From: Branchiostoma floridae
Lineage: Eukaryota; Chordata; Leptocardii; Amphioxiformes; Branchiostomatidae
Direction: 5' to 3'
Length of the DNA stretch: 64,000 nucleotides
NCBI RefSeq assembly: GCF_000003815.2
Contig: NC_049979.1
Span: 19,399,686-19,463,685 of the forward strand
Shown: positions 1-64,000 of the stretch, piece after piece
How the letters are laid out: every line of letters begins with the position of its first letter
How positions within the stretch are numbered: position 1 is the stretch's first letter
Translations under genes and position numbers: made by a program
The notes under the pieces: generated by a model
Told to the model about the DNA's origin: nothing
Databases searched by the model: none
Seen by the model: only the letters and a program-made list of their open reading frames with translations

Positions 1-1408
1 TATGCAAGCGAAGTTCATCCACAATGGCAACGATTGTACTAAGATTATGATATCCGTCTGGGCCCAAAGCATTGATTTGCAATAAATTCCTCAGAGTGTG
101 GCCCACACTTTCTCCGATACAGTTGAATAGTAAACCAAGCGATTCCACCATCAAACTACCTAAACGATATAAAACTTTCTTAACATTAACCGGGCCGCTT
201 AAAATGGTAAACTGCCTCAAAATGGATTCCTTTGCTATGAAAAAATCCCCCAAGGATGCTAGTGCCCTCTCGGCCCTTACAGTCAAGCCAAGCCTTACTT
301 GAGAGGGAAGATCAAGTAACTCCTGGACCCTGCTTCTGTAAGCCTCTACCAAGGTTTTCTCACCTGAGATCAAAGTCACGTTACAAAGCACATCAGCTAG
401 GTGATACCCTTCTTTGACCGATCGCTCGTCCTTTTGCAGGTCCGCCATTTCACTCGGAGTCATGATGAGTTCTAGGGCAGGTTTAGACGCCGTCGGGTCT
501 CTACCGAGGGCTGTCTTGCTTGCCCAGGGCATGGAGCCGTCAAAGCTGAATCCTTGAGGCGTCGTATTGTCGTAGTACCAGTCATTGTTCTTGTTGTTGA
601 AGTCATTAAGGCTTTTGATTGTCATTGATGGCAGGATCGTCTCCTCTAAGTTTAAGACTTTCAAATGAAGTAAATGGGTGAGGGTGCGGAAGTAGATCTT
701 GTTTTGATCTGTACACTTCCCTTCTTCCACCAAAATGGCGAACTCCATGTCGGAGTATGGCGTCATTTCCTCCTTGCATATCGACCCCATTCCTACAATG
801 GCGCACTGACATGGAACTGGGCCTAGTGTTTTGATGCACTCTTCAACCATGTCAGCAATGAATTGCTTCATTTTGACTGCAACAGAGTGATACATTGACC
901 TGACCGCTTCTGTTCGTCTCCTTTCAGCGTTTCTTGCCTCTTCACTCTCCATTGGATTGTCTTTGTGGGCATGATATTTGTGTGAAGAAATCATTTGAAG
1001 CTTCTTTCTGCACCTATGGCAAATTTTTCCCAGTTGTAGTTTGTGATTTATATCCTCCTTACGAGTAGAGGCGATAGGGTTTCGGATGCCAACAACGTAC
1101 CTCAGGAAGCATTTCTCCGTACGTTTGATGCGGTGCACCAGGCTCTGTCTACCGTCCCAGTCTGCGCATCGAACCAGTGCCGCGTTGTACAAGGCTGATG
1201 CTTTGGTGAAGTCTTTACCGTCTTTACTGATCCGGCTCTTGTGGAGATACACGTCACCGATACTTTTTAAGGCGACAACTTCCAACGGCTTGTCATCCAT
1301 CTCCACAGCATGTTTCAGAATCTGTGCGTATGCTTCTTCAGCAATTTCAAATAACCCGTGATAAAAGAGCATATCCACCGCAAGAAACTGATTCGACAAA
1401 GTCGCCAT
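1..1408 (-). CDS. Nucleotidyltransferase-like/TPR protein, copy 1 (3' part outside window)
   Basis: Open frame from an ATG at 1408 running off the window edge, about 469 codons without an intron. The protein starts MATLSNQFLAVD and is nearly collinear with the two complete copies downstream. It keeps the nucleotidyltransferase signature: G-S, then about 10 residues later S-D-M-E (S-D-L-E in the other copies). A two-residue deletion before DNPMESEE is in frame. The visible part covers the N-terminal helical region, the nucleotidyltransferase-like region and the start of the helical middle; the variable centre and C-terminal TPR-like part lie outside. The fold assignment rests on the signature and general similarity to DUF294/GlnD-type proteins; substrate and pathway are unknown. 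Copies 1-3 share strand and spacing (starts 4.3 and 4.8 kb apart), so this is a tandem array. Confidence 0.75.
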   Translation of the reverse strand, partial: MATLSNQFLAVDMLFYHGLFEIAEEAYAQILKHAVEMDDKPLEVVALKSIGDVYLHKSRISKDGKDFTKASALYNAALVRCADWDGRQSLVHRIKRTEKCFLRYVVGIRNPIASTRKEDINHKLQLGKICHRCRKKLQMISSHKYHAHKDNPMESEEARNAERRRTEAVRSMYHSVAVKMKQFIADMVEECIKTLGPVPCQCAIVGMGSICKEEMTPYSDMEFAILVEEGKCTDQNKIYFRTLTHLLHLKVLNLEETILPSMTIKSLNDFNNKNNDWYYDNTTPQGFSFDGSMPWASKTALGRDPTASKPALELIMTPSEMADLQKDERSVKEGYHLADVLCNVTLISGEKTLVEAYRSRVQELLDLPSQVRLGLTVRAERALASLGDFFIAKESILRQFTILSGPVNVKKVLYRLGSLMVESLGLLFNCIGESVGHTLRNLLQINALGPDGYHNLSTIVAIVDELRLH

Positions 1409-2602
1409 TGTGGTAGACACGAAACTTTGATCTATTCTATGGGAAAGTTGTTTAATCTTTATATACCATTTAAAAAGGAACATGTGCAGTAAAAATAGAA
1501 TGCCGTATGTACAGGGGACTTCCCACTGTTATGCTAATGGAGTCCGAAGACTTGTTTGTACATGTGTATGTACATGAGTTTGAGTAGAGCTAGAGTAAGA
1601 TTGACTCGGTTCCACTTCCCCTTGAGTATACAACGAGGCTAGCGTGGTGTAACTTAGATAACGTTAAACAGCCTGTCCCGTTATATGAGCGATGACTTCA
1701 CCCTTCCCCATTTTGCATAGTTTCGGTAATATACAAATAACACTCCAACTCTCACTTCCTTTTACGCACTTCAAGTGTACATGAAGGGATTCTATGTAAT
1801 GTGACTGCAAAGGCTTGTTTCGAAAGCACAAACAGTGTCTAATGACAAATATTTCTCAAAAGTAAGTCAGGCAGACGCTACCTTTGTTCGGTTTAGTAAA
1901 TCCAGACCCCCCCCCCCAAAAAAAAAAGTTAAAGGGCTTGCAGTACAGAGAAAGAATACGAAAGAGGAAGGGGTACTTATTCTTATGAAGTAATTGTAAA
2001 AGTACAAGGGTATCTTTGACATGTTTTTGCGTTTGATAGCAACAGATATCGCTTATCTGCACGTTGTATCTGGCAGTGTATGATTTATTGTAACAAAGCC
2101 CAGCTTAAAACCTTCTAACATTTCATCCCTTAGTTAAGGTATAAGCGTTCTGTATGTAAGGAGATATAAGATTCTACTGTTTAGATTGACGTGTAACTAA
2201 AGTGGTATGGGCAAATTATGCTGTTATATGTATATGTATATATCAATTATCCAAGATCAACAAATACAGAATAAATTAATGGAACACAGTTGATATTTCA
2301 TTGGCGTCAGATGAGCGCTTGTCTATTTTCATTCTCCAGTAAGTATTGCATTGACCTTTTATACATTGCTCTTAAATGTTGTTTACGATATATGAAATGA
2401 TAAATACAAAGTTCAACCTCACTTTTTTAATACGGAGTTGATATATGTATAACTGTCAACAAAGCGGCACAAAACAAACCTATAGAAGACTTAAATCAAA
2501 CGTCACTGAACAAAGGAAAAGCTACAAAAGAATCCAAGGAAAACAATTCTACATCGGTTTGACCAATTCTAATTCTTTTAGTAGTGTTCCTGACAGTTTC
2601 CT
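1409..2602. other. Spacer between NTase-like copies 1 and 2
   Basis: No gene seen. The spacer holds the copy 1 promoter region (conserved block about 1687-1759 with a degenerate GGAAGTGAGA site on the minus strand), a C11-A10 homopolymer pair at 1907-1927, and the probable 3' UTR of copy 2 near its right end. Many stretches (such as the segments around 1930 and 2160-2440) recur between copies 2 and 3, so spacer and gene were duplicated together. Confidence 0.6.
1457..1465 (-). promoter_or_regulatory. TATA box of copy 1
   Basis: On the minus strand this reads TATATAAAG, about 50 bp upstream of the ATG at 1408. The same box occurs at the same place in copy 2, and a TATATATA variant in copy 3. 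The surrounding ATGTTCC(T/C)TTT..AAAT..TATA context is also shared, which supports a conserved core promoter. Confidence 0.6.
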
Positions 2603-5600
2603 TTACAACAGTCGACGAGCTCTGAACATAGACACCAGGAAAACAAGCGCTCTGGCAAAGGATTGGTGCGAGGTACAAATCTTCAGTCCGACATGAAACA
2701 TTTCTACCGCTGCCAGGGTTTCTCCAATGTTCGCCAATGTCATTCCAGAGGCAAACAGACAGTCAGCGCACGTTTCAACTAGCGCTGGCCCGAATGTTGT
2801 CGCGCGAAACAATATAATGGAGAAGATCCTGTCTATGTCAGCGAGTACGATCTTCTTCACTTCTTCACTGTACCCAATGCCGTGTTGGAGGTTCAGTACC
2901 GCACTGCAGAAGCCAATCTGATTCATGCTGGCTTGATCAGTGTACACGTTGACTTCATCATCATTGAATATATATGTTGAGTATTTGAGAACAGTTTGGA
3001 GGCACTTTAAACACTTTTCTACATTACCTTGCCTCATGTAGAACAGACAAGCAGCTTGCAATGTCACCATCCTTGGATATACTTTTGTGTCAAAATCATT
3101 CTCGAGTTTGCATTGTTCCAATTCGTCCATTGCAGTTTCGAACAGCCGACCAATCTCGACATGACGCATTTGGCTTTCCAACAATGCCGAGTAGTTCAGT
3201 ACATAAACTGCAATGTCCCACGGAAGGACATATTTGTCAGCTTCTACAGCTTTTGCAAACGTTTGCATTCCTTCTTCAACGGCATGACATTGGACATCAT
3301 CAAGGGAAGTGGTTGTCTGAAGCATAAGGATAGCTTCTGATAAAAGTGGATGTAAACCGTTTACCCACCCTAGCCTGTGCCTTTCGGCTTCCTCTGGCAT
3401 GGAAAGCTCAGTATAGGACTGACACAGCTGGAAACGAGTTGTCATTTCATTTTCTCGACGGTATTCGCGGTCATTTGAGGACAGTTTTAACTGGAGATCT
3501 TCCTCGAGATACTTCACAGCAGTTGTGTGATTACCAAGAGCAGCCGACAATTTGCCGATGGTAACTGCACATCTTTCGGGTGAAGCCCATCTCATGTGTC
3601 CTGGAGGATGATTACTATGCATCCGGCTCTTGTCTTCATTGATGGCACGGTCTAGCATTTCACGTGCCAATCGCATATCTCTTGCGCAGTAAAAGTTAGT
3701 AGCATGTGAGCAGTATACTGATGTAACAATGTGATCACCCAACCCTAACGTCAATGGGGTGTTGGAAACATGTTTAAGCTGATGTTCCGTTTTGTAAAAG
3801 AAACCCAAAAAGTTCGTCAAAAAAGTAGTACGGAACCACTTGAAATCACAAGGTGGCATCTTGTTCTTATTTAACCCATACTTGGCTAAGTTTACAGTCG
3901 GAATGACAGGTTGGACGTCCTCTTGTAGGAGGTAATAATATGAAGGAACCAGGTCACTCAATAACAATGTTACTATAGAGGCAGTCACAAGATTAGCCCT
4001 ATATGTGTCTTTGTTGAAAGCAGAGCGAGAAATGTCAGTCAAATTACGTAGCAGCTCACTCATATCAACTTTGCCTGCGAGGGACGTTATGACAGAAACA
4101 TGAACTGCCTTGTCTACCGCAGTGAGGAACTTATTCAAACAGTCATGTAGCGGTATCAGCGTGTAGAACAACCGACGCCAGATGACGTGGTGTTTTCCGG
4201 CATATGTACTGTAAACGCTGGGATCATGTAAGGTCCAATTATATCCCAACAATCCTCGCTGTGCTCTGTTCGCAAAGTATGTATGCAGACGCAGTTCATC
4301 CATAATGGCAACGATTGTACTAAGATTATGATATCCCTCTGGGGTCAGAGCGTCGATCCGCAGAAGATTCCTGAGAGTGTTGTCCACACTTTCTCCGATA
4401 CAGTTGAACAATAAACCAAGTGATTCCACTAACAAACTACCTAAGCGGTACAAAGCTTTCTTAACGTTAACCGGGTCACCCAAATAGGAAAACTGCTTTA
4501 AGATACATTCCCTCGCTATAGAAAATCCCCCTAAGGACGCTAACGCCCTCTCGGCGCTAACTGTCAAGCCGAGTCTAACTTGAGAGGGAAGATGGAGCAA
4601 CTCCTGGACCCTGCTTCTGTAAGTCTCTACTAAGGTTTTCTCACCTGAGATCAGAGTCACGTTACAAAGCACATCAGCTAGGTGATACCCTTCTTTGACC
4701 GATCGCTCGTCCTTTTGAAGCTCCGCCATTTCACTAGGAGTCATGATGAGTTCTAGGGCAGGTTTGGACGCCGTCGGGTCTCTACCGAGGGCTGTCTTGC
4801 TTGCCCAGGGCATGGAGCCATCAAAGCTGAATCCGTGAGGTGTCGTATTGTCGTAGTACCAGTCATTTTTCTTGTTGTCAAAGTCATTTAGGCTTTTGAT
4901 TGCCATAGATGGCAGGATCGTCTCCCCTAAGTTTAAGACTTTCAAATGAAGTAAATGGGTGAGGGTGCGGAAGTAGGTCTTGTTTTCATCTGTGCACTTC
5001 TCTTTTTCCACCAAAATGGCGAACTCCAGGTCGGAGTATGGCGTCATTTCCTCTTTGCAAATCGACCCCATTCCAACCATGGCGTACTGACATGGAACTG
5101 TGCCTAGTGTTTTGATGCACTCTTCCACCATGTCAGCAATGAATTGCTTCATTTTGACCGCGACATAGCGATACATCGACCTGACCGCTTCTGTTCGTCT
5201 CCTTTCAGCGTTTCTTGCCTCTTCACTCTCCATTGGGTTGTCTTCGCATTCGTAGGAATGATATTTCTGCGAAGAAAGCGTCTGAAGCTTCTCTTTGCAC
5301 CTATAGCGAATCTTCGCCAGTTGTAGTTTACGATTTATATCCTCCTTGCGCGTAGAAGCGACAGAGTTTCGGATACCAACAACGTACCTCAGGAAGCATT
5401 TCTCTGTGCGTTTGATGCGGTGCACCAGGCTCTGTCTACCGTCCCAGTCTGCGCATCGCACCAGTGCCGCGTTGTACAAGGCCGAGGCTTTGGTGAAGTC
5501 TTTACCGTCTTTACTGATCCGGCTCTTGTGGAGATACACGTCTCCAATGGCTTTTAGGGCGGCAACTTCCAACGGCTTGTCATCCATCTCTACAGCATGT

Positions 5601-5695
5601 TTTAGAATCTGCGCGTACGCTTCCTCCGCAATGTCTAATAAACCGTGAGAAAATAGTACATCTACCGCAAGAAACTGATCCGACAAAGCAGCCAT
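2603..5695 (-). CDS. Nucleotidyltransferase-like/TPR protein, copy 2 (intronless)
   Basis: Single-exon frame, 1,030 residues from the ATG at 5695 (MAALSDQFLAVD). A further in-frame ATG at 5773 was not chosen, because its reading frame runs through the TATATAAAG promoter box and the extension is not shared by copy 3. Residues 1-80 contain TPR-like helices (EEAYAQILKHA, KASALYNAALV). Residues 207-224 hold the nucleotidyltransferase signature: G210-S211, then S-D222-L-E224, matching the hG[GS]..Dh[DE]h pattern of DUF294/GlnD-like enzymes. Residues about 484-670 differ strongly from copy 3. The C-terminal 350 residues again look TPR-like (MRQGNVEKCLKCLQTVL; GETLAAVEMFHVGLKI). No signal peptide or membrane segment is evident, so a cytosolic protein is expected. 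Catalysis, substrate and biological role are not known to me; a nucleotide sensor or signalling enzyme is possible. Confidence 0.85.
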   Translation of the reverse strand: MAALSDQFLAVDVLFSHGLLDIAEEAYAQILKHAVEMDDKPLEVAALKAIGDVYLHKSRISKDGKDFTKASALYNAALVRCADWDGRQSLVHRIKRTEKCFLRYVVGIRNSVASTRKEDINRKLQLAKIRYRCKEKLQTLSSQKYHSYECEDNPMESEEARNAERRRTEAVRSMYRYVAVKMKQFIADMVEECIKTLGTVPCQYAMVGMGSICKEEMTPYSDLEFAILVEKEKCTDENKTYFRTLTHLLHLKVLNLGETILPSMAIKSLNDFDNKKNDWYYDNTTPHGFSFDGSMPWASKTALGRDPTASKPALELIMTPSEMAELQKDERSVKEGYHLADVLCNVTLISGEKTLVETYRSRVQELLHLPSQVRLGLTVSAERALASLGGFSIARECILKQFSYLGDPVNVKKALYRLGSLLVESLGLLFNCIGESVDNTLRNLLRIDALTPEGYHNLSTIVAIMDELRLHTYFANRAQRGLLGYNWTLHDPSVYSTYAGKHHVIWRRLFYTLIPLHDCLNKFLTAVDKAVHVSVITSLAGKVDMSELLRNLTDISRSAFNKDTYRANLVTASIVTLLLSDLVPSYYYLLQEDVQPVIPTVNLAKYGLNKNKMPPCDFKWFRTTFLTNFLGFFYKTEHQLKHVSNTPLTLGLGDHIVTSVYCSHATNFYCARDMRLAREMLDRAINEDKSRMHSNHPPGHMRWASPERCAVTIGKLSAALGNHTTAVKYLEEDLQLKLSSNDREYRRENEMTTRFQLCQSYTELSMPEEAERHRLGWVNGLHPLLSEAILMLQTTTSLDDVQCHAVEEGMQTFAKAVEADKYVLPWDIAVYVLNYSALLESQMRHVEIGRLFETAMDELEQCKLENDFDTKVYPRMVTLQAACLFYMRQGNVEKCLKCLQTVLKYSTYIFNDDEVNVYTDQASMNQIGFCSAVLNLQHGIGYSEEVKKIVLADIDRIFSIILFRATTFGPALVETCADCLFASGMTLANIGETLAAVEMFHVGLKICTSHQSFARALVFLVSMFRARRLL

Positions 5696-5746
5696 TATGG
5701 TAGGCAGGAACCCTTCCTCTATTCTATATATGGCAAAGTAGTTACA

Positions 5747-5755
5747 CTTTATATA
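5747..5755 (-). promoter_or_regulatory. TATA box of copy 2
   Basis: Minus strand TATATAAAG about 50 bp before the ATG at 5695, identical to the copy 1 box and set in the same sequence context. Its position makes the alternative upstream ATG at 5773 unlikely to be in the mRNA. Confidence 0.6.
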
Positions 5756-6569
5756 CCATTTAAAAGGGAACATGTGAAGTAAAGATAGAATTTCGTATTT
5801 GTACTAGGGGACCATTTGCGTGCTAATGGACCCCCGATACTTGTTTGCAAATATGTATTGAAGTGTTTGAGTAGTGTCATGAGTGGAACAAATAGCAGAA
5901 AGGTACAACAGCTTTATTACATTTTGGTAATATGCACTAGCAAACAAATGACGCTGCGAACGTAGGGGAACGAGGAGGAGAACGGGAACATCACGACACA
6001 AATGCGAATGACTGGGAATCATTCAGTTTGTTTGCATGTGCACAATATCATATATCTCCCCGTTTGAATGTAACTACCATCATGGTATATTTTACAGTTC
6101 TAGTTTAGATGAAGCGTTATCCCTTTAAGGAGACAACATTTAGACCTTGAATGGAAGAATGGAAGGGCCCAATGTTAGGTAATGATTGGTTTGTATTCGA
6201 TTTCTAACTTTACCTTCATCCACTATTGTGCAGCTTTAATATATATTAACCATTTTTATCAGAAATACGTTTTCAAACGGCTTTTTTTATGAGACTGAAA
6301 CATTCAGGGTAGTCAGCAAGGCAGTAGTGGCGCTGGGTTCAGAAGTATTGTTATGCTTACGTGAGAACCGTAAAATGTCCTTTTACATTACAGGAAAGAT
6401 ATTATCCAAAGTTATTAACGTTCTATTCACCTTTTAAAGAAATTCATCACAGGCATCTACCAATTGCAACGAAGATAAACTTTCAGGTTAACTCGGTTCC
6501 ACTTCCTCTTGAATATGCAACGAAGCTAATTTTAAACAGCGTGGTATAACATAGATAAACATTAGATAA

Positions 6570-6633
6570 AGCGATGACTTCACCCTTCCTCATTTTGCAT
6601 AGTTTCGGTAATAACAATCAAACTTTCACTTCC
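6570..6633 (-). promoter_or_regulatory. Conserved upstream block with Ets-IRF-like composite site (copy 2)
   Basis: A block reading (plus strand) GCGATGACTTCACCCTTCC..CATTTTGCATAGTTTCGG is followed by TTTCACTTCC at 6624-6633. On the minus strand the latter is GGAAGTGAAA, a match to the Ets-IRF composite GGAANNGAAA. Counterparts lie at 1687-1759 (site degenerate, GGAAGTGAGA) and 10842-10936 (perfect GGAAGTGAAA). The conservation is seen; factor binding is inference. Confidence 0.45.
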
Positions 6634-7476
6634 TTTTACGCCAGGTCATATGACGATAACGTATTAATGTTCTCGTTGAAGCCGACATTAAGCGATTCTA
6701 TGTAATTTGACTGTAAAGGCATGTTTTGAAAGCACAAACAGCGCTATAATTACAAATCTTTCTCAAACGTAGGTCAGCCAGACTAAAAAAAAAGCAAATG
6801 TCTTGCAGTACAAAAAAAAGAATACGAAAGAGGGTTGGGGGGGGGGGGGGTAGTGGTGACTAATTCTTATGAAGTAATTATAAGAGTACAGTGGTATCTG
6901 TCAAATGTTTCTGGGGTTTGATAGCAACAGATATCGCTTATCGTCGTGTTGTATCTGGCACTGTATGATTTACAAAGGCCAGCTTAAAACATCACAACAG
7001 ATCGAGCAGCCCTTAGTTACGGTATACGCGTTCTGTATATGTGGAGGTACAAGGTTCTACTAATCAGATTGAAGTGTAAGCAAAGATGTATGGGCAAATT
7101 ATGTTGTTATATGTATATGTATCAATTATCCAAAATCAACAAATACAGAATAAATTGATGGAACACATTTGATATTTCATTGGCGCCACATGAGCGCTTG
7201 TCTATTTTCATTCCCCTGTAAATATTGCATTGACATTTCACACATTACTCTTAAATGTTGTTTACAATATTTGAAATGATAAATACAAAGTTCATCCTCA
7301 CTTTAATACGGACTTGATATAATTGTGTCAACTAAGCTAGTAGACAATCAAAGCTACACAAGACATAAATCAAATCTCACTGAACGAAGGAAAATTTACA
7401 AAGGAATCCAAGGAAAACAATTCTACATCAGTTTGACCAATTCTAATTATTTCAGTATTGTTCCTGACAGTTTCCT

Positions 7477-10400
7477 TTACAACAGTCGACGAGCTCTGAA
7501 CATAGCCGCCAGGAAAACAAGCGCTCTGGCAGAGGGTATGTGCGAGGTACAGATCTTCAGTCCGACATGAAACATTTCTACTGCTGCCAGGGTTTCTCCA
7601 ATGTTCTCTAATATCATTCCATAGGCATACAAACAGTCAGTGCACGTTTGAACTAGTTCTGGCCCAAATGTTTGTGCACGAAACAATATAGTGGAACAGA
7701 TCCTGTCTATGTCAGCGAGTACGTTCTTCTTCACTTCTTCACTGTACCCAATGCTGTGTTGGAGGTTCAGTACAACGGTGAGGAAGCCAATCTGGTTCAT
7801 GCTGGCTTGATCAATGTACATGTTGACATTATGATCATTATGTATATATGTTGAGCATTTGAGAACAGTTTGCAGGCACCCTAAAGATTTTTCTACATTA
7901 CCCTGCCTCATGTAGAACAAACAAGCAACTTGTAAAACAACCATTCTTGGATATTCCTTAGTATCAAAATCATTCTCGACTTCGCATTGTTCCAGTTTGT
8001 CCAGTGCAGTTTCTAACAGCCAGTTAACCTCTGTGTGACGCCTTTGGTTTTCCAACAGCACCGAGTAGTTCAGTACATAAACTGCAATATCCCATGGTAT
8101 GACGAATTTGTCGGCGTGGACAGCTTCTTCGAACCTTTGCAGTCCGTCTTCAAGGGTGTGCCTCTGGACGTCATCAAATGAAATTCTGTCCTGTAGCATT
8201 ATGACAGCTTCAGATAAAAGTGGATGTAAACAGTTTATCCATGCCAGCCTGTGTTTCTCTGCTTCCTCTGGCATAGATAGCTCGGTGTACGACTGCCACA
8301 GCAGGTAACGAGTTGTCATCTCTTTTTGTCGATTGTATTCACGTTCTAACTGGAGCTCTTTCTCCAGATACTGGACCACAGTTCTGAAATCACCAAGAGC
8401 AGCCGACAATCTACTTATGGTATCTGTACAACATGTGCGGAAGGCCCATATGACGTCTTCACGAGGAAAAATACTGGACCTTGGGTTCTTGTCGCTATTG
8501 ATGGCAAGGTCTAGCATTTCACGTGCCAATGACAAATCTCTTGTCCAGTAAAAGTTGTAAGCAGCCATGCAGTACATTAATGTAGCAAAAGGAACACCGA
8601 AGTCAAAAGGGAGCGTATCGTTGCAAATCTCTCGAACCCGATGCTCTACTTTATTAAAAGCACCTAACCAAGTCATCATAAAAGTAGAATGACTATCATC
8701 TGGCATTTTCAAGAACTTTGTGAAAAGCTTTACAGCCGAATCAACAAATGGGACATCTTCCCATAGGAAATGTAAAGGGGATAACACAGAGTCGTCGTTC
8801 AATAAAAATGCTACAACATAGGTAGTTATGGGATCAGCATTATATGTATCATTGTTGAAAGTGGAGCGTGAAATTCCAGAGAAATGATGTAACAGCTCTC
8901 TCATATCAACTTTGCCTGTGAGGGACCTGATGACGGAAGCATGAACTGCTTTGTCTACCGCAGTGAGAAAATTATTCAAACAGGTATTGAGTGGTATGAG
9001 CGTGTAGAGCAACCGACGCCAGATGACGTGGTGTTTACGGTAACACGTATTGTAAACCTTATAGTCAGACATAAACGAATTATATCCGACCAATCCTCGT
9101 TGTGCTCTGTTCGCAAAGTATGTGTACAGGCGCAGTTCATCCACAATTGCAACGATTGTACTAAGATTATGATGTGCCTCAGGGGTCAAAGCGTCGATCC
9201 GCAATAGATTCCTCAGAGTGTTGTCTACACTTTCTCCGATACAGTTGAACAATACACCAAGTGATTCCACCACCAAACTACCCAAACGATATAAAACTTT
9301 CTTTACGTTAACCGGGCCGCCAAACACGGAAAAATGTTTCAAAATAGATTCCCTTGCTATGGAAAATTCTGCCAATGACTTTAACGCTCTCTCGGCCCTA
9401 ATCGTCAAGCCAAGCCTTACTTGAGAGGGAAGATCGAGCAGCTCCTGGACCCTGCTTCTGTAAGTCTCTACTAAGGTTTCCTCACCTGAGATCAAAGTCA
9501 CGTTACAAAGCACATCGGCTAGGTGATACCCTTCTTTCACCGATCGCTCGTCCTTTTGAAGCTCCGCCATTTCACTAGGAGTCATGATGAGTTCTAGGGC
9601 AGGTTTGGCCGAGGTCGGGTCTCTACCGAGGGCTGTCTTGCTTGCCCAGGGCATGGAGCCGTCAAAGCTGAATCCGTGAGGTGTCGTATTATCGTAGTAC
9701 CAGTCATTTTCCTTGTTTTTGAAGTCATTTAGGCTTTTGATTGTCATAGATGGCAAGATCGTCTCCCCTACGTTTAAGACTTTCAAATGAAGTAAATGGG
9801 TGAGGGTGCGAAAGTAGATCTTGTTTTCATCTGTACACTTCCCTTCTTCCACCAAAATGGCGAACTCCAGGTCGGAGTATGGCGTCATTTCCTCCTTGCA
9901 TATCGACCCCATTCCAACCATGGCATACTGACACGAAACTGTGCCTAGTGTTTTGATGCATTCATCAACAATGTCAGCAATGAAGTGCTTCATTTTGACC
10001 GCGACATAGTGATACATCGACCTGACCGCTTCTGTTCGTCTCCTTTCTGCGTTTCTTGCCTCTTCACTCTCCATTGGATTGTCTTCGTATTCGTAGGAAT
10101 GATATTTGTGCGAAGAAAGTGTTTGAAGCTTCTCTTTGCACCTACAGCGAATCTTCCCTAGTTGTAGTTTGCGACCTATATCCTCCTTGCGAGTGGAGGC
10201 GACAGCGTTTCGGATGCCTACAACGTACCTCAGGAAGCATTTCTCCGTACGTTTGATGCGGTGCACCAGGCTCTGTCTACCGTCCCAGTCTGCGCATCGC
10301 ACCAGTGCCGCGTTGTACAAGGCCGAGGCTTTGGTGAAGTCTTTACCGTCTTTGCTGATCCGGCCCTTGTCGAGATACACGTCCCCAATGGCTTTTAGGG

Positions 10401-10536
10401 CGACAACTTCCAACGGCTTGTCATCCATCTCTACAGCATGTTTCAGAATCTGCGCGTACGCTTCCTCTGCAAGGTCTGATATCCCGTGAGAAAATAGTAC
10501 ATCCACCGCAAGAAACTGATCCGACAAAGCCGCCAT
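7477..10536 (-). CDS. Nucleotidyltransferase-like/TPR protein, copy 3 (intronless)
   Basis: Single-exon frame; 1,019 residues from the ATG at 10536 (MAALSDQFLAVD), or 1,022 from an ATG three codons upstream. The first ~480 residues are almost the same as copy 2, including the G-S..S-D-L-E nucleotidyltransferase signature and the segment KDERSVKEGYHLADVL. The middle (about residues 484-670) is strikingly different and contains small insertions and deletions. The C-terminal TPR-like part is intermediate, with NVEKSLGCLQTVLK and GETLAAVEMFHVGLK retained. The lack of introns contrasts with every other gene in the window and suggests an old retrocopy, a transferred gene or an ancestrally intronless family. 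Role unknown; a cytosolic sensor or signalling enzyme is one possibility. Confidence 0.85.
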   Translation of the reverse strand: MAALSDQFLAVDVLFSHGISDLAEEAYAQILKHAVEMDDKPLEVVALKAIGDVYLDKGRISKDGKDFTKASALYNAALVRCADWDGRQSLVHRIKRTEKCFLRYVVGIRNAVASTRKEDIGRKLQLGKIRCRCKEKLQTLSSHKYHSYEYEDNPMESEEARNAERRRTEAVRSMYHYVAVKMKHFIADIVDECIKTLGTVSCQYAMVGMGSICKEEMTPYSDLEFAILVEEGKCTDENKIYFRTLTHLLHLKVLNVGETILPSMTIKSLNDFKNKENDWYYDNTTPHGFSFDGSMPWASKTALGRDPTSAKPALELIMTPSEMAELQKDERSVKEGYHLADVLCNVTLISGEETLVETYRSRVQELLDLPSQVRLGLTIRAERALKSLAEFSIARESILKHFSVFGGPVNVKKVLYRLGSLVVESLGVLFNCIGESVDNTLRNLLRIDALTPEAHHNLSTIVAIVDELRLYTYFANRAQRGLVGYNSFMSDYKVYNTCYRKHHVIWRRLLYTLIPLNTCLNNFLTAVDKAVHASVIRSLTGKVDMRELLHHFSGISRSTFNNDTYNADPITTYVVAFLLNDDSVLSPLHFLWEDVPFVDSAVKLFTKFLKMPDDSHSTFMMTWLGAFNKVEHRVREICNDTLPFDFGVPFATLMYCMAAYNFYWTRDLSLAREMLDLAINSDKNPRSSIFPREDVIWAFRTCCTDTISRLSAALGDFRTVVQYLEKELQLEREYNRQKEMTTRYLLWQSYTELSMPEEAEKHRLAWINCLHPLLSEAVIMLQDRISFDDVQRHTLEDGLQRFEEAVHADKFVIPWDIAVYVLNYSVLLENQRRHTEVNWLLETALDKLEQCEVENDFDTKEYPRMVVLQVACLFYMRQGNVEKSLGCLQTVLKCSTYIHNDHNVNMYIDQASMNQIGFLTVVLNLQHSIGYSEEVKKNVLADIDRICSTILFRAQTFGPELVQTCTDCLYAYGMILENIGETLAAVEMFHVGLKICTSHIPSARALVFLAAMFRARRLL

Positions 10537-10578
10537 CGTGCACAACGTAGACAGGAACGACAGAGGCAGTGGTTCAAA

Positions 10579-10586
10579 TATATATA
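10579..10586 (-). promoter_or_regulatory. TATA box of copy 3
   Basis: TATATATA about 45 bp before the ATG, at the position of the TATATAAAG boxes of the other two copies and in the same GGGAACAT-flanked context. Confidence 0.5.
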
Positions 10587-10841
10587 CTATTTGAAAGGGA
10601 ACATTTGAGGTGGAGACTTTCGTTTTTCGTTGATATCGTGCCTCAATAACTTCCCACTTGCATGCAAATTGATGAGTTGCGACACTATCTCTTTGTTAAG
10701 ATCGGTGAGAATTTCAGGTGGCATCATAGCAAATGTACCGTCTTCTGCATTCCTAATACATCAATCATCGTTATTTAGCCAATCAAGCTTCCTCTTGAGC
10801 AACGAGGGCAACGTAGTGTAACATTTTCTGTCCCGTCACAT

Positions 10842-10936
10842 GAGCGATGACTTCACACTTCCACATTTTTGCTCAGTTTCGCTGACACTAACATAAGTTG
10901 TTTACATTCGCGTATTATCATATTACTTTCACTTCC
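10842..10936 (-). promoter_or_regulatory. Conserved upstream block with Ets-IRF-like composite site (copy 3)
   Basis: Counterpart of 6570-6633: plus-strand GCGATGACTTCAC..CTTCC..CATTTTT followed by TTTCACTTCC at 10927-10936, which reads GGAAGTGAAA on the minus strand, roughly 390 bp upstream of the ATG. Functional meaning is inferred only. Confidence 0.45.
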
Positions 10937-11836
10937 TTCTTATACTCGTTCGCATACATTATCTTAGAAAATACGAATTTTCAACGCAGCAAATTCTAGG
11001 CGGTTTGATATTGACACCGGATGTCGTTTACCACAAAAAATGTCACTACCAGGCACAACGCTCTGGTCGGAGATAGCGATACTGTGTGTGTGTGTGACTC
11101 AGAATCCTCTGAGTCTGCTGAGTCATTCACTTCCCTCCTAGCTGGAGCACAAGCAACAGCAAAGCTTGTGTCTCTCGCGGTCTAGAAGTTATTGTTTTGG
11201 TTGAAAACACAAAGAGCATCTACTCCCATTTTTCTTAAATGTACAATTTAGATTATCCGAGGGATAATTTGGTCAGTTTGGATATATAATACAGGCACAA
11301 AAAGACAAAATTGTTTGCAGATTCTGTGGTGTAGTGAAAAAAATATGAAGTAGGAATGTCTATTAATGACCCTGGCCTGGGACTTCCCCCAACATGTTTT
11401 CCAGTGTATTCGGGGAATAGATAAAGATGACACAAGCCAACCATCAGTTCCGAGTATGTTCCTCTATTGTGTATCACAGATGAGGGGCATTACGTAGTTT
11501 CACAATCCCACTTTCTCAGGGGACACCACTTTAAAGGGTGTTCTGTTTTTCAGCATGGTGAAAAGGACTTCACGATTGCCACGTAAATGAAACAAAAATT
11601 TGAGGAAGGGTTTGACAATCATTGATTTGGGAGATTTCGAGCCTTATTGTTGAAAATTATGAATTTAGATGTCAACTGTTTGGCTAGAGGTAGTATAGCT
11701 AATAGCATGCTTTTAGATTAGACATTTCAAAGCTGCGCATCAATTGCTACAATTTAGGTTCTTTGTGCTTGGTCTCAAAACGAACACACAAAATACAGGA
11801 CACAATATATTTCCTCCACAAAGTATAGAAACATAT
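10937..11836. other. Intergenic stretch between the NTase-like array and the transporter array
   Basis: No gene recognised. A segment near 11400-11470 (GATGACACA..GAGTATGTTCCTCTATTGT) is repeated near 16410-16460 downstream of the second transporter, so it belongs to the transporter duplication unit. Confidence 0.5.
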
Positions 11837-11842
11837 TTTATT
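11837..11842 (-). terminator. Polyadenylation signal of transporter copy 1
   Basis: AATAAA on the minus strand about 85 bp beyond the stop codon at 11926. Suitable position for 3' end formation; no cleavage data. Confidence 0.45.
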
Positions 11843-11925
11843 CAATAAACATTTTTTTTACTCGTATACAGCATTGGAGATATTATAATCAAATCGATTC
11901 TTATTTCATGATCATTGCATACCGT

Positions 11926-14039
11926 TCATACGGCAGTTTCTCTTATGACCACTGATGTTTCATGATTATGAGTTGAGGCTGTGTTTGATTCTTCGCGCTC
12001 TGCAACCAACAGAGAAAGCCTGGTACCGTCTGATTCATGTTCCCCAACTTTGTCATCCGTTGACGCCGGTTGAAAAACACGCAGGTGAAGTACAAACGGC
12101 AGTAGTCCGGCTAGTACCAAACAGCCACCGCCTTCCAACAGTGTCGCGTCGAAACTGCCTGTGATGTCTCGTAGCCACCCTGTTCGACACAAATAGCGAA
12201 AAAAATAAAATACAAATTACAGCCATTGAATCATGAAATGTCAACCATTCAATATGGTCGACATTTTGAAATCATCAAGATGATATGAGTACGTTAATTT
12301 TGCTGCTAGCATGGAGAGCAAGGTCACGACGCATTAGACAATAAAATCTACGTTACAAAGCAACCGCATTTAGCGAACCATCAACAAGCCACTGCGTAGA
12401 CAGGGGACCGGACTGATAGCTTAATGGCGGTATAACGTTACTGACGTAGACAGTAATGTCGTATGACTGAAAGAGTACTCACCCGAAAACGGTGGTCCTG
12501 CGAGGTTTCCTATCCCTCGTAAGAACATGATGATCCCAAGCGCACTCGACATCCTGTTAGCTCCCCCGATTTCTGCAATAGCAGAGTACAAGAGCGGCAC
12601 GCACCCGCCCATGAGCAAACCATAGCACGCGCTGTACACTGCCATGGTGACGTAGGTTTTTGCAAGAGGCGCGAACAAGGTGATGAAGCCCATAAGAAAT
12701 GTGTTCAAAGCGTACTGGTCCGCACGTCTAAACCTCGGCCACTCCGGCAGGAGACCCACCGAAGCACGGCCAACGATGTCTCCTATAGCGAGAATCGACA
12801 ACAGAAAGGCTGACGGATATTCTTCCACACCGAAAGCCCGAGCCCGTGGAACGATGTAGATGTTTGGGACGAACCGACCGAATCCGAACAGAAAAACGGC
12901 TACACAAAACAGTAAAAAACGTGGCTCTGTCAGCAGCCTGATATCTATGACAGAACCTATTTTGTCTAAGACAACTTTGGTTAAAGAATGCTTCTCTGTC
13001 GTCAAGGTCAGAGATGTATTGTTGTCTGACAATCTACTACTTTGTGCTGAAGATTCTTGGACCTCTCCTGGAGTTTTATTAGTGGTGACGTCACCTTTCA
13101 GCAAAATGGGCCTTACCAAGGCCCCAAACCCGGCTATGTGAAGGACGATCCCCCCGATAAGAACTAAAGCGCCCCTCCAAGTGTACTCGTCCATAAGGTA
13201 CTGGAATAACGGAGGGAACGCGAAAGACACAAAGCTGGCACCTATGGCCGCGAAACTGTTGGCGCGAAGTCTGTGGGTGGTGAAATATCGTCCTATTGTT
13301 GCCATGGTAGTGATCAAGGACAGGGAGTAGCCAAACCCTGCAAACAGGAAAAAGAAAAAAAAAACACATGTGGGCTTATCTTTTTTGCATTAAAAATGAA
13401 ATAAATTCTATTGTCATTCGCAAGTGAAAGGTGGGACCAACCTGTCAGAAACCCAACGGTAACGTAGAGATGGAAAAGTGACGTGGCCCACAGACTGAGC
13501 ACGAATCCTACCGAAGATATCACTCCGCCGGCCATGACCACAACTCTGCACCCAAACCTGTTGCTCAGAGCTCCAGCGATCGGTGCTGGGGAGTGGTATC
13601 AAAAGGGGGTAAGTAGGGGTTTCCAAGAACAATCGTAACCTATGATATTTAACGTTATGTAGTACATTTAATACACGTGTTATCGGGCAAGTCTCTCGTT
13701 AAAAACAATACGTCAAATAAAAGAAACATTTGTTAGTTCTCATCGATCACACTCTATAGAGCTCTATATATAACGTCATTGGGAAAGTTAAGCAGCGGTT
13801 CTTTCCTAACCTGCTAGATTCAAGACTCCGGTGATTATGGATTGTATAAGACCAGTTTCAGCGGCTGTCACAGAAAAATAGTCCTGCCAAGTGACAAAGA
13901 ACACTCCGAGGGACCGCATCACTCCATAGGAGCATGCGCTGACAACAAAACCAGCCAGGGCGACCAGCCACCCCCATCCCCCGTCTGGTGGATCAACGGG
14001 CCGTCCCGGCTTCCCTCTACACAAGTTAGAGATACCCAT
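11926..14039 (-). CDS. Monocarboxylate transporter-like MFS protein, copy 1
   Basis: Four coding exons: 14039-13811, 13585-13442, 13337-12483, 12179-11926; GT/AG junctions and phases agree, giving 493 aa. Proton-linked monocarboxylate transporter (SLC16) type: 12 membrane helices in the plasma membrane. TM1 carries the family signature PPDGGWGW; the TM5 signature appears as YFTTHRLRANSFA. TM8 keeps the Asp-Arg pair (LAIGDIVGRA) that rat MCT1 needs for coupled transport, while the TM1 lysine of MCT1 appears replaced by Arg (VMRSLGVFF). TM11-12 reads GWLRDITGSFD. The TM6-7 loop is the most variable part among the three copies. A 3' splice site (TTCTCTTTAG) directly abuts the ATG, so a 5' non-coding exon must lie upstream. 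Substrate is not deducible; SLC16 subfamily uncertain. Confidence 0.88.
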
Positions 14040-14529
14040 CTAAAGAGAAAACAACGTCACAAGTCAGGGACATGAAACCACGTTACATGTAATATAAATG
14101 TCGGACACTTTGGCACTGGGGCCCAACTGTCCTGGACTTGGGGCCGAAGTGTCCATGTGCCGAACTGTCCTGATACCATGTTATATGTGTCGCCTGCCAG
14201 ATGTTGGCGTGTTAATAAAAACGGGTGCAAGTCTGAGGTCACGTAATAAATTTTCTTAATGTGTTACCATCACGACTGTGTATGGTATAAGTTAATTTCA
14301 GATAACTAATGAACACAAATTTATAATGTCCTTGTCAAATAAAAAATCCATTGATTGCCTAACTTCACAGAGATAAAATTGATGTTAGAAGTATCATACA
14401 CTGTACGGCTTTTCGTAGTCTGGATACGTGTTGACAAGCTGCCAGCAATCCCCGGGTGTGACCTAAGCTATGTCATGAAGGTCAGTTCTGGTTATACCGC
14501 ATTCTAAATTTACACGTAGTCAGTCAGTA

Positions 14530-14711
14530 CTGTAAATGCAGTTCGCGGGGATTTAATTTCACAGTAGCGGGAAAAATCACTTTTCGCGGTGGATTTAAGT
14601 TCGCGGTAACACCATCGACTGCAGTCTAATACCTTAATAGAAAAATGTTCGCGGTGGATTTAAGTTCGCGGTGAAATGGTTAATCCACCGCGAACATTTC
14701 TGCATTTACAG
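14530..14711. mobile_element. MITE with CTGTAAATGCA termini and TA target duplication
   Basis: Terminal inverted repeats CTGTAAATGCA / TGCATTTACAG bound by TA on both sides, 182 bp. Inside are two direct copies of a TTCGCGGTGGATTTAAG-type word and an inverted copy, so the RNA would fold back. TA duplication fits a Tc1/mariner-type non-autonomous element. No coding capacity. Confidence 0.75.
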
Positions 14712-16885
14712 TATATTGCAGATGTAAACATAAGTCTGGGTCTTGTGAATTTTTACGTAGCTCTGTTATTGATCAACACGCTTTGTTAGAAATCCTTCGG
14801 AAATCTAGTACCACACATTGCTCGAAAACATAGTTTTAAACAGAACAGCGTACGGAAGATATTAGTGATTATTGCTCGCCCCTCCCTCTTTTGCATACTC
14901 ACTCGAAAAGATAGCCGCTATGCAGGTATGACTTTCGGTGATCTAGCAGCCGGGACATTGTCAATTAGACGTATGTTTTAAGACGTCAATACTTGTTGAT
15001 CATGAATGAGAAAGGAAGACTCCGAGGGAGACTGTGCCTAAAACGGTAAGGTCACTAAATGTTCATAGTTCACAGTTCAACGACCACTTCTGTAAACAGG
15101 TTGTACCACTAGTAGTTCGACGGGTAGGGATAGACTGACGACAGAATATTAAGAACAATCGACAATACTGCAGTAAATCAAGGTGAGTAAATACAGATCG
15201 ATATCATAAGATTAATAGAATCATAGTAACGTAGTTTAAAGAACGGACCAAGTTTCCGGCTTTTGTAAAACATCATGTGCGCATGCGCAAATTAAACGTT
15301 GCAAATCTTACTTGCACAACTTATTCAATAATTTTCTTTGCCCTCCAGTTCATTGAAAAACCCAATGTGTTGACCGTAGCTTTTTAAATCATGTTTACTC
15401 TGGACTATGAAACCATTTCGTTGCTCGAAAGGCCTTTGGGGTCACTACTGTTGTACATCGCCATATTAATAGCATATTGGGTGGTTCAATGGGCCAGTCG
15501 GATCATATGCAGGTAGACATGAAAGATAATTATGTACTTGCACACCTTCAATTTATTATGATATCTTTGTACCTACATATCTTCAATTCAACATGCACAA
15601 ACACATATCCAGAAGGTATATTGAGCCTTGGGAACTTGTATAAGTTTGCTGGTCGAATTCGAATCTACGTACGGACTTCACGCTACTGGGAATGATCAGG
15701 AATGTATCATAGTGTAGCTACAACGAAAACTCACAGTACTTACGTGGAACAGCGAAAAGAAAGTCTGCACTAGGTATTAAGGCTTTGGGTATCGATGTAT
15801 GTCATGATGAAATTTCAACTGAAATGGACTTTGGACTTTGAATGCCCTCGCCTGACCTCAACGTTACAAGACAATCAATCACCATTTGCCGTGGAGCCAA
15901 CCATTGCAAACTTTTGCAGGGGTGAAACTTTGAGAGATACATGTCTAATCACCTGATTGTAATTCTAATGTAAACCATGGGAATTATAGCTGGAGAATTT
16001 CCACTGCACTATCATCACTATTTTGGGGTCTGTAATGGTAGAGCAAACCAATATTGCGCACCTGGTATTTGAATCCCTTGTAACAGAAATTAGGAGCATT
16101 GTTATTAACAGTCTAAGCAGCATTAAAACATGTCCTTAAAACTTTTCTACTTTACCACATAGCAAACGAGCCTTACCCAAACAAGAAACTCCTACGCTCT
16201 CACAATAAAAAGTGAACACGGCAATAAGGCGATCACAAAATATCATGTCGTAAATGTCATGCTGTTTATTTGCTTGTTATTACTGCCAAAGATATCAATT
16301 CCAGAGGCTGTTTGATCGATTTTGTTCAAAGAATGCTTACGTCATCTTGTTTGAATATGGTAACATGGTACTACCCCCAAACATCTCTTCCAGTCTATTC
16401 AGGAACTGGATAATGATGACACATACTAACTATTCCATTACGAGTATGTTCCTCTATTGTTCACTGGTGAGACACATAGATTAACAATACCACTTCAGAG
16501 CACACCACTGTAAAGGTTGACTTGCTTTTCAGCGTGGTCTAAAGGACTCACTCCACGATTGCCACGTACATGTAACGTACCTGAGAAAGGGATTCAGAAT
16601 CATTGCCTAAGTCGATATTGAGTGTTGAAAGTTATGTTAAACTTTTGCGTCTGTGGTAGGTAGCATGGTTTAAGATCAGAAATTTTAAAGCTATATTGCT
16701 GCACAACAAGGTCCTTTGCTCTCATATTCCCTTGCGTTTGGTCTCTAAACAAACACACCAAATACAAGATTTCCTCCACAGAGCTAGAAATACATCTATT
16801 CAATAAACATTCAAGTTTACATATTTATGTACAACATTAGAGATATTATAATTATTCTCGATCCACTTTTGCACAGCGTTACGTC
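14712..16885. other. Intergenic stretch between transporter copies 1 and 2
   Basis: No gene seen. It should contain the 5' non-coding exon and promoter of copy 1 and the 3' UTR of copy 2. A segment near 15885 (TTGCCGTGG..CCAACCATTG) recurs near 21028, marking the duplicated unit. Confidence 0.5.
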
Positions 16886-19087
16886 TCATACGGTAGTTTC
16901 TCTTATGACCAGCGTTGTTTCATGACTATGAGTGGAGGCTGACTTTGATTCCTCGCACTCTGCAGCCAACAGAGATAACCCGGTACCATCGGTTTCATGT
17001 TCCCCAACTTTGTCATCCGTTGGTGTGGGTTGAAACACGCGCATTAGAAGAACAAACGGCAGTAGTCCGGCTAGTACCAGGCAGCCACCACCCTCCAACA
17101 GTGTCGCGTCGAAACTGCCTGTGATGTCTCGTAGCCACCCTGATCGATACAAATCAGATACAAAAATAAGATACAAAAAATCATAAAATGTCAACCATAG
17201 CCCACATTTTATATTCAACAAGATGATAGGCGTCTGCTGCTAGCATGGAGAGCAAGCAACGATTTAATAGCTATTATAAACTAGCAATAAAAATGCACGT
17301 TAGGAAGAAACCACATGTATCGAACCATCCGATAAGCCAACACGTGTAGACATTGGAGACAGGGGTGATAGCTCTTGATAACTGACTTAGACAACGATAT
17401 CGTATGTCAGCGTCTAACTGAAAGGCTCACCCGAAAAAGGTGGTCCTGCAAGATTTCCTGCCCCTCGTAAGAACATGATGATCCCAAGTGCACTCGACAT
17501 CCTGTTGGCTCCTCCGATTTCTGCAATAGCAGAGTACAACAGCGGCACGCACCCGCCCATGAGTAAACCATAGCACGCGCTGTACACTGCCATTGTGACG
17601 TAGGTTTTTGCAAGAGGCGCGAACAAGGTGACCACTCCCATTAGGAATATGTTCATAGCGTACTGGTCCGCACGTCTAAACCTCGGCCACTCCGGCAATA
17701 GACCTACCAACGCCCGGCCAATGATGTCTCCTATAGCGAGGATGGATAGCAGGAAAGCTGACGGATATTCTTCCACACCGAAAGCCCGAGCCCGTGGAAC
17801 GATGTAGATGTTAGGAACGAACCGACCGAATCCGAACAGAAAAACGGCTACACAAAACAGTAAAAAACGTGGCTCTGTCAGCAGCCTGATGTCTATGACA
17901 GAACCTATTTTGTCCACGATAATTTTGGTTAAAGAATGCTTCTCTGCCGTCAGGTGCACATTTGTAATGTTTTCTGACAATTTACTACTTTGACCTGACG
18001 ATTCTTGGGCCTTTCCTGGAGTTTTATTAGTGGTGACGTCACTTTTCAGCAAAATGGGCCTTACCAAGGCCCCAAACCCGGCTACCTGAAGAACGATCCC
18101 TCCTATAAGAACTAAAGCACCCCTCCAGGTGTACTCGTCCATCAGGTACTGGAATAACGGAGGGAACGCGAATGACGCAAAGCTTCCACCAATAGACGCG
18201 AAACTGTTGGCGCGAAGTCTGTGGGCGGTGAAATATCGTCCTATTGTTGCCATGGTAGTAGTCAAGGACAGGGAGTATCCAAACCCTGTAGACAGCGAAA
18301 GGAAAACCATCTTAGCATATATGTGCTAGAGCGTGAACATCGCCAGGATTATGGAATTCATTAAGACACAGCTTAGCATTATGATAAACGTTAACGTTTC
18401 AACATATTAATAATAATATTAGTTTAGGTTTTTATAAATTAGTTTACAATCAATATATGTACAACCAAAATCATACAGCAATTGCTTAGATTCAGTCGAC
18501 ATATAGCCTTTATCTTACCTGTAACTGCGGTTACATGTGGTAAAGATATCGTTTAGTCATTTCCAAGTCAAAAGTGGGACTAACCTGTCAGAAACCCAAC
18601 GGTAACATATAGATGGAAGAGTGATGAGGCCCACAAACTGAGCACGAATCCTGCCGAAGATATCACTCCGCCGGCCATGACCACAACTCTGCACCCAAAC
18701 CTGTTGCTCAGAGCTCCTGCAATTGGTGCTAGAGAGTGGTAAGAAATAGGGGGTAGTCATACACAATCGTAAACTTTGATATTTAATAGGACAATGACGA
18801 ATATATCAATATTTGTGGGACTTAACTGAATTATATAGTAAGCAGCGATTTCTTTTCTCACCTGCCAGGTTCAAGACTCCTGTGATTATGGATTGTATAA
18901 GACCAGTTTCAGCGGCGGTCATGGAAAAGTAGTCCTGCCAAGTGACAAAGAACACTCCGACGGACCGCATCACTCCGTACGAGCACGCGCTGACAACAAA
19001 ACCAGCCAGGGCGACCATCCACCCCCATCCTCCGTCTGGTGGATTAACGGGCCGTCCCGGCTTCCTTCCATGACACAAAGTGCCCAT
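16886..19087 (-). CDS. Monocarboxylate transporter-like MFS protein, copy 2
   Basis: Four coding exons: 19087-18862, 18728-18585, 18285-17431, 17139-16886, giving 492 aa. Exons 2, 3 and 4 have exactly the lengths of copy 1 (144, 855, 254 nt). The start is the ATG at 19087 rather than the in-frame ATG at 19114, because a splice acceptor (CTTTCTTTGCAG) ends directly at it, as in both sister genes. Signatures PPDGGWGW (TM1), YFTAHRLRANSFAS (TM5) and LAIGDIIGRA (TM8) are intact. Differences from copy 1 concentrate in the TM6-7 loop and the C-terminal tail. No disabling change seen; substrate unknown. Confidence 0.88.
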
Positions 19088-21751
19088 CTGCAAAGAAAGG
19101 AAAGTTACAAACAAGTGACCGTATGTACGTAGGTAACATACTCCGTGAGGTATTTAGAGGACACATAACCTCATATCTGCTTGGAGATAAGCTAATACTA
19201 AACCACTGAATCATATGGCCCGTGATACCAGAAATATTAGGGTGATTTCTGAAATTATCACATCGATTACGATAACAGCTACGAGAAAAAAAGTGCATCT
19301 TCGTGCAACTGCGCATGCGTGCAGATGACATGCCAAACTACATAAGAACTTCGCGGGAAAGGGAACACAGATGCGAACACTCATCACATCGGACAACAAC
19401 AATACTCGTCGTCGGAGGTTACCCTCCGTCACAGAGTAAAAAGGTCATGATGGATCCCTGCCTACCGACTCTATTTCTTTTTCAAAATTGAAACAGGAAA
19501 CACAACATTTTCCATAGGCTCTAGGAACATATCAACAGCACATGCCAATCAAAGACAGGGGGAACATGATCGAAATGGACTAATAATCTAGAGGTTATTA
19601 CTCTTGGTTGTCTACATAGGCTTTAACATAATAGCACATCAGTAAAATACGTTGATGATGCATACATACCTTCATTTCAACGGTGAGCTATACCTAGTCG
19701 ATGTTCCTAGACCTTTCTTATGAAGACTGGCTGGATTATTATCAGCTCTAAGAGGTCTGGTATTTCCCACACATTAAACACACGGGGGATTATTACCTTA
19801 GTTTGTTTATTTTAAGGAACACACAGGCAAACAAAAAAATAATTTGATCAGGGCATCTGACCCCATTCCCAGTGACCAGTTATATAACTAAGACCGTCAT
19901 TACTTCATTGTGGATTCACTTTCAATTATTAACAGATATGGATCAAATAACGAACCAACTCCGTGGCTTATGTAAAACAGCATGTGAATGCGCAAATAAA
20001 ACGTTACAAAACGTTACACTCAATTATTTTCTATGATTTCTATGATTTTACAGCAACATTTGAAACATGTTCTTTCGGGACGAAGAGGTTATTTTAATGT
20101 AAGGGATTTGGGCGGGGGGGGGGGGGGGTGGCAATTGTACGGGACTGGTCCATTGTGTTATGGACACCTTGCAGCTGCAACCAAGTCTCACCACTTTGTC
20201 CTGTTCATCGCGAGCTTCCTCAGCTCAAGCCCAGCGGTTATCAAGTTATCACAACTCTCTCACTACGGTGAACCTGACCTAACACAAAACTACTAATCAC
20301 TACTAATGATTTGGTTTGGCGCTCCTAGAATAATAAGTTGACAGTATCGGACGATTCAAACCCACTACGACCTTTCAGCGAAGCTCACACAGAAGCCGGC
20401 TGGTTCGGTCACTTCACCGGAGCATTTACTCAAGAATCCCGACTGGAACATTAATTTAGCACAAGATATCAACTGATAGGGAAGAAGTATACTGACCTTT
20501 GATGGTTCAAGTAGTGATACGTTTGTTCCTATGACATTTGAAGCTAACAGTCTATTCTGCCAGTAGCACACTACACAAGAACCAACAGGGGAACTTTCTA
20601 ACAATGATAAAACCTATCCTGAACTACAGCACAACGGCTATCTAACCGGAGGCCTCGAGGAAAACCAACATACCTGTTCAGAAGTGGTGCAGCGCTACCT
20701 ATTTCTCAATTAACACTCGTACAACTAACTTCTTACAGTCGAGATGGCCACGGTACAGATGTAACAGCTTCAGACGTCTTGCTCTCTTCCTCACCAAACC
20801 GGAGAGGTCGATATATATTTTCCGACCGTCCGGATTTTCGAGATTGGCAGGACGTGAGTAGTTTTGTCTGGTTGGTCGAATGTTTAAACTTCTCTCTGAT
20901 TGGAGAAAACATAGGTCAGGAGGTATCAGGCCAGTTTAGACCGGTCAGGCCTCTCCCCGCTAGAAGGTGAGGTGAAGAGTTAAGTAGGTCAGCATCCGAA
21001 CTTTGGCAAGTGGTCGATATGACAATTTGCCGTGGAACCAACCATTGTAAACTTGTGCAGGAGTGTGAGATTGAAATTCTAATATAAAGTACAGGAATGG
21101 AATGTGGAGAATTTACACTGTACTATCATGACTACATGGGGTTTGTAATGCGAGAGCAAATCATTGTTTCAGCGAATCATTTGTCATCGTCACATTTAAA
21201 AAAACGCAGTTTATTTTCAACCCCCTTGTAACATAAAATAGGAGTAAACAGTATATACGCATAATCATGACGCATGCATCATGAAAGCGTGTGTGAAACA
21301 TGTCTGCTTCGCTGCCATATACCACATGCCAAATGAGCCTTACATAAACAAAAATTTCTAAGCTCTCACAATCACAAAAGTGACCACGACAATAAGGCGA
21401 TGGCGATCCCAAAATACATGTATTATGTCGTAAATATCAAGCTGTATTTGTTTTCCTGATAATTCCAAAAACATCATTTTAAATTCCGAGGCTAATTGAT
21501 CCATTTCGTTCATAACATAACAATGTGCTCACGCATCTAACGTTAAACAAATTTAGCTTGGACGTGGAAACATGGCGCAACCTGGCGTTTGGTAATAGAC
21601 TGAACAAGGCACACTGAAGTCAAGTATCACAATTTGATTGCGAATTTTCACAGGGAAAGAGAAATATAAACTCTTCTCCATGTGCCAATATTTAGACCAA
21701 GTAATCTCAAACTTTTTCTTTGAACCCCGTTACTATTTTATATATGATACA
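19088..21751. other. Intergenic stretch between transporter copies 2 and 3
   Basis: No gene recognised. Holds a G15 run at 20114-20128 and a short segment at about 19240-19290 (GGTGATTTCTGAAATTATCACATCG) that recurs near 34107, a dispersed repeat remnant. Expected to carry the promoter and 5' non-coding exon of copy 2. Confidence 0.5.
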
Positions 21752-24350
21752 TCAACAGGCAGTTTCTCGGAAGATCATCAATGTTTCATGAGTTTGGATT
21801 GTCTCTGTCTCTGTTTGTACTTTCCCATCCGTTAACAAATGATCAGTCTCGGGTTCCACAATGTTTTCCTCCGTTTCCGTTCTCTGAAACACGCGCAGAT
21901 GAAGTAGAAGCAGTAGAAGTCCGGCAAGTACGAGGCAGCCACCACCCTCCAACAGTGTCGCGTCGAAACTGCCGGACAAGTCCCGTAGCCACCCTGCGTG
22001 TTAGAAACAAAAATATCATTCGTCCTTATTGGTTTACATTCTTCATATAACGGTTAGTAACTATATTGTGAAGGTATCTCGATATTGGCTCAGGTAAATT
22101 TGCAACAACTACACAGAAAAGCAATAAGCATCAAGGGGTCAGTATTAATGCATAGTTTGAACTTTATTATTGAAGTCTTATACGGTCATAATGTTGTACT
22201 GTATGAAAAGTTTTTAAAACAATGCATAAAATGACATGGATATTAAACGTTGTACCTTCTATTCATAGCCTTTGTTTGTTTTTGTTTGAACCTTTATTTA
22301 TTCATGAGAAGCTCAAATCGGCCAGCAGGTCGCTTTTCATTGAGGTCATGAGGGAGGTAAGGGTCAGATAAGATATAACAGAGAATACATATTACATTGA
22401 GTAGTTAATATATAAAATAAAGAGATGCTAACCTGAAAAAGGTGGTCCTGCAAGGTTTCCCATCCCTCGTATAAACATGGCGATACTGAGAGAGCTGGAC
22501 ATCCTGTTGGCTCCCCCGATTTCTGCAATAGCAGAGTACAAGAGCGGCACGCATCCGCCCATGAGTAAACCATAGCACGCGCTGTACACTGCCATGGTGA
22601 CATAGGTTTTTGCAAGAGGCGCGAACAAGGTGACCACTCCCATAAGGAATATGTTGATGGCGAATTGATCCACACGCCTGAACCGCGGCCACTCAGGTAC
22701 CAACACCACCGACGCTCGGCCAATGATGTCGCCTATGGCGAGGATGGACAGCAGAAAAGCCGACGGGTACTCTTTAACACCGAAGGCCCGAGCCCGCGGA
22801 ACGATGTAGATGTTGGGAACGAAGCGACTGAATCCGAACAGAAAAACGGCCACACAAAACACTACAAAACGTGGCTCTGTCAGGAGACTAACGTCTAGGA
22901 CAGAACTTATTTTGTTCACGATAGTCCTACTTAGTGGATAGTGTGTCGACCTAGTGGTAGTGTTTTCCCGTAGTTTCTCATCATTGGTTGAAGACTGTTT
23001 GACAATGACGTCAGATCTGTCATCACATTTAGGAGTGACGTCACCTTTCAAAAAGATGGGTCTTACCAATGCCCCAAACCCGACTACCTGAAGAACGATC
23101 CCTCCAATAAGAAGCAAAGCCCCCCTCCAAGTGTACTCGTCCATCAGGTACTGGAATAAAGGAGGGAACGCGAATGACACGATACTATTGCCTATAGAAG
23201 CGAAACTGTTGGCGCGAAGTCTTTGGGTGGTGAAATATCGTCCTATTGTTGCCATGGTAGTGATCAAGGACAGGGAGTATCCAAACCCTGCAGATAGATG
23301 AAAAAAGAACATGTTTTAGTCCAAAAGATTCACAATTGCAAGAAGCAACATTGTGGAATAAGGAATGTGAATGAAAGGTAAATGGATAAATGAAGAAATA
23401 AATAAACACGATTGAGCTGCCAAACAAACCTGTCAGAAACCCAACGGTAATGTAGAGATGAAAGAGCGATGTGGCCCACAGACTGAGCACGAATCCTGCC
23501 GAAGATATCACTCCGCCAGCCATGACCACAACTCTGCACCCAAACTTGTTGCTTAGAGCTCCAGCGATCGGTGCTAGGATAGGGAGTATTTGGGCATCAG
23601 TATAATCCTAGCTATTTTGTATGTCTGTTGAACAGCTAGCGACTTTATGATGGGTAAAGCCGTCATATAGTACAATATTCTTGATACCAAATATAACTAA
23701 TGTCGAATTATGAAAAGTATTTGACAGTCAAACGATTCGTCAGATACGTGCGAATTCAAATAGTATATAAAATCAATTGAAATATTGAAAACTAAAATGT
23801 AATTTGCACTATAATTTGATAGAAAATGTAACAAGTCCTTAGAAGTCCATATGATTACCATGCAACTTAGGCAAGTGTCAAAATTATGTTAAGACTTCTG
23901 CACTTCAAGACGCCAAATTGATCTTTACATAAATGTTTATTGCCATTTATGGGTGTATCTAAATGTAGCAGCTACGAGTCTACTTGAAAAGTAACAGTCA
24001 ATGTGCGTAAGGCTATCTGACGATAGATTAATGACCCGACATTTTGTTTTCTAAGTCTATAATGTTTGCCTTTAGGCATTATGATTTAGCACGAGCTTCA
24101 AAGCTATAACCCTGTCATTTTGCTTACCTTCTAAGTTTAAGACTCCTGTGATAATAGACTGGATCAGACCGGTTTGTGCGGCGCTCACAGAAAAGTAGTC
24201 CTGCCAAGTCACGAAGAACACTCCGAGGGACCGCATCACTCCATACGAGCATGCGCACACGACGAAACCAGTCAGGGCGACCATCCACCCCCATCCTCCG
24301 TCTGGTGGATCAACGGGCCGCCCCGGTCTGTTTCTTGCCGATGTGCCCAT
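21752..24350 (-). CDS. Monocarboxylate transporter-like MFS protein, copy 3
   Basis: Four coding exons: 24350-24128, 23573-23430, 23287-22433, 21993-21752, giving 487 aa. Exons 2 and 3 again have 144 and 855 nt; the last exon is 12 nt shorter than in the sister genes. The ATG at 24350 is preceded directly by a splice acceptor (ACGTGTGCAG), so the in-frame ATG at 24374 is probably intronic. TM1 PPDGGWGW, TM5 YFTTQRLRANSFAS and TM8 LAIGDIIGRA are present. This copy is the most diverged of the three, especially in the central loop (a different Asp/Ser/Thr-rich sequence) and the tail. Function as for copy 1; substrate unknown. Confidence 0.88.
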
Positions 24351-25748
24351 CTGCACACGTAACGTTATAGGCATAAAGTCTTGATCATATGGCCAGCTTC
24401 ATTATTCTACAGAAATGCAATAAAGCACCGTTTTCCGTTTCTATGAGCCAAGAGGACTTCAGAATCTGTAAATATTGTTGTTCACACACACATTGCAACT
24501 AAAAATCAGTTCAATCACCTCTCACCTATGTGTATGAACAATGAGGTGCAGACTATAAGTTGAATAACTATAAAGTAGTTTTACGATGATTTGCGAAACA
24601 ACCACTGCTGACGACATACATGTAGCATATTTGCCTGCATAGCCTGTGAGGGGTCACTCATCAAAGTTCATAGTTTAACGTCCTCACCTCTGCCGACTAC
24701 GAGTTAATATGTAACAAACGTTTCGAAGCACTATGTGATTTTGGGTCTAACATAAAACGCATTGTGCAACCCCTTTGGTAACATATTAGCCCAACCTGCA
24801 AACGCATATACGCAGGAACCAAGCAACACAATCGTGATCGGCTTTAGCCAGTCATTGTAATATCTCCACTAAAAGTAAAACAAGCCATTTTTGTTGGTAT
24901 GGCCTTCTCAGATATTCTTTGATAGTGCTCAAGCCATATGTGTAACAGCAAGGAGGTTATGGTAACAGTGACCAATATGCACACGCACGAATTTGCGTGC
25001 TGTCATGGGTTTTGGGTTGGACAATAATTTTATTAGCCGTCGATTGTGCCTAATGTTGCGACAAGGTATAATAGATTTCATAATAGGTTCCGGCGCGGCC
25101 TTTGGAGGATCGCAGACAAAGGCCTGGGCCGCTCGCGAGACGCCCGGCAAAATTGCAATTGGCAGTGTTTATAAATGACTAACTAATACTTACAGACAGT
25201 GGAATCCGGAACAACAAGATACAATCTACGTCTAGTTCATGCTCCGCCACGTTTCTTGTCAGAAGAGGTAATGGACTTCAGAGGTCCCCGAGTGAGTGAC
25301 AGCACTGTGACACCTGTATACGTGGTCAGAGTTCAGAGTTCACTGACTCCCCGGCCCGTCTTTCCCCTGCACCCCTGCGAATGGATAAAAATGTTGACCT
25401 CCCCATTTTCTATATACGTCGGAAGATAACGTTACTTAATAACAAAAATATTCAGAAGAATGGACGGCTCAGTCCATACTATGCTTCTTTGTAGGAGTGT
25501 GTATGCATGAAAACCTAGTAGAGATCAGTAGACACAATTTTTCACGGTATTGCGACAGTTTGTCCAAAAGTCGCCAGACGGCTCTTTTTACAGGTGTTGT
25601 CAGCTTTGGGGTCAAAGGGCGGCAGGAAGTTTGCTCATGACAAAGAAACGCTGTGAGCTGGAGCTGGCGGTATTTCCCCGCCTTCGCTATATTTGGCGAC
25701 CTCTGTGTCATCATTGAGGCACGTACACCGCCAAGGAAAGGTTCAAAG
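24351..25748. other. Boundary region between transporter array and receptor cluster; possible 5' exon of R1
   Basis: No coding gene seen; strand use switches here from minus to plus. A good donor (GTTCAAAG then GTGAGTCA) follows 25748 on the plus strand and a good acceptor (TTTCTTTTTCAG) ends at 26137. A 5' non-coding exon of R1 may therefore end at 25748. Confidence 0.4.
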
Positions 25749-26137
25749 GTGAGTCAAAGACCACAGGGTATCACAGGGATATCAATTTTCTTAACAAGGA
25801 CCCTTGTGGGAATAACAGGACCTCTTTTCGTATGGGTCATCTCCGCAAATGCGCAGTCAGAAAGGTCCAGGAAATAATCTTTGCGTGCTACAACTGACGG
25901 TTGTTTTTCCTCTGGGAATACGACATTTTAGAGAATTTCTGTTGACGTGATCCCATATCCTATTGAATTATTCAAAGCTTGATGCTCTGTGTATACATCA
26001 CAAAGTGCTAAGAAGTAAGTCAGATTGGAGTATAATCCTCATGCATAGAGTAATTTGAAGTAGCAGTAGATTAAATAGTAGTTCAGTTATTTGTTTACAA
26101 CTTTGAACGCTAACAATTTTGTTTGTTTCTTTTTCAG

Positions 26138-26474
26138 TGAAATCACATGGAACTCAGAAGTGTAGGAATTCATGTAGGAATTTCGCTTCTGCTACAATTC
26201 GAATCTTTGATGTCTACAATTTTACCAACATTCTAACAACTTAGTGTAAAGTTGTATGAGTCACACCCCACACCCCCCCACACACTGAAAGTTCACAGGC
26301 CACCATCACGTCATAACCACAAGGGAGCATCCAGGAAACTAGTGGTGTCTACAAAGTCTGACATTCTCACCATGACCAATCAAACTGTGTGTTCCAAGAA
26401 AAATTCCAGCCTTCAACAATCATCCAAGAACTTTCAAACCATTCAGTTGTGAAAACCCCACAAGAAGAAAGAAC
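26138..26474 (+). other. Probable 5' UTR of receptor R1
   Basis: Begins at the acceptor ending at 26137 and runs into the R1 start codon at 26475. It contains short upstream ATGs, the first just after the acceptor. Inferred from splice signals only. Confidence 0.4.
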
Positions 26475-29400
26475 ATGTCTCAAAGGAAAGGTGTTGTTCT
26501 TGTTCTTTTGTCATCTTGGACTTTGATTTGGAATCAAAGTTTTAGCACAGCGACTTTCAATGTCACAAGGACGGACCGAGACTACTTCTCTGTGCAGACG
26601 TTAGACGGGGAGCCCTGCCCAGATGGGGTGGATGATTTCTGTATGACGAGGGACGCGGAGGGAGCTCACGTGTTTACGGACGTTAACGGGACCAGGTCGT
26701 GTGCGTGTATGTGTAAGAACAGAGACACCTACATGTCGGATGTGAGGAGATGTTCCCGTGCTGTAGAAGGTGAGTGATTTAATTATTGTCTGTACTATAA
26801 GGTATACCTGAATGTTGATTAATGTTCAGGTTACTGACCTGCCCTGAGGTACTTTTTCACCACACTGATCATTTTTAGTATAGAGATGGTGACATGAACA
26901 GCAATAAACCAAATACAAGAAGATTTAGTGTAAGGCTACCACCGGTACGTAACGTAAGGGTAATGGCTCGTCACATTTGTCCTATGATTGTTTTTACAAC
27001 AGAACATTAAAAGCATAATTGAACTGCATTTCTATGGTTTCAAATGTGCTTTATTTTAATCCATCTGGTTCAAAATTCTTAATCCTGTACTACTAGTAGT
27101 ACATGTAGTAGTGAAGAAAGTTACCAGTAGGAACAGAATGTAACTTTCGCATGACACATGCTAAGCTTCACTTTCACTAAAAGTTTCAGATTCACTTTCA
27201 GATTCACTACTGCTCCTTCCAATTTACAATAAACAAAAAAACAAACAAACAAACAAACAATGAAAAATTCTCATTGCAGATAAAAATGTACTGACTTGCA
27301 TTTCTGTAATGCGGGGATAAAGAACAATAGGTGTATGTGACAAAAGTTTTGATTTGAAGCATTCCAGGTAACAGGAAAAAAGACATTTCTAGCCCAGCTT
27401 TGTAGTCTCCCTGGTATCTGACTGATGCCATTTCCCTCCCCAGACTGTAAGCTCCAGTTTGAGGTTGGGGATGGAGAAGAGATCTACATCATGAAGGACC
27501 CTCCAGACAGGCAGCAGCACAACTATGTCCTGGACTGGGACGAGGTGGACTGGACCAACGACGGCTACGGTCCGGGGAGGGACTGGACATGCTCAGTGTC
27601 TTCTCAGAGGTTTCTTGAAGACGGAAGGTGGAAGCCGTTCTCATGTCTTGGAGACGGTGTTCCAGATGAGTTTGTTAAGGTGACCAGACCTACACCTGGA
27701 AGGGCGTGGCTTCTTGTGGTGAGTCTTGAGATATTTGTTTGTACTAGTATGTACATATAGGTGTGTGGGGGGGTGGCAGTGTGTATTGATGTTTGCATGT
27801 GTGTATGTATGTGTTTATGCACGTGTGTGTGTTGGTGTGTGTGTGTGTGTGTGTGTTTGGGTATCCACGTGTATGTGTGTTTGTGAGACACTCTCAGCTT
27901 ATGGCTTGGTTGTTTACTTTAAGGCAAAATAATAAGGCAACATTAATAACGTTTTGTATGACACATTCCATTTTTTTCACAAGTACAACAAACTGTTATT
28001 CACTAACTGGACTAAACGGAAACTGTTTGATCTCACTCCACAGTCCTACGGAGTATCAAAGCTATAGGATTAAACTCAGAGGTGGTCCGGTCTCACTGTT
28101 TAGCAGAAAACACTGCTATTGTGTCACAGGGAAACCTGAATCCTCCACTGTTCAAATCATCTGCTAACTTCTCTCCTCCTACTGTATAACATGTAAAGGA
28201 CCAGTTTAGTTGAAATGCCATCCACACATCCTAGAAGGACTGTATTTCTTTCTATTTGTGTATCTACTGTTGTGAATAGGACTGTTTATAGTATAATTTT
28301 GCTTTTTTGGATAATGAAACTAATCCCTTTGACTCTCTATGTCAGTTCCAGTTTGGATCATACCATTCCCAGTTTGGGGGCCTGCTCATAAAGGTGGGAA
28401 TCAACTGCCACAACCCTGATCGGAGACGAGAAGAAAAAGACAACGGACAAGAAACGGATTATGAAGAGCTGGACACGACTTGTATCGTATTTAAGACCAG
28501 AGGAACGCGTCTTCGTAAGTGTAATTATAATGGTGTAATTTCATTTAATAGATCCGTCTATATTGGATTTAAACATATTCATATATATTTGAATGAAACA
28601 TTATGTTCACTTCTATATAATACTGAACTTGCTCCCCCCATTTCTTAAATGCAACTGTGTAAAAGAACTGCACAATTTTATGTTAGTTAAGGATGGCATA
28701 TGTCTTAATTTCATGTATCTCCAACAGCAAAAATGTTTTTCTGATAATTTTTTCTACAGATATCCCAGGTACCCCCTGTGTGACTGACCCCTCCCCCACA
28801 AGTAGACCCCCCACCCACAGTACTGTAACCAGAGAAGGCCCTGCGGTGACTGACAAGAGTTCACCTGTGTTTACTCCAACATTCCTGTACACAACAAGGA
28901 GGCAACGATCTCCGGCAACAGAAGAATCCACTGTGTCAAACACCACAGGTGAGCAGAAATCATACTCTGTATTCTTATTTTTCATTTCTTAAAGTAAGGA
29001 TACTATTTATTCTGCAAATACTACCATTCGAGTAGGAAGGCAAATATGTTAAGTAAATAGTCAAAGATAACTTTCAGTGACGTCCTGATGTCACAAATAT
29101 TTGATAATGCCCTCTAGTGATACCTTTATGAACTGTATGTTCATTCTACACTGGTATCCATTTCCTATACGGTATGAATTAGCCTGTATACAACCAAAGT
29201 AGTTAAGAATTCATTCCAATCTCTAAACAGTAAAAAGAAGTAGACGCTTCTAGCTCTTGTGATTGATTGTATATTGTATATTGTAAAAGCACAGATGCTT
29301 TCACAGTTTCAATGATTTTTATGAGGATTAGAAATATGTTGAAAGTAAGGCTTTACTTCAAATGATTTATTCCATACTTCCCAGTTTATTATATCGTATA

Positions 29401-31599
29401 GTATCCTATGAATATTTTGCTTTATTTTTCATCTATCTGATCTATTTTGCTATTAAGTACATGTAGAGGCCTAAATATTGTATACTTTTTACAGGAATGA
29501 TAATGACATCAGAAGATAGTAGTAACAACAGTGGGCTGATAGCTGGTACAGTGATAGGAGTTCTCCTGGCTGCTGTGTTGGCTCTGGGAATCCTCATCTT
29601 GTTTTATCGCAGGAAAAAATGGAAAAGGTGAGTCACAAGGTCTAATCCTGTACCAAGATCTTGACTTTTGTTTTCATGATTAGTGTCTTGTTTAATCTGC
29701 ATCAAACAAGAAAATATGCATAAAAGCATTAAAATTACAGAACATGTACAGTTTAAGCTTATATTGTTGTGTTTTTGTTACACATAAATTTTGCAGGTTT
29801 TCCAAACTGGATACAAGACAAAGTCACAACAGGGTAAGTTGTACCATCCAAAGTTTATTTTCCCCTCCCTCAAAACATGTAACTTTTCAGATTGCTACTA
29901 TCTGTACATTATTAACCATGAAGCCTCTTCACTGTAGTTGTAGGAGATTGGGACAGGATTGTGCGGTATTGTCCATCCAAAGCTAACATTACAATGTACA
30001 ATCAAAAGTGGCTTAAAAAGTTGCATTGATAATAATGTAGTTGATATAATTCCACTTGTGGGCTGAGCTGTAAAGTAACATCACAGTGACTTATAATTGA
30101 CCAACATTTAAAGATGACATCAAGTTCTTTTCTTTTGATTGAAGATTGTAACTTTCATGGTTCCTTTCCCAGATAAACACCAGTCGAGTGGAAAACCCCA
30201 GCTACGAGGACGCCATATTTCAAAATGGTCGCGCCAGCGTACTGTCGGAGGGACTCCTACACAGCGTGGAACACAACGATGATGAACAGAGTGAGGAGGG
30301 CAACGTGGAAAATGAAATTTACGAAGGGGTGGGTTACAGAAACACTTCATCATGTACTGCCGTAGGTTCCACTTGATTTACAGGCTAGCTCATTTCAAAA
30401 CATCCATTATGTTTGGACTTTTTGGAGTTTTTATCTAGGAAACTGATAAAGGATACATGCCTCTGAAAATAAATAAAAAGCCCTCTTGTTAGTCACTGAC
30501 AAAGAAAGCATTGATTTTAAGGACAACATTACTAATGTGAATACTGGTTTGATAAGTTTGTAAAATATTAGTTAGACAGAGTCAGGTCTGGACCTGAACC
30601 TGAACCTGAACCTCTGGACCTAAACCTGGACTTGTACACGATCAAGCCAAATTGACAACATATAACATGTTTAACAATTGTATATGTTATGCATTTGTTT
30701 CCCTATGTGCTATGTACATGTATTGTTTGAGTCACTTATCATTGAATTCATTGTATTGCTTGGAAAATTTTTAGAACCATTTCAGGAATGGAGTATTCTT
30801 TTGTTCCATGTTGTGGGTACATGTCAAAGACAAAACACCATGAAATTGTCAAACCCTGTCAAAATGTCAACCTCTGACCTGATTTGTTTTCCTCCAGGGT
30901 TTGCCTGACAACCCGTATGATGAACCCCTGGGTAGTCCTGACTCACAAATGTCAGAACAGGTACCGGTGCAGCCACTTGAGATCTCCGGTCCACAGATTT
31001 CACGTTTCAGCATCCCCAGAGAAGATGTGTACATTCCCATTGGAGGACAACTTAGTACCGTGTCTTCACATGTGCCGACACACCTGGACTTGCCTGTACC
31101 AGCGTATAGGGACGCTCCGAACAGCAATGGTTACCAGAGCTTGAACAGACCGTTAGTACAGACTGACCAATCGCCAAGCTCGCCGATTTATGCTACGCCA
31201 GACGTCGGCCATGTGTACACATCTCTAAGTCCTCCGTTACATAACCATGGTTACACTGAACCGACAGTTCCTCCGTACTTGCTACCAGACATTACCCATA
31301 ACCCGTCATCACAGAACCACGGTTATGATGAACCAAACATTGTTTCTCCGTACGCACTTCCTGACATCTCTGCACAGTTTGGTGATCCCAACCAGAGATC
31401 AGACTACCAGACACCCAAACCACAGAACCATTACGAAACCCTGGAAGATCCGGATGGATCCAGTTTGAATGGCAACACTCAAACCTCGCTTGACCATCCC
31501 TACACAGTGTTGCAAGGACCTGACTCGCCAGTGTGTGCTGCTTCAAATGCGGGGCCAACTTTCTCCCAAGCAGACATAGCATCACATTCGAGTCAGTAA
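26475..31599 (+). CDS. Type I membrane receptor R1, novel ectodomain, YxxP-rich tail
   Basis: Eight coding exons: 26475-26769, 27444-27718, 28346-28514, 28760-28948, 29495-29627, 29797-29833, 30173-30328, 30898-31599; all phases agree, 651 aa. Signal peptide about 1-25, then a small Cys-rich module (C..C..CACMC..C). Next comes the shared module in exons 2-3 (DWDEVDW, WTCSVSSQ, FLEDGRWK, SCLG, then GGLLIKVGINC and FKTRGT). After that: a Pro/Thr-rich stalk, a membrane helix at about 324-346, stop-transfer RRKKWK and a ~305-residue tail. The tail has NPSYEDAIF, ENEIYEG, seven YxxP and four YxxL motifs, a phosphotyrosine docking tail. I do not recognise the ectodomain family; R2 next door is a paralogue with the same intron phases. 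Ligand and pathway unknown; an immune or adhesion role is inference. Confidence 0.82.
27823..27856 (+). repeat. (TG)n microsatellite in R1 intron 2
   Basis: Nearly pure TG dinucleotide run inside a longer TG-rich tract (27760-27890), in the intron between R1 exons 2 and 3. Frames that cross it are low-complexity artefacts. Confidence 0.85.
30898..31599 (+). other. R1 last exon: tyrosine docking tail
   Basis: Codes for residues 419-651. YxxP motifs: YDEP (425), YATP (516), YTEP (537), YLLP (545), YDEP (561), YALP (570), YQTP (588). YxxL motifs: YQSL, YTSL, YETL, YTVL. Clustered pYxxP is the known recognition sequence of Crk-family SH2 domains, as in p130Cas. The YxxL pairs are too far apart for an ITAM and lack the -2 hydrophobic residue of an ITIM. 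Confidence 0.7.
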
Positions 31600-32921
31600 A
31601 ATGACTGCGCTTTGGCTGGACCAGATATTTATGAACCAATGCTATTGGACTAAGCTTTGACAAATAGAAAGATCTATTTTATGATGAAAGTACAAAGGCT
31701 AATGGTGCCTTTTTTGTTACATAGACAGAGATGCATTTATCTATGAGACAGCATAATGATCTTGTCGAATTCCAAAATGAGAAACTGCCAGTACCTGACA
31801 AATGTAAGATTTGGACAATATTATATTCCCAACATTCCAGATAAGTGTAATAGTACAGAAAGTTTATTGTTCATCTATTTACATTTCATGCTGGTGCCAC
31901 ATATGTAGAGTGATTGTTTCAAGGAAAGTTGAAATCCTATGACATGTAACTCATCATATAAGCTGAAAAGTTCTGTTATTAGTTCAGATGTTCTTCACTA
32001 GTCGTAAAATATGTAACCGTTAGTCGTATATTATTATGTTATCATGTTACAGTATATTTTTTCCGTAGATATGTTTTGGCATGTTGTTTTGTTTCAAGTA
32101 ATGTCAAGCATTTATTCCGGATCCAATAGGCATTATGAGACATATATAGAAGATATTTAAGTTATCAAGTATGTAATGTTATCTGTATTTATTTAACATT
32201 AAGTTAACAGTTATACAATATATATGTTACACTGTTGTATTGTTACAGTTATGTTTTGTTTGTCACTTGAGTAAACATTTTGAGCAATAAATGCAGTTAC
32301 ACGGATCAATTGTTAACGTCGTGTGAGGTTTGCGTAGCATTTTTACAACAACATTTTTATTGTGTGATGCATGATGCTACACTTGTTTGGTGTGACGCGC
32401 TTTAAACCTGTCTCGCTAGTCGGCGCTGCTGCACTATTGACACCTTTGTGTCAAAGGCTAACAAGCGGTGATTGACCCCATTCTTTTGTTGTGAGTGTGC
32501 ACGCAAGCCAGGTGATCGTGTTACTGTGGATGTCGCGCATTGGTACGGCTTAATTTAGCAGATTTCACACTTGTGATCTTTTGTTTAGTATTTTTGCAAG
32601 GTTTGAAGGCAGTTTACAACGCTGGATCATGGATTTTTAATCCGGACGGATGTTTGCCAGCCGGACACGTCATTTTGTGCGAGTTTACCGACACGGATGG
32701 CCGCCCGGGTGACTATGACAAGGCACTGGCTATGACGTAAAAGCGGACGGAGCTGGGTTTAGCAACATTCTTTTGGCAACAATAACAACTCTTTAGGTCT
32801 ACAAACCGACAAGGGATAAGTCTCAGACACTACTCAGTCGCGAAGTCCGCAGCACAAGCTTCTAAAACTGTGAAGAGTTAACTGTTTTGGGTCCCTGTAG
32901 TTAACGCTGGTGTGAAAGAGA
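31600..32921. other. R1 3' UTR, intergenic DNA and R2 5' UTR
   Basis: No separate gene accepted. The first ~700 bp look like the R1 3' UTR. A 66-codon frame at 32540-32740 begins with TTG, not ATG, and is not credible as a gene. The last part is the probable R2 promoter and 5' UTR. Confidence 0.5.
32286..32291 (+). terminator. Polyadenylation signal of R1
   Basis: AATAAA about 690 bp after the R1 stop codon, in A/T-rich sequence without other features. Plausible 3' end of the R1 mRNA. Confidence 0.45.
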
Positions 32922-35900
32922 ATGAGGGCTGTTGTTCTTCTGGTTACCGTACTGTTTCAAGTTGTCTTACGGACAGAAGGAGATTGGACTCCGGTCCTTA
33001 ACGTGACGAGGACCGGCAGAGAAGGCGACATCTTCACCGAGAGAACGGATATCTGTACAACGGCATGGAATGGTTACTGTACTGAGAGAAAGGCTAACCG
33101 TATCACCTGGAGAGAGCCAGGTGGCAGACAGGTGTGCATGTGCCAGTGTTACACCTGGTTCAACACATACCTGTCCGACGAGGATGAGTGTGAGAATGTT
33201 CCTTCAGATTCAGGTAAGTAAAGTTTACCATAAGGAGTATCTAAATGAAGTAACCTTGAAACGATAACATGAATAGAATAGAATTGAATGATCCACAAAT
33301 GAAAATGGAAAAACAGTTGACCACCAATCTTGTGTGTTGACTGTAACGTTATATTATGAATCACTTTTATTCTGGCATTGAGAACCATCCCAGTGTTTAA
33401 CGTTAACCCATTTTTGATAGACCAGGTCCAAGTAGAATTTAATTCTGACTAAAAGTAGAATATTGAACTAATGTTACATGTAACATCAAATTTCAAGCTA
33501 AAAGATCAATGAAGAAACAAAACACAACACAAAAATTCTATCTCAAAACAAGGCAATAAGAAATGGCAGAATTCATGCGATCTTGTCATTGTTGCTTGCT
33601 TTTAAATTCTGTTCCAGTCATACATAACAGATATATTGGGAATCACAGAAACGCACCCATGTGCAGACAGACAGTAAGAAAGATGTTTCTTTAACTTAGG
33701 ATAAATTAATCATCATATGTCTTTATTTGCCTGACTCCAGAATGTGAATGGTGGTTTGAAGATGAGGGACAGCAGGCGCTGTACACGGTCACACCTGGCA
33801 GTGGTCAAACCGGCCGGATAGACTGGGGGGACGAAGACTGGCCAGGGTCAGGGGTCACTCCCAACTCCTGCTCCATAGACTGGTCCTGCGATGTCACCTC
33901 GCAGACTTACCTGGAGGACGGAGATTGGAAGGATCTGTCGTGTCTTGGCGGAGATATTCCGGATGACATTTTTGTCTTGGACTACGAAGAAAATGGCAGA
34001 AAAAGAAACTGTCAGAGACACTGGTTTGTCTCGGTAAGTCATGATCGTACAATTATGAAAACATAAAGCACGATGCCTGTACCAATATATCTCAAATATA
34101 GGGGTGATTTCTGATATTATTACATCGATTATAACGACAGATACGGCTCCCAAAATCTCATCGATTCAAGCTTTTATCACACCCCACCAACACAACAAGT
34201 ATGAAACCAATCCATCCAGCCGTTCTTGAGTAATCATCTACACAGACAGAGACACATAACAGAAAATATAACCTCCATTCCATGACATTTCATGGAGGTA
34301 AAAAAGGACTAAATTCTTATCATCATCTACAATATTTTATAAGGATCAATAACTTCAGGTATCTTCTCAATCTCCAGATCACAGGTAAACAAGTATTCAA
34401 GACATTCTTGGAAAGGAATTGATAACATGTGGTGACTGGGTACAACTGTTAGAAACATCACAGCAAATAATGAAGAGACCTTATCTAAGGAAAGGGCTTA
34501 TATGGGCCCAAATGTATATGTTTTCTACCAATTTGAAAAGAATGTTAAGTGAGATAAACTACTGTAATTAAAGTTAAAGGTGTCACAGGAAATTGTATAG
34601 TCTACTTCCCAATGTATTCCCAAATTAAGTGATGTATAGAGTTATACTGGTTATAGTTCCCAACGTTTTTCTCTTGACCACCATTCTATCGAAATGCTCT
34701 CATCTGATTAAGTTTAATTCAATTTTGATGTAGAATATGCTAACAAAACCTAACCTGGTCCTATGGATGAAAAATCAAAGGTTGTGTCAACACAAGTTTT
34801 GTTTACTGTTTGTGCCAGTGTGTCAACAGGAAACAGGTGAAATGTTTGTTGTTGTTCCAGTGGGATCTTACGTATGACATCACACGGCTGGGAGGACTGG
34901 TGATACACCTGGACATCACCTGTTCACGACGCAGGTGGGGGAACAGACAGTACTCCAGGTCACAATGCCTCAGGTTCAAGACAGAAGGAACTCATCTTTG
35001 TGAGTATATGAAATGACATATTACATTCTATTAGTTATTAGAATTGTGACGACCTGTGGATAATGATAATGTTCTGAATGAGTGGATGAAGGTTAAGTGA
35101 TCCAGGTAATAATATACTTTAGTATGCCAAATAGCAGTTACTGAAGCAACAGGATATGGTTTTGGAAATGGTCAGATGTTTCAGATAGTCACTATCTTTC
35201 ATCAGCGACACCAAAAAGCAATCACTCAAGAAACTGTATCTGACAAAAACCATATCCAGTTCCTTGAGTTACTGCTTTTTGGGGTGTTTTGAATGCTTTA
35301 GTTCTATGAAAAAAACTATGAAAAAATTGAATCCCCTCCAAAATAATTGAATTTACGGAATATGATTAGAGATATCTTTACCTAATCTACAACTCACTGT
35401 ATTTGTTGTGAACAAAGTGTACAATTATTCTTCAAATAAATTATGCAGTTTTCTTGCAGCAACTTTGTCTTGATTCTACAAAACCCCTTCTGTTCACACA
35501 ACTCTTCTTTGAATGTGAACAACTGCCAGTATAACTACTCTTAAACCATGGCTTAAGACTCAAAATGACCTGGTCTGCCACGTTATTAATCTGTGTGTAA
35601 CCTTGTGTACTTCAGACACACCAGGCCGAGGCTGTACTCTCTACACACAGACCACACCCCCAGGGCAGGGCACCACACAAAGGAACCAGCACAGTGAGAT
35701 AATCTCTCTGGAATCTCTGTTAAAGTCTGCTTGTGGATCTAGATTATATATGTTGAACAAACCTTATTTTGTGTTGTTTGGGTTCAAAGACTTGTCAAAT
35801 AAAACCAACAAACACAATTTCTATACATTTGTAGTTATTAAAATAAATTTAAGTTAGTGTTTATTATGTAATAATTATTGTAATATAAGTAACTTAAGTT

Positions 35901-38471
35901 AGATCCTAACCTTTGCAGTGCTGTCCATGTGATGTCTATATTCTAGTTGTCATACAGCCGTGTTGTTTTATTACACAGACTGTATGCCTCTTTAATTTTA
36001 ATGTGTCCTCAAACAGCTGCAGGTGGTGTGACTGCAGGTGGTGCAGCTGCAGGAGGTGGTGTGACTGCAGGTGGTGCAGCTGCAGGAGGTGGTGTGACTG
36101 CAGGTGGTGTGACTGCAGGTAGTGCAACACCTGATGCAGGCATCACTGCAGCACCTGGAGTGGAGACAACACATGCTAACACAACCTCAGGAAATGGTGA
36201 TTATATTATATCATGCATGTATGTTTTGCTGCCCAGAATACACCCAGTGAAAACAAACTTTCAAATGTTACATTTGCTATACACTTGCACAAATTACGAA
36301 TGATGGGATTTCAGCTTTTAACTAATACCAGTGATAATTAGCTGTATGATAGCACTGTGTTATTAGTGTTAATAACCAATTTACCCCAATGTTTACAGTC
36401 ACATAATGCCTAGCCAATGACTAAACCACCTCACAAGCTCATTCTATGGTTTACTTGGTGGTTATGGGTCATCGGTCATATTGCAGTAAACTGCTTTGAG
36501 TAGGTCATCATTCGTATTCAATATATGATAGGGGGATGTGTTATCTCAGTTACTCAGTTATAAATACGTGGGTAACTTCCAACAAGTATTGTAGTCCGAC
36601 ATGATGAGTGTTCACATCTGTATCTCTATGTTCCCTTTGCCGCATTCGTATGCAGTTTGGCATGTCGTCTGTACGCAGTTGATGATGCATGATGATGCAT
36701 GTTTTTTTTTTTTTTTACAATTTTGATAATCAAGTTAAATGAAATATGAATTTTGTATGTGTTATGTTGCAGGTGACATGGGAATGAACACCGGGGGAGG
36801 TGGGAGGAACACAGGAGCTATCACAGGGGGCGTGGCAGTGGCCGTCATCGCTATTCTGGCCTTAGTGGGAGGGTTTGTTTTCTTCTGGAGAAGGAAACAT
36901 AAACAGAACACTGGGTAAGTGTAGTCTCCATGTTTCTCTCATGTAATTCTGCTGGCTGATTGAAAATTTCATTCTAGTATCAATTGCAGCTATATTTTGT
37001 GTATGTCTGAGTTTGTCTTTGCTGATTAAATCCCAAATAAACAGAGAAATTTGTTTCATGTATAGTACATATTACTGTTAGTAATATTTGTCATTTCTTT
37101 TTGCAGGAAATCTTCATCAGGAGGCACTCAGGTAATTATTTCAATTAATAGTATTCTATGTAGTCATACCCCCTCTTGACTGGTGTGAAAACTCCAGTCA
37201 ATGAATACCATATTGATGGATACCAAATTTCTCAATACTTAACACCTTTACAGCAAATACATGTATCTCAAAGATTCTTTTGTATTAAACTTTGGAAAAA
37301 AATCCAAGCTGTATCATCACACTTGTGATGATACTAGACTAAAGAGTGTGAGTGAGTGATAATTGTGCTAAAGGTAATGATATTAATTTTCTGTAATGCT
37401 TGTAGACAAAGGATTTTTTTTATAAATTCCATACAATGAAGATTGATGAAAGAAATTATAGATTTTAAAAGTTCTGTAAAGTTATAGCTGGTACAGTCAT
37501 TTAATGTAAGACACCAGCTTCTAGCAGACATGCTGACATTATACACAATGTCTTCCTTACCTAGGTAACAGTGCAGAACCCAGGATACCGTGTCCACATC
37601 TCAGCACCTCAGATCAACAGGATTAGTTCAGATTCATCAGGATATGTTGATAACTCTGGGTATGTGGGATATGATACAGGAGGCAGCGTGGAAAATGCCA
37701 TCTACGAGGGGGTAAGTCTATTTTTTGTTTTGATGATAGCTATAGTGGCAAAGTACTCGTTCAGGATTGTCATAATTATTATTTGTTCATATGAATAGCT
37801 GACATGTTCACTTAACAAGTGCTATATCTTTTCCCAGCTGCCTTACCTCAAAGTTAGAGCAAATTTGGTTCAAAGGCATTAAAGACCAAGTTAGATCAAA
37901 TGAGAGTACTCCCCTATAGACATTTTATATTTATATGTTGATATGCTAAGTTTAACTGTAGACATAAGATCAATTTGTGCTACCTCCGGAATGTAGATGG
38001 GTTACGGTTAAAAGTTAATGGGATTCATTGCTACTTTGTTTAGCTCTCCCTTATTTGTCTGCCAATTATTCAAAGTGGCTGTGAGTTTAGAATATTGTCA
38101 CTTTTTTTCACCAGCAACAACCAGAGTACGCATACACAGACGTGGTTGTTCCCTCCGCACCCAAACACGATGCTGCTTACCAACCTTACCAGCCCTACGA
38201 CCAGGTGCCGCACGAAAACCTGTACAGCTCACCGGAGGCAGACAACGTCTATGCACAGTTGGATGGCACCCAGGAACAGCAAGTCCCATCAGCGCCGCCG
38301 TTACCGTTCGCAGAATCCTCAGGGACAAACCACTATACATCGCTGATGGGGGATCAGGAGAACTTGTACCAGGATCTGGGACCACAGTATGAAGAACTTC
38401 CTGCATACAGTAGAGGGACAGACTCAGATCCTTCCATAGACAAATCAAAGTCACCTCATGGTTTTCTATGA
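32922..38471 (+). CDS. Type I membrane receptor R2, novel ectodomain, ITAM tail
   Basis: Nine coding exons: 32922-33213, 33741-34033, 34861-34999, 35616-35693, 36017-36196, 36773-36914, 37107-37131, 37565-37711, 38115-38471; phases agree, 550 aa. Signal peptide about 1-20, then a Cys-rich N-terminal module like that of R1 (NVTRT, CMCQC, TYLSD). The shared module follows ([36 protein letters not shown], then [11 protein letters not shown] and CLRFKTEGT). Then a stalk with a Gly/Ala/Val/Thr minisatellite, a membrane helix at about 343-365 and a ~185-residue tail. The tail has NPGYRV, GYVDNSGYVGY, ENAIYEG, YTDV, YSSP, YAQL and a YxxL-x7-YxxL ITAM. Exon order and phases match R1, so the two genes are tandem duplicates. 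Ligand and role unknown. Confidence 0.83.
34108..34300. repeat. Interspersed repeat fragment in R2 intron 2
   Basis: Contains ACACAACAAGTATGAAACCAAT..CCGTTCTTGAG and ends in a palindrome around ACATTTCATGGAGGT. The same sequence occurs in opposite orientation at about 53805-53920 in R3. Dispersed, non-coding, family unknown. Confidence 0.55.
36017..36122 (+). repeat. Coding minisatellite in R2 stalk
   Basis: GCAGGTGGTGTGACT and GCAGGTGGTGCAGCT units alternate within exon 5, giving a stalk of repeated VTAGG / AAAGGG blocks. Unit lengths are multiples of three, so copy number can change without breaking the frame. The repeat starts at the splice acceptor. Confidence 0.8.
38334..38378 (+). other. 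ITAM in R2 tail
   Basis: Encodes YTSL, seven residues (MGDQENL), then YQDL: Tyr506 and Tyr517 of R2. This is the YxxL-x6-8-YxxL consensus of immunoreceptor activation motifs, which bind tandem SH2 kinases of the Syk/ZAP-70 type when doubly phosphorylated. A YEEL follows. The acidic residue often found before the first Tyr is absent. Confidence 0.7.
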
Positions 38472-40072
38472 GACAAACTGAACACTGAGTTGCTGAGTCA
38501 CTGCAATTTGCCCATACATGTATTTGTTTGGTGCTGGGTCACTGCAAATCTCACTAATTTTGTTGAATTCAATATATAAGATTTATCAACTCTTAAATAA
38601 TTCCATCAGGTATCCTCGGACTGCCATATTAAAAAAAGACTGCCATATTATTGAGGCCTCAATTTTCAAGAATGTCTTAAATACCTGGATATATCTTAAG
38701 TGTGCACATCTCCAGGATAACAGATGCTGTATTATCATCAAATTGAATGAAATTCACCATTTTTTTTAGAAATATGGCATCATTGGATTTATTAGGAGTG
38801 TCATTCTCAATCTAGACATAAAATATAGAGCAAACAAGCAAATCCTTTCCGTGAAGGCAAACATAATAAAACTACTATGCTGCTATTTCAACTTGTTCAT
38901 CCTGCAGATGTTTTGTTTTGTTTTTGTTTATATAACGTTATATATGCAAGAATAGTAATACAACAGAACTGTTTTTTGCCTCTGACTTCCTCGTAGCCAT
39001 GGTAGTTGGGCCTAAGAGCACTGCAAAATGTATGGATTTGAACATTTAACTTTTATTTCATGTTCTTTTAAATGTTTTGTATATGTATAGCGTTGAACAT
39101 TTGACTTTTATTTCATGTTCATTTTATTGTTTTGTATAAGGTAGATTTCACTAACTTATGTCAAATTGTTGTATATATTTAGGTATCTGACACGACATTC
39201 CTATTTTTACTGAGGTACGGGTATGTTAATGTGATTTTCCATCATTGTTTACTTTTTATGAATTCTATAGCCACATGATGTTGTCTACAATATCCACTAG
39301 TTAATGAAATATTTGTAATAAGAAATGACTGCCATATAGTAGAAATTTGCTTCAAAATAATTGCTAACTTTGACAGCCATGGTTAATTGCAGAGTCTAAT
39401 TAATTGTGGTAATTTGCTTCTCATTTAGCCTTGCAAGTAATGTTACAGATACAGATTCTTCATACAAAATATAGTGTAGCACAGCCTGTCAATTGTATGA
39501 AGTGAACAGAAGATTAAATGGTATTGTGTTCCCCTTTTCATCATCTACGTGTATGCATAAGTTTTCTTGGTTGTTTCAAGTTTTGACATTGTCTTATAAC
39601 TGAGCATGAGAACCTTAAATGACCCTAACAATGCCCCTCCCCCTCAGTGCACCGGTAATATATGCAAGGCATAACTCACTGGGGATTTAGTATGTTGTTG
39701 TTTGTTACCTGCAGTGTCATTTTTCTAATTGGTGTCGACAGTTGAATGACTCAGACAGCAGGGTCATATTTGAGGGCAGTCCGCCTCAGGCTGTACCCCT
39801 TAAGGACACAGGTATGTTGTTGGACAGGTGAGGCTGACGTCACAATGACGCGGGGTTGTGGGTACGTGAGAAAACAGGAGAGGAACTTCCTCATAGAACT
39901 TCCCGTTTTGACTCAAGACAGACGCGTTGTGAACAGGGGTTTGGCTTATTTTCTTAACCAGGAAACGCATGCAACATTTCTTTGTAAGGAAACTTGGAAC
40001 GAAGTTAGACGTCCTAGACTGTCCAAACAGCGAGGGTTTACGACTGGAAGTCAAGATTTGATAAAGTTGAAC
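38472..40072. other. R2 3' flank and R3 upstream region
   Basis: No gene accepted. A ~55-bp direct tandem duplication lies at about 39045-39140 (GAACATTT(A/G)ACTTTTATTTC repeated). The R3 start codon has an in-frame upstream extension to 39746 that lacks signal-peptide character and is probably UTR. Confidence 0.45.
38875..38880 (+). terminator. Possible polyadenylation signal of R2
   Basis: AATAAA about 400 bp after the R2 stop codon. Other A/T-rich candidates exist nearby, so this is tentative. Confidence 0.3.
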
Positions 40073-41615
40073 ATGACACCTCCCACAGGCTTCTTCGTAC
40101 TTGTTGTAGCAATGATCTTCCTCTGCAGCTGGCTGCGCTCCTGCAGCAGTATGGTACAAGCCAGTGAATCATATACGACATGGCCCACTCCTGTCGATCA
40201 TGAGGACTCGACTGCCACTTCATTTTACGGCACTGCAGTTGAAGCTACTGCCATTGGAACAGACAGCAGCGACGTCGACGACAATGGTATGACAGGTACC
40301 TGTCTACATTGCGCATAGCTTTACAAACTACAATTAACGTTGTCTAACTCTCCAAATAGGATACGTGTTACAAATTTTAAAGGGGGTATAAAACTAAATG
40401 TATTACAACCGTGCGTTTATGACACAGTTAAAAACCCCCGAGTGGGGTCCATTTGGATCCCAGGCGTAAATTTTGAAGTACCATTTGAACATTTTTGATC
40501 TGAAGAAAAATTCCTTCCGTGTACATTTGTCATTCAATATCTCCTATACCCTCTCCCAAGTTTTTATGGAGATTGTTACAAAACTGTGGAAACTATAAAG
40601 TAAAGTCTGTGTTCAGTCCGTCTGGGGTCCATTGGTAACACTAATTTGGCATTGTTGAAAATTATTCATATCGGGCTACAAAAACGGTGATATAAAACAG
40701 TGGTGTAACTACAATAATATTGAGATCTACTTACAATTGGTTGATATTGACCTTTGCTTGTTCAGTAGCTTAACCATGTAGGTTATTAGGCAGACTACAC
40801 CTCAGCACTGACCACACTGAAGCTCCACTCCTTGGCAGAACGCCGTACGAATCTCTGTTTGAGTTTTGCCAAAAAAACTGCTCAACTCTGAATTCAGAAC
40901 ATGGCTTCCTCCACTCAGAGCCAGATATCCGGACGTCAGACACGGAATTCCAACAAACTGAACACTCCTATCTGCCATGCAAAGCGTAAAAAAACTCTGC
41001 TATTTCCTATATACTGTAATGAACAAATGCGAATGAACACTCTGTTATGTAGACCTATAGATCTGAATGTACCGTTAACTAAGTCTTCTCAGTACGGATG
41101 ACGACATATGTAGCATGTTTCTGTAAATATTGATGTCAATGTTATCATCGTCCGTTCAGATTTCTAGCCTACTTAATGCGTCCAGAATCCTAAATTTTAT
41201 GTTATGTAAGCAGGGTTTTAACAATTCTTTTTTAACCACACAGCCATCTAAGTTTTGAAGTAATTCTCCAGTAATGTGTGTGTACGTATGTAAATACCAT
41301 AATTCAGACCTCGTTGTTTCAAGTCTGCGAGGTGGTATAAAGAATAAAGATTTAAAAGATTTAAAAGAATCAAACTTCTTCTGAAACGCTAAGTTCTTGG
41401 TCTGATACTGTCCAGCAGGGACTCCAATTGGTTAATTATGAAAGATTCTATTAGAAAATAGCAGAAATGTAGCAATTAAACCTGAAAAAAACATTGTTAC
41501 AACCAATATTGTCGATTTTCGTCAAAACAGCCTGTCAACAACCGGTTGCCGTGGCAACAAGAAAAATGGAAAATTTTCCAAACTCAAAATCACACACAGA
41601 CACACACACACAAAG

Positions 41616-41653
<38 letters not shown>

Positions 41654-42928
41654 CATGATCTTCTTGAGCAAGGCAATAAGAGATGGCAGACTTGAACCCT
41701 TGCATTTGTTGCATGGTCTAAATCATATATATTCCGGGAAATCGCAGAAACGCGCCCGTGGCTGACATACACATATCATTAGTACAAATATCATTCACTG
41801 CCATTGGGCGAAGTAATCCTTGAATGTCTTTATTTGACCGACTCCAGAATGTGAATGGTGGTTTGAAGATGAGGGACAGCAGGCGCTGTACACGGTCACA
41901 CCTGGCGCCGGTCTAACCAGCCGGATAGACTGGGGGGACGAAGACTGGCCGGGTTTAGGCCGGTTCACTCCAAACTACTGTCTCGTCACCTGGTCCTGCG
42001 ATGTCACTTCCCAAACATACCTGGAGAACGGAGAGTGGAAGGATATGTCGTGTCTTGGAGGAGATATTCCGGACAACGTTTTTGTCTTGGACTACGAAGA
42101 AAATAGATGGTTGACACTCGCAAGCTGTCGGAGACACTGGTTTGTCTCCGTAAGTGTTGATTGTATATCATTGACTCTCATAATTCCACCTTGAACTGAA
42201 ATGGGATGATGATGTGAAATGGGCAAAAAAAGTGAATGCAAAGAGATCTACGAAATACAGGATAATAACCCTTCAGGCATGTTTAGATATCCAGAACAGG
42301 TGTTCAAGACATTGTTGGGAAGGAATGGATAACATGGTACCCGGCAGAATTATGAGAGTTTATGTTGTGCTACTATTTCTACTTTAATTTCTACGTGAAT
42401 ACGAATAAAGAATTGTGCAGTCTGAAGCCATCACATGCCATGATGTAACTTTTTACTGTGGTCAAACATCACAGTAAATGAAGAGAGGTAACCGGTATCT
42501 AATTAAAAGGGAAGGGGATAAGGGCACAAATGTATGTGTTTGTCACCAATTTCAAAAGAATGTTAAGTATGAGTAGTATGGGAGTATGAGGTCTCCGAAC
42601 TCTTGCTATACTATGTAATAAAAGTTCCAAGCTCCCTTTTTTCTCTTGCCACCGCCCAACCAAAGTGCCCTCAACTAATCATTTAGATTCAAACGTCTTT
42701 GATTCAATGTAGAATTTCTAACAAAACATTAAGCCTGGGCCTATGGGTGAATCAACTATTGTGTCAACTATTGTTTGTTCCAGTGGGATGTTACGTATGA
42801 CGTCACACGGCTAGAAGGACTGGTCATACACCTGGACATCACCTGTACACGGCGCAGGTGGGTGAACGGCGCAGTGCAGTACACCAGGTCACAATGTCTC
42901 AGGTTCAAGACAGAAGAAACTCATTTTT
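40073..42928 (+). other. R3 5' exons: signal peptide and shared novel module
   Basis: Exon 1 (40073-40286) encodes a hydrophobic leader ([17 protein letters not shown]) and a Ser/Thr/Asp-rich linker, not the Cys-rich module of R1/R2 exon 1. Exons 2 and 3 encode [44 protein letters not shown], then GGL-like [11 protein letters not shown] and CLRFKTEET, nearly the same as R2. Phases 1-0 and 0-1 equal those of R1/R2 exons 2-3. Confidence 0.8.
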
Positions 42929-45900
42929 GTGAGTATATATACGATTACAATCTTTTAGTTTTTTTATCATGAATTCCTGAATTTATTCAAAGATAGTGTT
43001 TTCAATGTTTAATTTTCGTGCCATGAAATGGAAGTAACGTTATTAGATGTGTGTGCGTGCCTCCTGTCGGTGTTCCGAATATCTGGTATTATGTATGAGG
43101 ACATGTGTTGGAAAGAAGAAGGTCAAGGCCAATGTTAGGAGTCCTGGTGGCTTCCCTTGTTGAGTAAGAAGTCTGACCAGTCAAAATACAGTGAAACATG
43201 TCTTAATAAGAGTGACCGTGACCGAGTGATTCTTTATGAGCAGGACCATCAATAAGTGGGCACAATGGCAAGGTGATCATTGCTCTAGTGCAGGTTGGCT
43301 GCCTATACTGGTACCTACTTTCCTTGGTACCCCATCAGATCTTTCGCATTTTTTTCACATAATCAATATTGAAACGTCAAAATAAAATCTGCCAAAGGAT
43401 AGGACTTTCGCACATACATGAATGTAATTTGGGAACAGAAGACCTTTTCTTGATCTAAATCATACTATATCGTCATATATGACTACATTTTCATAATCAA
43501 CGATACGACAAGGAGATACAACAAGAAACATTATTAATTTACCAATTGAAAGCTTTTAATATTTTACGGAAGAATGAGGTCTCCAAAGTTGTAGGACTGA
43601 TTTTGACCGATGTTCTGTTCTTCTTCTCAGTGTTCTAATGTTGATGAGCTTACTGTAAGACTTTGTATGATATCCCCATTATTGCAGACATTTACGTTTG
43701 CAACGTTCACACAGGCAGGTTAAGCAGTGCTTCAGGTTGCTTCCGAGTGTATGTTATTGCCAGGACGTTTCTGTTGATACGAATTTTTTAAACTATTACC
43801 GGGTGTCCCTATCAAGAAGACGTTCTATCTATTGACAGTGTCTACCTATCAATGAGAATTTTTATTATTACCTTCGCCAAAAGGTTATTATTTGGTAGGT
43901 GGGTAGGGGTCAGATAAACGAAGGTCAAATTCGATAATGGGCCCCTAGCGGCTTGCTAAGGTGCTACAGTGGAACTTCCATTTTTGATATCTCGTGGACA
44001 TTCTGTAGTTTTGATTTTAGAGTGGTAGATAGCCCTTTGGGCAGAGAGTATGTGCTGTAAGTTTGACCCTCCTAGCAGTTTTTTTGGAACTGCAGGTGCC
44101 GATTTCCTTTCAAACTTTTGATGAGAATAACTCGAGAACGTGTTGACGGATCGTCATGATTAGGTAGGTTACAGTCTAAGCCCAGGGGATGACTTACATA
44201 ATGAAATACTAATCATACAAATCATCAGCTAATTTCCAAATTAATTATGAAAGTTTACAAGTCCACTGCATTCCTAGCCTGGATACCATCCGGATAGTAG
44301 TTCGCTCCTATGTTCGCTGCTGCTGTCAGAGCTAGCAGCGACTGTATATTTAGTATATAATGAACACCGGAGCGAACTACTTTCCGGATGGTACCCAGGC
44401 TACTGTATTCCATGATAGGACTTTCAAACTTGTCATATATGTAAGTGAGAAAGGGAGAAATGTCAATAGATATCAATTATGCAGATTACGACATTATTTG
44501 CATAATTGAATAGGAAATATTATAATTCCATACTGGTAAATGAGAAGGTGTATATTATTAGATAGACATAAACCATGAAATTTAGTTAATATTTAGTTAC
44601 ATAATTTATGAGGAAACACTAAAATGGCCTTCCCTGCTTCGATAAGACTTTCGTACTTTGGACTTGTGCCTCTTGGATAGTGAGGATGATCAACAAGACA
44701 AATTATGCAAATCAGAACCTTATTTGAAAAATCAAATGGGAAGATTTGTAAATGCTTCACTCGAAAACATTAAAATCATTTGGCGAAGGTATGAGGTCAT
44801 GGAACTCTAGTTTGTACTGTTGACAAAATATGTCAGCATGGTTATATATTAACGTCCTCGCCCAAATCATGTGCTTCATCTGCACCTCGCAGATGGGATC
44901 ATGTATGGCCATCTGAAACAGCTACCAGCATGCGATCTGTGCATTGCATTGTTTTTAAAACTACTCGAGTCCGGGGACCCACCAGCATCATGCATATGGT
45001 CATCTGACACTGTCTCACGTATGCCAAAGGGGGTCTCAATAACTTCCTTGCTTCTACACAATGATGGATGTCCAAAGTTTGGACTCCAAACGCTACCGAA
45101 AACGTCCGGATGATCTGCCCTTTAAGGTACCTCCTGTGACTTTGAACATAGAGTTTACGAGCCTCCCAAATCACTTGGTATTCTACCAAATACTGATTAT
45201 CTATTAATATAGACAGATAGATAGATAGATTTTTGGACAGTTAAAACATGGCCATTACCCCTCAGCCAATGAGGTGTTTTTGCTGTCCCCCTTTCTTAAA
45301 TATTTCAATAACATTACGTACGTAAATAAAAAGGCGTTTGGCATTCAATGATCCGCAGATGCCGCCAGGAAACCGAAGACAACAACAATGCGCATCATTA
45401 CATTACGTAAGACGTTTTGTAAAAAGACTAGTAGAAGTTTACGACACGTTTTCTACATGTTGACATCGCTAAATTATAGCAAAATTTCTTCTTTTTTCGA
45501 AATTCGGGTAAAAATCGCAAAAAATCGCAATGTTATCCAGAAATTTTACATGCTGTGGCCTAAACGTCAAGTCACCATACATGGCTTATGTTATGTAAGA
45601 TACATGTGCAGAAATTGAAAAAAAACTCTAAATATTTCATCGAGGTCTGAGTTCTTCATAGTCTTGCTGTATTTCTGTTTCTAAGGTGTCATCTTTAAAT
45701 GATTTACATTATCGATTGAAAGGGAAAGGCACAATACACATCCCATTTGGATTCGAACAATCATTCTATTGAATACATGTATTTTAATAAACCTCTCAAA
45801 TATGTGTGATGATATAAACACGATATCGATAACATTCATTAACCATTTCAGTTGCTTATAGCAGGTCTCTTGAAAAGGTGTAATGTTAGTTTGTTCCAGA

Positions 45901-48900
45901 CTCCCTCCACTTTGTTTTCCATGTAGCTGATGGCGGCTGGTCTGACTGGAGCGCATGGTCTGTCTGCAGCGTGACGTGTGGAGTCGGTACGCAGACTCGG
46001 GACCGAAGCTGCACCAATCCGGCACCAGGTAACGGCGGGGCGGTGTGTGATGGAGATACTGAGGAGACACAAGTGTGCGACTCGGAAGTTTCCTGTCCAG
46101 GTAACTCTAAGTTCTATTGTTGTATTAAATTTTGTATTTCTGAGGCCCCCTTTCCACTTGACGGCGCTCTCACCGCGCTCTCGCTGTGATGGAAAATTGG
46201 CCAGAGCGCGGTGAGAGCGCCGCGACGCCAGAAAAAGCTGCTCTAGTGGAATCTCTCGAGCTCCGGCGACCCCAGCGCGCTCTCACCGCAACGAAAACCT
46301 CAAATGTCAGCATCTTTTTATGAGCTAGCAAAGGTTCGAAAGATTACTCAACGAATTTCAGAGATAAAGAACGAATATTTTGACGCATAGTGTATTTTGG
46401 TATCTTTAAAGTCATCCTTTTACGTCTTACATAACATTCAAAGCATAAAATCCAGGCTGTGAACAAATCCAATGTTGGTCACTGTACAGTCACTCAGACT
46501 GAAATATACACGTTTGTCTTGCTGCTTTTTTCTTAAATTTGTCATGTAGCTTGTTCACCATAAATCTATTATCATGCCACGTCATAAGTGTAAATCATAC
46601 AACACTGAAACTTGAAAATAGGACTTCAATAATATAAATGAACAGATGAAGACGAAGAAAACCTAATGTCAGTATGTTGAAATTCAAAAAGAAGTTGAGA
46701 AATTATAAACCTTTGTTTCTTTAAACCTTGGTCATTACATCTCAGTTTGTTTTATTGTACATTTTGGACATTTCTCCAGGTTCTGTCTGTGTCAAATATA
46801 CTTCTTCACAAACCGCGGTTGAGAGCGCAGAGAGCGCGCAGTGAGAGCGCCGTCCTAGCTAAATTGGTATCATAAACCACTGTTGAGAGCTATTGCGCTC
46901 TCACCGCGCTTGCTGTGCGCTCTGTTGGCGCTCACGGCGCTCTCTCTGCGCTCATCGTTGGATCGCCGTCCACGGCGCTCTCACGGCGACTGTTTTGAGC
47001 AGGTTCAAAACAGTCGCGGAGGTCATGGCGACCATGGCGACCATAGCGCTCCCACCACGCTCTCTGTGCGCTCCCATGGCGATCCCACCGCGCTCTCACC
47101 GCGCTCTTCCAAATTTGAGGTCGCAGAGAGAGCGCCGTGAGAGCGCCGTCCCAGTGGAAAGGGGGTAGGTATGAGGAATCATCTTTGAGTTGTTAAAAGT
47201 ATCAATGGAAAAGGCAAAGACACACAATACGCACGATACACATCCCTTTGGGACCAAATAATCTTTCTACTGAATGTTTTTATTAGACTTCTCAAATTAA
47301 TCTGCATTGAAAAATTGTGAGATCTTGAAGTAAACATACTGAGTCTATTAAAGACATTCATGACATTTCATATGCATGTTGCTCTATTTAACCTAAATTC
47401 TTGACGACACAGATCAAAATTCTTCCCTATAGTAGTCCTCTTGAAAAGGTGTAACTTTGTTTTGTTCCAGACTAAGTTTACACTGTTTCCCATGTAGTTG
47501 ACGGCGGCTGGTCTGAGTGGAGCGCATGGTCTGGCTGTAGCGTGACGTGTGGAGTCGGTACGCAGACTCGGGACCGAAGCTGCACCAATCCGGCACCAGC
47601 TAACGGCGGGGCGGTGTGTGAAGGAGATACTGAGGAGACACAAGTGTGCGACTCGGGAGTTTCCTGTCCAGGTAACTCTATGCTCTATCGTTGTAATAAT
47701 ATTTCTAAGATGTCATCTTTAACTCATCTTGATTTTCAATGGAAAACTATTGATATTTAACACAAATAAGAATTCTCCCCCATAGTAGTCCTCTTGAAAA
47801 GCTGTAGTTTAGTTTGTTCCAGACTACCTTGACTCCGTTTCCCATGTAGTTGACGGCGGCTGGTCTGAGTGGAGCCCATTGTCTGTCTGCAGCGTGACGT
47901 GTGGAGTCGGTACGCAGACTCGGGACCGAAGCTGCACCAATCCGGCACCAGCTAACGGCGGGGCGGTGTGTGAAGGAGATACTGAGGAGACACAAGTGTG
48001 CGACTCGGGAGTTTCCTGTCCAGGTAACTCTATGCTCTATCGTTGTAATTAACTCCCCAATTCGGGCGTGGAGCTCGGGGAATTTCAAACTGCCCTTCTT
48101 CTATCTCTGTCAAGAATGATTCAGCGTTCGAATCTCTGAACACTGCTTGTTGTTTGAAGGGCGCTGATTGGTTGTTCGAAAAGAACTTCGGTTTGATGCT
48201 TGGCCCCTGTAACGTTGGGCCAAATCAAAATATATCGGCCGTCACGTCCGGCCTAAATTTTTATTTTTGTTTCACAAAAATGAATTTATGCCTACCATCT
48301 CGGCCGTTATAGTTATTCAGAAAGAACCCATAATCACTCCACACTAAATGTTTCTTGGTGGGAATACCAGCAACTTTTATTGACTGGCATAAAGCATAAC
48401 AAATACGAGAAAAACTTTACAAACCAAAATGGAAATCATTTTGCACAAATTGTCATGCCTGACATATACGATCATTACACTTATTGTGTATCTGAAAATG
48501 TTTTACAAACGTTGTAATATTATAACCAACAATCAATCACGATTTTTCCACCCGCCAATGGAGCGATAGCGACGAAACCCCCCCCCCCAAAGCGAGCCGC
48601 TAGGCGATTTAGAAAGTCCAGTAAGGTAGGCATGAACAAAATGATGATCCCTGGAAACGTGACTATCAGATTCTGATACCCCTTTCCACGATACTGTGCT
48701 GTTTCTCTCATAATGAACAAATAAATGCCATACAATAAGCACTCATAAACACCGGATAGTGAAATACCCCTCCTGATTTACCTTGTTTCATTTATGCACA
48801 ATGTCAAAATTTTGAAATCCACTCTGTGGTACTTCTGTCGTCACTGTTAAACAGTAGTCTTAGGTTACGATACAACGATTCAAAATAACCATCTATGACA

Positions 48901-51900
48901 TTGCTTGAATGCTTGAAAGTCCTGAATTCCATTTTTCTCGGCAGGATTTATAACGTTATAGATTCTATGCAAAGTTTTGGAATCGTGTCGATACATAAGA
49001 TAACGTTAGTAACGGCACGGAACTTTAATCGGATACTTTTCAAAACCCATCTGTCAGTCAAAAACTAGCTCCGGTATGCAAAATATTTTCAGTGCTTTAC
49101 AAAATCGGTAAGATATACGACTTAAAACCTTGTTAAGTTTGAGCCCAGAAAGATTGCACATTGCAACGACAAGTTAATCAATCTTCCGGTATGTTTTCAA
49201 GCCAATAAATAATTCGTGGGAGAGGAGCAGCGTTTGGAGTTTCAAGAAATTATACTTTAACGTTACATCCTCACAACTTTTATCATCACAGAGAATATAA
49301 AACAAATTAATAAAATGTCCGTCTAAGGCAACCGATATGCCCTGAAGTGTCCTTCTTTCAAGTACATCTCCAGTCTTTGTCAATCTAAATTGGGCGGAAA
49401 TCAGAACACGTGCCATTTTGGATCATGCCTCAGCACGCCATTTCACCCCTATTATTGAAAATGCTCACATCCAAAAGCTAGCAGTATGGACCTCACGGCC
49501 ATACCAACAGCCCCCACGTGGGGAACGTTACAGTAGAGAGTTTGTAATGTGTTATTCGAACCCTATTTGATATTAAACGCCTGTATGAAGTTCCCTCATC
49601 CTGACTAGAAACGTTCAGATAAACACCAAATCGCAGTTATACTACCATTGACTTAACAGTTTTCAGTCAAGTAAATCTGTAAAAAGTTTCGTGAAGACTC
49701 CATGGCCTTTTCGTCACCCACGCTGACAACATGTTCTTTGTAACACAAACAATCGTCTGCTGTTTGCTTCCCGTCTTGCTACTAGTGGACCTAGTAGACT
49801 AGTGACTGAGATAAACTGTGAATGAACACAGGCTACATACCCCAATACTTATATGGATAAAAAAGAAAGACCCGGGGCATCAGTGTACATGTGCCCGGAA
49901 AGTTTCCAAACTCATATTGTGGAATCGAACGTTACCAATGTCAAGATACGAATATCTCACTTACCGCAACAGTGTACGTTAACGTTCAAATCCAGCGCTG
50001 TAAATTCCCCCAAAGAGACGATTCACAAAACAACAAAAGATAAGATTAACTCACAAACACAAAAACATGCGATTAACTCCCCAATTCGGGCGTGGAGCTC
50101 GGGGAATTTCAAACCAGCCGCCACGCCATGCCGAGAGTTCTATGCAGTTTCCTTTTCCTTCCGCGAGAGAAAGTAGTCCGTTCCATGACTCCGGGTGTCA
50201 ACACCCCTCACAAGAAAGCTTGTCGCTGGAGTATACAGCTGCGTTTCGTCTTAATTTCTTGTCATTCACAATATTTTAGCCTCCTTTTTAGCTCATATAG
50301 ATTTTGGAACCGATTCTGTACCGTTTTCCTGTCACAAATACGACCCCAAATTAGGTGACTTTCGCATAAATTTCCCTGTTGTTTTGAACCTGTTGTAGAT
50401 GTCAAACCAACAGGAAATCTCCTGCCTATGAAAGAGCAAACCTTCTAGTTTCTGAAAGTATAAGATTTATTACAGATTATTTGGACGTAATGCATTTGCC
50501 CCGATATTCAGTGAAGTCATGTCATAATTTTGATTCCAGATTAGAACGCACCGGGTTTGACGATTTAGCAATTATTGAACCGGGACAGATCCTCTCTCCG
50601 TAAATCTTGAAGTTTATGACCGGAATTTTGTTTACGGTGGTCCCTAGTTTATGAAATCCGAGTTTCAGGTCAATATACCAACCCGAAGTGATCTAAATCT
50701 AACTTCAAAATTTCTGACTGACTGCCGTAGCGAACAGCGCGCCGTTTTGAGACAGTTGTACGTTCCATGAACCCCGGGCGTCGGGACTACCTACCAAAAA
50801 GCTTGTCGCTCGAGTTTACAACTATGTACAATCAATATTTCATCACGTTTACAATTTTCAAGGTTTCCATTTTACTCCTACGTACTTTTTAAACCGACTT
50901 TTACCTCCACCCGTTTGATGATATGATCTGAAATCAGTTGATTTTAGCGCAAGTTCCCCGCTACGTTTTACCTTACAGAGGATTTCAGAACGAAAGGAAA
51001 TCTAGTGCGTAAAATGCACCGAAGTCTCTTCTTTCAGGTGGTATAAGGCATATTATCAATTTCGAGGGCGAAAAAGGCTTAAATTTGAACCGCGCGAGGC
51101 CACCTCATTAGAGGCGTCCGAAAAGGAACGCTTCAGCGCTGGCATCAGCGCCCGTTCCACAGAGCGCACGCCGGACCCGCACCATTGTATTTACGTACTA
51201 GTTACCGTAAAACTAAGACTCCATTTGCTAATTCACTCCGTCTTCACGTGTAGTTTTTCTTTAGGCATCCTTTGAAAACACTGGAGAGATATATTGGTGC
51301 CGATACTTGTGTTAAAAGTCGATTGCACTCGAATCAACCAAACGAACGACTTGCAACATTTGGATTTAAAACAGTCGAAAAGGTGACCTCAGTAAACATG
51401 GAATTACAAATATTCCCAGATTTCAAACCAACAAGATTTTCACAAGAGGTATAGTAGAAGATTCAACAATTCTGGCGCACTAGTCATTGACAAAAGAATC
51501 GAAGGCGTAATGCATTTGCCCCGATATTCAAATTCGTCGAAAATTTAGCTCATAATGGCACCACCATTTTGCCAATTTCACTGTGTAACAAATATGATCA
51601 GAAAACGAGACATGATAGTTATAAAATCCCACTAAAATGGATCATATCGAGATTACCTGATATTCCTCTATGACACATATAACGCAATCTTGGTAGAAAG
51701 GCCGGCAATCAGGTCTAAAGCAGCTGTAAAACACGGATGAAATTCCATCCACCTGACGCGCGAGAAGCGTTTCCTTAGCAACGTGTTGCTAAGGACCGCG
51801 GAGCGATTCGAACTGCATAGAAAACCTGTTCGAAAACTGTTCGATTTAGGTCATGGCGTGCCGGCTGAAACTGCCCTTCTTCTATCTCTGTCAAGAATGA

Positions 51901-54900
51901 TTCAGCGTTCGAATCTCTGAACACTGCTTGTTTGAAGGGCGCTTATTGGTTGTTCGAAAAGAACTTCGGTTTGATGCTTGGCCCCTGTAACGTTGGGCCA
52001 AATCAAAATATATCGGCCGTCACGTCCGGCCTAAATTTCTATTTCTAAGATGTCATCTTTAACTCATCTTGATTTTCAATGGAAAACTATCGATATTTAA
52101 CACAAATAAGAATTCTTCCCAATAGTAGTCGTCTTGAAAAGCTGTATTTTAGTTTGTTCCAGACTCCCTTGACTCCGTTTCCCATGTAGTTGACGGCGGC
52201 TGGTCTGAGTGGAGCCCATTGTCTGGCTGCAGCGTGACGTGTGGAGTCGGTACGCAGACTCGGGACCGAAGCTGCACCAATCCGGCACCAGCTAACGGCG
52301 GGGCGGTGTGTGAAGGAGATACTGAGGAGACACAAGTGTGCGACTCGGGAGTTTCCTGTCCAGGTAACTCTATGCTCTATCGTTGTAATAATATTTCTAA
52401 GATGTCATCTTTAACTCATCTTGATTTTCAATGGAAAACTATCGATATTTAACACAAATAAGAATTCTCCCCCATAGTAGTCCTCTTGAAAAGCTGTATT
52501 TTAGTTTGTTCCAGACTACCTTGACTCCGTTTCCCATGTAGTTGACGGCGGCTGGTCTGAGTGGAGCCCATTGTCTGTCTGCAGCGTGACGTGTGGAGTC
52601 GGTACGCAGACTCGGGACCGAAGCTGCACCAATCCGGCACCAGCTAACGGCGGGGCGGTGTGTGAAGGAGATACTGAGGAGACACAAGTGTGCGACTCGG
52701 GAGTTTCCTGTCCAGGTAACTCTATGCTCTATCGTTGTAATAATTTTTCTAAGATGTCATCTTTAACTCATCTAGATTTTCAATGGAAAACTATCGATAT
52801 TTAACACAAATAAGTATTATCCCCCATAGTAGTCGTCTTGAAAAGCTGTATTTTAGTTTGTTCCAGACTACCTTGACTCTGTTTCCCATGTAGTTGACGG
52901 CGGCTGGTCTGAGTGGAGCCCATTGTCTGTCTGCAACGTGACGTGTGGAGTCGGTACGCAGACTCGGGACCGAAGCTGCACCAATCCGGCACCACAGCAC
53001 GGCGGGGCGGAGTGTGAAGGAGAAGCTGTGGCGAAAAAAGAGTGCGACACGGGAGTTTCCTGTCCAGGTAACTCTAAGTTCTATTGTTAATCCGAGAAGA
53101 AGTGTCACCTCCTTACGAAGTATTGTAGTGCATTTTCCCGAATGTGCAGAGGGTTTTCCCTGTAGTCTTTTATTAAGCTACTTTCACACAACAATATATC
53201 ATTGGGCTTACCCTATAGCATTGCGTGTGAGTAAAAAAAGTCTCCCTACATCGGCTTTTTACCAGGTCATAAAATAGCTATACTATACCTTACACGCCCA
53301 CAGTATTTCCTATTGGGGAAAACATACACATTTGCATAATTTGTGCATGGTGATGCTCACCTTCAACTAACACAAGTATAAAGTTCCCATCATTCATCAT
53401 TGAGCGGTTTTGCCATTTTGTATCAATTATGCAAATCAGTTCCTCATTTGCATATCCTCATTTGTTATCCGTTTATGTTTCATCCGTCAAAATTTGCATG
53501 TTTTAAATCTATTGAAGTCCAGCTATGGAAAACAATGGAATTAAATGATTTCCTCATTTCTTATGCAAATTAAGTCCTGATTTGCATCCACTAAGCTACC
53601 TGCATGCCTGAAATGATGTCTTTCCTTTCTTTACTTATCATAAGCATGGTTTGACAAAAATACCCGTGGAGTTCCAAAGGTTAATGTTAGGGGGCTCAAA
53701 CCTGTCCTACCATATGTCAAGACCATATCATGTCATGTCCGGCACAAGAGATACATTAAAAAATCTGTCATGCATGATAGAATGCCTCCTATTTGACATA
53801 ATTACCTCCATGAAATGTCATGGAGGTTATATTGTTTGTCTGTGTGTCTGTGTGTAAACAAGATAACTCAAGAACGGCTGGGTGAATTGGTTTCATACTT
53901 GGTGTGTTGGTGTGATGAAAGCTGGAAATTGTTAGATTTTGGGCCTCCTAGCGGCTTCCCTTGGTACTGCAGCGCAACTTCTGGGTTTGCTATTTCGTGT
54001 TCTGAACAAGCTATGGTCACGATTTTGGGGTGTTAGATAGCTCTCGAATTAGTGACATAAGTTTGGGCCCCCTAGCGACTAGTTTTGGGATAGCAGGGGC
54101 ATTTTTGTCAAATCTTCTGAAGTGGATAACTCAAGAAGGGAACAACAGATTTTCATGATTTTTGGTATTTAGATACCTTAGACAATGTTGTAGAAAATGA
54201 CATACTAATTATGCAAAATATAAGTACATTTGCATAATTAGTGAGGATATTTTATCATAGCAGTTTTCTATGTATCTCTTGTCCTAGACGTGATATGGTC
54301 TTGACATTTGGCTGGTAGATAGCTTGCAGTGTCATGACAAAGTGGGTCAGCCCCCTGACATTTAATTTCGGAACTGCAGGGGCGTTTTTGTCAAGACATT
54401 TCAAAGAGGATAACTGCAGAAAGGATTGACGGATTGGCATCATTTTTGGCATGCAGGCAGCTTGGGCAAAGATGTTCATAATGATATGCGTGTTATGCAA
54501 ATGAGGACTTAGTTTGAATAATTAATGAGGAAATTGTATAATTCCATTGTTTGCAATAACTGGACTTCAATAAATGTAACACTTGGTAATTATGATAGGT
54601 GGAATATAAGCAGAAACCAAATATGGTAATGAGCAACTTATTTGCATAATTTATGTAAAAATTGCAAAACCGCTTTATGATTAATGATGGGAATTTAATA
54701 ATTGTGACATATGTACGTTAGTCAATGATGAACAACACCATGAATAGATTATGTTAATGTGTTAGTCAATTGCATGAACTTTACAAAAGCTCTAAATATT
54801 TTATGGAGGTATGAGGCCGCCGAACTCTTGTTTGTATTTCATTTTTCTACATTTTTACCTTCGCCGAGAAGGTTATATTTCGGTTAAGGCCTCATGTTGT

Positions 54901-57900
54901 GTCCTTATATGTAGGTCAACAGCATATAACTCGAGAAGCTATGTATGGATTTTAATGATATTTGGTATTTGAGTAGCGGTTGCGGAAAGGAAGGTCGTGT
55001 TCCAAAATGGTTGGCGTAGCCTTTTTCCGTCAGGACGGTTTTGGGCCGAACGTGTGCGTCCGCTTTCTCGTAAACAGTATAACTCGAGGACCCTTGAATG
55101 GATCCTGATAATATTTGGCAGGTGGGTAGGGGCCAGGAAAACGAAAGTCAAGTTCGATAATGGGCCCCCTAGCGGCTCCGTAAGGTACTGCAGCAAAAAT
55201 TGTAATTTTGACATCTCGTGTTCTAGACATGCTGTCGTCATGATTTTTAAGTGGTAGATAGCCCTTGGAGCAGAGAGTAAGTGCTGTGAGTTTGGACCCC
55301 CTAGCGGCATTTTTAGAACTGCAGGCACCAATTTCCTTTCAAACTTTGGACGAGAATAACTCGAGAACGTGTTGACGGATCATCATGATTTTTGGTATGT
55401 TTTTCTAAGCTACAGACGTTAGAAATCATGAAAATCTATAATTCTTCCTTGATGTATCCTCTTCGGAATTTTTTTTTTACGAAAATGCCCTACACTTCCA
55501 AAAGTGGAGACTAGCGGGCCCTGACGTATGTCACTTATTTCCGAGCACAAGGGCTATCCGATAGTAGCATCCAAAAATCGTAACCAGAGCTTGTTCACGA
55601 GGTACCAAAACCAGAAGTTTCCCTGCAAGGGAATTCGCTAGATAAGCCCCAATGCTACAGATTTCTAGTTTNNNNNNNNNNNNNNNNNNNNNNNNNNNNN
55701 NNNNNNNNNNNNNNNNNNNNNNNNNNNNNNNNNNNNNNNNNNNNNNNNNNNNNNNNNNNNNNNNNNNNNNNNNNNNNNNNNNNNNNNNNNNNNNNNNNNN
55801 NNNNNNNNNNNNNNNNNNNNNNNNNNNNNNNNNNNNNNNNNNNNNNNNNNNNNNNNNNNNNNNNNNNNNNNNNNNNNNNNNNNNNNNNNNNNNNNNNNNN
55901 NNNNNNNNNNNNNNNNNNNNNNNNNNNNNNNNNNNNNNNNNNNNNNNNNNNNNNNNNNNNNNNNNNNNNNNNNNNNNNNNNNNNNNNNNNNNNATTTAAG
56001 TACATGCATAGTAACAGATGTCATAAACCACCATATATGGCAGAGCCATGAAGAGATCCATATTCATCCGTAAATTCTCTTTCACTTTATTTTTACTGCA
56101 TGAAGAGGTACACTCGGCCAGTTTGCTTGAATGTTATGCAACATCTTGAATATAATGTCCTTGGTTAATCTTGATAAAAAGGGAATCTTCGAGGTAGTAG
56201 TTATGTTAAAAAAACATGTACATGTAGAAGAGGGGTGTGGCTTGTTTATTGAAATGGGGTTGTCCTACCAAGGCGGGGTTTCCTTACATCCTCATGACCT
56301 TCGTCTTGCGAGTCAGAGGGCTCCTCTTGTCACGCCAATCGTCTATTACTTACTGTTAATCAGATACTAAGAACACGAACATTTTATTTATCTGCATGGA
56401 AGGTGATGTTTGATAGGTGAAACACATTTTAGTACTTCATACATCTCAAAATGAACACGTATTGTTATATTTAGCCATCCAGAACTGCACGGAAAATGAC
56501 AGGCATCACTGTACATCGCCGTGTGTCCGTGACCTTGAATATCAGGTAACTCAAACACTGATACTGTTCTAGCTACGTAGGGGACTGCAGCTGCATGCGT
56601 TTTGTTCGTGATCCATACTCAACTTTGTTCCTACAGTTAGATTCTATAAAGAGGAATGGTTTCGAATTTGACCTGTCATTCCCGGCATGACGCAACAACA
56701 AACATGGATGGGTGGCAAGGTAGTCATTTCGTTATGGTTGACTTAGAAATTTCTTGCTCATTGGAAAAGGCAATTAACATACTACTACTAGTTTTCCCAC
56801 TCTACGCAGATGAAAATAAGTAGCTATGTCAGGTTATAGATATCGTCTTAAATGTACCGTAAAGCTGGACCACATTATCATAAACTACAGTCAAACCTGT
56901 ATTAGCGGTCACTATTGCAAAGTGACCACTGGTCATTGCGGTCACTTTTTGTCGGTTCCTTGGATTTTTTCCATCGACCTAAGCATTAGGAAAAAGTCTA
57001 TATCGGCCATCTGTCCAACGCGCCCACGGCCACACGATTTCCGGGACCATAGATGCAGAAACAGTCCCTATTGTGATCATACAGTGGCCGTGTGTCACCC
57101 TGCGCCGGGTTTGAAATCGTAGTTTGCGAGAATTTGGAGTTCCTGACAGGGTCATTTTGGCGGTAGCGGAAGGTACGCGTGCCTGAACATTAGAACTCAA
57201 GTCTTTGTCGGCGAATTTACCAATATTGCGCATGGCAATAACAATCATTTTCGGTAGATTTGACTTTGGCAGGGTCAGTTAAATTTTGAGACGATCGAGA
57301 CAATGACAATGTTACTTGGTAAGAAAGATTAGTGGGTACTGAAATCATGTGTACATTTTTGCGTATGGTCCAATGATCAACATTTTTTCTATAGTGGCCA
57401 CCTGTTTATAGTAGCCACATTCCTCCTGTCCCTTGAGTGGCCGCTATAGACAGGTTTGACTGTATGTGTTTATGCCTATTGCAGCTTGAATGCGGACTTA
57501 ACCAGGCGGATTACCTGTCTCGTGTAGCAAAGTGTCTGGGTAATGTGACAGAAAAAATATACGGCGGCGATGTCATCAGCAGTATCCGGCTACTCGGCCG
57601 TCTGACGGATTGTCAAGAACGTCGATTCAACAATGAGTCACAGCAAATAACGAAAGAAGATGCCGTCAGGTTTGCAAAGGTTAGTTAAAGAAAAGTTATG
57701 GATTGTGTTTATCTAAATTGATATCATTAAAACATATGAAAACATTTCACCTACATTAACCGCAATATGTTGTCCATCTTCCTAGCTTCAGGGTTCCCAG
57801 ACAATGCAGCAGCANNNNNNNNNNNNNNNNNNNNNNNNNNNNNNNNNNNNNNNNNNNNNNNNNNNNNNNNNNNNNNNNNNNNNNNNNNNNNNNNNNNNNN

Positions 57901-60900
57901 NNNNNNNNNNNNNNTCTTGTTCCTGTAGGATCGCTGGTCTGGAGTGGCGTCAGGGATCATAGACAGTTCAGAAAGGGCAGGTATTCTGTTGGCCAGAACG
58001 GTTCCTAACGAAACCCACTGGATCTCCGAGGAAAATATAGGTACGTTTTAGGGCATTCGGCATACGTGTCGCAGCATTACTATCTGCATGGTTGAGTATG
58101 TAGTATTTGCCAACATTGTGGCATGTAACAGCCATTGTGTAAGAGAAAGAATCAATCTTGGCAGACACAATCATAATGGTGAGCACTAAAGTCTGATTGA
58201 CACACTCCATTGCTTTCACTTCACCAATGATATTTTTGCTCCATACATGTGTCCAGAAGGCAGAAAGATAGTCAAATAATGTAATAATTTTGCATGTACG
58301 TATGATTTTTCTACTCAGTGATGGAAATCAGAGATGGCTCCATGGGATCAACGACCTTTCCGGCTCTTGACAAAAGAGGAGACACCTCTGTTTGGGCAAA
58401 CGTTAAAGACGGGATCACTCTGCCGAGAACAGAACACCTTGTCGTTTCTGCAATCTACGACAATATAGGACAGTACCTCAGACCAAAGTCAGTGTACAGC
58501 ACGGCAAACGCAGTAAACAGCTCGGTTAACGCAGAGAACAGCACTAGCAAGGTTTACTCCAGGATTATTTCGGCAACACTAGTGAATAGAAGCTCCACGG
58601 CTAAAGTCAATGTCAACGATGCTGTTACCATCGTCCTGGAACATCATAGCAATGAGGTAAACATTACATCATTATCAAAAGCATGACAGTTGCACTTAGT
58701 TCATCATCTACATATCAGTAATTCTTACCGTTGAAGTGCACTACGTGAACGTAACTCCAGATGTAGAAAATAGCTTACACCTACTATCTAATTTTGCAGA
58801 CGACCAACACCACCTTCTGTGTCTTCTGGAACGTCAGCACTGGGTATGTCAAAATTGGACCAATCTTACCTCATAACCTGTCGTCTACTCTGATGCTGAT
58901 ATTCGCATAATATAACTTTGTTGATTATCTGCCTCTGTACCTGTATAGTGCTGGTATAACTGCGCTTCGGCGTAACACACCAGCTTCGCAGACAAGCAAA
59001 CAAAAAATGGACGTGTTGTAAAATTCCTATAGCAGCCAGCTTTTCATTATGACTGCCATTATTCTTCAGCAATTGGTCGGAAGAGGGGTGTGCCCTGAAG
59101 AAGAGAAACCGGACTCACACTACCTGCGAGTGCAACCATCTCACCAGCTTCGCTATTCTTGTAGACACGACTGGGCAGCAGGTACGTCAAATAGGTACTT
59201 CAGTATGCCAAGTATTTCGTTGAAAAGTACTGCTTCATAGAAGCTGCCGTTGACGCATTTGCTCATATACAGGTACAATGCTTGATGCAGCTATCTGTTA
59301 AGTTTGGTAAGCATTCTCCTCAGTTCTAATGTCCTTCGGGGTTTATATTCATAAGCATTGAGAACAACGTATGTATTTTTTGATTATCTATTTATAGCAT
59401 ACTTAAATATTCTTTTGACACCAAATAGCGTAAATAAACGACATTTCCGGTTGTATTTTCAGCATCCATTTGCACTTAGTGTTATTACATACGTCGGCTG
59501 CATCATCTCCATCGTGTGTCTCTTCATCTGTATTTGTACTTTTCTCGGATTCAGGTAAGGACTATGTACTCACTAGCACCCCTTTTTCATTTATACCGTT
59601 TTTACTTTGAAAGATTCGCTTTGTTGAAAAAAATCAGATACATATCACAACGATAGCAACCTTGTTTTTCTTGTATACTTGCCAAACTGGAGTCCGCCAT
59701 CTTGTTTCAGACGAGTCCGTTGTACCCGAACCATCATCCATGCAAACCTGTGTTTCTGTCTGCTGGCTGCTGAGGTGGTCTTCCTTGTGGCAGTTGACAA
59801 AACAGAAAACACGGTACATCTTTTATAAGTACAAATCAGTTCTAGTGGGGAGTATTTTTGCATGCAGGGAATCCATCATATCTGGGTTGAACTTGAAATT
59901 ACAATTACACACTGTTTATATCATAAATGTTTTATTCACTTTTATGAACCAAGTTTATACATGTCTTTTCTGATAGTGGCAATAGAGACTTTATCTCGTG
60001 AAGAAGTGCTCTTCGCTTTATTTTACCAAACAATGTTGCCGTGAGCAGTGGACTGAATGTATAGCAGATACTAGAAGTCTCTAGTCAGGGTTGTTGATAA
60101 AATAATAGTAACACAGATGAATCTACGTTCCATGCTGAAATTTTATCTTGATATCATTTGCCTCACCTACGCCACACCCAGTTGTCTTCCATTGTTTCTG
60201 CTCAGGTTGTGTGTGACGTGATCGCGATTATCCTCCACTACCTGTTCCTGGCTGTCTTCACCTGGATGTGTGTGGAAGGAGTGGAGCTGTACGTCTTACT
60301 GGTCAAGGTCTTCAACTTGAAAATGAACAGATTGCTCTACTACCACCTGGTCGGCTATGGTAAGATATTGTCTGCAAGTATGGCCAAGACGTTTTCTACT
60401 GATTCGTGTTCTTAAATCAAGTGTTGATGTAGTGTGATGAATTTGCTTGCTCAGTCATTGATAGCACTCATATTGATAATAAATGAAAACACTGAAGATA
60501 ATTTCATAGAAGAGCTGCATGAAAAAACGATACCTTTAAACTGTGTGATGATTAGACAGATACGGTGCTTAAGATATCTTAAGGTCTTATTTTCTTTTCT
60601 TTTCTATACTTCTCTTCAGGTGCACCGGCAGTGGTGGTAGGCATTTCGGTGGCCATTGATTACTTCTTCGAGTTCGAGGACAAAGACGAGGACAATGGCA
60701 TAGAGGAGGAAGGGTTCTTCGATGGATATGGCACCAACAGATAGTAATGTTTTTCCTTAAAATATTCACTCATAGAACGAGGCTTTTCTTTTTCACTGAG
60801 CACTGTTGTGTTTCATTGTATATTCTTTTGAGAACTACCAATTTGGTTTATAAACATGTACCGTGCAATTCAATATACTGTCAATATTTCAAGAAAGTCA

Positions 60901-63381
60901 TATATTCACTAACACAGTGATAATCAATTTGATCACTTTGCAGCTGCTGGTTATCAGTTAACAGCGACTTCATCTGGAGCTTTGTGGGCCCAATGCTGCT
61001 CGTGGTTTTGGTAACTTTTTCCCCTTTCACAATAGTCAACTCAATAAGAAATGAGGATCATCTCACTTAGGGTTAAGCTTCAGATTTGAAAAATAAGTAA
61101 AAATGGCATTCTCCTGCTATCAAAACCAGAAAACTAGACTCTTCTGAGTAAAGCTTCTCCCAAAATAGAATTCATATAAGATATAGATAAAAAAGTATCA
61201 GTTGAACTTTTGTCAAGTACGGACTGTTATATATACAACCTCTACTTCGGAGATCAATAACATTGTAAGTACAAACGATTGGCATGGATTGACATCGCTT
61301 TTTGATGTTCCCTTCTGTCTCACACCCCAGGTTAACATTGGATTCCTGGCCATGACTATGAGGGTGATCTTCACTCAGAAAGCCCATGATACATCCAACC
61401 AATCAGAACAGGGAATTAACTTCAGGTGATACATGTTGCTTGCTATTACACTAGATAATATGTAAGAATAGAATATTAATTTTAAACTTGCACTTGTAGT
61501 AGTAAAACAAATGAAAAGAATGCAGCCAATGGTCCCTATGCAGAGAGGTTATACGCGTTAAGCCTGTGCATTGGTAACGTTTTAGTCACTTTGTTCCACA
61601 CTATTCCACACTAGTTAATGTAGAGCTTAACGTTAAGTGCATAAGCCATGTTACTTAATAATGCACATTCGGTTGTACGTATGTGGTCTAAGGTTAAAGT
61701 TACAGCATAACCCATATCTTGGACGTTTGCAGGTTCTGGATCCGTGTGTCCCTGGCCTTGGTGTGTATTTTGGGTATCACATGGGTGTTCGGTGTGCTGT
61801 ACGTCAGTAGGGAGACCATAGTGTTCGCATACGTCTTCACCATCAGCAACTCCTTCCAAGTAAGTAGTAGTGACAATACCTACAAAGCCTGATGTTAGCT
61901 ACTTTAGATACTTCAGATGAAGTCTAATGTGATCTACTTATGAAAACGTACATTGTAATGTTTCAACAGTAATATATATATATATCGTCATGTGTCGCTA
62001 ACGCTATGATAGTAAGCCTCAATCGAATCGACTTTCTTTTAAGTCTTTATCACAGCTTGTATTCATTGAACTATCTTATCATTATGAGTGTTCTTCTTAT
62101 TCTTGACAGTCTGTAGCTAAAAATTCGTTTGAATATATCGATGATGATGTCCATTATGACCTAACCACCCCATCTTGAATCTCTTACAGGGTTTATTCAT
62201 TTTCATTTTCCACTGCCTGCTGAACGAAACGGTACGTTTTACCTGTTGACTGCATCTAGCTATATTTTATGTCGCTGTACATTCGTTATTGTTAATAATG
62301 ACACCTGTGCGCTTACTTACGTTAACTTATTGTATCAGTGTTCACGTATGCAGTAATTAATGTCCGTCATTTAAATTCATTTAAGACTACATCTTTCGTT
62401 GATTCATTCTATTAGCTTATACTATTTGAAATTCTTTAACGTATATTACAATTCCGTACAGTTTTGTTTTTGTTGACTTGGTGTTAATTACGTTGTGTCC
62501 GGGAGCAAATTATATGGCTATTTTCTAAACTGTTAGGTGCAAGACGAGATCGAACGCCGCTTTGGTGCTCGTTTCACCTGCTGCTCGAAGAAGAAAAGGC
62601 AGAAAACGGTGAGGAGACAGACAAGGCGAACTGCAAGGTCACCTCAGCAGCAAGAGGTGAGAATATAGTCCCCGCTAGGGGTGGGTACTGGTACAGAAAA
62701 TTCAGGTCCGGTGTTCAGGTCCAAAGGATCAAGTCCAGGTCCGGACCTGAACCTGGACCCGATTCAGTATGACTCATGCCAATGGCCCATTGCATTGCAC
62801 TGCAAAGAAATCTGTTTGGTGGAGTATTAGACTTACACTGTTATCTTAAAATCATAAAACGCTAACTGCACCTGTACCATTGACTGTAAAACTTGGTAGA
62901 AATGACTATAAACTCTACACTACTTCACTCATGTTATTTTCTTCCGCCAGCAAGCGCCAAACCGTGTGAATGCCTGATCAAATAATCTATTAATTTTCTA
63001 ATCGGTCCAACATCCGGTCCACCTGTTTTTTTCAGGTCCGGTTTTCCTGGACCGGTCCAATAAGAAAACCCGGTTTTGTACCGGTACCCAGCCCTAGTCC
63101 CCGCCATTTTTTGCATTTCAGTGAATCAGAGCTGCGCCTAAAATTACCATTTTTGTGGTTAAGAACTTGTATGAAACTCAGTTTGAAAAAAAAACGAAAA
63201 CTCTTTGTCTATGCAGATCTGGCTGGATGACTTCACAGACACTAAAGACAGCCACAGTTCAGCCACAAACACAAAGGACACCCTAGACGATGAGGGCTTC
63301 GTAGAAAACACCATCTACGAAGGCGGTGCCGGTGCCGAGGGCTCAGTGGACAATGTGATATATGAAGGGCTGCCGGATTAA
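40073..63381 (+). CDS. Adhesion GPCR R3: novel ectodomain + 6 TSP1 + GAIN/GPS + 7TM
   Basis: Exons: 40073-40286, 41848-42149, 42784-42928, six TSP1 exons (45927-46100, 47498-47671, 47850-48023, 52190-52363, 52542-52715, 52894-53067), 56475-56545, 57485-57679, one from 57786 cut by a gap, 57929-58040, 58319-58656, 58800-58843, 59070-59181, 59463-59554, 59711-59813, 60206-60359, 60620-60743, 60944-61010, 61331-61425, 61733-61859, 62190-62231, 62537-62656, 63217-63381. Every junction is GT/AG with matching phase; at least 1,221 aa plus the gap exon. Signal peptide, acidic linker, the R1/R2 shared module, TSP1 repeats, GAIN, GPS cleaved at HL-T, seven helices and a short tail with two IYEG motifs. 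TSP1 repeats before GAIN recall ADGRB/BAI receptors, but the first module and short tail do not. The join between exons 3 and 4 rests on phase only; two genes remain possible. Confidence 0.75.
41591..41650 (+). repeat. (CA)n microsatellite in R3 intron 1
   Basis: Two CA-dinucleotide runs separated by AAAGATCTA, about 200 bp before the exon 2 acceptor. Confidence 0.85.
43860..44170 (+). repeat. Interspersed repeat in R3 intron 3
   Basis: Sequence with ACCTTCGCCAAAAGGTTA, GATAATGGGCC..CTAGCGGCT and ATAACTCGAGAACGTGTTGACGG. It recurs at about 54860-55400 in a later intron of the same gene. Non-coding, moderate divergence, family unknown. Confidence 0.6.
44275..44402. mobile_element. Short palindromic MITE
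   Basis: Long terminal inverted repeats beginning TAGCCTGG(A)TACCATCCGG and ending CCGGATGGTACCCAGGCTA, 128 bp. Fold-back structure with a small A/T loop. No coding capacity; lies in R3 intron 3. Confidence 0.75.
45927..46100 (+). other. TSP1 exon 1 of R3
   Basis: 174-nt phase 1-1 exon encoding [20 protein letters not shown], then TQTRDRSC and CDSEVSCPG. All three Trp of the WxxWxxW stack, the CSVTCG core and six Cys are present, a group-1 thrombospondin type 1 repeat. Confidence 0.9.
46146..47165. mobile_element. Inverted-repeat element rich in GCGCTCTC words (R3 intron)
   Basis: Ends are CCCCCTTTCCACT and AGTGGAAAGGGGG. Within both arms GAGAGCGC/GCGCTCTC words are tandemly repeated (46160-46290 and 46815-47150), giving a long fold-back structure of about 1,020 bp. 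No protein-coding content; target duplication not clear. Confidence 0.65.
47498..48023 (+). other. TSP1 exons 2 and 3 of R3
   Basis: Exons 47498-47671 and 47850-48023, both 174 nt and phase 1-1, start exactly 352 bp apart and share intron sequence. Exon 2 keeps [10 protein letters not shown]; exon 3 reads [10 protein letters not shown], so the third Trp of the stack is Leu. Confidence 0.9.
49174..49416 (-). CDS. Small ORF inside the inserted block, unknown
   Basis: 80-codon ATG frame beginning [20 protein letters not shown]. Residue composition of the first ~50 codons looks protein-like (mixed hydrophobic and charged, [19 protein letters not shown]), and a possible splice donor (GTAACG) lies near codon 52. 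It could be a captured first exon of another gene or chance. I do not recognise it. Confidence 0.2.
   Translation of the reverse strand: MARVLISAQFRLTKTGDVLERRTLQGISVALDGHFINLFYILCDDKSCEDVTLKYNFLKLQTLLLSHELFIGLKTYRKID
50115..51867. mobile_element. Nested DNA-transposon-like element, 4-bp target duplication
   Basis: Imperfect terminal inverted repeats CAGCCGCCACGCCATG / CATGGCGTGCCGGCTG, flanked by AAAC at 50111-50114 and 51868-51871. The intact version of the target is seen at about 48080-48100, where the AATTTCAAACTGCCC sequence is uninterrupted. Internal segments repeat (about 50175-50245 with 50760-50830; ATGCATTTGCCCCGATATTCA at 50490 and 51510). No transposase frame. Confidence 0.7.
52190..53067 (+). 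other. TSP1 exons 4, 5 and 6 of R3
   Basis: Exons 52190-52363, 52542-52715, 52894-53067; each 174 nt, phase 1-1, spaced exactly 352 bp. Exons 4 and 5 are almost the same as exon 3 and share the W-to-L change (WSPLS). Exon 6 is diverged at its 3' half ([18 protein letters not shown]). Six conserved Cys remain in all. Homogeneity of exons and introns indicates recent unequal duplication or gene conversion. Confidence 0.9.
53068..56474 (+). other. R3 intron rich in repeats, with assembly gap
   Basis: No exon recognised between TSP1 exon 6 and the exon at 56475. Contains the palindrome ACCTCCATGAAATGTCATGGAGGT near 53805 and repeats of the 43860 family near 53870-54480 and 54860-55400. An exon could be hidden in the gap at 55672-55993. 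Confidence 0.55.
55672..55993. other. Assembly gap (322 N)
   Basis: Run of N within an R3 intron. Frames called across it are not real. Confidence 0.99.
56888..57462. mobile_element. MITE with CAGTCAAACCTGT termini, TA duplication
   Basis: Perfect 13-bp terminal inverted repeats CAGTCAAACCTGT / ACAGGTTTGACTG flanked by TA, 575 bp, with GTCAC/GTGGCCGC-type subterminal words. Its right end lies only 22 bp before the start of the R3 exon at 57485. Confidence 0.8.
57485..58656 (+). other. R3 GAIN-domain exons
   Basis: Exons 57485-57679 ([15 protein letters not shown]), a partial exon from 57786, 57929-58040 ([19 protein letters not shown]) and 58319-58656 ([16 protein letters not shown], then a Ser/Asn-rich stretch and [10 protein letters not shown]). 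Helical then beta-rich composition and position before the GPS fit a GAIN domain. Many N-x-S/T sites suggest glycosylation. Confidence 0.7.
57815..57914. other. Assembly gap (100 N) inside or next to a GAIN exon
   Basis: Exactly 100 N, the usual placeholder for unknown size. An exon beginning at 57786 after CTTCCTAG runs into it; its missing part must keep phase 0-0. Confidence 0.95.
58800..59181 (+). other. R3 GPS autoproteolysis motif and tethered agonist
   Basis: Exons 58800-58843 and 59070-59181 join to give [28 protein letters not shown]. All four GPS Cys, both Trp and the His-Leu/Thr cleavage site are present, with the cut between 59142 and 59143. The new N terminus TSFAILVD is a canonical tethered-agonist sequence, so self-cleavage is expected. 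Confidence 0.9.
59463..62231 (+). other. R3 seven-transmembrane region (class B2 type)
   Basis: TM1 exon 59463-59554; TM2 59711-59813 ([23 protein letters not shown]); TM3 60206-60359 ([23 protein letters not shown]). TM4/ECL2 60620-60743 with an acidic insertion and then YGTNR; TM5 60944-61010 ([16 protein letters not shown]); 61331-61425; TM6 61733-61859 ([11 protein letters not shown]); TM7 62190-62231. The TM3-ECL2 disulphide Cys are present. Confidence 0.88.
62676..63096. mobile_element. Non-autonomous hAT-like element with 8-bp target duplication
   Basis: Termini TAGGGGTGGGTACTGGTAC and GTACCGGTACCCAGCCCTA, flanked by GTCCCCGC on both sides (62668-62675 and 63097-63104). Interior consists of AGGTCCGG-type words. 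8-bp duplication is typical of hAT insertions. In the last R3 intron; related AGGTC(T/C)GGACCTGAACC words occur near 30585-30640. Confidence 0.8.
63217..63381 (+). other. R3 last exon: short tail with two IYEG motifs
   Basis: Encodes an acidic Ser/Thr-rich tail with ENTIYEGG and [10 protein letters not shown], ending at TAA 63379-63381. The ENxIYEG motif is the one seen in the R1 (ENEIYEG) and R2 (ENAIYEG) tails. No PDZ-binding C terminus as in ADGRB receptors. Confidence 0.85.
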
Positions 63382-64000
63382 AGTCCTTAGAGAGCGATTG
63401 CGAATAACAGGGACAGGATTTTGATATACGATATTCCTTTTTATCAATTCTATATATTATGTAGATTCATTTTCCCGACGTGTGAGAGGAAATGTCCCAC
63501 TTGAAACACAGAGGCATGCGGTATGAAGTTGGAGTCAAATGTGATGGCATTTTAAAAGCCTCTCAAATCTTATACCCCGAATTAATTGTAACTAACAATG
63601 TATAGCTTTAGTAATCGTGTTTAACATGCTTGTATTAATTCAGTGATGCCTAGAATATTTGACGGAATACTTCTTCAATTCTTTAGTAAAATGATTTCAA
63701 TGATTTCTATTTATCTTCATTTTACACATGCCTATGTGGCTACATACTCTAATGACAGTACATGCTCATAATCTTGCATATACAAACTATATCTATTCAT
63801 ATTATATGATATGTTTATTGCAAGTTCTTGCCCGAGGGCTAATTGCAGGTACAAACAACATGTAAAATAAGGAAAATACAAAGGTGCTAGGAACTACATT
63901 CTATGACTATATGCTATGCCAGTGTACATTATACTGGTTTTGTTGGGTTAGACATCTTCTATTTAGGCAGTGGAAGACGAATTTACCCACTTCTTTTATA
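63382..64000 (+). other. R3 3' UTR and downstream DNA
   Basis: A/T-rich non-coding sequence after the R3 stop; no gene or clear AATAAA recognised. Confidence 0.5.

Follow-up and report, generated by a model that had tools for sequence, protein, structure and literature searches.

Two kinds of receptor that differ in almost everything below the cell surface, single-pass type I proteins and adhesion GPCRs (aGPCRs), appear to carry one and the same extracellular module in a stretch of the amphioxus genome, which raises the questions of what this module is, how it came to stand on both kinds of receptor and whether its bearers read related signals. The window analysed is a stretch of 64,000 nucleotides (contig C1, 19399686-19463685), and the genome searched comprises 513.4 Mb in 431 contigs; coordinates given below without a contig name are those of the window. 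Three genes of the window, R1, R2 and R3, all on the plus strand, have the module, encoded each time by a pair of exons: 27444-27718 (exon A) and 28346-28514 (exon B) in R1, 33741-34033 and 34861-34999 in R2, and 41848-42149 and 42784-42928 in R3. The pairs have AG acceptors and GT donors and are open across the join (147, 143 and 148 amino acids, respectively), and their lengths leave a remainder of 2 for exon A and of 1 for exon B, which places phase 1 at both ends of the module and a phase-0 intron inside it. A domain with phase 1 at both borders presents the classical condition for exon shuffling, since it can be inserted between phase-1 exons with the frame unshifted. The preliminary description of this DNA had taken the three pairs for a single module, and the open frames, the splice sites and the common intron position and phases bear this out; the motifs it had named are likewise found in all three copies, except that the spacing of the two DW pairs is three residues and not two.

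The module is not confined to the window. Nine copies were found, all inside one cluster of ~235 kb on contig C1 and distributed over seven genes, four type I genes with one copy each and three aGPCR genes with five in total. R1, R2, R3, the type I gene R8 (which contains the copy M8) and the M9 gene each have a single copy, and the M4/M5 and M6/M7 genes have two apiece. Outside R1-R3, exon A starts on contig C1 at 19515774 (M4), 19516908 (M5), 19534332 (M6), 19538340 (M7) and 19591920 (M8), and M9 lies on the minus strand (C1 19359866-19358559), where it was found via a genome-wide search for the Sha_B_N domain described below. Remainders of 2 for exon A and 1 for exon B are compatible with all nine copies, the borders being hand-picked except in R1-R3. 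An AG acceptor stands at exon A in eight of the nine; exon A of M5 is a continuation of the linker, and the donor of M5 exon B is uncertain. The residues C1, C49, G60, W62, C118 and C133 (R2 numbering, alignment A1) are kept in every copy, and identity to the R2 module is 26-40% for copies other than R3.

With the R2 module as query, tblastn against the whole genome returned 12 places, all within C1 19427206-19592107. The R1 module returned eight, every one in the cluster, and M7 returned 16, ten of them in the cluster and six elsewhere at E >= 0.12, so that among the matches listed for the queries R2, R1, M7 and M9 nothing outside the cluster was better than E 0.12. One match at 19509340 of the contig (E 0.02), inside the aGPCR near 19507k, was treated as chance. 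The exon A sequences of R1, R2 and R3 as query had 173 pattern matches in genomes of bacteria and archaea, and not one of these was a relative. When single members were scored against a profile of the others, from an alignment that had been built with the left-out row included, spliced R1 reached 66.0 bits against 8.6 for its best shuffle (1,815 of 2,000 shuffles reported), spliced M8 50.5 bits against 9.0 (1,932 of 2,000) and spliced M9 19.1 bits (E 3.5e-4) against 6.3 (1,298 of 2,000). The likeness of the R1 module to the family is thus beyond chance; taken singly, its exon A has E 2.2e-12 and its exon B just 0.0071. Membership of M9 is weaker: its exon B matches the profile at E 0.035 and its exon A is absent from the listed matches, and M9 as a query finds its own two exons, one chance match and no further copy. 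The profile score of the spliced exons, the identical intron layout and the preceding Sha_B_N exon nevertheless suggest, if weakly, that M9 belongs to the family.

What kind of domain this is can be approached from the searches for known relatives. Nine module members compared with Pfam-A gave a sole match, to VASt in one member at E 0.052, and the module profile found nothing better than E 0.6 among PDB sequences. As single queries against the PDB, R1 matched a RusA nuclease over 30 residues (E 0.014) and R2 reached E 1.4 at best, such matches covering short stretches or falling on unrelated enzymes of the cytosol, and none falling on an extracellular domain. The opinion of the preliminary description that no named domain has this pattern is upheld in this way for Pfam-A and PDB sequences at usual thresholds. 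A structure predicted from exon A alone for three sequences had a mean pLDDT of 35.5, which makes the model meaningless. We infer that the module is a compact extracellular domain with disulphides. It may look new by sequence alone and in fact have diverged from a fold already known in extracellular proteins, for instance a beta-sandwich of the CUB, MAM or jelly-roll kind, and we give this only slightly less than an even chance: conserved cysteines and a two-exon 1-1 layout are common in such domains, whereas the Pfam and PDB results, with both the profile and the single queries, point away from it.

The four type I genes share one layout, in which a signal-peptide exon is followed by the module, a transmembrane helix and a tyrosine-rich tail (signal peptides and helices were judged by eye, the helix of M9 being chosen by hydropathy). 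In R1, exon 1 (26475-26769, phase 1 donor) has a signal peptide, as judged by eye, and a Cys-rich N-terminal half with no Pfam match. The R1 module is followed by a transmembrane exon (29495-29627, borders and helix by eye), a tail exon with VENPSY and VENEIYEG (30173-30328, borders by eye; the latter motif at 30305-30328) and a last exon with the tyrosine-rich tail (30899-31599, start by eye). The corresponding parts of R2, also on the plus strand, are exon 1 (32922-33213, phase 1 donor, signal peptide by eye), the transmembrane exon (36773-36917, approximate borders, helix by eye), a tail exon with VQNPGY and VENAIYEG (37566-37711, approximate borders; the latter motif at 37688-37711) and the last exon with the tyrosine-rich tail (38115-38471, approximate start). 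The tail of M9 lies 4 kb past its transmembrane exon with a transposon-like ORF between them, and was assigned by resemblance to the R2 tail.

The exon that directly precedes the module in three of the four type I genes scores above the Pfam cut-off (24.4) for the Shavenoid isoform B N-terminal domain (Sha_B_N, PF23328, 62 positions, matched within exon 1 ahead of the module): R2 reaches 43.7 bits, M9 33.9 and R8, narrowly, 25.3. In the genome-wide search for Sha_B_N, R2 and M9 were over the cut-off and R8 was missed. Exon 1 of R1 has no Sha_B_N match in Pfam at E<=10 and resembles exon 1 of R8 (E 3.8e-4). Exon 1 of R2 also matches BPTI_nem below the cut-off. Because exon 1 passes for Sha_B_N in three of the four type I genes, the module probably makes up the second half of an ectodomain of the Shavenoid kind. 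The preliminary description had overlooked both that the exon ahead of the R2 module is Sha_B_N and that the R2 and R3 modules are near-copies of each other.

R3 has a quite different architecture, with a signal peptide, the module, six TSP1 repeats, a GAIN domain, a GPS motif and seven transmembrane helices in this order, all on the plus strand. A signal-peptide-like exon with a phase 1 donor and no Pfam match (40073-40286, or ending at 40295 in the same phase) precedes the module, which runs from phase 1 to phase 1, and the first TSP1 exon (45927-46100) joins it in frame; TSP1 exons 2-6 start near 47498, 47850, 52190, 52542 and 52894. They are followed by the GAIN domain (57485-58656; its two exons, 57485-57682 and 58321-58656, are separated by an interval that holds a run of N), the GPS motif (58800-59181; exons 58800-58844 and 59068-59181), the 7TM exons (59463-62231, scored as 7tm_2 to about helix 3 and assigned by eye for the remainder) and two tail exons, the first of phase 0 (62537-62656) and the last at 63217-63381. 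With exons joined by eye, GAIN (34.0 bits), GPS (60.0) and 7tm_2 (117.3) are all over their Pfam cut-offs, and so is TSP_1. The M4/M5 and M6/M7 genes have two modules, then linkers that are Ser/Thr/Pro-rich by eye, and then GAIN/GPS/TM exons, which were identified by tblastn to R3; in the M4/M5 gene HRM (17.5 bits) and GAIN (15.5 bits) are both under the Pfam cut-off, and GPS and TM1 come from tblastn to R3. Near 19472k, 19492k and 19507k of the contig the cluster has three further aGPCR sets, none with a module above the profile threshold. Judged by frame and order, the module would belong to the transcripts of R3 and of the other aGPCRs that have it, and two more aGPCR genes with two copies each strengthen the earlier proposal that single-pass and seven-pass receptors share it.

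How the module reached these aGPCRs is best considered starting from R2 and R3. Their modules are 80% identical in protein and 84-85% identical in the exon-bearing DNA blocks, and pieces of 108 and 42 bases of their introns can still be aligned, at 76 and 88%. Because the exons are nearly identical and intron pieces are alignable, these two modules represent one duplication and not two independent witnesses, which rules out the independence of all three copies in the window. Over 143 codons dS is 0.25, dN 0.13 and dN/dS about 0.50, and length changes are of whole codons; this divergence supports coding use under constraint that is only moderate. A tree of the modules pairs R2 with R3 (94/99), M4 with M6 (94/92) and M5 with M7 (91/90), and the pairing of M4 with M6 and of M5 with M7 would mean that the tandem pair already existed before these two aGPCRs separated. 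The aGPCR copies need two label changes on this tree and form a single group in 0% of 200 bootstrap trees, with no branch at the star threshold, starred branches forcing just one change, 52 of 500 label shuffles needing as few changes, and M9 as a long branch. Two separate transfers of the module onto aGPCRs are favoured, not proved, because the aGPCR copies do not make one group of the tree.

The cytoplasmic tails provide a second link between the two kinds of receptor. The motif V[DE]NxIYEG occurs once in the tails of R1, R2 and R8 and twice in that of R3, where the last exon continues the frame of the phase 0 tail exon before it and holds VENTIYEG (63301-63324) and VDNVIYEG (63346-63369), the stop codon following just past the second. 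As a DNA pattern it has seven exact matches in 513 Mb, all within C1:19429990-19594911, against a chance expectation of ~0.4 (arithmetic for equal bases) and none for the reversed pattern. The remaining two matches are in minus-strand tails at 19556203 and 19569965 of the contig, which have three VDNxIY repeats each and no module near. In their neighbourhood there are transmembrane-like helices at 19557k and 19577k (by eye), WSC and F5/8-type domains at 19565-19562k and, after the 19577k helix, a SUEL lectin domain at 19572k, all of these domains over Pfam cut-offs, and another WSC-like stretch below the cut-off. A further tail motif, Hydrophobic-x-NPxY, occurs in all four type I genes, which have four of its nine six-frame matches in 263 kb. 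PTB domains dock to a pattern with a hydrophobic residue at -5, Asn at -3 and Tyr at 0, and Src-type kinases favour Ile before Tyr with acidic neighbours; V[DE]NxIYEG has the look of a PTB-like docking pattern and also fits a Src-type kinase site. V[DE]NxIYEG was not seen for the M4/M5 and M6/M7 aGPCRs in a scan that would overlook a motif interrupted by an intron. Some receptors of both kinds share the motif and therefore both may read the same kind of signal, and because the two other aGPCRs are without it, a common readout is suggested for R1, R2, R3 and R8 only. The motif does not strictly go together with the module, since it occurs in one of the three module-bearing aGPCRs and also in two module-free tails. 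The earlier suggestion that the two kinds of receptor use different pathways is weakened by the R3 tail, which has the motif of R1, R2 and R8 twice, although no such motif turned up in the two other aGPCRs that bear the module.

The explanation towards which we lean, by a small margin over an even chance, is that the module is a mobile phase-1 domain of Shavenoid-like type I receptors that was shuffled onto aGPCRs, where it would bind a related ligand with a partly shared tail readout. It would have originated as the second half of an ectodomain in a protein composed of signal peptide, Sha_B_N, module, stalk, one transmembrane helix and tyrosine tail; duplications in the neighbourhood, together with exon shuffling, would then have brought it from an R2-like gene to R3, and a second transfer to the ancestor of the two further aGPCR genes, where it is now in tandem. 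The direction of transfer is presumably from type I genes to aGPCRs. The module would serve for recognition and stand outermost, or nearly so, in each receptor, with all of them binding a related ligand on a surface or in the matrix. In the type I receptors the ligand may cluster the protein, upon which tail tyrosines would be phosphorylated and PTB/SH2 adaptors would dock. In R3 the outer module could pull on GAIN/GPS and drive the tethered agonist, the tail could dock the same adaptors, and G-protein signalling would take place in addition to the tail-motif route. Ligand binding, phosphorylation and adaptor binding are all predictions read from the domain and motif content.

The preliminary description had proposed that the bearers of the module have related ligands, which we take as an inference. 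The sharing could be the result of neighbourhood duplication alone, each receptor now having a ligand of its own, a reading that we hold to be plausible and somewhat less than evenly probable: the identity of 26-40% to R2 outside the R2/R3 pair and the dN/dS of 0.5 between R2 and R3 agree with it, and the retention of all six invariant residues in nine of nine copies argues against it, though these may be structural only. It is quite improbable that the R3 module is a stranded piece of a duplicated R2, caught between R2 and the aGPCR and not spliced to the latter, as might be thought from the R2/R3 likeness that extends to intron pieces and from the gap of 3 kb between the module and the first TSP1 exon, because the frame is intact with whole-codon length changes, the signal-peptide-like and TSP1 exons match in phase, two far more diverged aGPCR loci carry the module in the same position, which makes chance stranding less likely, and Sha_B_N is absent at E<=10 from the signal-peptide-like exons of R3, M4/M5 and M6/M7 (limits by eye), so that R2 exon 1 was not simply copied along. 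A bolder and, in our judgement, unlikely extension is that the whole cluster is a combinatorial recognition locus, in which ectodomain modules and tyrosine tails have been dealt among Shavenoid-like, lectin-type and aGPCR receptors and one ligand class is read through both G proteins and a PTB/SH2 adaptor that the receptors share; it would then act as a paired system of innate or self-recognition.

What emerges is an extracellular domain that is well delimited and has no name, whose history of exon shuffling is clear and which is linked to the Shavenoid family. R2 and R3 form a natural pair, a single-pass and a seven-pass receptor with nearly identical modules and a tail motif in common, and this pair makes it testable whether ectodomain exchange preserves the ligand and alters the pathway.

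Several known systems resemble parts of this arrangement. Engulfment receptors that bear NPxY, such as CED-1, Draper and MEGF10, are like all four type I genes in having Hydrophobic-x-NPxY and further tail tyrosines and differ from them in the ectodomain, which in the type I genes has Sha_B_N and the module. The BAI/ADGRB receptors are like R3 in having TSP1 repeats ahead of GAIN, and R3 differs from them by the module at its start and V[DE]NxIYEG at its end. The sha gene is limited to insects and arthropods according to one paper (PMC9375228), and a literature search returned no mention of PF23328, of shavenoid isoform B, or of amphioxus and shavenoid together. In the survey of amphioxus GPCRs by Nordstrom et al. 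2008 (PMC2246102), group VII (BAI/ADGRB) is given as missing, and new N-terminal domains, among them Somatomedin B, Kringle, C-type lectin, SRCR and CUB, are reported via Pfam; since that survey used Pfam and the module is absent from Pfam, the module could not have appeared in it. The amphioxus aGPCRs described there and R3 are alike in GPS, 7TM and shuffled N-terminal domains, and R3 adds GAIN to this set.

R3, an adhesion GPCR gene that carries the unnamed two-exon extracellular module, has six TSP1 exons. Five of them, at window positions 47498-53069, form two tandem series that repeat every 352 bases and are separated by an inserted segment of roughly 4 kb; the tandem exons share 70.7-91.4% protein identity with the first TSP1 exon. 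The sequence aactccccaattcgggcgtggagctcgggg is present twice in this array, near positions 48051 and 50075, as if the two copies were the borders of a repeat element within it. The R3 gene also contains two runs of N, which could conceal exons: the first (55672-55993) separates the TSP1 exons from the GAIN exons, and the second (57815-57914) falls between its two GAIN exons.

In the minus-strand M9 gene, which encodes a type I receptor with a diverged module copy, a long ORF (NC_049979.1:19356431-19355001, minus strand) separates the TM exon from the exon presumed to encode the tail, and by eye it looks like a transposon endonuclease/reverse transcriptase. The minus-strand exons at window positions 22428-24398 have the appearance, again by eye, of a membrane carrier of the monocarboxylate-transporter type.

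Two lectin-type regions are found on the minus strand of the same contig, one with WSC and F5/8 type C domains (19566500-19555500) and one with a SUEL lectin domain (19580500-19569900). Both contain TM-like helices, and the tail of each carries three VDNxIY repeats, the same tail motif as in the module receptors.
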